From the NCBI GenBank assembly GCA_900316035.1, contig ONBI01000018.1, positions 1 through 32,900 of the forward strand: a DNA stretch of 32,900 nt. The letters are read 5' to 3'. Under the pieces are notes generated by a model. That model saw only the letters and a program-made list of their open reading frames with translations, ran no database searches and was not told the DNA's origin. Below, piece after piece: positions 1 through 32,900 of this stretch (the first letter of the stretch is position 1; every line of letters starts with the position of its first letter). The translations under genes were made by a program, and so were the position numbers. The stretch comes from an uncultured Eubacteriales bacterium (GTDB taxonomy: Bacteria > Bacillota_I > Bacilli_A > RFN20 > CAG-288).

Positions 1-766
1 GCTATCTTCCTGTCTTTGAACGCGTTCTCCATCATCCTTCTCGTCTGCGCGAAATCCGGATGCCTCGCTATGTCGTATCCGATGATCTCCCTGTTGCAGA
101 GATCCATCATGGGCGAGAGATAGACCTTTCCAATGCTTCCGAGGTTGAACTCCGTCACGTCGGTTACGAATGCCTTGTTCGGAACCTTGACGTCGAAATG
201 GCGCTTCAGAAGGTTCTCCACCTTTCCTTTGTAGGAACTGTATTGCCTTTTCTTCTTAGGCCTTTTCCCTTCAGGCCCAGTTTGTTCATAATCTTCTGAA
301 CTACTTTGTGGTTTATACGGGTGCCTTTTGAACGCAGAGACGTGGTTTTGCGTCTTACTCCGTATCTGCCCTTGTTCTCAGTGAATTCGGACTTTATGAG
401 CTTTTCGAGGCCTTTTCCGTCTTTCCTTTTTTCAGACTTGGCTTCTTCCTCCGTCAGAGAAGAATTTACATGATTTCCCCTCGGAGGTGAATCTTTCCTG
501 CACCAATTGCATATGGCTTGGGAGAGGAATCTCTCTCTTGCTAGGTCGACGATCCTTTTCCCATCTTTGACATGTTTGACGACGGCAACTCATTCTTCCG
601 GCGTAGGAGTCAGGCCCTATTTTCTGTCCAGTCCCTTCTCTCCTTCGCTGTTGTATCCCTTCACCCCGTTGAGGAGAGAGTTCTTGAATCCGTCCGGTGT
701 TTTGATTGGTTTTCCTTCGTTGTATTCCTTTATTTACCTTATCTTCTCTTCCTCCGTGAAGTTCAT
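1..766 (-). pseudogene. Decayed IS3-family transposase (OrfA/OrfB remnant), cut by window edge
   Basis: On the minus strand an ATG at 766-764, preceded by AAAGGG, opens a frame reading MNFTEEEKIR and then a stop at 736-734. In-frame stops follow at 619-617 and 592-590. The same frame continues with an IS3 OrfB-like HTH_21 segment (RYGVRRKTTSLRSKGTRINH, about 370-310). A one-base frameshift near 270-285 then moves the reading into the integrase core, which contains VPNKAFVTDVTEF and KVYLSPMMDLCNREIIGYD (about 190-90). The rest of the catalytic domain lies beyond position 1. Several stops plus a frameshift show that the gene is dead unless the IS is complemented in trans. A TG-starting sequence at 851-830 (TGAGCCACACCCC on the minus strand) could be the terminal repeat, but its partner is not in view. 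Confidence 0.8.
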
Positions 767-909
767 CGTACCCTTTCCGGCCGATAATAACTAAGCTAGC
801 TACCCATCCCCTCCTAGTTACCTGGTTGATCCAAGAATGGGGTGTGGCTCATTACAGAAAAGTTTTGGTTGGCATTGATTGATTACTACATCACTGTTAT
901 TTGTTTCAT

Positions 910-1407
910 CTACCCTTTATTTTCAATTGGCATAGTAACTATGGAAGAATTAGAAAATTTTACTATTGTATTATCTGGAATATCCCCACTGATGACGCAA
1001 CCTGCCCCAATAACACAATGATTTCCAATGTTTGCACCTTTTAGAATAATCGCATTGGTTCCAATCCAACAATTGTTGCCAATTGTAACCTTGCCAATAC
1101 TCATTCCTTGCTTTGAAATAAGCTCTTTTGATGCAAAGCGATGATTGTGATCATAAATTCTTACGTTTTCTCCAAAGAGGCAATTACTGCCAATAACAAC
1201 TTGGCCCATCATAGTTATTTTACAACCACTGTTAAAAAAACACTTTTCTCCAATAGTAAGGGATCCACCAGCATAAACAATTTTAAAATAGGGCCTAAAA
1301 TACTCTTTTCCCTTTAGATAAACATGTCGATGGTAAAAAAACTTGATTTCTATCGTTTTGAAGTGCGAGTAAACCCGCCAAAAAAAATCAACCAACTTTG
1401 ATAACAT
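910..1407 (-). CDS. Hexapeptide-repeat O-acyltransferase (LbH family)
   Basis: This 165-aa protein is probably an acetyl-CoA-dependent O-acetyltransferase that modifies a sugar of the polysaccharide made by this locus. From about residue 55 to 145 it shows the [LIV]-G-x4 periodicity of the left-handed beta-helix family: VVIGSNCLFGENVRIYDHNH, then VTIGNNCWIGTNAIILKG and NHCVIGAGCVISGDIPDNT. The DHNHRF segment matches the catalytic-His region of the WcaF/NodL/maltose acetyltransferase group. The start codon lies inside the upstream glycosyltransferase gene, with a 20-nt overlap in another frame, so translation is probably coupled. It is the last intact gene of the operon before the IS3 remnant. 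The acceptor sugar cannot be told from sequence. The family call is firm. Confidence 0.85.
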   Translation of the reverse strand: MLSKLVDFFWRVYSHFKTIEIKFFYHRHVYLKGKEYFRPYFKIVYAGGSLTIGEKCFFNSGCKITMMGQVVIGSNCLFGENVRIYDHNHRFASKELISKQGMSIGKVTIGNNCWIGTNAIILKGANIGNHCVIGAGCVISGDIPDNTIVKFSNSSIVTMPIENKG

Positions 1408-2602
1408 TTTTAGGGTTCTCTAAGGATTTTTTACATACAAAAATAAACCTATCATAATATGTTTCAAAACTATTATTTGACATTGTATAACGATACGCTT
1501 TATTAGTTATTGCTTGATAGCTTTCTTTATCAATTGACTCGACATAACGGAGTAGATCTTGAAGATCATTAAGTTTGGTTTGATCATATATGAAACCTTT
1601 TCCATCAGCAAGCATTTCAGAGATACCTCCACGATCTGTACCTATTACAAGTGTTTTCATTGCCATACCTTCTAAAACTGTTGTTGGATAATTCTCGCAC
1701 CATTTAGAAGGGACGATGATAGCCAAAGATTTTGCTATTTCTTTCTTAACCTTAATGTTGTCAACCTGTCCCATATATTTAATTTTACAAGACTTTTGTG
1801 TAAGAGAAACTATTTTTCTATTATCATCTTGCGTTGCACAGCGCCCAAAAATAAGAAGTGAATTGTTAAGAGCAGGAGATGACTTTTTATACGCCTCAAT
1901 CAATTGATAAATTCCTTTTTCCTCACTAATTAAACCAACATAAATGAAATTTTTCTTCTGTTCAAAGGAAACAAAGTCAGAATCCTTCGGATTCTTTATA
2001 AATATAGGATTATTAATGACCGCTATATTTTGGAAGCCTTGTGCCTTGGCAAGTTGAGCTAATTTGTTACTTGGAGATATAAATGACGTGATATAACGTG
2101 AAAAGTACTTTTTCTTTTTAGAGAAAGCCTTTATTCTAAGTAAATTAAGCAGATCTCTTTTTATATTTTTAGCTTTAAGACACGATTGCTCGCATTTCTT
2201 TTTTTCAAAGCCACTACAAATGTTGCCATCATTAGTAATACAAGTAGATTTTGGGCAAACAAACTGATAGTCATGAATTATCTTAATAGTAGTGTATCCA
2301 AAGCAGGCCTTATAAACTGAAAAGGGAGAAGAAAAAATATTATTTAGAACAATTATATCTGGCGCATTTCTTTTAATAAAAGCACGAATTATTTTTGTTA
2401 ACCTTTTCTTTTCAAACAACTTACCTAATTTACTGTCACAATCTATAAAATAGCAATTGTTGGGTAAAGACACACCATTTTTTTTACGCAAAAAGAGCCT
2501 TGTGACCGAATGACCGTTTGAAATTAAAATATTAGCTAAATTTTGAACATAGATTTCTGCTCCGCCAAATGAAAATAATTCATTAATAATCAAAAAATTC
2601 AT
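1388..2602 (-). CDS. Glycosyltransferase family 4 (GT-B fold)
   Basis: This 404-aa protein is probably a retaining glycosyltransferase that adds one sugar to the lipid-linked repeat unit on the cytoplasmic face of the membrane. The N-terminal Rossmann domain starts with MNFLIINELFSFGGAEIYVQ, where the GGAE loop is typical of GT4. The C-terminal donor domain has FIYVGLISEEKGIYQLIEAY (about residues 215-235) and, near residue 304, ENYPTTVLEGMAMKTLVIG, the E-x7-E type nucleotide-sugar motif. A cysteine-rich stretch at about residues 117-145 (CPKSTC, C, KKCEQSC) is seen in several GT4 proteins of capsule loci and may bind metal. The gene is very AT-rich compared with the rml genes. Its donor and acceptor are unknown. 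Confidence 0.88.
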   Translation of the reverse strand: MNFLIINELFSFGGAEIYVQNLANILISNGHSVTRLFLRKKNGVSLPNNCYFIDCDSKLGKLFEKKRLTKIIRAFIKRNAPDIIVLNNIFSSPFSVYKACFGYTTIKIIHDYQFVCPKSTCITNDGNICSGFEKKKCEQSCLKAKNIKRDLLNLLRIKAFSKKKKYFSRYITSFISPSNKLAQLAKAQGFQNIAVINNPIFIKNPKDSDFVSFEQKKNFIYVGLISEEKGIYQLIEAYKKSSPALNNSLLIFGRCATQDDNRKIVSLTQKSCKIKYMGQVDNIKVKKEIAKSLAIIVPSKWCENYPTTVLEGMAMKTLVIGTDRGGISEMLADGKGFIYDQTKLNDLQDLLRYVESIDKESYQAITNKAYRYTMSNNSFETYYDRFIFVCKKSLENPKNVIKVG

Positions 2603-2672
2603 AAATCTTTAATGTGTTACTTATAGATAGTTATTGATAACCTATTAATTCTAATTCAATAATAATGACTTT

Positions 2673-3761
2673 CTATATTTCTCTGATTATTGAAAAAATA
2701 TTATTTGCAGTTTTTTTCCAACTAAACTTATTAATTTGTTCGTCGCGATGTGAAAGAAGATTATCTCTTAATACTTTATCCGTTGTAATTTGTTCAATCT
2801 TAGAAGCAATATCATCAATGTTCATAGGATCAAAATAAAGAGCGGCTTCTCCGCCAACCTCAGGCAGAGATGAAGTATTCGAGCAGATGACAGGAGTACC
2901 TAGAGCTAGTGACTCTAAAACGGGAAGACCGAAGCCCTCATATAAACTAGGATAGATAGAGGCAATTGAATTCTGAATTAGTGTATTTTTTTCACTTTCA
3001 GAAAGGAAGCCGGTAAAAACAAAAGAATTTTTGAGATTCAATTTTTGAATTTTATTCTTTAGCATTCCTGCATATTTAACTTTGTCGTTACCAATAATGT
3101 AAACCTTATGTTCTTGGAGCTTCGGGTATTTATAATAGGCATCTATCACAGAGTGAATATTTTTATAGGGATAATGAATTCCAATAATTACATAATAATT
3201 AAAAGTTTTTTCGTTTATTTTTCTTAAAATGCTATTGTTTGTTTCAAATGAAGGCTGAATATCAATGCCATTGTATACAACCTTTATTTTATCTTTGCTT
3301 TTGAGATGATATGTATCGATTATATCAGCTTTGGAATTGTTGGAAACTGTGATAACAGCGGAGCTTTTCTTTATTAACCGAGGTAATACCGTCTTATAAA
3401 AAAGATATTGATGGTACCTTCCCTTAGGATAAAATACAGGCATTAAGTCATGAATCGTGATTATTTGCTTTGCTTTAGAAAAGATAGATCCATGCTGTGT
3501 TGTAGACCAAATAAGATCAACCCCTTTTTTACATGCATAATGTTCCCAGCAAAGATTGCGTTCAACGAAGTTCTTACATGGGTGTACAATTGCATGGCTT
3601 TTGACATTTGACGGCAAAAAAGCCGCATCTTGACAAAGGATTTCATACGAAAATTGGCTTAAATCAAAATATTTATATATATTTTCTAATACTTTATAAG
3701 TGTATACACCCAAGCCAGAATTATGATTGCTAAGGATAAGACCATTTATCAAGATTTTCAT
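2673..3761 (-). CDS. Glycosyltransferase family 4 (mannosyl/rhamnosyltransferase-like)
   Basis: This 362-aa GT-B glycosyltransferase starts MKILINGLILSNHNSGLGVY, with the N-terminal glycine-rich acceptor loop. It carries ITIHDLMPVFYP (about residue 100) and VVYNGIDI. The donor-binding signature SLYEGFGLPVLESLALGTPV sits near residues 268-287 and is followed by SSLPEVGGEAALYFDPMN. The full length and motif spacing match the group that includes WbaZ/WbdA-type mannosyltransferases. With ManC in the same locus a GDP-mannose donor is plausible, but this is inference from context only. The gene lies 16 bp after the polymerase gene and 70 bp before the next glycosyltransferase, in one transcriptional direction. 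Confidence 0.88.
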   Translation of the reverse strand: MKILINGLILSNHNSGLGVYTYKVLENIYKYFDLSQFSYEILCQDAAFLPSNVKSHAIVHPCKNFVERNLCWEHYACKKGVDLIWSTTQHGSIFSKAKQIITIHDLMPVFYPKGRYHQYLFYKTVLPRLIKKSSAVITVSNNSKADIIDTYHLKSKDKIKVVYNGIDIQPSFETNNSILRKINEKTFNYYVIIGIHYPYKNIHSVIDAYYKYPKLQEHKVYIIGNDKVKYAGMLKNKIQKLNLKNSFVFTGFLSESEKNTLIQNSIASIYPSLYEGFGLPVLESLALGTPVICSNTSSLPEVGGEAALYFDPMNIDDIASKIEQITTDKVLRDNLLSHRDEQINKFSWKKTANNIFSIIREI

Positions 3762-3777
3762 TTTTTTAATCAGTTTC

Positions 3778-5043
3778 TTATTTATTGTAGGCCGATTTCA
3801 AGATTAGTTTTGTCTTATTAAAGTGCTTTGTACGATCTTGCTTTGAAATAAAATATAAGAGTAACACTACCAGCATTTGATATAAAGGAAAAGTTTCAAG
3901 AGTGACATAATAAATTGTATGGCCAGCGAAAGTTAAGAATAACATAAAATACCAAAAATTATTTTCTTTACTTGCTTTTTCTTCATAAGCTTTTGCCAAA
4001 CTAGCAAAGAAAAATTGATATAATAATTTTAACAATATCCCGAAAAAGCCGAAGTCCGCATATGCAGCCCCAATCACCCCAAACGAGGGAGCTCCAGTTA
4101 ACGCTTTTGTCCAACTAATTAATCTTGGCACATACAGCCCTAAGGTCAAGCTACCAAAAAGAGTCGGTTTGTTAGGCCAAACAGCTCGTGATATATATAT
4201 AAAGAAAGAATCTTCTAAGAAAATCTTCCCATAAAAATGCACATTTAGTGAATCAACTAAATCACAGAAATTAGGAATATAATCAGCATAGTTTGCAATG
4301 CTAATTAATATATTCGACACCTGCACCCCTTGTTGTAAAGAGTATAGGCCAAATACAATAATCATTGAAACAAACACAGAAAGCGCAATAAAAATAAAGC
4401 GCAAGTTTCTTTTATTGTTTGGCGATTTAAAGTAGACAATTAATAAAAGCGTAATCCCAGCAGTGAGAATAATTGCTTTCTGTCCGAATAAATAAAGAAC
4501 TCCAAAGCAAAGAATTGTTGAAATTATCACTTGAATAATTGTTTTGAATTTTCTTCTTTTTGAACCATAATCCAGTTTCCAAAGAAATAGCAAATAACAA
4601 AAAACAATAGTTGGAAGGACAATATAATATATTCCACCGCCACCAATGCGGCTGTTTGCATAATACATTCGAGGGTTAGTTGCAGCCTCAGAAATTGTTT
4701 TAATGTTTGCAATAAAAAAAACAATCAAAAATATTATTAATAAATGAAAAACATTTACAGAAGGGGGACAATTTTTCTTTTTTGGAACTTTAATGCTCGG
4801 CCTCGTTAATTCGATAAAAGTATAGATAATAGTTAAAAAGAAATAATAAATAAACAAATATATATCTCCTGTTCGAATGTTATTGAGGCTTTTGGATATA
4901 GTCAAATTTACGCAATAGGGGAAAATAGTTAATCCTCCTTGATAGAACAAGTGAAAGAAAAGAAGATTCACAAATCTTTTTTCTTTAAATGAAACAAAAA
5001 GATAACTGAATAATATTATTGCTAGTAAAGAATAGTAAATCAT
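3778..5043 (-). CDS. wzy: Wzy-like polysaccharide repeat-unit polymerase
   Basis: This is a 421-aa, almost wholly hydrophobic protein with about ten or more membrane segments. A large loop in the second half contains NVHFYGKIFLEDSFFIYISR and PNKPTLFGSLTLGLYVPRL, which is the usual plan of O-antigen and capsule polymerases. The expected role is to join undecaprenyl-linked repeat units outside the membrane. I chose the ATG at 5043-5041 because it lies one base after the stop of the upstream GT2, which suggests coupled translation. The longer frame back to 5145 would overlap GT2 and begins with a non-membrane stretch. Wzy proteins share little sequence, so the call rests on topology and context. 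A flippase would have a more even membrane-segment pattern. Confidence 0.72.
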   Translation of the reverse strand: MIYYSLLAIILFSYLFVSFKEKRFVNLLFFHLFYQGGLTIFPYCVNLTISKSLNNIRTGDIYLFIYYFFLTIIYTFIELTRPSIKVPKKKNCPPSVNVFHLLIIFLIVFFIANIKTISEAATNPRMYYANSRIGGGGIYYIVLPTIVFCYLLFLWKLDYGSKRRKFKTIIQVIISTILCFGVLYLFGQKAIILTAGITLLLIVYFKSPNNKRNLRFIFIALSVFVSMIIVFGLYSLQQGVQVSNILISIANYADYIPNFCDLVDSLNVHFYGKIFLEDSFFIYISRAVWPNKPTLFGSLTLGLYVPRLISWTKALTGAPSFGVIGAAYADFGFFGILLKLLYQFFFASLAKAYEEKASKENNFWYFMLFLTFAGHTIYYVTLETFPLYQMLVVLLLYFISKQDRTKHFNKTKLILKSAYNK

Positions 5044-5044
5044 T

Positions 5045-5929
5045 TCAAACAATTGCTTTTTGTTTGCTTTTTCGGCCTTCTCTTTCCCCGTTCTTTTTTC
5101 CAAGATATCTAGCCAACATATTTGGAACAAAAGCAAACAATACACCTATATTAAATTCTTTTATTGCCATCAATGCAATCTTTGAGGCTAATCTTAGGCC
5201 GGAGTTATTGGCATGATATTTCTTAAATTGTGGGCATAAGGCAAAGAACTCTCCTACAAGATAATACCTTTGATAAAGCTGGTGCAATGTAAATTTATGT
5301 GTGTGATCAACAAACGAATCAGCACAATACATTACTTTTTTCCCACTTTGAATAACTTTGTAGGCATAATACATATCCTCGCTTGTTGGTAGATTCAACC
5401 CGTCATATCCGTGAATAGATTTAAAATATTCGACATCGACAACGGAGCAAGCATCACTGGCAAAAAAAGCATTAATTCCCATCTTCTCTATCGAAGTTTT
5501 GTCTTTTATTATTGAATGATTGGGATAATTAATTCTTCTAGAGTATTTCTCTACAGTTTTGTTTGAATTGACTTGGCGCAAATATGCAAATTTAACTTTT
5601 TCACTTAAACACATAACCAACTTTTGGTAAACATCTGAATTAACTAAACGGCAATCTTGAGTTAGAAAAATAACAGCATCAGCTTTCGAATGCAAGACAG
5701 CATTTTCCCTTGTTAAAGAGTGAGAAAAGTCCTTTTTCTCTATAACATCATAAGTCACACCAGACTGTTTAAGAATTTCCTCTGATTTATCACCTGTGTT
5801 AGTCAAAACAAAATGAAGCTTGCAAGAAAAAACAGTCCTCTGATCTGCAAATTCCTTCAGAATCAGGGGTATGTATTTTTCACCATTATATAGAGGTATA
5901 ACTACTTCTACGTTGTTATATGTTTTCAT
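5045..5929 (-). CDS. Glycosyltransferase family 2, rhamnosyltransferase-like
   Basis: This 294-aa inverting GT-A glycosyltransferase starts with VEVVIPLYNGEKYIPLIL. It then has FSHSLTRENAVLHSKADAV and VIFLTQDCRLVNSDVYQKLV. The FxH-x2-TR and TQD motifs are characteristic of bacterial rhamnosyltransferases of the RfbF/WbbL type. SEDMYYAYKVIQSGKKVMY holds the ED catalytic-base region. Together with the complete rml pathway upstream, transfer of L-rhamnose from dTDP-L-rhamnose is the best guess. The start at 5929 is preferred because AAGGG lies just upstream. The in-frame ATG at 5947 has no ribosome site. The gene follows manC by 35 bp and runs into the polymerase gene. Confidence 0.85.
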   Translation of the reverse strand: MKTYNNVEVVIPLYNGEKYIPLILKEFADQRTVFSCKLHFVLTNTGDKSEEILKQSGVTYDVIEKKDFSHSLTRENAVLHSKADAVIFLTQDCRLVNSDVYQKLVMCLSEKVKFAYLRQVNSNKTVEKYSRRINYPNHSIIKDKTSIEKMGINAFFASDACSVVDVEYFKSIHGYDGLNLPTSEDMYYAYKVIQSGKKVMYCADSFVDHTHKFTLHQLYQRYYLVGEFFALCPQFKKYHANNSGLRLASKIALMAIKEFNIGVLFAFVPNMLARYLGKKNGEREGRKSKQKAIV

Positions 5930-5964
5930 TGTACCCTTATTTATCAATCATTGTCGACATGGTG

Positions 5965-7308
5965 CTAAAGGCTAGCCTCAAGAGCTTCCTTCGATAAATC
6001 ATACTTTACTTTATCACCCACATCAATATTTTTTCCAATTTGAACCTCAATAATCTGTAGGTGCTCACTTTCAGCAATGATAGTGTGTTTCTTTCCGATG
6101 TCAATATTGATAACATCGCCAGCTTTCACGTGTTTTTTAACACCATCAATAATCACAGAACCTTCGCCAGCAATAATATTCCAAACCTCTTTCCTTCTCT
6201 TATGCAAGTGATACGACATATGATGTCCTTTGCTGAGAGCTATCTTCCTTGTAATTGATTCAGCCGTAACATCAATCACTTTATATTCTCCCCATGACTT
6301 CTCTGCAAACATGACTGGAGTATTAAGCTTCTCTACATAATCCTTAATATGAGAAGATCCTTCCCTATTCGTAACTAATACTCCTTCCGGAGAAGCAGCA
6401 ACAATGACATCTGAAACACCTACACAGAGAATAGGAATATCTAGCTCATTCACAATATGATCATGCTTGCAGTCTTCACTTAAAAGAGTATTCCCGATAT
6501 TGCTTCCTTCTCCTAACGCATCGGTAAGAGTATTCCAGGAACCTAGGTCTACCCAGGTTCCCTTAAATCTCATCACCTGAATAGAATCCTCTTTCTCAGC
6601 TACTGCATAATCAAAAGAAATCTTCTCTAAGGTTTCATACTTAGAGAAAAGATCCTGATAATCTTTGAAATCGATAAGTTCATGAGCTTTCCTAAGAAGA
6701 TAACCGATTTTGAAAGCAAAGATACCTCCGTTCCATAAAGCACCTTGATCAATATAGGTCTTAGCAACCTCTTCACTGGGTTTCTCTTTGAACATAGAGA
6801 CCTTGGATATATTGTCTTTGCCCTTAGGGATGATATATCCATACTTAGAACTAGGATAGGTAGGTTCCATGCCTAGAAGAGTAAGATTAGCCTTACCTTC
6901 TTGAGAAAGCTCATAAAGCTTCTTAAGAGCTTCGAAATAGTCATCTTCGACATAAGGATCAACCGGACATACAACAACACTGTCTTCTTCTGAAATATGT
7001 TCTACATCATGAAGATAGCATACGGCCAAAGCGATAGCCGGGAAGGTATCCCTTCTGCAGGGTTCTAGAGAAATCTGAATATTATCTCCTAGCTGATTCC
7101 TCAGCTCGGAAATCTGGGATTTAGAGGTAGCGATAGTAACGTTAGCGTCACTATCCACTCTCTCGATCGCATGGTACATTCTCTGTACCATGGATTCCCT
7201 ATTTCCTTTGCCATCATCAAAGAACTTGATGAACTGCTTCGATCTGACGTCATTGCTTAAAGGCCAAAGCCTTTTTCCGGATCCACCGGAGAGAAGAATG
7301 AGATTCAT
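5965..7308 (-). CDS. manC: Mannose-1-phosphate guanylyltransferase / mannose-6-phosphate isomerase type II
   Basis: This 447-aa enzyme makes GDP-mannose from mannose-1-phosphate and GTP. Its C-terminal cupin can also interconvert fructose-6-P and mannose-6-P. The N-terminal nucleotidyltransferase domain has the signature LSGGSGKRLWPLSND at residues 6-20 and the sugar-binding segment KEKPSEEVAKTYIDQGALWN near 180. The C-terminal cupin (about 340-440) carries HMSYHLHKRRKEVWNIIAGE, containing the metal-binding His cluster, and QIIEVQIG. The length fits CpsB/ManC type II enzymes. No phosphomannomutase or GDP-mannose dehydratase lies in the window, so either mannose is used as such or later enzymes are elsewhere. 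The 192 bp upstream separate it from the FRG gene and are very AT-rich. I could not fix a promoter or ribosome site there. Confidence 0.93.
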   Translation of the reverse strand: MNLILLSGGSGKRLWPLSNDVRSKQFIKFFDDGKGNRESMVQRMYHAIERVDSDANVTIATSKSQISELRNQLGDNIQISLEPCRRDTFPAIALAVCYLHDVEHISEEDSVVVCPVDPYVEDDYFEALKKLYELSQEGKANLTLLGMEPTYPSSKYGYIIPKGKDNISKVSMFKEKPSEEVAKTYIDQGALWNGGIFAFKIGYLLRKAHELIDFKDYQDLFSKYETLEKISFDYAVAEKEDSIQVMRFKGTWVDLGSWNTLTDALGEGSNIGNTLLSEDCKHDHIVNELDIPILCVGVSDVIVAASPEGVLVTNREGSSHIKDYVEKLNTPVMFAEKSWGEYKVIDVTAESITRKIALSKGHHMSYHLHKRRKEVWNIIAGEGSVIIDGVKKHVKAGDVINIDIGKKHTIIAESEHLQIIEVQIGKNIDVGDKVKYDLSKEALEASL

Positions 7309-7500
7309 AAAATATTCTGTTTATTGTAAATTTTTTCTTATTGCAAATATGATGCTATTACTCGAGTTGTACATTTCATTTTAACCAATTTATCAAAATA
7401 TTGAAGATAGTTTAATATAATATTTTTTAATGAAATAAAATTTAATCAAATATATATACTTACCCCAACTACATGCTTCTTTCCTTGTCACTAAGATGCA

Positions 7501-8751
7501 TTATATGCTTTTATCAGAAAAATAAAGATAAGGATTCATCAGATACTCCATTCGATATTCAGGATAATTACGAATACAGCTTTTCAATAAACTTTCTTTG
7601 TCTTGCTGCCAAATCTTATATTTAAAAACTGTTGCAGATTGGTTTTCATTAATAATGATGTTATTACTTTGCTGATAATTTATGAGTATTTGATTATTGA
7701 CTATCAAACCATGGTAAAGATAGAAAAAGACACCTTTTTGATAAACCATCCTATCATTCGTCTCATTAAGAAACAGAAGGAACTTAGGTACTAACAAACC
7801 CAAGGGTACTTCATACAATGGATAACCCATAACTTTTGAATAAGGCGTCAATTTATCTAATATTTCAACCCTAAATTCATCCTTTAACAAATTCTCACTA
7901 AGGATAAACCCATTCTTTGGAATCTTAAAAGCAAAAATGGAAGCATCTGAAAAATTGTAATCATTAATATTACCATTTGTAGGAAAATTAGTCGCAAAAA
8001 CTGAAGCAATAACAGAGGATTTTGTAGCATCCAATAGAGGACTAAAACTGACTGAATGTTGCATATAGGCTAAGAATTTATAATCAAAGGGATAATTATT
8101 AATTTTCGAAATGGTTTTTTCGTATTCTTTCTTGAATCCACTTGAATCATACAAACTTGTAATATAATCACTATTAATAATAGGTGGATGACTAACTGGT
8201 AAATTTCTCAATATCGAAGGAATGAGACCATAGGAAAAATGGCTTTGCCCTCGGTAAAACCGCAAAAAATCCTTTTCTAAGCTTCTATTTAATTGCTGGA
8301 GAGTTGAATAATCAAAGGAGGGAATATCTTTGTCATCCTTTAAATAATGAACAATCATTAAACATAAAAGAGAGTGAAGAAAATCAATGAAATAAAATAA
8401 AAAATAATGATAGCTTGTATCCTTCACATTTAAATGATGCAAAACGCTTTGCATTTCTCCCTTAATAAATGAATCTTCAAAATAAGGAGGAAGTTCATCA
8501 AGCCTAACTTGGATTTTTTTAAATGACTCGTCATAATTAATAATAGGTATCTTTTTATTCCTAGAATATTTATTAAAGTTTTCCGAGCTAAACGTATTAT
8601 AATATGTAGAAAATCGGTTAATATAAGAGACTGTTTGTGGGTTCGTTCTTAAACTTTCATATAAGGACAATAAACGCAAAAGGCTATTTTCGCATTTATT
8701 ATCCGTTTGTAAGCTATTTGTTAAAAGGCTAATATTAAACTTGTTTTCCAT
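7501..8751 (-). CDS. FRG-domain protein of unknown function
   Basis: A 416-aa soluble protein with no signal peptide. From about residue 165 it carries an FRG-type domain: FLRFYRGQSHFSYGLIPSIL, then FLAYMQHSVSFSPLLDATKS and SVIASVFATNF, matching the family pattern of a YRGQ motif, a P-S-x-x-R segment and an H-x-x-x-x-PLLD-x-T helix region. Near the C-terminus NDRMVYQKGVFFYLYHG resembles the R-x3-Q-x-G-x-F segment of the same family. Function is not established for the family. The start at 8751 has only a weak AGGTC upstream. The frame extends to 8886 but would overlap rmlB. The gene is much more AT-rich than rmlB upstream and separates the two nucleotide-sugar modules, which suggests a later insertion. 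Confidence 0.72.
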   Translation of the reverse strand: MENKFNISLLTNSLQTDNKCENSLLRLLSLYESLRTNPQTVSYINRFSTYYNTFSSENFNKYSRNKKIPIINYDESFKKIQVRLDELPPYFEDSFIKGEMQSVLHHLNVKDTSYHYFLFYFIDFLHSLLCLMIVHYLKDDKDIPSFDYSTLQQLNRSLEKDFLRFYRGQSHFSYGLIPSILRNLPVSHPPIINSDYITSLYDSSGFKKEYEKTISKINNYPFDYKFLAYMQHSVSFSPLLDATKSSVIASVFATNFPTNGNINDYNFSDASIFAFKIPKNGFILSENLLKDEFRVEILDKLTPYSKVMGYPLYEVPLGLLVPKFLLFLNETNDRMVYQKGVFFYLYHGLIVNNQILINYQQSNNIIINENQSATVFKYKIWQQDKESLLKSCIRNYPEYRMEYLMNPYLYFSDKSI

Positions 8752-8801
8752 GTTATGACCTAGTAAATGAGCATAAAAGCTCATAAGAAGCAAATATAGT
8801 A

Positions 8802-9821
8802 TTATTCCCCGTAGTGCTTCTTCATCCAGTTCTGGTACTCTCCCGATTCCACATGAGATAACCATTCCTGGTTCTGAAGATTCCATTCAATCGTCGTCTT
8901 GATTCCGGTATCGAAATTATAGGTCGGCTTCCAACCGAGCTCTGTCTCGATTTTAGTAGGATCGATCGCATATCTGCGATCGTGCCCTGCACGATCCTTG
9001 ACATGCTCAATCAAAGAATCATCCTTGCCTAAAGCATTAAGGATAGTAGTAACTACTTCTAAATTCGATCTTTCGTTATGACCACCGATATTGTAGATTT
9101 CACCATCTCTTCCGTTTCTGACAATCAAATCGATACCTTCACAATGGTCACCTACATATAACCAGTCTCGGACATTCTTACCATCTCCATAGACAGGAAG
9201 CTTTTCATTTCTCAGTGCTTTCTGAATCATGAGCGGTATCAGTTTCTCAGGAAACTGATACGGGCCATAATTGTTCGAGCAACGGGAAATCGTGCAAGGA
9301 AGATTGAAGGTACGATGATAAGCAAGAACCAGTAAATCCGCCGAAGCTTTCGAAGCAGAATAAGGAGAAGAAGTATGTAAAGGAGTAGTCTCCGTAAAGA
9401 AGAGATCCGGTCTATCTATAGGAAGATCTCCATAGACTTCATCCGTGGATACCTGATGATATCTCTTGATGCCATATTTTCTACAGGCATCCATGAGAAC
9501 GGAGGTACCGATGATATTCGTCTCTAAGAAGATGGTCGGATTCACAATGGATCTATCTACATGAGATTCCGCAGCAAAGTTGATGACATAATCAAACTTT
9601 TCTTCTTCAAAGAGCTTATAGACTATCTCTCTATCTCGGATATCACCCTTTACAAAACGGAAATTAGAAAGACCCATGATGGGTTCCAGAGTCTCCATAT
9701 TCCCAGCATACGTCAAAGCATCCAGACAGACATATCTGTCTTCTGGATGTTTTTTCGTCATGATATGGAGGAAGTTTCCTCCGATGAATCCGGCTCCACC
9801 GGTTACTAAGAATGTTGACAT
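8802..9821 (-). CDS. rmlB: dTDP-glucose 4,6-dehydratase
   Basis: This 339-aa enzyme catalyses the second step of dTDP-L-rhamnose synthesis, making dTDP-4-keto-6-deoxyglucose. It is an extended short-chain dehydrogenase with the NAD-binding TGGAGFIGG at residues 7-15, the STDEVYGD catalytic segment near residue 124, and YSASKAS with the catalytic Tyr and Lys near 152-156. NVRDWLYVGDHCEGIDLI and YNIGGHNE further on are typical of RmlB. Length is normal. The stop of rmlD is only 4 bp upstream, so the two are in one operon. The gene order rmlA-C-D-B on one strand places all four steps together. Confidence 0.96.
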   Translation of the reverse strand: MSTFLVTGGAGFIGGNFLHIMTKKHPEDRYVCLDALTYAGNMETLEPIMGLSNFRFVKGDIRDREIVYKLFEEEKFDYVINFAAESHVDRSIVNPTIFLETNIIGTSVLMDACRKYGIKRYHQVSTDEVYGDLPIDRPDLFFTETTPLHTSSPYSASKASADLLVLAYHRTFNLPCTISRCSNNYGPYQFPEKLIPLMIQKALRNEKLPVYGDGKNVRDWLYVGDHCEGIDLIVRNGRDGEIYNIGGHNERSNLEVVTTILNALGKDDSLIEHVKDRAGHDRRYAIDPTKIETELGWKPTYNFDTGIKTTIEWNLQNQEWLSHVESGEYQNWMKKHYGE

Positions 9822-9825
9822 AATT

Positions 9826-10713
9826 TTATAAACTCTCCTGTGCTTCTAATTGCTTCAAGTATCGTAATAAGGCATCCTGCCAAGGAGGTAATCTCTTGAA
9901 TCCAGCTTCATCAAGACTCTTCTTAGACATTCTCGAGTTAAGAGGTCTATCTGCCTGGTTAGGTACTAACTTCTTATACTCCTCTGTGGTTACCGGATGA
10001 ACTAGGACATCCTTGTCTGCAAGTTTAAAGATCTCTTTAGCAAAGGTAGCCCAATCTGTAAAACCTTCATTGGTAGCATGATAGATGCCATACTTATCCG
10101 TGATCATCATGTCACACATAAGCTTGGATAGATCGTAAGTATAGGTAGGAGAACCTACCTGATCACATACAACATTGAGTTCTCGATGATTTTCGGAAAG
10201 CTTCAGCATGGTCTTAATGAAGTTATGACCATTGATACCAAATACCCAGCTGATACGGAGGATGAAGAACTTTGTAAGAGCCTCTCTTACGAAGTCCTCT
10301 CCTTGGCTTTTGGTTTTTCCATAAACAGATAATCCGTCCTTAGGATCATCGACTTCAAAAGGTCTTGTTCCTTTTCCATCGAAAACATAATCCGTAGAGA
10401 TATAGAACATCGTTGCATCCACATCTTTACAGGCTTCGGCAATATACTTAGGGCCTAAAGCATTGACCTTATACACAGCATCCGGCATCTCTTCAGCTTT
10501 ATCAACAGCAGTCCAAGCCGCATTATGCATCACAACATCCGGTCTATAGCTATGGATGAATTTTTTAACGGCTTTTTCATCGGTGATATCGAGTTCCTCT
10601 TTATCAATACCGAGGACATTCTTGTATCCTCTCTCCTTCAGTTCCCGGACACAGTCAAAACCCAACTGCCCTTTGACACCGGTAACCAGAATCTTGGAAT
10701 CTTTCGTTATCAT
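9826..10713 (-). CDS. rmlD: dTDP-4-dehydrorhamnose reductase
   Basis: This 295-aa enzyme performs the last step of dTDP-L-rhamnose synthesis, the NAD(P)H-dependent reduction of dTDP-6-deoxy-4-ketomannose. The N-terminal Rossmann motif is ILVTGVKGQLGFD (residues 8-20). FYISTDYVFDGKG and the Y-x3-K pair in YGKTKSQGE (about 130-138) are the catalytic elements, and LRISWVFGINGHNFIKTML is the usual RmlD segment. It sits 8 bp after rmlC and 4 bp before rmlB, on the same strand. Nothing appears unusual. Confidence 0.95.
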   Translation of the reverse strand: MITKDSKILVTGVKGQLGFDCVRELKERGYKNVLGIDKEELDITDEKAVKKFIHSYRPDVVMHNAAWTAVDKAEEMPDAVYKVNALGPKYIAEACKDVDATMFYISTDYVFDGKGTRPFEVDDPKDGLSVYGKTKSQGEDFVREALTKFFILRISWVFGINGHNFIKTMLKLSENHRELNVVCDQVGSPTYTYDLSKLMCDMMITDKYGIYHATNEGFTDWATFAKEIFKLADKDVLVHPVTTEEYKKLVPNQADRPLNSRMSKKSLDEAGFKRLPPWQDALLRYLKQLEAQESL

Positions 10714-10721
10714 AGTTCTAT

Positions 10722-11300
10722 TTAGAGTACCTGATACCTTCCATCCTTCATGCCGAAGGCAATCTTAGCATCCTTCAGGGCAGGATGAAGCTTATCCTTT
10801 GGAGACAGGTCCAATTCCCCTTCATATGGCCATTTGATGCCGATCTCAGGATCGTTCCACATGATCCCGCCTTCATAGCCGGGATCATAGACATCATCCA
10901 CCTGATATTCGAACTTGGCGATATCGCTCAGAACGACAAACCCATGGGCAAATCCTCTCGGAATTAGGAACATGCGGTGATTCTCCTCGCTGAGGAGAAC
11001 ACCGACATATTTCCCATAAGTAGGGGAATCCTTTCTCAGGTCAACTGCTACATCATAGACTTCCCCTAAGGTGACTCTCACCAGCTTTGCCTGCGGTTTT
11101 CTCGTCTGGAAATGAAGACCTCTCAATACACCCTTATGGGACTTCGATTCATTGGCCTGGACGAAGTCATACTTCAGTCCGGCAGCATCGAAGATATCTT
11201 TCTGATAGGTCTCATAGAAGTATCCGCGGTTATCTCCGAAAACCTGCGGATCGATGATATAGACACCTTCGATATCGGTCTTATTAAACGTAAAGGACAT
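10722..11300 (-). CDS. rmlC: dTDP-4-dehydrorhamnose 3,5-epimerase
   Basis: This 192-aa cupin epimerase is the third step of the rhamnose pathway. It shows RGYFYETYQKDIF, the QANESKS substrate loop (residues 48-54), and VLRGLHFQ with the catalytic His at residue 63. YDVAVDLRKDSPTYGKYVGV and FLIPRGFAHGFVVLSD follow in the standard order. The family is usually about 180-190 aa, so the protein is complete. Its start lies 5 bp after the rmlA stop, and rmlD follows 8 bp downstream. Confidence 0.96.
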   Translation of the reverse strand: MSFTFNKTDIEGVYIIDPQVFGDNRGYFYETYQKDIFDAAGLKYDFVQANESKSHKGVLRGLHFQTRKPQAKLVRVTLGEVYDVAVDLRKDSPTYGKYVGVLLSEENHRMFLIPRGFAHGFVVLSDIAKFEYQVDDVYDPGYEGGIMWNDPEIGIKWPYEGELDLSPKDKLHPALKDAKIAFGMKDGRYQVL

Positions 11301-11305
11301 ACTCT

Positions 11306-12193
11306 TTAATACTTCACCTTTCCTTCGGCAACATGGATCAGATGCTGACCATATTCGTTTTTCTTCATGGATTCCCCGATTTTAAGGATTTCGTCCTTCA
11401 AAATCCAGCCGTTCTTATAGGCAATCTCCTCCGGGCAACAGATCTTTAAGGATTGATGCTCCTCAATCATCTTAACAAAATTGGAAGCATCATTCAGAGA
11501 TTCCATGGTGCCTGTATCCAACCAGGAATATCCTCTTCCTAACAGAGTGACATGGACATCCCCTCTTTCCAGATACATGTTGTTGAGAGTGGTGATCTCC
11601 AGTTCCCCTCTTCCCGAAGGCTTCACCTGTTTCGCTAACTTGGATACACCCTTCGGATAGAAGTAGAGACCTGTGACTGCATAATTGGATTTCGGATGGG
11701 AGGGTTTCTCTTCGATGGAGATGACGTTGTTATCCTCATCGAACTCCACGACTCCGAATCTACCGGGATCATTCACATAGTATCCATAGAGAGTAGCCGT
11801 ATTCTCTTCCTCGGCTCTTCTTACCGAATTTCTCAGATGCTTGGTTAAGCCATCTCCGTAGAAGATGTTGTCTCCTAAGATCATGGCACAGGCATCGTCC
11901 CCGATGAAGTCCTCTCCCAGGATGAATGCCTGTGCCAGTCCATCCGGAGATGGCTGAACCTTATAGGAGAGATGGATTCCGAAATGGGATCCATCTCCCA
12001 ATAATTCTTCAAATCTCGGAAGATCGATAGGAGTAGAGATGATAAGGATATCTTTGATACCCGCTAACATAAGTACAGAGAGGGGATAATAAATCATCGG
12101 TTTATCATAGATAGGCAATAACTGTTTTGATGTCACTAAGGTGAGAGGATATAACCTCGTACCGCTTCCGCCGGCTAAGATGATGCCTTTCAT
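11306..12193 (-). CDS. rmlA: Glucose-1-phosphate thymidylyltransferase
   Basis: This 295-aa enzyme makes dTDP-glucose from dTTP and glucose-1-phosphate, the entry point to dTDP-rhamnose. The protein starts [19 protein letters not shown], with the nucleotide-binding G-x-G-T-R-x-x-P-x-T signature. It continues with [20 protein letters not shown], the [10 protein letters not shown] metal site and the [13 protein letters not shown] sugar site. [17 protein letters not shown] is the usual late motif. I start it at 12193 because AGGAGG lies 6-7 bp upstream. The frame runs back to 12298 but that extension has no ribosome site and crosses the promoter. It is the first gene of the rml operon. Confidence 0.96.
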
Positions 12194-12230
12194 ATACTTC
12201 CTCCTAAACGGATAAATAAGATATATAAAA

Positions 12231-12259
12231 AGTATAGAATGTGGCAATCTTACTCTCAA
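12231..12259 (-). promoter_or_regulatory. Sigma-A-like promoter of the rml / polysaccharide operon
   Basis: On the minus strand TTGAGA (12259-12254) is followed after exactly 17 bp by TATACT (12236-12231). This predicts a transcript start near 12224 and a leader of about 30 nt before the rmlA ATG at 12193. No comparably good promoter is evident between rmlA and rmlB, so it probably drives at least rmlACDB. Confidence 0.7.
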
Positions 12260-12539
12260 GGAAAGAAAGGAAAGGGCGGAGTGAATTCTATTTTCCAAAG
12301 CAGCTTTTTATCATAGAAAGTGTGTTTTTATGTGATGCGGGAGAAATTTTTATAGGATGTGTCCATCTTTTATTGGACGCTTAGAAAACGAACATTATCA
12401 GGTTCTTCCACCAGGAGGGATTTCTTTACTCTTTCCTTATTTTGTTAATCTTTTTTCGATGGATTGCAACGTGATATTGGTGAAAAAATCTCACTCACTC
12501 TGGACTTATCTTATAGTAAAAGCAAGGGAAATGACAAAG
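12260..12539. other. Intergenic region with helically phased TTTTTAT repeats
   Basis: This is the divergent space between the rml promoter and the response-regulator gene. On the plus strand TTTTTAT occurs at 12305, 12325 and 12347, that is at 20- and 22-bp steps, about two helical turns. These are A-tracts on the minus strand, upstream of the rml -35 box, and could bend DNA, act as UP-like elements or bind a dimeric regulator. A short inverted repeat GTCCA/TGGAC lies at 12361-12378. No convincing -35/-10 pair for the regulator gene was found. The open frame from 12357 to 12539 lacks a ribosome site and is not annotated. Confidence 0.4.
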
Positions 12540-12883
12540 ATGATTAAGGTGGCAATCGTTGAAGATGACTTATCCAGCCAACATATGCTCACGTCCTATC
12601 TTCATCAATATGAAAAAAGCAAAGAAGAACTTTTTGAAATTCACTGTTTCACGAACGGACTTGCTTTCATTGATAACTATACTGCGGATTACGACCTTAT
12701 TTTCATGGATATCGAAATGCCTTTTATGAATGGCATGGAAGCTGCTAAGAAATTGAGAGAAAGAGATGAAGATGTCGCTCTCATCTTTATGACTATCTTC
12801 TCCCAATATTCTCTTTTCGGATATGAAGTGGATGCCAGTGCTTTTTTAATTAAGCCACTCAACTATGACATCGTCAAAAATAA

Positions 12884-12891
12884 ATTGGATA
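12884..12891. repeat. Target-site duplication, left copy (8 bp)
   Basis: ATTGGATA immediately precedes the left end of the IS and is repeated at 13982-13989 directly after its right end. Eight base pairs is the length the IS1595 family is known to generate. Confidence 0.95.
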
Positions 12892-12916
12892 GGGGAAATA
12901 CAACCACTGGTGTGCT
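12892..12916 (+). repeat. Left terminal inverted repeat of the IS (25 bp)
   Basis: Starts GGGGAAATACAACCACTGG and is identical over 25 bp to the reverse complement of 13957-13981. It diverges after base 25. Confidence 0.95.
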
Positions 12917-12939
12917 GACACCCTCTAAATTGCCGAAAA

Positions 12940-12948
12940 TGCTATACT
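12940..12948 (+). promoter_or_regulatory. Extended -10 promoter of the IS transposase
   Basis: TGCTATACT is a TG-N-TATACT extended -10 element. No -35 box is at the correct distance, as is common with extended -10 promoters. The predicted start point is near 12955, exactly at the base of the first leader hairpin (12956), which supports the assignment. Confidence 0.6.
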
Positions 12949-12954
12949 TATTCA

Positions 12955-13053
12955 AGCTACATAACTGAGACTCGAGAGACGGCCTCTAAAGAGTTATGTA
13001 GCAATAGTCCTTTCCCAGGTCGTCTCCCGAGTCCCGTGGGAAAGGACTTTTTT
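12955..13053 (+). ncRNA. Structured leader of the IS transposase: two hairpins with complementary loops
   Basis: Hairpin P1 pairs GCTACATAACT (12956-12966) with AGTTATGTAGC (12992-13002), 11 perfect pairs with a 25-nt loop. Hairpin P2 pairs AGTCCTTTCCCA (13006-13017) with TGGGAAAGGACT (13037-13048), 12 perfect pairs, then runs into six T. The P1-loop segment 12969-12984 is complementary to the P2-loop segment 13018-13033: 14 Watson-Crick pairs, one G-U and one A-C mismatch. The transposase ribosome site AAAGGA (13041-13046) is buried in the 3' arm of P2. The structure can therefore both terminate transcription and hide the ribosome site. The loop-loop pairing (or the alternative long duplex) would compete with P2. 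Stems and complementarity are read directly from sequence; the regulatory role is inferred. Confidence 0.65.
13006..13053 (+). terminator. Terminator hairpin directly before the transposase start
   Basis: A perfect 12-bp stem with a 19-nt loop is followed by T6 (13048-13053), three bases before the transposase ATG at 13056. It can stop read-in from the host operon as well as transcripts from the IS promoter. Confidence 0.75.
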
Positions 13054-13055
13054 CT

Positions 13056-13958
13056 ATGGGAAGAAAAAAGATACTCCGTTTCGACGACCTGGAAGTCGTC
13101 TGCTGTCCCTACTGTGGATCGGCGGATTTTAAGAAGGATGGTATTCGCTGCAAGAAGCAGCGCTACCGGTGCAAAGGATGCGGAAAGACTTTTACGGCAA
13201 CCACTGGGACGTTTCTGGCAAACACTAAGAAGAGTGAGGCCGCCTGGAAGAAATATGTGCTTTCTCTGACTAACGATCTTACGCTCAAGGCCGGGGCTGA
13301 AATCGGAGGCATGAGCAAGAACTCTGCTTTTCTGTGGAGGAAAAAGCTTTATTCCTGCCTTACTGTTTACGAAAAGAGTTTGGTTCTCGCTGGCACAGTC
13401 TGGTTCGATGAAATCTATTTCCCTGTATCAGAAAAAGATGAAATAAAGAGTGAAAAAGGCGGAAAACTGACCGGAATCAGCCGAAACAAGATTGCCGTCG
13501 AAGCAGCCGTTGATTCCTCCGATCGTTGTCTTGCCATAGTCATGGACAAAGGAAAGCCGACAGAAGACCAAATCTACGACGCCCTGTACAGCCACATCCA
13601 GAAAGGCTCTCTCCTGGTGCATGATCAATTCCGCGGACATGAGAAGCTGGTCAAGACAATAGGGGGAGGGGAGATTGCAGTCAACAGCAAGAATCCTATG
13701 GCCTTTTCGATTCTGCAGCCGATTGATTCTTTCTGCTCGCTCCTACGCCGTGTGGTATCGCTGCATATGGGAGAAAGCAAAGAGAATCTGCAGTATTACC
13801 TAGACTGGGCATGCCTAAGAAGATTCGCCAATACGATGAAACCGAGGGAGAGAAAGAAGCTCATGCTTAGATTCTGCGCATCTACCAGAACCGACTACAA
13901 GAGGCCGAGAAAGGAGAAAAAGAAGAGCATAAAGAGGAAGGAGAAAAAGAGGCCCTAG
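13056..13958 (+). CDS. IS1595-family transposase
   Basis: This 300-aa transposase moves the element. It begins with a zinc ribbon (C17-x2-C20 and C39-x2-C42 in CCPYCG and RCKGCGKTF), followed by a helix-turn-helix-like segment and an RNase-H-type core. The first acidic residue is D118 in VWFDEIYF and the second D190 in LVHDQFRGHE. At the third catalytic position (IS1595 members often have Asn in a V-N-S-x-H context) this protein has D224 in PIDSFCSLLRR, followed by ESKENLQYYLDW. The start is supported by AAAGGA 9 bp upstream, although that site lies in a stem. The stop codon TAG (13956-13958) overlaps the right inverted repeat. The C-terminal tail is strongly basic. Confidence 0.93.
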   Translation: MGRKKILRFDDLEVVCCPYCGSADFKKDGIRCKKQRYRCKGCGKTFTATTGTFLANTKKSEAAWKKYVLSLTNDLTLKAGAEIGGMSKNSAFLWRKKLYSCLTVYEKSLVLAGTVWFDEIYFPVSEKDEIKSEKGGKLTGISRNKIAVEAAVDSSDRCLAIVMDKGKPTEDQIYDALYSHIQKGSLLVHDQFRGHEKLVKTIGGGEIAVNSKNPMAFSILQPIDSFCSLLRRVVSLHMGESKENLQYYLDWACLRRFANTMKPRERKKLMLRFCASTRTDYKRPRKEKKKSIKRKEKKRP

Positions 13959-13981
13959 CACACCAGTGGTTGTATTTCCCC
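13957..13981 (-). repeat. Right terminal inverted repeat of the IS (25 bp)
   Basis: Reverse complement of 12892-12916, with no mismatch over 25 bp. Its outer end is TATTTCCCC, directly followed by the second target copy. Confidence 0.95.
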
Positions 13982-13989
13982 ATTGGATA
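13982..13989. repeat. Target-site duplication, right copy (8 bp)
   Basis: ATTGGATA, identical to 12884-12891. The reading frame K-L-D-K across the restored junction matches a continuous response regulator. Confidence 0.95.
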
Positions 13990-14350
13990 AGATTTTTTTA
14001 AGAAGGAATAGAGAAAATCTTTCTTTTATTATCTTCAGCGAAGGTGAGAACCATTACAAAGTTTTCTTCAAAGACGTTGTCTATGTTGATACTGTCCATC
14101 ATTATTGTTTCTACCACACGAAAGAAAGAAAAACATTCCGCAAATACCAGTCTTTGAACTTGGCCGAAGATAGAGCAAGAGACAATGGCTTCATCCGTGC
14201 TAGTTCTTCCTTTCTTATCAATCCTCTTTATGTCACCTCTTACACTAAAGACAGTGTCATTTTGGGGAGTTTTGCAACGATTCCTATCTCTCGCTCTTGT
14301 AAAAAAAGATTTTTTGAAGAATTGACACGTCATTTTGGAGAGCAACAGCA

Positions 14351-15688
14351 ATGATATTTGACCGCTTGATCGGGGAATCTATTTTCAATGGCTATAACGA
14401 CATTAAATTTATTATAGGGCGAGCTTTCTACCCCTTCTGGTTATTGATTTGCCTCAGTGTCTTCCTTTTTCCGTTACCTCGTCGCAAAGGATTCTTTTAC
14501 CGATGCGGTCTCTCTGTTCTTTTTCTCTATCTAACCTCTTATTGTGTTCCTATGTTTTTCTTTACGGACTATATCCCTATCAATGCAATCTGCATTCTTT
14601 TCGCTCTATCTGCTGGGGTTTACTTCTCCTTTTCTGTGAACAAGAAGACCGCTTTCTTCTATTCTGTCTCCTCGGCTTTGCTGCAAAACCTATCCTGGCA
14701 TATCGATAATATTTTCTTGGCTCTGTTATTAGATAACCAGTATTCCTCTATTGCCGGAGTCTTCCCTTTTTATCAGTGGGATACGGCACTATGCTATCTG
14801 ATTTCGTTATCCCTGACTCTTATTCCCACCTATTTCTTCATCTGTCTCCCTCTTAAGAAGAAGTCAGCCGTTGAGATTAAGAGCTTCAAACTGGTAGTGG
14901 AAGCCCTCTTCATTTTCATTGTGATTTATCTTTTCTCGCAGATGGTTCAGATTAGAGGAAATATGAGCTTTTTCACCGAAATATCGATAACTATCTGTGA
15001 TGTTTCTCTCTTAGTTGCGCTGTTTGCCATTTGTCGAGCGGATCGTTTGGCTCTCGAACAAGGAATCAAAGATTCTTTGCTTGCAAAAGAACAGAAACAC
15101 TATGAAGATCTGACTGCCAATATTGAAGTCATGAACCGCCGTGCTCATGACGTGAAATATCAACTTCTCGCTTTAGAAAAAGGAGAAATCGGTACAGGAA
15201 GCGAAAAGATGAAGCAGCTTAAAAACTCTATATATCTTTATGAGCGTTCTCCAAAAACTGGTAACGATGCACTGGATAATACTATCTGTGAGAAACAGGT
15301 TCTGTGCGAGGATAAACATATTACCTTGGAGTTGAGAATTGACGGGAAGAAGCTCTCCTTTATGAAACCGGAAGATATCTATGTTCTGTTCGGTAACGCA
15401 TTGGATAACGCGATTGAATGCGTTGTCTCCTATCCGCCAAAAGAGCGGCTTATCGAAGTGAACACTTATTCGAAAGGGTCCCTTTTCAAATTTCATATTC
15501 AGAATCCTTGTCACAGCGAAAGACAATTTCGCAATGGCCTGCCAAAGACTAGCAAGGAAGATAGTCTCCTTCATGGATATGGTGTGCAGAGCATGAAGGA
15601 GATTGTTGAACGCTATGGTGGGCATATCACCTTTGAAAATAAAGAAAACGTCTTTTCGGTTAACATTCTTTTCTTGATAAGAAGTTAA
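14351..15688 (+). CDS. GHKL-type sensor histidine kinase (set A)
   Basis: This 445-aa membrane kinase is the expected partner of the interrupted LytTR regulator, which it overlaps by four bases (ATGA). Residues 1 to about 230 form six or so membrane segments without a recognisable extracellular sensor domain. A helical linker follows. The phospho-acceptor motif MNRRAHDVKYQL has His near residue 266. The ATPase domain has the N box NALDNAIE (about 348) and the G box HGYGVQS (about 408), as in the AgrC/CitA-like GHKL group (HATPase_c_5). Such kinases often sense peptides or small molecules; the signal here is unknown. GGAG lies about 11 bp upstream of the ATG. The IS upstream may reduce or alter its expression. 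Confidence 0.9.
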   Translation: MIFDRLIGESIFNGYNDIKFIIGRAFYPFWLLICLSVFLFPLPRRKGFFYRCGLSVLFLYLTSYCVPMFFFTDYIPINAICILFALSAGVYFSFSVNKKTAFFYSVSSALLQNLSWHIDNIFLALLLDNQYSSIAGVFPFYQWDTALCYLISLSLTLIPTYFFICLPLKKKSAVEIKSFKLVVEALFIFIVIYLFSQMVQIRGNMSFFTEISITICDVSLLVALFAICRADRLALEQGIKDSLLAKEQKHYEDLTANIEVMNRRAHDVKYQLLALEKGEIGTGSEKMKQLKNSIYLYERSPKTGNDALDNTICEKQVLCEDKHITLELRIDGKKLSFMKPEDIYVLFGNALDNAIECVVSYPPKERLIEVNTYSKGSLFKFHIQNPCHSERQFRNGLPKTSKEDSLLHGYGVQSMKEIVERYGGHITFENKENVFSVNILFLIRS

Positions 15689-15692
15689 CCAT

Positions 15693-15723
15693 TTTTGTCG
15701 GCAATAACTACCAGTTTTGCCGA
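15693..15723 (+). promoter_or_regulatory. Candidate LytTR operator: direct repeat TTTTGNCG-N-TTTTGNCG
   Basis: TTTTGTCGG (15693-15701) and TTTTGCCGA (15715-15723) form an imperfect 9-bp direct repeat with a 13-bp spacer, 22 bp from start to start. LytTR regulators are known to bind paired direct repeats about two helical turns apart upstream of -35 boxes. The second copy ends 23 bp before the predicted -35 of the GH3 gene. The match is by layout only, and the sequence specificity of these regulators is not known. Confidence 0.4.
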
Positions 15724-15746
15724 GTGTAACCTCTTACATTCTCGCT

Positions 15747-15774
15747 TTGCTATTATCAATTCAGTCCTTATAGG
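15747..15774 (+). promoter_or_regulatory. Possible promoter of the first GH3 gene
   Basis: TTGCTA (15747-15752) and TATAGG (15769-15774) are separated by 16 bp, a moderate sigma-A match. This predicts a start near 15781 and a leader of about 54 nt. A weak promoter with an upstream direct repeat fits an activator-dependent gene. Confidence 0.4.
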
Positions 15775-15834
15775 GAACAGGAAAAACAAGAGAAACAAAG
15801 GAACCGTGCTTCTCTGCAAAGACAAAGAGGAAAG

Positions 15835-18642
15835 ATGAAACCAAAAAAGAAAATCTGGGGCATTGTAGGCAGTGCTTTAGCTTTGGTGTGTGCTGCTGGA
15901 GTCGTTGTTGCCGATGTCATGGTGAGCCGATACGCATCGATGATCAATCTGCATTTCCGATCCGAAACAAAGTCAAAGTCGAGCTTGACGGAAAAAGAAA
16001 CCTTATCGGCGGCGAGAGCTTTCACGGAAAAAGAAGAAGGGGAAGGCTTAGTCATGCTGAAGAACAACGGGATTCTCCCTCTCAGGAAAACGAAAATAAA
16101 CGTTTTCGGCAATTGTTCCGTACAAAACCTCTATCAGGGATCCGGGTCTGCTTCTTCTTGGTTTAAGCAGGAACAGAATGTCACTCTTCTGAAAGGACTC
16201 GAAAACGCTGGCTTTGAAGTTAATCCGGGATTGATCCAGTTCTATACAGACAACCTTCAGGAAAGGCAGGATCAGTCGGGAGGCAAAGCCAACATGACTG
16301 GAGCCGATGCCTCCATCTTCGAAGAAAGACTATCGCTATATGAATCCTATGATTACGACAATCAGAACATCTTAGATTATTCGAAAAACTTTTCCGACAC
16401 GGCAATCTATGTCATCGGCCGAGCCGGTGGCGAAGGCTCTGATGCCAAATTCGATATGGATGGTGTTACCGGTGGAGACAAAGGAAAACACTATTTTCAG
16501 CTTCAGCAGGTTGAACTAGAGCTTCTGGACTACCTAGAAAAGAATTATGCTAACGTCATCATCCTTCTTAATACCCCGGGACAGATGGAATGGGATATCA
16601 CGCATGATGATAAAATTGATGCTGCTTTATGGATTGGTATGCCCGGTTCTACTGGCTTTAATGCCGTCGGAGACGTTCTGACAGGAAAGATTTCTCCTTC
16701 CGGTCATACTGTGGATACCTGGCCGTATCTGTTCTCTTCGGATCCTACCTACTACAATTTCGGTGACTATACCTATGCCAATTTCACCGATCCTCTTAAC
16801 CACAACCGAAACCATTATGTTTACTATAACGAAGGCATCTATGTCGGTTATCGTTATTACGAAACGGCGGCTGCCGCAAATGCTATCCGCTACGGAGATA
16901 TCGTTCAGTATCCTTTCGGTTTTGGTCTAAGCTACACTACTTTCACTTGGTCTGATGCAAAATGGAAAGTCGGTGGAAAGGGTGGAGAAATCACTGTTAC
17001 CGTCACCGTTACTAATACCGGAAAAACATATTCTGGAAAAGATGTTGTCGAACTCTATTATAGTGCACCCTATAACAAGAACGAGGGTATAGAAAAGAGC
17101 GCAGTTGTTTTAGGGGCATTTGCAAAGACCAAGGAGCTTAAACCGGGAGAGAGCGACAAGGTAACCTTGACTATGGACTACGATGCTATGGCTTCCTACG
17201 ATTATAGAACAGCAAAAGCATATGTCCTTTCTGCCGGTGATTATCAGCTCTCTTTGCGTAGTGACTCCCATACAATCAAAGATGGCCTCACCCATGATTT
17301 TTCTATCGATACCAAGATTGTCTATGACGAAAAAGGTGGGAAACGAAAATCGGATCTTGTAGCTGCAACCAATCAGTTTGATGTTGTTTCTAACGGAGAC
17401 GGAAGCTTTGGCGTCAAGTATCCTTTCCTCACACGTGACAATTTCACAGGTACCTTCCCGAGCTCGAGAACACAATGCGATGGTGCTCTCGCAAACGAGT
17501 CCACGATTGCACTCATGGGCAACAAATATGCTGGTTCCAATATCGATATTGACCATCTTGATAAAGTCTACCCCGGTTACTCAAAACCTACGATGGGTGC
17601 CGATAACGGCTTAGTTGTCGCTGATATGATTGGCTTGGACTATACCGATCCGCTTTGGGATAAACTTCTCGATCAGCTTACCTTATCGGATTACAAAGAA
17701 CTTTTCGGAAACGATGGCTGGCACAATCCGGCAATCTTCTCTATTCAGAAAGCTACTGCAATCGATATGGATGGTGCAGAAGGTCTCCATGATTTGACTA
17801 CCGATAAGACGGGAAACCAATACACCATTACTGTTATATTGGCAAGTACTTGGAACCGTGAACTTGCCAAAGAATTCGGTGATATCTTCGGCGATGAATG
17901 CCTGGTGCATGGTATTTCCGGTCTTTATGCTCCTTCGATGAACACTCATCGTTCACCTTTCGGAGGAAGAAACTTCGAATACTATTCTGAAGATCCTCTG
18001 CTTTCCGGAAAGATGGCGGCTGCGCAGATTAAGGCTCTTTGGGAAGATAAAGGAGTTATGTGCTACATCAAGCATTACATGCTTAATGATCAGGAAACTC
18101 ATCGGCAGAACACTGTCCATACTTGGGCGAATGAGCAGGCAATCCGTGAAATCTATGCCCGTCCTTTCGAAATCTCCATTAAGGAAGGAAAGGCAATGGG
18201 CATCATGGCAGCCTATTGCGCAATCGGTCCTACTTGGACGGGTGCCAGCTATGCGGCAATGACGGAGCTGCCAAGCACCGAGTGGGGCTTCCAAGGAAGA
18301 ATCGTAACGGATGCCTGCGATGATTACATTACCTATTCTTCGGATGCGGCTGTCGTGGCAGGTGTTGATATGTGGCTTACTGCAATGAAGGCTCAGGTTT
18401 CCGAAAAAATCACTGGCTCTAATTACGGGCTGAATTGCTTACGGAAAGCCGCTCACGATCAGCTCTATGTATTTGCTAACTCTTGCGCAACGGAAATCAC
18501 TGTCAGCTATTCAAATGGTTGGAAATGGCTTGTTCTCTCAGCAAACATCCTCCTCTTCGCCGGTGCTGTCTGTTCCATTGTCTTCTTGGTTTACCCTGCC
18601 TTCTTCGTTAAGAAGAAAGAGAATGGTGTAGGAGGAAAATAA
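15835..18642 (+). CDS. Circularly permuted, membrane-anchored GH3 glycosidase (935 aa)
   Basis: This is an extracellular retaining beta-glycosidase of family GH3, such as a beta-glucosidase or beta-xylosidase. Domains run in reversed order. Residues 9-30 are an N-terminal membrane segment (IWGIVGSALALVCAAGVVVA). The alpha/beta-sandwich normally found C-terminal follows, with VIGRAGGEGSD (acid/base region, E200). An FnIII-like domain comes next (about 390-490). The TIM barrel is last, with NTHRSPFGGRNFEYYSEDP (703 on), IKHYMLNDQETHR (745 on) and nucleophile candidate D826 in IVTDACDD. A second membrane segment (WLVLSANILLFAGAVCSIVF) and a KKKEN tail end the protein. Both ends should face the cytoplasm and the enzyme lies outside. 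Reversed order is known from Butyrivibrio fibrisolvens and Ruminococcus albus enzymes. AGAGGAAAG precedes the start. The substrate is not determinable. Confidence 0.88.
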   Translation: MKPKKKIWGIVGSALALVCAAGVVVADVMVSRYASMINLHFRSETKSKSSLTEKETLSAARAFTEKEEGEGLVMLKNNGILPLRKTKINVFGNCSVQNLYQGSGSASSWFKQEQNVTLLKGLENAGFEVNPGLIQFYTDNLQERQDQSGGKANMTGADASIFEERLSLYESYDYDNQNILDYSKNFSDTAIYVIGRAGGEGSDAKFDMDGVTGGDKGKHYFQLQQVELELLDYLEKNYANVIILLNTPGQMEWDITHDDKIDAALWIGMPGSTGFNAVGDVLTGKISPSGHTVDTWPYLFSSDPTYYNFGDYTYANFTDPLNHNRNHYVYYNEGIYVGYRYYETAAAANAIRYGDIVQYPFGFGLSYTTFTWSDAKWKVGGKGGEITVTVTVTNTGKTYSGKDVVELYYSAPYNKNEGIEKSAVVLGAFAKTKELKPGESDKVTLTMDYDAMASYDYRTAKAYVLSAGDYQLSLRSDSHTIKDGLTHDFSIDTKIVYDEKGGKRKSDLVAATNQFDVVSNGDGSFGVKYPFLTRDNFTGTFPSSRTQCDGALANESTIALMGNKYAGSNIDIDHLDKVYPGYSKPTMGADNGLVVADMIGLDYTDPLWDKLLDQLTLSDYKELFGNDGWHNPAIFSIQKATAIDMDGAEGLHDLTTDKTGNQYTITVILASTWNRELAKEFGDIFGDECLVHGISGLYAPSMNTHRSPFGGRNFEYYSEDPLLSGKMAAAQIKALWEDKGVMCYIKHYMLNDQETHRQNTVHTWANEQAIREIYARPFEISIKEGKAMGIMAAYCAIGPTWTGASYAAMTELPSTEWGFQGRIVTDACDDYITYSSDAAVVAGVDMWLTAMKAQVSEKITGSNYGLNCLRKAAHDQLYVFANSCATEITVSYSNGWKWLVLSANILLFAGAVCSIVFLVYPAFFVKKKENGVGGK

Positions 18643-18644
18643 CA

Positions 18645-19115
18645 ATGAAGATGTTACAGCGTTTATCTTTGTTCGTTTCTTTTGGTTTTCTTTTCCTAAC
18701 GAGTTGTCAAGGCAATACCGAGATGAGAAAACAGGTAGAAGGCTGTTATCATGCCGGTGAGATTACTGTCACCGACAATAGTGGAAACAGCACTACCACC
18801 GACCGAGGAGCAGATATCATCGCGTTAGTCAATTCCGATCGGACCATCTATACGATTGCTGAAAATCCAGATTCGAAGTACACAATCGCTTCCCCTGGAC
18901 GTGGCACTATCATCTGGGGAATTAAACGAAACCAGATTTTCTCAAACATCGCTACTTGCTCTATTGAAGAGATAGAGTCCTGGGAAGTGACATTGGATGA
19001 AAAAGGAATGCCTACGGCAGTGTCGGGAATCGATTCTAATTGGGTTCCGTCGGCGGTTGTTGATGCTGTCGGAATGTCAGTTTTAGCTTTACAGGACGCC
19101 CTTAAAGCTTTGTAA
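18645..19115 (+). CDS. Small lipoprotein of unknown function
   Basis: A 156-aa protein with a signal peptide and lipobox FLTSC, lipidated Cys expected at residue 21 (MKMLQRLSLFVSFGFLFLTS, then C). It should sit on the outer face of the membrane. The mature part shows alternating hydrophobic beta-type segments (HAGEITVTDNSG, ADIIALVNSDRTIYTI, RGTIIWGIKRNQIF) and no family I recognise. It starts 2 bp after the GH3 stop. AGGAGG inside the end of the GH3 gene serves as its ribosome site, so the two are coupled. A terminator follows. By analogy with the lipoprotein in set B it may assist the GH3 enzyme or bind its substrate, which is inference from position only. Confidence 0.8.
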   Translation: MKMLQRLSLFVSFGFLFLTSCQGNTEMRKQVEGCYHAGEITVTDNSGNSTTTDRGADIIALVNSDRTIYTIAENPDSKYTIASPGRGTIIWGIKRNQIFSNIATCSIEEIESWEVTLDEKGMPTAVSGIDSNWVPSAVVDAVGMSVLALQDALKAL

Positions 19116-19134
19116 TCCTTAATCAATCGCAATT

Positions 19135-19174
19135 GGGCTATTCGCTTTCCTTCAGGGGAGTGAATAGCCCTTTT
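19135..19174 (+). terminator. Rho-independent terminator after set A
   Basis: GGGCTATTC (19135-19143) pairs with GAATAGCCC (19162-19170), with further partial pairing inside, and TTTT follows. It closes the kinase-GH3-lipoprotein operon on the plus strand. An outer CAATTG/CAATTG pair extends the symmetry. Confidence 0.75.
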
Positions 19175-19247
19175 CAATTGTTCAAGAAATATGGGGAGCG
19201 TTGGCTGTATGGAACTTCTTCTATGGGCCTTCGGGTGGGGGTGTAGA

Positions 19248-19568
19248 TTATGGTATTGCTTGCCGAATCGACCGTTTTTCTTTTCTTTGAGCTCTACATT
19301 CGAAGATATACATCCCCATAAGTGCTTCTTTAACCTTACTTCCTTCATAGGTGTTCAACGAATGAGTTTGCATTAGAAAGTCACATACTTTTTTGCTACT
19401 CCTGTTGTTGACCTTTACCCAGATATCGGCACGGAATGGTTTTGCCTTTATTTTGGAAAACGAAAACCCTAGGAACCAAAGCCAGAATAAGCCAATGGTA
19501 ACTGACGCAATGGTCCACTCCTCTTTTCGCTCAGGGATTACTTTTCTCCGTTTCGGAAAAGAGCACAT
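19248..19568 (-). CDS. Doubtful small membrane protein, or gene remnant
   Basis: In the 420-bp gap between the set A terminator and the end of the set B kinase, the minus strand has one 106-aa frame. It has one hydrophobic segment (WTIASVTIGLFWLWFLGF) flanked by basic residues, and a C-terminal basic part. I see no ribosome site, no relatives and no coupling to the kinase, whose stop is 29 bp before its start. It could be a degraded gene or chance. The rest of the gap (19178-19247 and 19569-19597) shows nothing. Confidence 0.22.
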   Translation of the reverse strand: MCSFPKRRKVIPERKEEWTIASVTIGLFWLWFLGFSFSKIKAKPFRADIWVKVNNRSSKKVCDFLMQTHSLNTYEGSKVKEALMGMYIFECRAQRKEKRSIRQAIP

Positions 19569-19597
19569 AGGTGTTATCGATAGATTACGTTTTGAAG

Positions 19598-20956
19598 CTA
19601 TCTCGGTTCCGTCTCTTTCTTCTTATCCTTCTTCACCTCATCGGCAGGGAAATAGATATGCAGAGCAAACGTCTGATTTTCCGTTTTGATATGCATCAGG
19701 CCGCCATATTTCTTGACGACATAAGCAATCGACTGCATCCCGTAGCCATGAAGATCCGTATCCTTCGAAGAAGTGACCGGAATACCATTCTTCATCTTGA
19801 TGGTACCGGCAAAAGAATTCTCTTCGTAGATGAAACATCCTCCGGCTTCCTGACGGATCTTGAGAGTGATATAGCGGATACTTGGAGGGAGGAGATTCTC
19901 CGTAGCGACGATAGCATTATCCAGGATGTTACCGAACAGGGAGTAGATATCTTCGTTACTCATGAAGGAGAGGGCGTTCCCGTCTGCCATGCAACGGAAA
20001 TCGATTCCGTGGTTCTTGCTCATCAGAGACTTGCTCTGCAGGATGGTATCCAGCGAATGGTTGGAGGTCCGTAAGCGAGTATCGTAGATACGGGTAGCCT
20101 CTTCTAGGCTCTTGATGCTCTCGATGCTGATGGGACCGCCTTCCTTTGCCCAGTCCCGCAGTTGGTGCCGCAGGTCATGGGTCTTGATGTTGATAGAATC
20201 GATGGCTTCCTGCGTGATCTTATATTGTTTTGCCTCCTCTTTGCGGAGGTTATTGAGAACTTTGACTTCGCTCTGAAGCTCTGAGGAGAACACCTGGCCG
20301 AACATCAAGGCGAGCAACAGGAGGCAGCTGATGAAGTTTGCTAATATCAGAATGAAATAGGTTTGGTTTCCCATGACCCGCCTTGTCGGCATCGCATACA
20401 GGTTAAAGACGACATCGACGATACAGACGAGGACGCTGAAAAGGAGATTCCACCACGGAGCAAGAAGAATCTGAGATTCGCTTTTGATTTTCTTCTTCAT
20501 CCAATAGAAGCAGGGAAAACAGAGAAGCATGATGGCTATTCCGCTTGCCATCTGAGAAAAAGTCCTTGCCATCCGATTCTCCAGATTCGGGTTGATAACG
20601 AAGAGGACGAAAGGCCGATTCAGCAGGTAGATCATGTGGCGGATGGTATAGACGATGATTCCAAGGAAGAGAGCGGCGCGGAACTTCGTTTCCTGGCAGA
20701 AAAAGATGACGAATACATTCAGGAGAATGTCGATAGTGAATACCAGGATGTTGTACCAGATTTGCCAATCGGAAGAGACCGATAGGCTGAGCCAATAGAT
20801 CAGCAAGCCAAAACCGTAAACGAAGAGAACGGAGATTATCACACGCAGAAAATACAGCTTTCTCTGCGGCAGAGAAGAACCGAGATAGAGACAGATCGGA
20901 ATCATCTCGACAAGATTGAGAGAATGAATATTGGTAAAGAAGATTCCCCAGTTCAT
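19598..20956 (-). CDS. GHKL-type sensor histidine kinase (set B)
   Basis: This 452-aa kinase has about six or seven N-terminal membrane segments (residues 1-220), a coiled linker (KVLNNLRKEEAKQYKITQEA), the phospho-acceptor motif IKTHDLRHQLRDW (His near residue 260), N box NILDNAIVA (about 344) and G box LHGYGMQS (about 402). It overlaps the regulator stop by ATGA and has AGGAGA 6 bp before its start, so the pair is clearly co-translated. No periplasmic sensor domain is visible, so the signal is probably bound within the membrane region, as in AgrC-like kinases. It is the last gene of its operon; the next genes are convergent. Confidence 0.92.
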   Translation of the reverse strand: MNWGIFFTNIHSLNLVEMIPICLYLGSSLPQRKLYFLRVIISVLFVYGFGLLIYWLSLSVSSDWQIWYNILVFTIDILLNVFVIFFCQETKFRAALFLGIIVYTIRHMIYLLNRPFVLFVINPNLENRMARTFSQMASGIAIMLLCFPCFYWMKKKIKSESQILLAPWWNLLFSVLVCIVDVVFNLYAMPTRRVMGNQTYFILILANFISCLLLLALMFGQVFSSELQSEVKVLNNLRKEEAKQYKITQEAIDSINIKTHDLRHQLRDWAKEGGPISIESIKSLEEATRIYDTRLRTSNHSLDTILQSKSLMSKNHGIDFRCMADGNALSFMSNEDIYSLFGNILDNAIVATENLLPPSIRYITLKIRQEAGGCFIYEENSFAGTIKMKNGIPVTSSKDTDLHGYGMQSIAYVVKKYGGLMHIKTENQTFALHIYFPADEVKKDKKKETEPR

Positions 20957-21675
20957 GCATTATCTCCTAGATAGGCGGTGAATCTCTGAAGGAATTCCTT
21001 TTTCCGAGGATGTGAGATCAGAATCGGTTTCTCGATATTGTCGAGGTAGAGGTTATAGCCCTGAATCAGCTTGATATATTTCATATTGACAAGATAGCAG
21101 GTATTGCACTTGGCAAATTGTCTCGGATCCAGTAAGGCTTCGACGTTCTTAAGACTGCCGAAGGACTTCATGGTGTCACCATTTGCCATATGGAAAACCA
21201 GCCAATGGTCGATGACTTCGACATAGATGAGATCATCCGAAAGCAGGATATAGAGGCCTTGATCGGTTTTGATGGAGATCTTCGTCTGTTCTCCCTTCTT
21301 CTCGATCTGGCGGACGACTCGATCCATCAGAAGCGCAAGCTTTGAATAATCGATCGGCTTGAGAATATAATCCAGGGCCGAAACCTGATACCCTTGAAGA
21401 GCGTATTGGGAAAGATCGGTGACAAAGACGATGAGGACATCGTTATCCAGCTTCCGGAGCTTTTTGGCCACTTCGATACCGTTCTGCCCTCCCATGGAGA
21501 TATCGAGGAAAACGAGATCTTCATCCTGCTTCCGGTGCGCCTGGTAATCTTCTCCGGAGACGAAAGTGTTGATTTCCATGACGATAGATTTGTTTTTTCC
21601 GTATTCGTTGAGCAACTGCTCTAAGTTCTTACGGTGTTCTTCATTATCTTCGACGATTGAGATTTTCAGTAACAT
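20953..21675 (-). CDS. LytTR-family response regulator (set B)
   Basis: A 240-aa transcription regulator. The receiver domain has the acidic pocket VEDN, phospho-acceptor D58 in LVFLDISMGG, VTDLSQY and the conserved Lys in YILKPIDY. The LytTR DNA-binding domain (about 135-235) has LSDDLIYVEVIDHWLVFHMA, KCNTCYLVNMKYIKLIQGY and ILISHPRKKEFLQRF. It should respond to the kinase encoded directly after it. I start it at 21675 (MLLKISIVEDN), which matches its paralogues. The frame back to 21792 passes through the terminator and encodes an unlikely extension. GGAAAA lies 9 bp upstream. Likely targets are its own locus or the GH3 genes, which is inference. Confidence 0.92.
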   Translation of the reverse strand: MLLKISIVEDNEEHRKNLEQLLNEYGKNKSIVMEINTFVSGEDYQAHRKQDEDLVFLDISMGGQNGIEVAKKLRKLDNDVLIVFVTDLSQYALQGYQVSALDYILKPIDYSKLALLMDRVVRQIEKKGEQTKISIKTDQGLYILLSDDLIYVEVIDHWLVFHMANGDTMKSFGSLKNVEALLDPRQFAKCNTCYLVNMKYIKLIQGYNLYLDNIEKPILISHPRKKEFLQRFTAYLGDNA

Positions 21676-21687
21676 GTTTATTTTCCA

Positions 21688-21715
21688 AAGATAAGTTAGA
21701 CAGCGAGAATGCCAA
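21688..21715 (-). promoter_or_regulatory. Weak possible promoter for the set B regulator-kinase pair
   Basis: On the minus strand TTGGCA (21715-21710) and TATCTT (21693-21688) are 16 bp apart. The predicted start near 21681 would leave only a few bases before the regulator ATG. The terminator just upstream makes a separate promoter likely, but this particular match is weak. Confidence 0.3.
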
Positions 21716-21735
21716 CAGCAAAACGCCGGATTGAC

Positions 21736-21777
21736 GAAAACAGAGAGAAGGCTGCCGGTCAAAACCAGCAGCCTTCT
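21736..21777 (-). terminator. Terminator between the 970-aa GH3 and the set B regulator
   Basis: On the minus strand AGAAGGCTGC (21777-21768) pairs perfectly with GCAGCCTTCT (21755-21746) around a 12-nt loop that itself can form three pairs, followed by CTCTGTTTTC. It would uncouple the GH3 operon from the regulator-kinase pair. Confidence 0.7.
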
Positions 21778-21792
21778 AAGAAAGGAGAACAA

Positions 21793-24705
21793 CTATTTCT
21801 TCGCTTTCTTCTCTTTCGGAGACGGATCTTCCCGTTTCGAGACGATTATTATAGCCGGGATACCCCAAGCGAGGATGACAAGAGGAATCAGGATATCGAC
21901 GACAATCCAGATAATCTGATACGGAGCGATTCCGGAACGATAACTGATTCCGCTTCCGTGACCGTTCATGGCTGCGGAATTGCCAACCATATATAGGACA
22001 TCCTTCATCGCATTTCGCAAGACAGTGACATCTCCGGCATTCGTTTTATCCGCATTCGTCCAGAAACGAGAAGCGGAAAGGTTGAGGTTGCCACCGGCAT
22101 ACGTCATCTGTTTGACCGGCATATAGGAAGGAGTGTTGAAATCATCGATGATACCGCCGTGGAATCCCCATTCCTTCTTCAGAATCTGTGTCAGCAACCG
22201 GTAATCCCCACCGGTCCAACGGACACCGATACGGTTGAAGGAGGTCATGAGAGCAAGCGCCTTTCCTTCCTTGACTCCGATTTCGAAAGGACGGAGATAG
22301 ATTTCGCGGATCGACTGCTCATTCGCCCAGGAGATATCACCATTGCTCTGGCGATGTGTCTCCTGCTCGTTGAGAGCAAAGTGCTTCATCATGCAGTAGA
22401 CGCCTTTGCTTCTGGCTCCGCGGATCTGGGCAGCTGCGAGTTTTCCCGTGAGGAACGGGTCTTCTGAGAAGTACTCGAAGTTTCTTCCTCCGAAAGGAGA
22501 ACGATGGATGTTCATGCCCGGTGCATACCATCCCGAATAAGGAGTGGTGCCGGTACCCAGGATTCCTTCGTTTCCGACGTGCTTTCCGAACTCCTCTAAG
22601 ATCTCCGTGCTCCAGGTCTGAGCGAACATCACCTCGGAGGAGTAAGCGCAGCAACCGAAGAAAGTGGTTTTCGACATGAAGTTGACGAATCCGACCGGAC
22701 CATCGGTCTCCAGTGTTGCCGGCTTATCGACAGAAGCAATCGCATCGGTCTTGAAGTTCGCATGGTTGAGTACCTGAACCATATCTTCGAAAGAAATCTG
22801 GTTGAGAAGGGTTTCCCAATTTTCGTTGTCCCAAGAGATATAAGGGTGGCCTTCTTCGTCTAACTTTATATTGCCATCCTTATCCTTCTCAAAGAGGTCG
22901 TATAGTTTCAGTGAAGTGGAAGCATCTCCTTGCGTCGGAACCTCACTATAGGTGTTGGGGTTGTTGGGTTTGCGGTCCTTAAGAAGAGCCATCAAGGCTT
23001 CGCTGAACTGATGGTCCTCGGTCGCCGGGGTCTTCGGGAAAGTCCCTGACCAATCGTTGCGGGAGAGGACAGATTGCAGATGGTAATCGGAATCCATCAT
23101 CGGATCCGCGTTATCCGTGAAGACGTTCTTGACTTCCTGCCCGGTGACGGGGTCCTTATCGAAGCGGATATCTTCGGCAAGATTGAGCGTGAAGGAATCC
23201 AGAGCGGTATGGGCATCGCTGCGGAGAGAGAAGACATAATCGCCTTTCTCCAGTTCATAGCCCTTGAAACCGTTGTTGTTCTTGTCTTTGTAGTCATAGG
23301 AGGCAAGATAGTACGGATTGACTTCAATCTCCAGGGTTTCGCTCTTTCCCGGTTCCAATTCTTTCGTCTTTCCAAAACCGATCAACTGGACTTCGCTCTT
23401 CTCGATACCACCTTTGGTATAAGGAACATGAGCATAGAGCTCAGCAACTCCCTTGCCGGCTTTTTCACCGGTGTTGGTAACCTTGACCTTGACGGTGAAA
23501 GCGTCTTTTGTCAGGGAAGAATAGCTATTGTCTTCGAACTCATAGGAGAAGGTGGTGTAGCTGAGGCCATAGCCGAAAGGATAGACGACATTCTGGTTAT
23601 ACCAGTCTTCGTCGTTGGCACCTCTTGTCTCATAGTAGCGATAACCGACATAGATTCCTTCTTCATAATCGACGAAATAGTAGAACTGCTTCTTATCGCC
23701 CACATAGACCATATCGCCGTTTTCCTGACTGTTATCGCCGAAATTCTGGTAGGACGGAGCAAGGGTGAAATCCGTGGCATAGGTGTCGGCGGTGTGTCCG
23801 GAAGGATTGACTTCGCCCGTGAGGATCTTTCCTAATGCCATAACACCGGTTTCCCCGGTTCCCGGCATCAGGAAGACGCCATCGATTTTGTCGGCGAATT
23901 CCCCGGATTTTGTAAAACCGAGTTCCATGGCATTGCCGGAGTTGATGACGATGGCAACTTTCCGGAAACCGGCGTTGACAACTTCCTTAAGCATCTCCTC
24001 TTCGTTGGCATCAAGCTCGAGATAATGTCTTCCGGTCTCCTGAGAGACGCGGGGAAGATCGAAGCCTTCGCCGCCGATACGGGAGAAGACGACAAGAGCC
24101 AGATCGTTATAGGATGCATAGGAGGATTTGACGGCGGTAGTATAGGCAGAGTAGGGTGTTTCCCCGGTTGTCAGAGTGACCGACGCCCCGCTATCGAGAT
24201 CGCTGGGGTTATTCGGTCTCCCGCTTCCGGAATTCTTCCCTTCATAGAATGCTTTCAGGGTAGGATTTGTTTCAAAACCGGCATCCTGAAGAGAATCGTA
24301 AAGGGTCTTGGCATCCTCGGTATTGACGGCACCGGAACCCGAGCCGCCATAGACGATGTTGACCGAGTTCTTGCCGAAGACCGAAATCTTGCTGCCCTTA
24401 GCGATCGGGAAGGCGTTGTTGCGGTTTTTGAGCATGACGATGCCCTCTTCCGCGACTTTGATGTTGAAATCGTTGCCGTTCTTCTTGGCTTCCTCTTTGG
24501 TTTTGGCTTCTGCCTTGTAATACTGGAGGTTTCCGACATCTCCATCGGCAATCTGCTTACCGGATCCTAGCAGGGTGATGAGAAGCTCAGAGACCGTCGT
24601 ATTGGCAAACGCAATATTGACTGCGGCAAAAAGCACGACAAGAACCATCGAGACGATGAACCAGACTCGTGTCAGGGCATAGCCGAAAAATTTCTTGCGG
24701 TTCAT
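21793..24705 (-). CDS. Circularly permuted, membrane-anchored GH3 glycosidase (970 aa)
   Basis: An extracellular GH3 beta-glycosidase with the same reversed domain order as its neighbours. Residues 14-34 form an N-terminal membrane segment (VWFIVSMVLVVLFAAVNIAF). The alpha/beta-sandwich starts at VAEEGIVMLKNRNNAFP and includes VVFSRIGGEGFD (about 208-219). The FnIII-like part (about 400-510) has VKVKVTNTGEKAGKGVAELY. The TIM barrel carries NIHRSPFGGRNFEYFSEDP (about 733 on), MMKHFALNEQETHRQ and nucleophile candidate D855 in GGIIDDFNTPS. The C-terminus has a hydrophobic stretch (WIVVDILIPLVILAWGIPAI) and a long basic tail ending KEKKAKK. Two anchors imply that the catalytic body is looped outside the membrane. 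It lies 10 bp after the CBM-like lipoprotein gene, with which it is probably co-transcribed. Substrate unknown. Confidence 0.88.
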   Translation of the reverse strand: MNRKKFFGYALTRVWFIVSMVLVVLFAAVNIAFANTTVSELLITLLGSGKQIADGDVGNLQYYKAEAKTKEEAKKNGNDFNIKVAEEGIVMLKNRNNAFPIAKGSKISVFGKNSVNIVYGGSGSGAVNTEDAKTLYDSLQDAGFETNPTLKAFYEGKNSGSGRPNNPSDLDSGASVTLTTGETPYSAYTTAVKSSYASYNDLALVVFSRIGGEGFDLPRVSQETGRHYLELDANEEEMLKEVVNAGFRKVAIVINSGNAMELGFTKSGEFADKIDGVFLMPGTGETGVMALGKILTGEVNPSGHTADTYATDFTLAPSYQNFGDNSQENGDMVYVGDKKQFYYFVDYEEGIYVGYRYYETRGANDEDWYNQNVVYPFGYGLSYTTFSYEFEDNSYSSLTKDAFTVKVKVTNTGEKAGKGVAELYAHVPYTKGGIEKSEVQLIGFGKTKELEPGKSETLEIEVNPYYLASYDYKDKNNNGFKGYELEKGDYVFSLRSDAHTALDSFTLNLAEDIRFDKDPVTGQEVKNVFTDNADPMMDSDYHLQSVLSRNDWSGTFPKTPATEDHQFSEALMALLKDRKPNNPNTYSEVPTQGDASTSLKLYDLFEKDKDGNIKLDEEGHPYISWDNENWETLLNQISFEDMVQVLNHANFKTDAIASVDKPATLETDGPVGFVNFMSKTTFFGCCAYSSEVMFAQTWSTEILEEFGKHVGNEGILGTGTTPYSGWYAPGMNIHRSPFGGRNFEYFSEDPFLTGKLAAAQIRGARSKGVYCMMKHFALNEQETHRQSNGDISWANEQSIREIYLRPFEIGVKEGKALALMTSFNRIGVRWTGGDYRLLTQILKKEWGFHGGIIDDFNTPSYMPVKQMTYAGGNLNLSASRFWTNADKTNAGDVTVLRNAMKDVLYMVGNSAAMNGHGSGISYRSGIAPYQIIWIVVDILIPLVILAWGIPAIIIVSKREDPSPKEKKAKK

Positions 24706-24715
24706 AAAGCTGTTC

Positions 24716-25486
24716 TCACTCTTCGAATGCCGCTAAGTTCTCTTCGTGTTTCGTATAGGAAAGAGAGGAACCGGAGAGATGAGAGAGCTTGATGCAATCG
24801 ACCATCGGAGCGGTAGCATACATGGTTCCGCCCATCGTGATATCGTTGATCGTGACAAGATCGATCTCGTTCTTTCCCTCGACAAGATCGATAGTGACGG
24901 CGCTGGTCCGATCGGTGAACGGACGGACATAATTATCCGAATCCGAGGTAGAGGCGCCCGCCAAGGAGAAAGAGCCATATTCAATACCACGGCTGCTACT
25001 GTCGGAATCATTGACCCGGACTGCCCAGAGATCGGGTGTAAGCTCCATATCCTTGATTTCGCAGGAGAGGCGGAGAGTAAGCGTGACTCCGGTGACTGCC
25101 TTTGTGGAATTGAAAACGAAATTGAGGGAAAGACCCTTGTTGTAGAGATAACCGACCCAATAACCATTGGAAGCCTTGGCAGAGCCGTCTTCGTCTTTCT
25201 GAACCATATCGGCGCCATCGGCTCCCCCGGAATATCCGTGTCCTGCCTTCGGGGTTCCGTCGGCTTCGTAAAGGTCGGTATATTCCGCTTCGATGACGAA
25301 GGTATCATCCGCGTCTGTATTTGAGCTTTCCTTCTCTTCCGAGGAATCCTTTGGTGTCGAAGGGACCGACTCGGACGGCTGAACCGGTTTACTGCTCGAA
25401 GAGCTCGTTTCCGATCCGGTTTTCTGGCAAGAAGCGACGATAGGAAGCATGAGCGAAAGCAAAGCAAATTTTCCTAATTTTTTCAT
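24716..25486 (-). CDS. Lipoprotein with a CBM6/CBM35-like carbohydrate-binding domain
   Basis: A 256-aa exported lipoprotein with lipobox IVASC (Cys20). A Ser/Pro/Glu-rich, probably flexible linker spans about residues 23-60. A single beta-sandwich domain (about 62-240) opens with FVIEAEYTDLYEAD, continues with GYSGGADGADMV and GYWVGYLYNKGLSLNFVF, and ends with VEGKNEIDLVTINDITMGG ... PMVDCIKLS. The IEAE opening, the GYSGG segment, the L-x-x-G-x-N-x-I strand and the final D-x-I-x-L are the pattern of family 6/35-type modules. It probably holds a glycan near the neighbouring GH3 enzymes. AAGGAG with good spacing fixes the start. It lies between two GH3 genes on the same strand. Family assignment is by pattern only, and the ligand is unknown. 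Confidence 0.8.
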   Translation of the reverse strand: MKKLGKFALLSLMLPIVASCQKTGSETSSSSSKPVQPSESVPSTPKDSSEEKESSNTDADDTFVIEAEYTDLYEADGTPKAGHGYSGGADGADMVQKDEDGSAKASNGYWVGYLYNKGLSLNFVFNSTKAVTGVTLTLRLSCEIKDMELTPDLWAVRVNDSDSSSRGIEYGSFSLAGASTSDSDNYVRPFTDRTSAVTIDLVEGKNEIDLVTINDITMGGTMYATAPMVDCIKLSHLSGSSLSYTKHEENLAAFEE

Positions 25487-25527
25487 CCGTTGTTCTCCTT
25501 ATATCTGTAGTTTTCCTATAAAGGCGG

Positions 25528-25560
25528 AAGGACTCTTAGCCAAAACGGCTAAGAGTCCTT
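25528..25560 (-). terminator. Perfect 14-bp hairpin between the 1221-aa GH3 and the lipoprotein genes
   Basis: AAGGACTCTTAGCC (25528-25541) and GGCTAAGAGTCCTT (25547-25560) pair without mismatch around a 5-nt loop. On the minus strand what follows is CCGCCTTTATAGG, a poor T-tract. It may be a partial terminator or an mRNA-stabilising or processing hairpin that sets different levels of the flanking genes. Confidence 0.55.
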
Positions 25561-25590
25561 ATCCGCACTCATCGACCCGAAATCTTCGTC

Positions 25591-28500
25591 TTACTTATCG
25601 TCTTCGTCCTTTCTCTTCTTCAGAAGCAGAGCGCCACCGAGAAGAGCCAAAGCACCGACGGTGCTAGCCGCAGCAATCACGCTTCCGCCGCAGCCACCGC
25701 TCTCCGTATCGGACTTGTTGTCGGTATCTTTATTGGCATTGTCCTTGAGAGCAGCAATTTCTTTTTCCAGCTCCGCAATCTTATCTTTGTTGGCGGTATC
25801 GGTAGCCTTCATGTCCGCGAGCTCTTTTTCCAGCTCCGCAATCTTCTTCGCGGTCGGATCTTCCTCCGGTGTATCCGTAGGTAAGGTACCATCGGCATTC
25901 TTGACGGTGATGGTGAAGGTTTCCTTGAAGTTGTAGACGGCGGTACTGCGTCTGGAGACAACCTCGGCATGGAGATTGGCTTTGAAAGTATAGACGCCGG
26001 CTTTAGTAGGAGTGCCCGTAATCGCTCCGTCACTTGCTAACGTGAGGCCTTCCGGAAGCTCTCCTTCGGCGACCGAATAAGCGAGGTTGCTGTAGTTGCG
26101 TTCCGAAGTGATGACATCCGAAGTCAGAGCGCCCGTATAGGCAGTGCCGACCACGGCCTCCGTCTTATCGAGAGTGACGCCAGGAGCGACGGTGAGAGTG
26201 TACTTAAAGTCTTTGGTAATCCAGCCATCGAAAGTGATGCGGATGACATAATCGAATTTACCCGATACCATCGGACTGCCGGAGAAGGCACCGGTCTTCT
26301 CATCGAACCGGACACCTTCCGGAAGGCTTCCGGAGATAATCTTGTAAGAGACTTCCTTCTCTTTCGTACTGACCGCAGCGGAGACGTTGCTCAGAGTCGT
26401 TGCGACCTTACCGGACCCGGTTCCGTCTTGGATGGAATCGGTCTTGATGCCGTTCTTAATCGCATTGCTGTTGACGTAGGTGTAAAGCGACTTATGAACG
26501 GTTTCACGGAGAGCGGTCCACTGCGTCGGGGAAGCTAAAGTGGCCGTTCCTGCGGTCGCTTCGGCTTCGTCTTTTGCGACATAGACCATATTCTTGTCTT
26601 TGTCGTAAGTACCTTCGATCTTGTAGCCGGCCTGATTGACCGAACCCATCGGATAGACATGGCAACGGACATAGGTATTGCCCGGCCACTTGTTGGTTCC
26701 GATATCGCTGTCGGAGACACCTTCGAAGCCCCATTCGCCTTCGAGGATATTGACATAGAGGTCATAGTTGATGGAACGCTGGATACCGATACGGTTGAAG
26801 GAAGCCATCGTTCCGTTGCAATCTCCCTCTTCGACGGCAATCTGGAACTGCTTGAGATAGACTTCACGCATCGCCTGCTCATTGACATAGGTGAGAACAC
26901 CGCCTGTGGTTCCGCGGTTCATTTCCTGATCGTTGAGAGCAAAGTGCTTGAGGTAGACGTGCATACCCTTGGAGCGGGCGCCGCGGACGACTTCGGCAGC
27001 GATCTTGCCACCCTGGACGCCGTCCTGAGAGTAGTACTCGAAGTTGCGGCCGGATAAGGGCGAACGATGTGTATCGCAGGCAGGACCATACCAGCCGGTG
27101 AGGTTGAGAAGCAAGGACTCGTTTCCGACCATCTGGCCTTGACGGTTTGCCAATTCTTTGTTCCAGGTAGAAGCGATGTTGACCTCGCAGACCCACGACA
27201 TGCCATAGAGCTTGAGCTGAGAGTTCTTCAGCTGAGCCGGGCCGTCATCGTCGTTCTCTTTGAGCTTTCCAATACCCTCGATGCCGTTCATCTTACGGGA
27301 GTTGCCATTGAGATAGGTGACCATCTCCTCATAGGAGAGATTGTTGAGAACGGTATCCCAACTTGCATCGCTGTAGGATTTCCCGATCATGGTAGTGAGG
27401 TCGACACCTCTGTCGGCGGCCGTCGGTTTTGCTTTCGCTTCGGCATCGGTCAGCTGCTTCCAGGTAGAAGGAACGCTTGCCTGATACCAAGAATCAGTTT
27501 CTTTATCCGTATAAGCATAGCTGGTGTACTGGCTATCGAGCAGATCTAAGGCAGCTTTGCTGTACTTGAGATCGTCTTCGGTCGGAACACTCGGGAAGGT
27601 GCCGACGAAGTTCGCTCTCGACATATTCTTCATACCAGCATCTGCTGAGGCGGTCGGGGTCTTGGAAGTGTTGTTGAGGTCATCCTGCGAATAGTAGGCC
27701 TTGATGTCCTTATCCGTGACGTCGGATTTTCCGAACTGCTTCGATTCGGCAAGGTTGTAGGTAACTTCGCAACCGTCTTTGACGGTGTGGGAATCACTTC
27801 TTAAAGAGATGACGTAGTCTCCTTTTTCTAATTCATAGCCGGTGAAGCTGTTGCTGTTGGCATCGTTATAATCGAAGGAAGCCATATCTCTCGCCTTGAA
27901 AGTGAGAGTGACGGTCTGGGATTCCCCAGGAAGCAGGAGCTTCGTCTTAGCGAAATCAACGAGGTTGACTTCGGCTTTCTCGATGCCGTTTTTCGTATAA
28001 GGTGCTTTATAGTAGGCTTCGACGACATCCTTACCTGCATAGGAACCGGTGTTGGTGACCTTGACTTTGAGCTGGATTTCGTTTTCGGTGTCTAACGCGC
28101 CGGATTTCGGAGTGTCGACCAATTCCCAAGAGAAAGTGGTATAGGATTTTCCGTAACCGAACGGATAGACGACAGCCTTGTCATAGTCGAATCCGTTATA
28201 GTTTCCGGCTTTCGCTTCGGCATCCGCCGTTTCATAGTAACGGTAACCGACATAGATGCCTTCCTCGTATTCGACTTCACGATAGGTCTGTTTCCATCCC
28301 GGAGCCATATGAGCCGAGCCATCGGGATTCGTGATGATCGACTTCGGAGTGAAAGTATACTTTCCGTCTTCTCCTTTGGTAGGAGCGACCTGAGAGTTGT
28401 CGGAGAAGTTGTTCCATGTCGGATCCTTTTTGAAATCACGAGGATAGATATCGACGGTACGACCGCTCGGATTGATTTTGCCTCTTAAGACATCCCCTAA

Positions 28501-29256
28501 TACGTTGACACCGTTATAACCGGTGAAACCGATCCAGAGGACGGACTGGATTTTCTCGTCGTCTTCAATATCGCCTAATTCGAGAGGGGAAGCCGAGTTG
28601 ATGAGAACCGTCACACGGGAGAAATGATCCTCCACATGCTTGATCAACGCTCTTTCGTTATCCTGTAAGCTCAGATAATGTTCCGTAACATCTTTATGTC
28701 CCGGAGCATTATATGCGGCATTATCGGAGAATTCCGAACCGGTGCGGGAGATGACGATGACAGCGGCATCGTTGAAGGCGTTGTAGGAATCGTAGGCCGG
28801 CTCAAGATCTTCGACCGGGAGTTCGACAATCTGCTTCGCCGTCGAAGAAATCGAAGCGTGGGCATAAAGGGAAACCAGCTTCGGATTGACGGAGAAGCCG
28901 GCCGAAGTCAGTGCTTTCTCTAACGTAGCATTCGGATCGCTGGCGCTCGATCCCGATCCTCCTCCGCCGTTGAAGATACCTCTGGAGTTGACACCGAAGA
29001 CCGAAATGCGGTTGACATCTTCTAGATAAGGAAGGCCTTTTGCTTCGTTTTTGAGAAGAACGACCGATTCTGCCTCTAACTCTTCGTTTAATTTCGCAGC
29101 ATCCTCTTCGGCTTCATCTAAAGAGGAATAATCCGTATAGAACGTATGGGCCGACTCAGCTAAGGTAGCCTTGGCATTGGTGAAAGAAGATAAACCGAGG
29201 AAGGCGATTGCCGGAATCGTAACGAACGACAGAGTTTTCATCTTTTTCTTGTTCAT
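25591..29256 (-). CDS. Large surface-anchored, circularly permuted GH3 glycosidase (1221 aa)
   Basis: An exported GH3 beta-glycosidase. Residues 1-30 look like a signal peptide or anchor (FVTIPAIAFLGLSSFTNAKA). The permuted sandwich domain follows, with VISRTGSEFSDN near residue 168, and an FnIII-like domain at about 385-500. The TIM barrel has CDTHRSPLSGRNFEYYSQD (about 725), YLKHFALNDQEMNRG (about 768) and nucleophile candidate D851 in GVSDSDIG. Two Ig-like domains of the He_PIG type follow (SGSLPEGVRFDEKTGAFSG; EGELPEGLTLASDGAITG; about 960-1118), then a Lys/Glu coiled coil with repeated KIAELEKE (about 1128-1178). It ends with GGCGGS, a membrane segment and KKRKDEDDK. AGGAGG lies 12 bp upstream of the ATG, slightly far. 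It is the first gene of the set B operon. The coiled coil probably acts as a stalk. Substrate unknown. Confidence 0.9.
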   Translation of the reverse strand: MNKKKMKTLSFVTIPAIAFLGLSSFTNAKATLAESAHTFYTDYSSLDEAEEDAAKLNEELEAESVVLLKNEAKGLPYLEDVNRISVFGVNSRGIFNGGGGSGSSASDPNATLEKALTSAGFSVNPKLVSLYAHASISSTAKQIVELPVEDLEPAYDSYNAFNDAAVIVISRTGSEFSDNAAYNAPGHKDVTEHYLSLQDNERALIKHVEDHFSRVTVLINSASPLELGDIEDDEKIQSVLWIGFTGYNGVNVLGDVLRGKINPSGRTVDIYPRDFKKDPTWNNFSDNSQVAPTKGEDGKYTFTPKSIITNPDGSAHMAPGWKQTYREVEYEEGIYVGYRYYETADAEAKAGNYNGFDYDKAVVYPFGYGKSYTTFSWELVDTPKSGALDTENEIQLKVKVTNTGSYAGKDVVEAYYKAPYTKNGIEKAEVNLVDFAKTKLLLPGESQTVTLTFKARDMASFDYNDANSNSFTGYELEKGDYVISLRSDSHTVKDGCEVTYNLAESKQFGKSDVTDKDIKAYYSQDDLNNTSKTPTASADAGMKNMSRANFVGTFPSVPTEDDLKYSKAALDLLDSQYTSYAYTDKETDSWYQASVPSTWKQLTDAEAKAKPTAADRGVDLTTMIGKSYSDASWDTVLNNLSYEEMVTYLNGNSRKMNGIEGIGKLKENDDDGPAQLKNSQLKLYGMSWVCEVNIASTWNKELANRQGQMVGNESLLLNLTGWYGPACDTHRSPLSGRNFEYYSQDGVQGGKIAAEVVRGARSKGMHVYLKHFALNDQEMNRGTTGGVLTYVNEQAMREVYLKQFQIAVEEGDCNGTMASFNRIGIQRSINYDLYVNILEGEWGFEGVSDSDIGTNKWPGNTYVRCHVYPMGSVNQAGYKIEGTYDKDKNMVYVAKDEAEATAGTATLASPTQWTALRETVHKSLYTYVNSNAIKNGIKTDSIQDGTGSGKVATTLSNVSAAVSTKEKEVSYKIISGSLPEGVRFDEKTGAFSGSPMVSGKFDYVIRITFDGWITKDFKYTLTVAPGVTLDKTEAVVGTAYTGALTSDVITSERNYSNLAYSVAEGELPEGLTLASDGAITGTPTKAGVYTFKANLHAEVVSRRSTAVYNFKETFTITVKNADGTLPTDTPEEDPTAKKIAELEKELADMKATDTANKDKIAELEKEIAALKDNANKDTDNKSDTESGGCGGSVIAAASTVGALALLGGALLLKKRKDEDDK

Positions 29257-29332
29257 GTGGAATCATGACCTCCTTTGCGATGAAAGACTTCTGAGGGAGC
29301 AACGGAATAACACTCTTTGGGCTGGGCCAAAG

Positions 29333-29397
29333 AAAAAACGGAATACTTAAGAATCGCCCTTTTTTCCCAGCGAATAAGGGATGTATTCCCAAGTATT
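29333..29397 (-). terminator. Terminator-like hairpin in the leader of the 1221-aa GH3 gene
   Basis: On the minus strand the RNA of 29397-29385 (AAUACUUGGGAAU) pairs with 29354-29342 (AUUCUUAAGUAUU) over 13 positions, two of them G-U. The strand then runs CCG and T6 (29338-29333). Short CCC/GGG helices can form within the loop. A second, 6-bp hairpin (29331-29314) follows before the ribosome site. If the promoter at 29433-29461 is right, the terminator lies inside the 170-nt leader and would act as an attenuator. Confidence 0.55.
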
Positions 29398-29432
29398 GAG
29401 AGTTCTTTTGCCGTTTACCCCTCAGCGCATCC

Positions 29433-29461
29433 ACTATAGAATGAAGCGCTTACAATTCGAA
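29433..29461 (-). promoter_or_regulatory. Possible promoter with overlapping cre-like site upstream of the 1221-aa GH3
   Basis: On the minus strand TTCGAA (29461-29456) and TATAGT (29438-29433) are 17 bp apart. The spacer contains TGTAAGCGCTTCAT (29454-29441). Its first eight bases equal those of the classical amyO cre site, and AAGCGCTT is a palindrome, although the 3' half is one base short of a perfect cre. Binding of CcpA here would block the promoter, which suits a carbohydrate-degrading operon. The -35 box is poor, so the promoter is tentative. Confidence 0.42.
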
Positions 29462-29511
29462 AGCCAAACTCCGCGACTTGATATTTTTGCTCCGTAACCT
29501 TGCTTTTCTCT

Positions 29512-29533
29512 GACCTTTCATAAGGTCTTTTTT
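29512..29533 (+). terminator. Plus-strand terminator with no gene upstream of it
   Basis: GACCTT (29512-29517) and AAGGTC (29522-29527) form a 6-bp stem with a 4-nt loop followed by T6. It can end transcripts running rightwards, antisense to the GH3 leader, before they reach the regulator gene at 30185. Confidence 0.5.
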
Positions 29534-30166
29534 AGGGTTCTGTACCTCTGTTCTCCTTAGTGGATTTTCTCTGTTTTCGGAAGAGAAAACAAGAAACTTG
29601 TTTTTCTTCTGAGGCACACTATTTCGGAGATATCGAAGAAAAGAGGAAACCCAGATAGGAAGAGAGGTTTGGATGCTTCGAAAATCGTCAGCGCTTTTTT
29701 CGGTGCAAAGAAGTCGCCGGATATTCCTAACGGTTCTGCCAAAGCAATAAAGCCACGGAGAGATGTCCTGGTGAAAATATTCCTTATTGGAAACTGATTT
29801 CCTAAGGACGGGATGAGGAACACAGCTATTCTTAGGATTGATTTTATTGCACGAAGCAAAAAGCAGATCCGGCTTGTGCTTTCTCTTTCCTGGCGGAGAG
29901 CGATGTGACGAAAGAATTCGGATACGGACAAATAGGTCTTATCTTTTTTCAGAAAAGGATAACGGAGAAAGGCTATGAAACCGGAGCCGAAAGAAGGTAA
30001 CGGCGGGTTGATCCATAGCTTCCCCGAGAAATGTTCTGCCGATCCTTCCGGCGATTTCTTTTTCACTTTTTGATTGTTTTCTTCTTAGGATCTTCGCTTG
30101 CCCTATCTTCCTTTGCTCCCCATGGATTTCCGCTTTCTCTTTCCGCCTTATTTTATAAGGCAAGGA
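29534..30166. other. Long intergenic stretch without a supportable gene
   Basis: The space between the GH3 leader and the set C regulator is over 600 bp. The minus strand contains one 169-aa open frame (30066-29557) that would start with GTG, has no ribosome site, is rich in Phe, Arg, Ser and Pro, and resembles nothing I know. The plus strand shows only short broken frames. It may be a decayed gene, spacer or site of an unrecognised RNA. I see no repeats or strong hairpins in it. Confidence 0.35.
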
Positions 30167-30175
30167 TGCTATAAT
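30167..30175 (+). promoter_or_regulatory. Extended -10 promoter next to the set C regulator start
   Basis: TGCTATAAT is a perfect TG-N-TATAAT element. The predicted start, about 7 bp downstream near 30182, is only about three bases before the regulator ATG at 30185, so the message would be leaderless or nearly so. No -35 box is visible at the right distance. Confidence 0.5.
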
Positions 30176-30184
30176 GAACACGAG

Positions 30185-30904
30185 ATGAAAGAGATTACAG
30201 CAGCGGTTGTCGAAGACGACGATGAAGCGAGAGAAAAGCTCTGCTCCTTCTTAAAGAAGCTTGGCGAAGAAGAAAACCTTCTTTTCCAAGTCTCTGCTTT
30301 TTCTTCGCCTATCGAATTTATCGAGACCTATAAAACCCAATATCAGCTTCTTTTCTTCGATATTGCGATGCCGGAGATGACAGGCATGCAATTGGCACAC
30401 GAAATCCGGAAAACCGATAACCGAACGGCTCTGATCTTTGTCACTTCTTTGGCTCAGTATGCGATCGAAAGCTACGACGTCGGAGCCTCGAACTACATCC
30501 TGAAACCTCTCTCCTATCCTGAGTTCAAGATGAAGGTGCTGAAAGTCGTCTTAGCGCTTCCGGATTTAGAGGAGGATACCTTATTGATCCTCAATAAATC
30601 GGGTTCGTACAAAGTCGAGCTATCGGATATCCTCTACTGCGAAACCTCCGGGCATATGCTGATCTATCACACTCAACAGGGGGAATACCCCCAGCGGGAG
30701 ACTATGAAAGAAGCCGAGAAGAAACTCGAGGGAAAAGGGTTCTGCCGGATCAATTCCTGCTATTTAGTCAACCTGGTCCATGTCGCTTCTATCGATCCGA
30801 AAGAGGCGGTGCTGAAAAACGGCACCCGGCTTCAGATCTCCCGTCCTAGGCATCGGGAAGTCGTGGAGGCTTTTCGGAAAGTGCGTTCCCAGAAACTTCT
30901 CTGA
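30185..30904 (+). CDS. LytTR-family response regulator (set C)
   Basis: A 239-aa regulator. The receiver domain carries VEDDDEA, phospho-acceptor D59 in LLFFDIAMPEMTG, VTSLAQY and the Lys in YILKPLSY. The LytTR domain (about 135-235) has LSDILYCETSGHMLIYHTQQ, FCRINSCYLVNLVHVASID and LQISRPRHREVVEAF. I chose 30185 because it aligns with the other two regulators. The frame back to 30098 would pass through the promoter. No ribosome site precedes the ATG, in line with a leaderless message. Its 3' end overlaps the end of the kinase gene on the other strand by 59 bp. That is unlike the other two sets, where regulator and kinase are adjacent in one operon. Confidence 0.9.
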   Translation: MKEITAAVVEDDDEAREKLCSFLKKLGEEENLLFQVSAFSSPIEFIETYKTQYQLLFFDIAMPEMTGMQLAHEIRKTDNRTALIFVTSLAQYAIESYDVGASNYILKPLSYPEFKMKVLKVVLALPDLEEDTLLILNKSGSYKVELSDILYCETSGHMLIYHTQQGEYPQRETMKEAEKKLEGKGFCRINSCYLVNLVHVASIDPKEAVLKNGTRLQISRPRHREVVEAFRKVRSQKLL

Positions 30905-32168
30905 CGGTTCTTTTGCTGTTCGGAAGAGGAATCGTCAAAGTCAGATAGAAGATTCCCTGAACCGTCTCCACCTGTTCTTCGCCACCGTATTGTTCTAACA
31001 GGATACGGATGGACTTGAGTCCATATCCGTGTCCTTTTTCTTCGGCTTTGCTGGTTTTCAGACTTCCATCCGGGGCAAAAGCGAGATTGCCTTCGAAGTA
31101 GTTGCTGCACTCGATATAGACTACTTCCTTCTCCTGTTTCACGGTGAGGGAGATGACTTTCTTTTCCTCTTCCTTCACTTTCGATACGGCTTCGATGGCG
31201 TTATCGAGAATGTTGACGAACAGATAGTAACAGACGGAGACATCGAGAAAACGCAGTGCTTTTCCGTCCGCATATGCACTGAAACGGATGCCTTTCTTCT
31301 GACAGATAAGATACTTGGAGTAGAGGATGGTATCGAGCACTTCGTTTCCGGTATGGAAAGTATGATCATAGGCCGCGATCGAGGAGCGGAGATGTTCGAG
31401 ATCTTCTAAAGCCATCTTATCGCTGTATCGCTCCAGAATATGCTTGATATCGTGGACCTTGGCATTGATGACATGAATCGACTCTTTAGAGGATTCGTAC
31501 TCCTTGTGTTCGGCTTCGATGGTCTGATGGAGAATCTCGGCTTCTCTTCTAGCTTCGCTTCCGATGAGAAAGTCGGTTCTCAGAAGAAGAAGGACAAGAG
31601 CGATCACGGCCGAGAGGAAAGTAGCGATCGAATTTAGGGCCATGGATTCTCCGCTGTACCAGACACGGAGGGATTTGGTGATATTGAGACCGATGTCGGT
31701 GAGAATCGAGAGCAGAATCGTGTTCCGGAGAATTCGTTTATCGCTTGCGTAGATCCTAAACCGGCGGAAGAAAAGAGAAAGAGGAAGGATGACGATCAGT
31801 CGGAAGAGATCATAGAGGAGACAATTGACAAAATCGTTTAGCTGGGGGAAGAGGAAATAGGAGGAACGGTTCTCAACCCCAAAAATCAGAGAGAGGAAAG
31901 TATAGAAATCGGTCGTGATTCCTCTCACGCAGAGAGCTCCGATCCAATCGAGAAGCAGATAGACCGGCTTCGTATCGAAACAGAGAAGGATACAGCCATA
32001 TAGCAGAACATCCATCAGAAGAGAGATTGAGACGTAGTAGTAAACATTATTTGCCTGAAGACGGAAGTAGCCGAAAAGGGCAGCTAAGCCGAAATACCCG
32101 ACGATGGAAATGGCCAGGAAAAGCCAGAAGTGCTTTCTCTTCGGCTCTTTCCAGCCGTAACTTTTCAT
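30846..32168 (-). CDS. GHKL-type sensor histidine kinase (set C)
   Basis: A 440-aa kinase with about six membrane segments (residues 1-200), a coiled linker (AEILHQTIEAEHKEYESSKE), the phospho-acceptor motif INAKVHDIKHILERY (His near residue 237), N box NILDNAIEA (about 318) and G box GHGYGLKSIR (about 378). After the last ATPase strand (FYLTLTIPLP) there are about 25 extra residues whose codons lie over the end of the convergent regulator gene. The ATG at 32168 has no clear ribosome site and follows the original end of the transposase frame (32180) by only 11 bp. The IS insertion may therefore have replaced the native upstream region. Partner is most likely the set C regulator. Confidence 0.88.
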   Translation of the reverse strand: MKSYGWKEPKRKHFWLFLAISIVGYFGLAALFGYFRLQANNVYYYVSISLLMDVLLYGCILLCFDTKPVYLLLDWIGALCVRGITTDFYTFLSLIFGVENRSSYFLFPQLNDFVNCLLYDLFRLIVILPLSLFFRRFRIYASDKRILRNTILLSILTDIGLNITKSLRVWYSGESMALNSIATFLSAVIALVLLLLRTDFLIGSEARREAEILHQTIEAEHKEYESSKESIHVINAKVHDIKHILERYSDKMALEDLEHLRSSIAAYDHTFHTGNEVLDTILYSKYLICQKKGIRFSAYADGKALRFLDVSVCYYLFVNILDNAIEAVSKVKEEEKKVISLTVKQEKEVVYIECSNYFEGNLAFAPDGSLKTSKAEEKGHGYGLKSIRILLEQYGGEEQVETVQGIFYLTLTIPLPNSKRTVREVSGNALSEKPPRLPDA

Positions 32169-32205
32169 GATATGTATGCCTATCCGAAGATTTCGGTATA
32201 GGGTC

Positions 32206-32297
32206 TCATATCAGTCAGGGCTGGGACGTTCTCGTTCCACTGTCCGTCTATTCATATCAGTCAGGGCTGGGACGTTCTCGTTCCACTGTCCGTCTAT
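32206..32297. repeat. Tandem 46-bp duplication at the 3' end of a transposase gene
   Basis: 32206-32251 and 32252-32297 are identical over 46 bp (start TCATATCAGTCAGGGC, end CCGTCTAT). Because 46 is not a multiple of three the copy shifts the frame. The undisturbed reading would end LTDMRPYTEIFG at 32180, whereas the present frame ends MNRRTVERERPSPD at 32211. Confidence 0.95.
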
Positions 32298-32900
32298 CTG
32301 CTGCATCGTGATACGTTTGGCGACATCGATGACATCCTCTACCGAATACTTCGTCGTCAGTCCCTTTTCCTTTATCTTTCCGAGAACTCTGTAATAGAGC
32401 ATAAGGCTGATGTGGTTAAGGAACAGCCATCCGTTGTAGGAATCCGTTCTCTGCTTGTTGGATGCGAAGTTGCCCAGGACATGCTTGTACGCCTTGTTCC
32501 CGTCTTCGATCAGTTCCCTCTCCTTATAGATTCCGAAGAGCTCTTCAGGCTTCATGTCGCGGTTCACGGAAAGGGCAATCGTTCCGGAATATTTCATATC
32601 CTCCGCAATCTTCTCCTCCGTGAATTCCTCACCGGAACCCGACATGCGCAAAGCATAGTCGGCATCCTCGTCCGCCTTCAGTGCCAGGTCAAGATACAGG
32701 ACGACCATGTCCTTCCTTGTCGTTTCATAGGTGGGAACATAGCCTTTCGGTCTCCTGCCTCTTTTCCTGACTTCCTTCTTCTCGAATTCATATCTCTGGC
32801 ATACATGATAGTAGATCGGACGGCCGTGATAGATGAAGACGTTCTTTCCGAACGGAACCACCGATCCTTCCTTTCCTTTCATGAATCCATAGTCAATCTC
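32211..32900 (-). CDS. IS4/IS1634-type DDE transposase, C-terminal part (cut by window edge)
   Basis: The frame is open from the right edge to 32211, about 229 residues. GTIALSVNRDMKPEELFGIY is followed by KERELIEDGNKAYKHVLGNF, whose Y-x2-R-x3-E-x5-K pattern is the catalytic Glu region of IS4/IS1634 transposases. NGWLFLNHISLMLYYRVLGK and KYSVEDVIDVAKRI are the usual C-terminal helices. The N-terminal half with the first two acidic residues lies outside. The extreme C-terminus is changed by the 46-bp duplication, which replaces the last eight residues with thirteen others. Whether this harms activity is unknown. It is transcribed toward the set C kinase gene. Confidence 0.82.
   Translation of the reverse strand, partial: EIDYGFMKGKEGSVVPFGKNVFIYHGRPIYYHVCQRYEFEKKEVRKRGRRPKGYVPTYETTRKDMVVLYLDLALKADEDADYALRMSGSGEEFTEEKIAEDMKYSGTIALSVNRDMKPEELFGIYKERELIEDGNKAYKHVLGNFASNKQRTDSYNGWLFLNHISLMLYYRVLGKIKEKGLTTKYSVEDVIDVAKRITMQQIDGQWNENVPALTDMNRRTVERERPSPD

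What the first reader, a model, noticed from the sequence alone, without database searches (positions are those of the whole stretch)
12940..13058. Compact attenuator-like leader RNA inside an IS1595-type element, with two hairpins whose loops are complementary
Seen: an extended -10 promoter places the transcript start at the foot of an 11-bp hairpin. A perfect 12-bp terminator with T6 follows, and its 3' arm contains the transposase ribosome site. The 16-nt loop segments 12969-12984 and 13018-13033 are complementary with one mismatch and one G-U. Known: IS10 and IS50 use fold-back structures to block expression from read-through transcripts. Inference: this leader combines termination and ribosome-site masking, and the loop-loop pairing or alternative duplex acts as an antiterminator or timing device. 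Three interlocking helices in 100 nt are unlikely by chance, and I do not know of a described RNA of this form.
Basis: partly seen in the sequence, partly recalled or inferred. Interest (0 to 1): 0.78.

Follow-up and report, generated by a model that had tools for sequence, protein, structure and literature searches.

The report
Conserved pseudoknotted leader RNA of transposons
The short stretch in front of this jumping gene's enzyme encodes an RNA of two hairpins whose loops are complementary to each other; dozens of related jumping genes keep that pairing with quite different letters, so it is a real, apparently undescribed RNA element that most likely throttles production of the enzyme.

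Summary
The 1090-bp element (12892-13981) is an IS1595-family insertion sequence. Its leader holds stem S1 (11 bp, foot at the predicted transcript start), stem S2 (12 bp plus T-run, Shine-Dalgarno in the 3' arm) and a 16-column duplex X between the two loops. No shuffle of 3000 reached the three-helix score. Of 129 transposase upstream regions, about 60 (45 non-redundant, counting the plasmid of cultured strain MO-XQ) carry the same pseudoknotted layout with unrelated sequences. X reaches 27/27 bp, G-U exceeds A-C 71:21, and own strands pair far better than swapped ones. Sixteen of 16 loci found by S1 alone have X and a -10 box. Multi-copy, near-identical elements carry it. Named IS1595 elements (ISSag10, ISCco2, ISCaje5/6, ISAchd1, ISHja1) lack it. 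There is no Rfam match. Best explanation: a cis-acting two-state leader. S1+S2 is OFF (terminator, masked ribosome site); X, incompatible with S2, is ON. Energies fit, but function is untested. Variants exist: S2 abutting AUG without a T-run, and X itself before a T-run. The X-loop is enriched in UUGGCG, the ColIb-P9 switch motif. Target guiding and antisense control found no support.

The parts
12884..12891 (.). target-site duplication ATTGGATA, left copy
   Evidence: repeated at 13982-13989
12892..13981 (+). IS1595-family insertion sequence, 1090 bp, single copy in this assembly
   Evidence: 25-bp perfect terminal inverted repeats, one copy in G000, transposase family
12892..12916 (+). left terminal inverted repeat
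12940..12948 (+). extended -10 promoter element TGCTATACT; predicted start about 12955-12956
   Evidence: sequence; -10 hexamer about 6 nt before the S1 foot in relatives
12956..12966 (+). S1 5' arm (a)
12969..12984 (+). X 5' strand (x), in the S1 loop
12992..13002 (+). S1 3' arm (a')
13006..13017 (+). S2 5' arm (b)
13018..13033 (+). X 3' strand (x'), in the S2 loop
13037..13048 (+). S2 3' arm (b'), contains the Shine-Dalgarno AAAGGA 13041-13046
13048..13053 (+). T-run of the terminator-like S2
13056..13958 (+). transposase (300 aa; N-terminal zinc ribbon and IS1595 domain)
13957..13981 (+). right terminal inverted repeat
13982..13989 (.). target-site duplication ATTGGATA, right copy

Best explanation
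It is the 5' leader RNA of an IS1595-family transposase gene with two mutually exclusive folds. In the first, hairpin S1 forms as soon as RNA polymerase leaves the promoter and holds x in its loop; hairpin S2 then terminates transcription and buries the ribosome site, so transposase is OFF. In the second, x pairs with x' before the 3' arm of S2 has been made. The 16-column (in relatives up to 27-bp) duplex X is incompatible with S2, so transcription and ribosome binding go on: ON. The rate of rearrangement from S1 to X during transcription, perhaps modulated by RNA-polymerase pausing or a bound factor, would set a low stochastic level of transposase. Shown here: the helices, their covariation, their position relative to promoter, SD and start codon, and carriage by recently multiplied elements. 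Inferred: mutual exclusion (from linker lengths and energies), which state is ON, and the kinetics.
For: Three helices in the window, 0 of 3000 shuffles as good. In the three complete leaders of the window's own subfamily, X has 4 pairs changed on both sides and 93.8% of cells paired. The same layout occurs in about 60 of 129 transposase upstream regions, 45 of them non-redundant, with helix sums mostly 58-94 against shuffle maxima of about 41-63. Own strands pair with mean 36-37 against 12-13 for strands swapped between elements. With scoring symmetric between G-U and A-C, non-redundant leaders hold 71 G-U against 21 A-C, which places the pairing in the sense-strand RNA. In a search by S1 alone, 16 of 16 loci had a -10 box before S1, X of 19-27 bp after it, and 14 of 16 a transposase match. 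S1 starts about 6 nt after the -10 hexamer, so at the predicted +1. In type-A leaders S2's 3' arm usually holds the SD, often followed by a T-run. In 20 type-A leaders with usable helix assignment, X is more stable than S1 in the nascent RNA that ends before b' in 19, and S1+S2 and X lie within 8 kcal/mol of each other in 15.
Against: No expression, probing or termination data. Pseudoknot energies and kinetics were not modelled; the partial kissing state (6-8 pairs of X with both hairpins closed) may be the real ground state and could stabilise OFF instead of opening it. In the variant in which X is followed by a T-run (L118, L120, L124, L125), X itself looks like the terminator, and long a-to-x linkers would let S1 and X coexist, so the logic may differ there. 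In the window S1+S2 is 8 kcal/mol better than X, so X would have to win kinetically. No inducing signal is known.
Confidence: 0.5

Rival explanations
1. The leader acts in trans. The terminated leader RNA (about 100 nt) accumulates, and its x or x' loop kisses the complementary loop of a nascent leader from any copy, blocking the intramolecular X and so enforcing termination: a same-strand copy-number control without a separate antisense gene.
For: Loops of 20-27 nt with 16-27 complementary bases are what intermolecular kissing and full duplexes need; the foot of S1 at +1 would protect such an RNA; multi-copy elements exist. Leaders are identical between copies and mismatched between families (swap test).
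Against: No evidence of a stable small RNA; the same covariation is expected from cis pairing. The variant with S2 abutting AUG has no T-run, so no terminated RNA.
Confidence: 0.18
2. X is the permanent core (a long hairpin with a UUGGCG-type loop) and S1 or S2 is a pseudoknot made by its loop; the folded pseudoknot is a binding site for the transposase, a host protein or the ribosome and so regulates synthesis, in the manner of plasmid ColIb-P9 repZ control.
For: UUGGCG lies in the X loop of 24 of 46 leaders against 0.4 expected from shuffles. Its partner GCCAA is either the 5' end of the RNA (type A and C) or the bases just before AUG (type B). In type C the a-to-x linker is long enough for S1 and X to coexist.
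Against: In most type A and B leaders the linkers (0-5 nt) are too short for full X with S1 or S2. The window itself has GUAGCAA, not UUGGCG, in that place. No protein-binding evidence.
Confidence: 0.17
3. The inverted repeats act at the DNA level, as subterminal transposase-binding sites or a cruciform.
For: They lie about 65-160 bp from the left end of the element.
Against: G-U is favoured over A-C 71 to 21 under symmetric scoring. Position is locked to the promoter, SD and AUG.
Confidence: 0.04
4. The loops are guides that choose DNA targets, as in IS110 bridge RNA.
For: A structured RNA with two loops next to a transposase.
Against: The loops are the same in copies at different sites and do not match the flanks; the element of genome G430 sits in A8 tracts unlike x; the transposase is of the IS1595 family, not the IS110 family.
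Confidence: 0.01
5. Coincidental hairpins, or a plain terminator remnant from insertion into a terminator.
For: Related elements do insert into terminator T-tracts.
Against: The leader is part of the mobile unit and conserved in a clade with compensatory change.
Confidence: 0.01

Closest known systems
I-complex plasmid replication switch (ColIb-P9 repZ pseudoknot, Inc RNA)
   Same: Hairpin with a 5'-UUGGCG loop, pseudoknot pairing upstream of the ribosome site, competition between alternative pairings controls translation (titles of Asano et al. 1998 cited in PMC10724649, and a summary in PMC8383071).
   Different: There an antisense RNA is the regulator and the gene is a plasmid replication initiator. 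Here no antisense promoter enrichment, no conserved leader peptide seen, and a 16-27 bp duplex. The shared motif may be coincidence.
IS10, IS50 and IS200 RNA controls of transposase
   Same: Transposase synthesis limited by RNA structure or pairing at the ribosome site (IS10/IS50 fold-back from general knowledge; IS10 and IS200 antisense RNA in PMC4963395).
   Different: Those use fold-back with the element end, antisense RNAs and Hfq; none is known to me to have loop-complementary tandem hairpins.
trp-type and riboswitch-type attenuators
   Same: Anti-antiterminator (1:2), antiterminator (2:3), terminator (3:4) order of pairing.
   Different: The alternative helix pairs loops, not arms, so it crosses both hairpins; no leader peptide and no known ligand.
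Named IS1595 elements (ISSag10, ISCco2, ISCaje5, ISCaje6, ISAchd1, ISHja1)
   Same: Same transposase family; compact element.
   Different: They have no long pseudoknotted leader; most show a plain promoter, SD and start.

Membership tests
IS1595 insertion sequences | transposase of the IS1595 family | tested here: met
   NCBIfam NF033547 87.1 bits against cut-off 75; Pfam PF12762 only 21.5 against 27
IS1595 insertion sequences | terminal inverted repeats and 8-bp target duplication | tested here: met
   12892-12916 / 13957-13981; ATTGGATA on both sides. The 8-bp rule is from general knowledge.
Rfam families (release 15) | match to a known RNA family | tested here: not met
   nothing near gathering score in the window; only unrelated tRNA and glycine riboswitch matches in 20 relatives
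transcription attenuators with mutually exclusive antiterminator | intrinsic terminator upstream of the gene | tested here: met
   S2 12 bp with T-run in the window; likewise in many type-A relatives, absent in type B. Predicted; termination not measured.
transcription attenuators with mutually exclusive antiterminator | alternative helix excluding the terminator, of comparable stability | tested here: inconclusive
   X conserved and within 8 kcal/mol of S1+S2 in 15 of 20 leaders, but pseudoknot states not modelled
transcription attenuators with mutually exclusive antiterminator | regulated read-through | not testable with these tools
   needs expression experiments
IS10/IS50-type fold-back protection | ribosome site masked only in read-through transcripts by pairing with the element's outer end | tested here: not met
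   the masking arm b lies downstream of the predicted start, so it is in the element's own transcript
antisense-RNA control (IS10, IS200, ColIb-P9, pT181) | antisense promoter opposing the leader | tested here: not met
   promoter-like sites on the reverse strand 0.22 per element against 0.19 in shuffles; sense-strand control 0.90 against 0.31
ColIb-P9-type pseudoknot switch | UUGGCG in a hairpin loop paired with a partner near the start codon | tested here: inconclusive
   UUGGCG in the X loop of 24 of 46 leaders; the start-proximal partner is in type B only; the window has GUAGCAA
IS110 bridge RNA | loops complementary to target or donor DNA | tested here: not met
   no consistent match of x to the flanks beyond shuffles

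The most novel reading that the evidence does not exclude
A previously undescribed class of cis-regulatory RNA, 'loop-swapped tandem hairpins' (a x a' b x' b'), built into a large clade of IS1595-like transposons of Bacilli, in which a 16-27 bp loop-loop duplex crossing both hairpins works as the switch for transposase synthesis, possibly also between RNA molecules as a self-counting device that needs no antisense gene.
Probability: 0.45. Interest if true: 0.85.

Novelty: new variant of a known kind. Interest (0 to 1): 0.74.

Why it matters
How very compact insertion sequences keep transposition rare is known in detail for only a few elements, mostly through antisense RNA. Here a whole clade appears to have moved the control into one self-contained leader of about 100 nt, with strong covariation. 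It gives a new RNA architecture (a long duplex between the loops of two adjacent hairpins) for studying co-transcriptional folding, directly testable with point mutants, and a sequence-independent marker for finding such elements.

Tried and rejected
DNA guide hypothesis: x and x' against flanks of the window and x of five copies in G430, no consistent signal. Antisense RNA: no reverse-promoter enrichment. Rfam: nothing. A conserved central mismatch in X, suggested by the first few relatives, did not hold once more leaders were seen. A leader peptide was looked for by eye; the GTG frame in one subfamily is not conserved. A third copy of the SD arm (AAAGGAAC) in the S1 loop of the MO-XQ-like group could offer b another partner, but order and topology gave no clear model. 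Phage collection: two streptococcal hits only, upstream not inspected; viral contigs: none with the window protein, and the family alignment was too diverse to search. Relatives with in-frame TGA, presumably read as Trp, lack the leader. Literature searches for an IS1595 leader, pseudoknot or attenuator found nothing relevant; most subscription papers are not held, so absence is weak evidence. A structure count on the MO-XQ-like alignment A3 was not run.

Full report
The element. Window 12892-13981 is a 1090-bp insertion sequence with perfect 25-bp inverted repeats and the 8-bp direct repeat ATTGGATA on both sides. It interrupts a LytTR response regulator gene: receiver domain before, LytTR domain after it. 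Its 300-aa transposase is IS1595 family by NCBIfam. It is single-copy in this assembly.

The observation. The promoter is an extended -10 (12940-12948). S1, S2 and X lie as described, and 0 of 3000 dinucleotide shuffles give three interlocking helices as strong. The Shine-Dalgarno sits in the 3' arm of S2, and S2 is followed by a T-run and the ATG.

Relatives. L004, an Erysipelotrichaceae MAG with 63% protein identity in the best segment, has the same leader with X kept through changes. In the window's own subfamily (three complete leaders, one partial) four X pairs changed on both sides. MAFFT misplaces the S2 arms in that alignment, so its S2 count is not informative. Farther relatives, roughly 25-35% identical in protein, have unrelated leader sequences with the same layout; examples are L007, L008, L010, L014 and L019.

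Survey. An HMM of 14 transposases was run over 274 genomes of the order and 395 of the class. It gave 133 unique upstream regions, 129 of them long enough to test. The score of the best two crossing helices is bimodal: about 60 regions lie at 58-94, while shuffle maxima are typically 41-57 and at most 63. With the named MO-XQ plasmid element added, 64 leaders passed, and removing near-copies leaves 45. Swapping strands between elements destroys pairing: own means are 36.2 and 37.4, foreign means 11.9 and 12.6. Under scoring that treats G-U and A-C alike, G-U outnumbers A-C 44:13 and 27:8 in the two helices. A DNA inverted repeat would not do that, so the pairing is selected in the sense RNA.

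An independent search used only a consensus S1 stem. In all 16 loci, on the strand with the -10 box, X of 19-27 bp follows, and 14 of 16 have a transposase match.

Layouts. Helices were assigned by an automatic finder and sorted by eye. Type A (window): a x a' b x' b', with SD usually in b' and often a T-run. Type B: x b x' b', where b' abuts the AUG (typically TTGGCGG / CCGCCAA) with no SD next to it. Type C: a x a' x' with X itself before a T-run or the start region. On a transposase tree, one half (39 rows) carries the leader almost throughout. Of its five rows scored 'none', L039 and L041 show the layout by eye, L136 is interrupted by an N run, L067 is cut off, and only L011 clearly lacks it. 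Type B forms one cluster except for one long-branched row, L058. Classical IS1595 elements fall elsewhere and lack the leader.

Mobility. Leader-bearing elements occur in five 99.9% identical copies (1173 bp) in genome G430 and three identical copies in G406, with the leader inside the mobile unit. The plasmid of Tenericutes bacterium MO-XQ carries one with X of 25/25.

Mechanism. In type A the linkers between x or x' and their enclosing arms are mostly 0-5 nt. A duplex of 16 or more pairs therefore cannot coexist with closed S1 and S2, so X and S1+S2 are alternatives. In the nascent RNA that ends with x', X beats S1 in 19 of 20 usable leaders. In the full leader the two states lie within 8 kcal/mol in 15 of 20. 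These are nearest-neighbour energies of nested helices only. The simplest reading is an attenuator: S1 slows X, X opposes S2, and S2 stops transcription and masks the ribosome site. In type B the same logic would act on translation alone. Which state is ON and whether a factor intervenes are inferred, not shown.

Relation to known systems. The X loop carries UUGGCG in 24 of 46 leaders, 0.4 expected. UUGGCG is the loop motif of the ColIb-P9 pseudoknot switch named in the literature. This is a resemblance, not membership: no antisense promoter is seen and the window has GUAGCAA at that place. Guide function is excluded as far as flanks can tell. Rfam has no such family.

Limits. No expression data exist in the held material. 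The literature check covered open-access papers only.

Noticed in passing
L172-L176 and L177-L179 (genomes G430, G406): All five copies of the G430 element, and apparently the three of G406, are inserted in A/T homopolymer tracts, in several cases the T-run of an intrinsic terminator, with an A-rich target duplication; this looks like a target preference for terminators.
   Followed up: partly
window 12525-14354: The element splits a LytTR-family response regulator gene between receiver and DNA-binding domains; the partner GHKL histidine kinase (14351-15688) is intact.
   Followed up: no
window 14351-32168: Several LytTR response regulator / GHKL kinase genes lie among large GH3-like glycoside hydrolase genes (15835-18642, 21793-24705, 25591-29256), suggesting repeated regulator-enzyme cassettes. 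Enzyme family judged from reading the sequence only.
   Followed up: no
L188-L193, L200, L183 (MO-XQ-like leaders): The S1 loop holds AAAGGAAC just before x, a second copy of the SD arm that could also pair with b: a possible fourth alternative helix.
   Followed up: partly
L013, L033, L034, L065, L089, L140 (type B): Type B leaders have an SD-like GAAAGG far upstream, just before x, and none next to the AUG; formation of X would bring it nearer the AUG, like a bridged ribosome site.
   Followed up: no
L204 (genome G430): A second, different IS1595-like family in the same genome (at least five copies) also carries a leader of the type-C layout.
   Followed up: no
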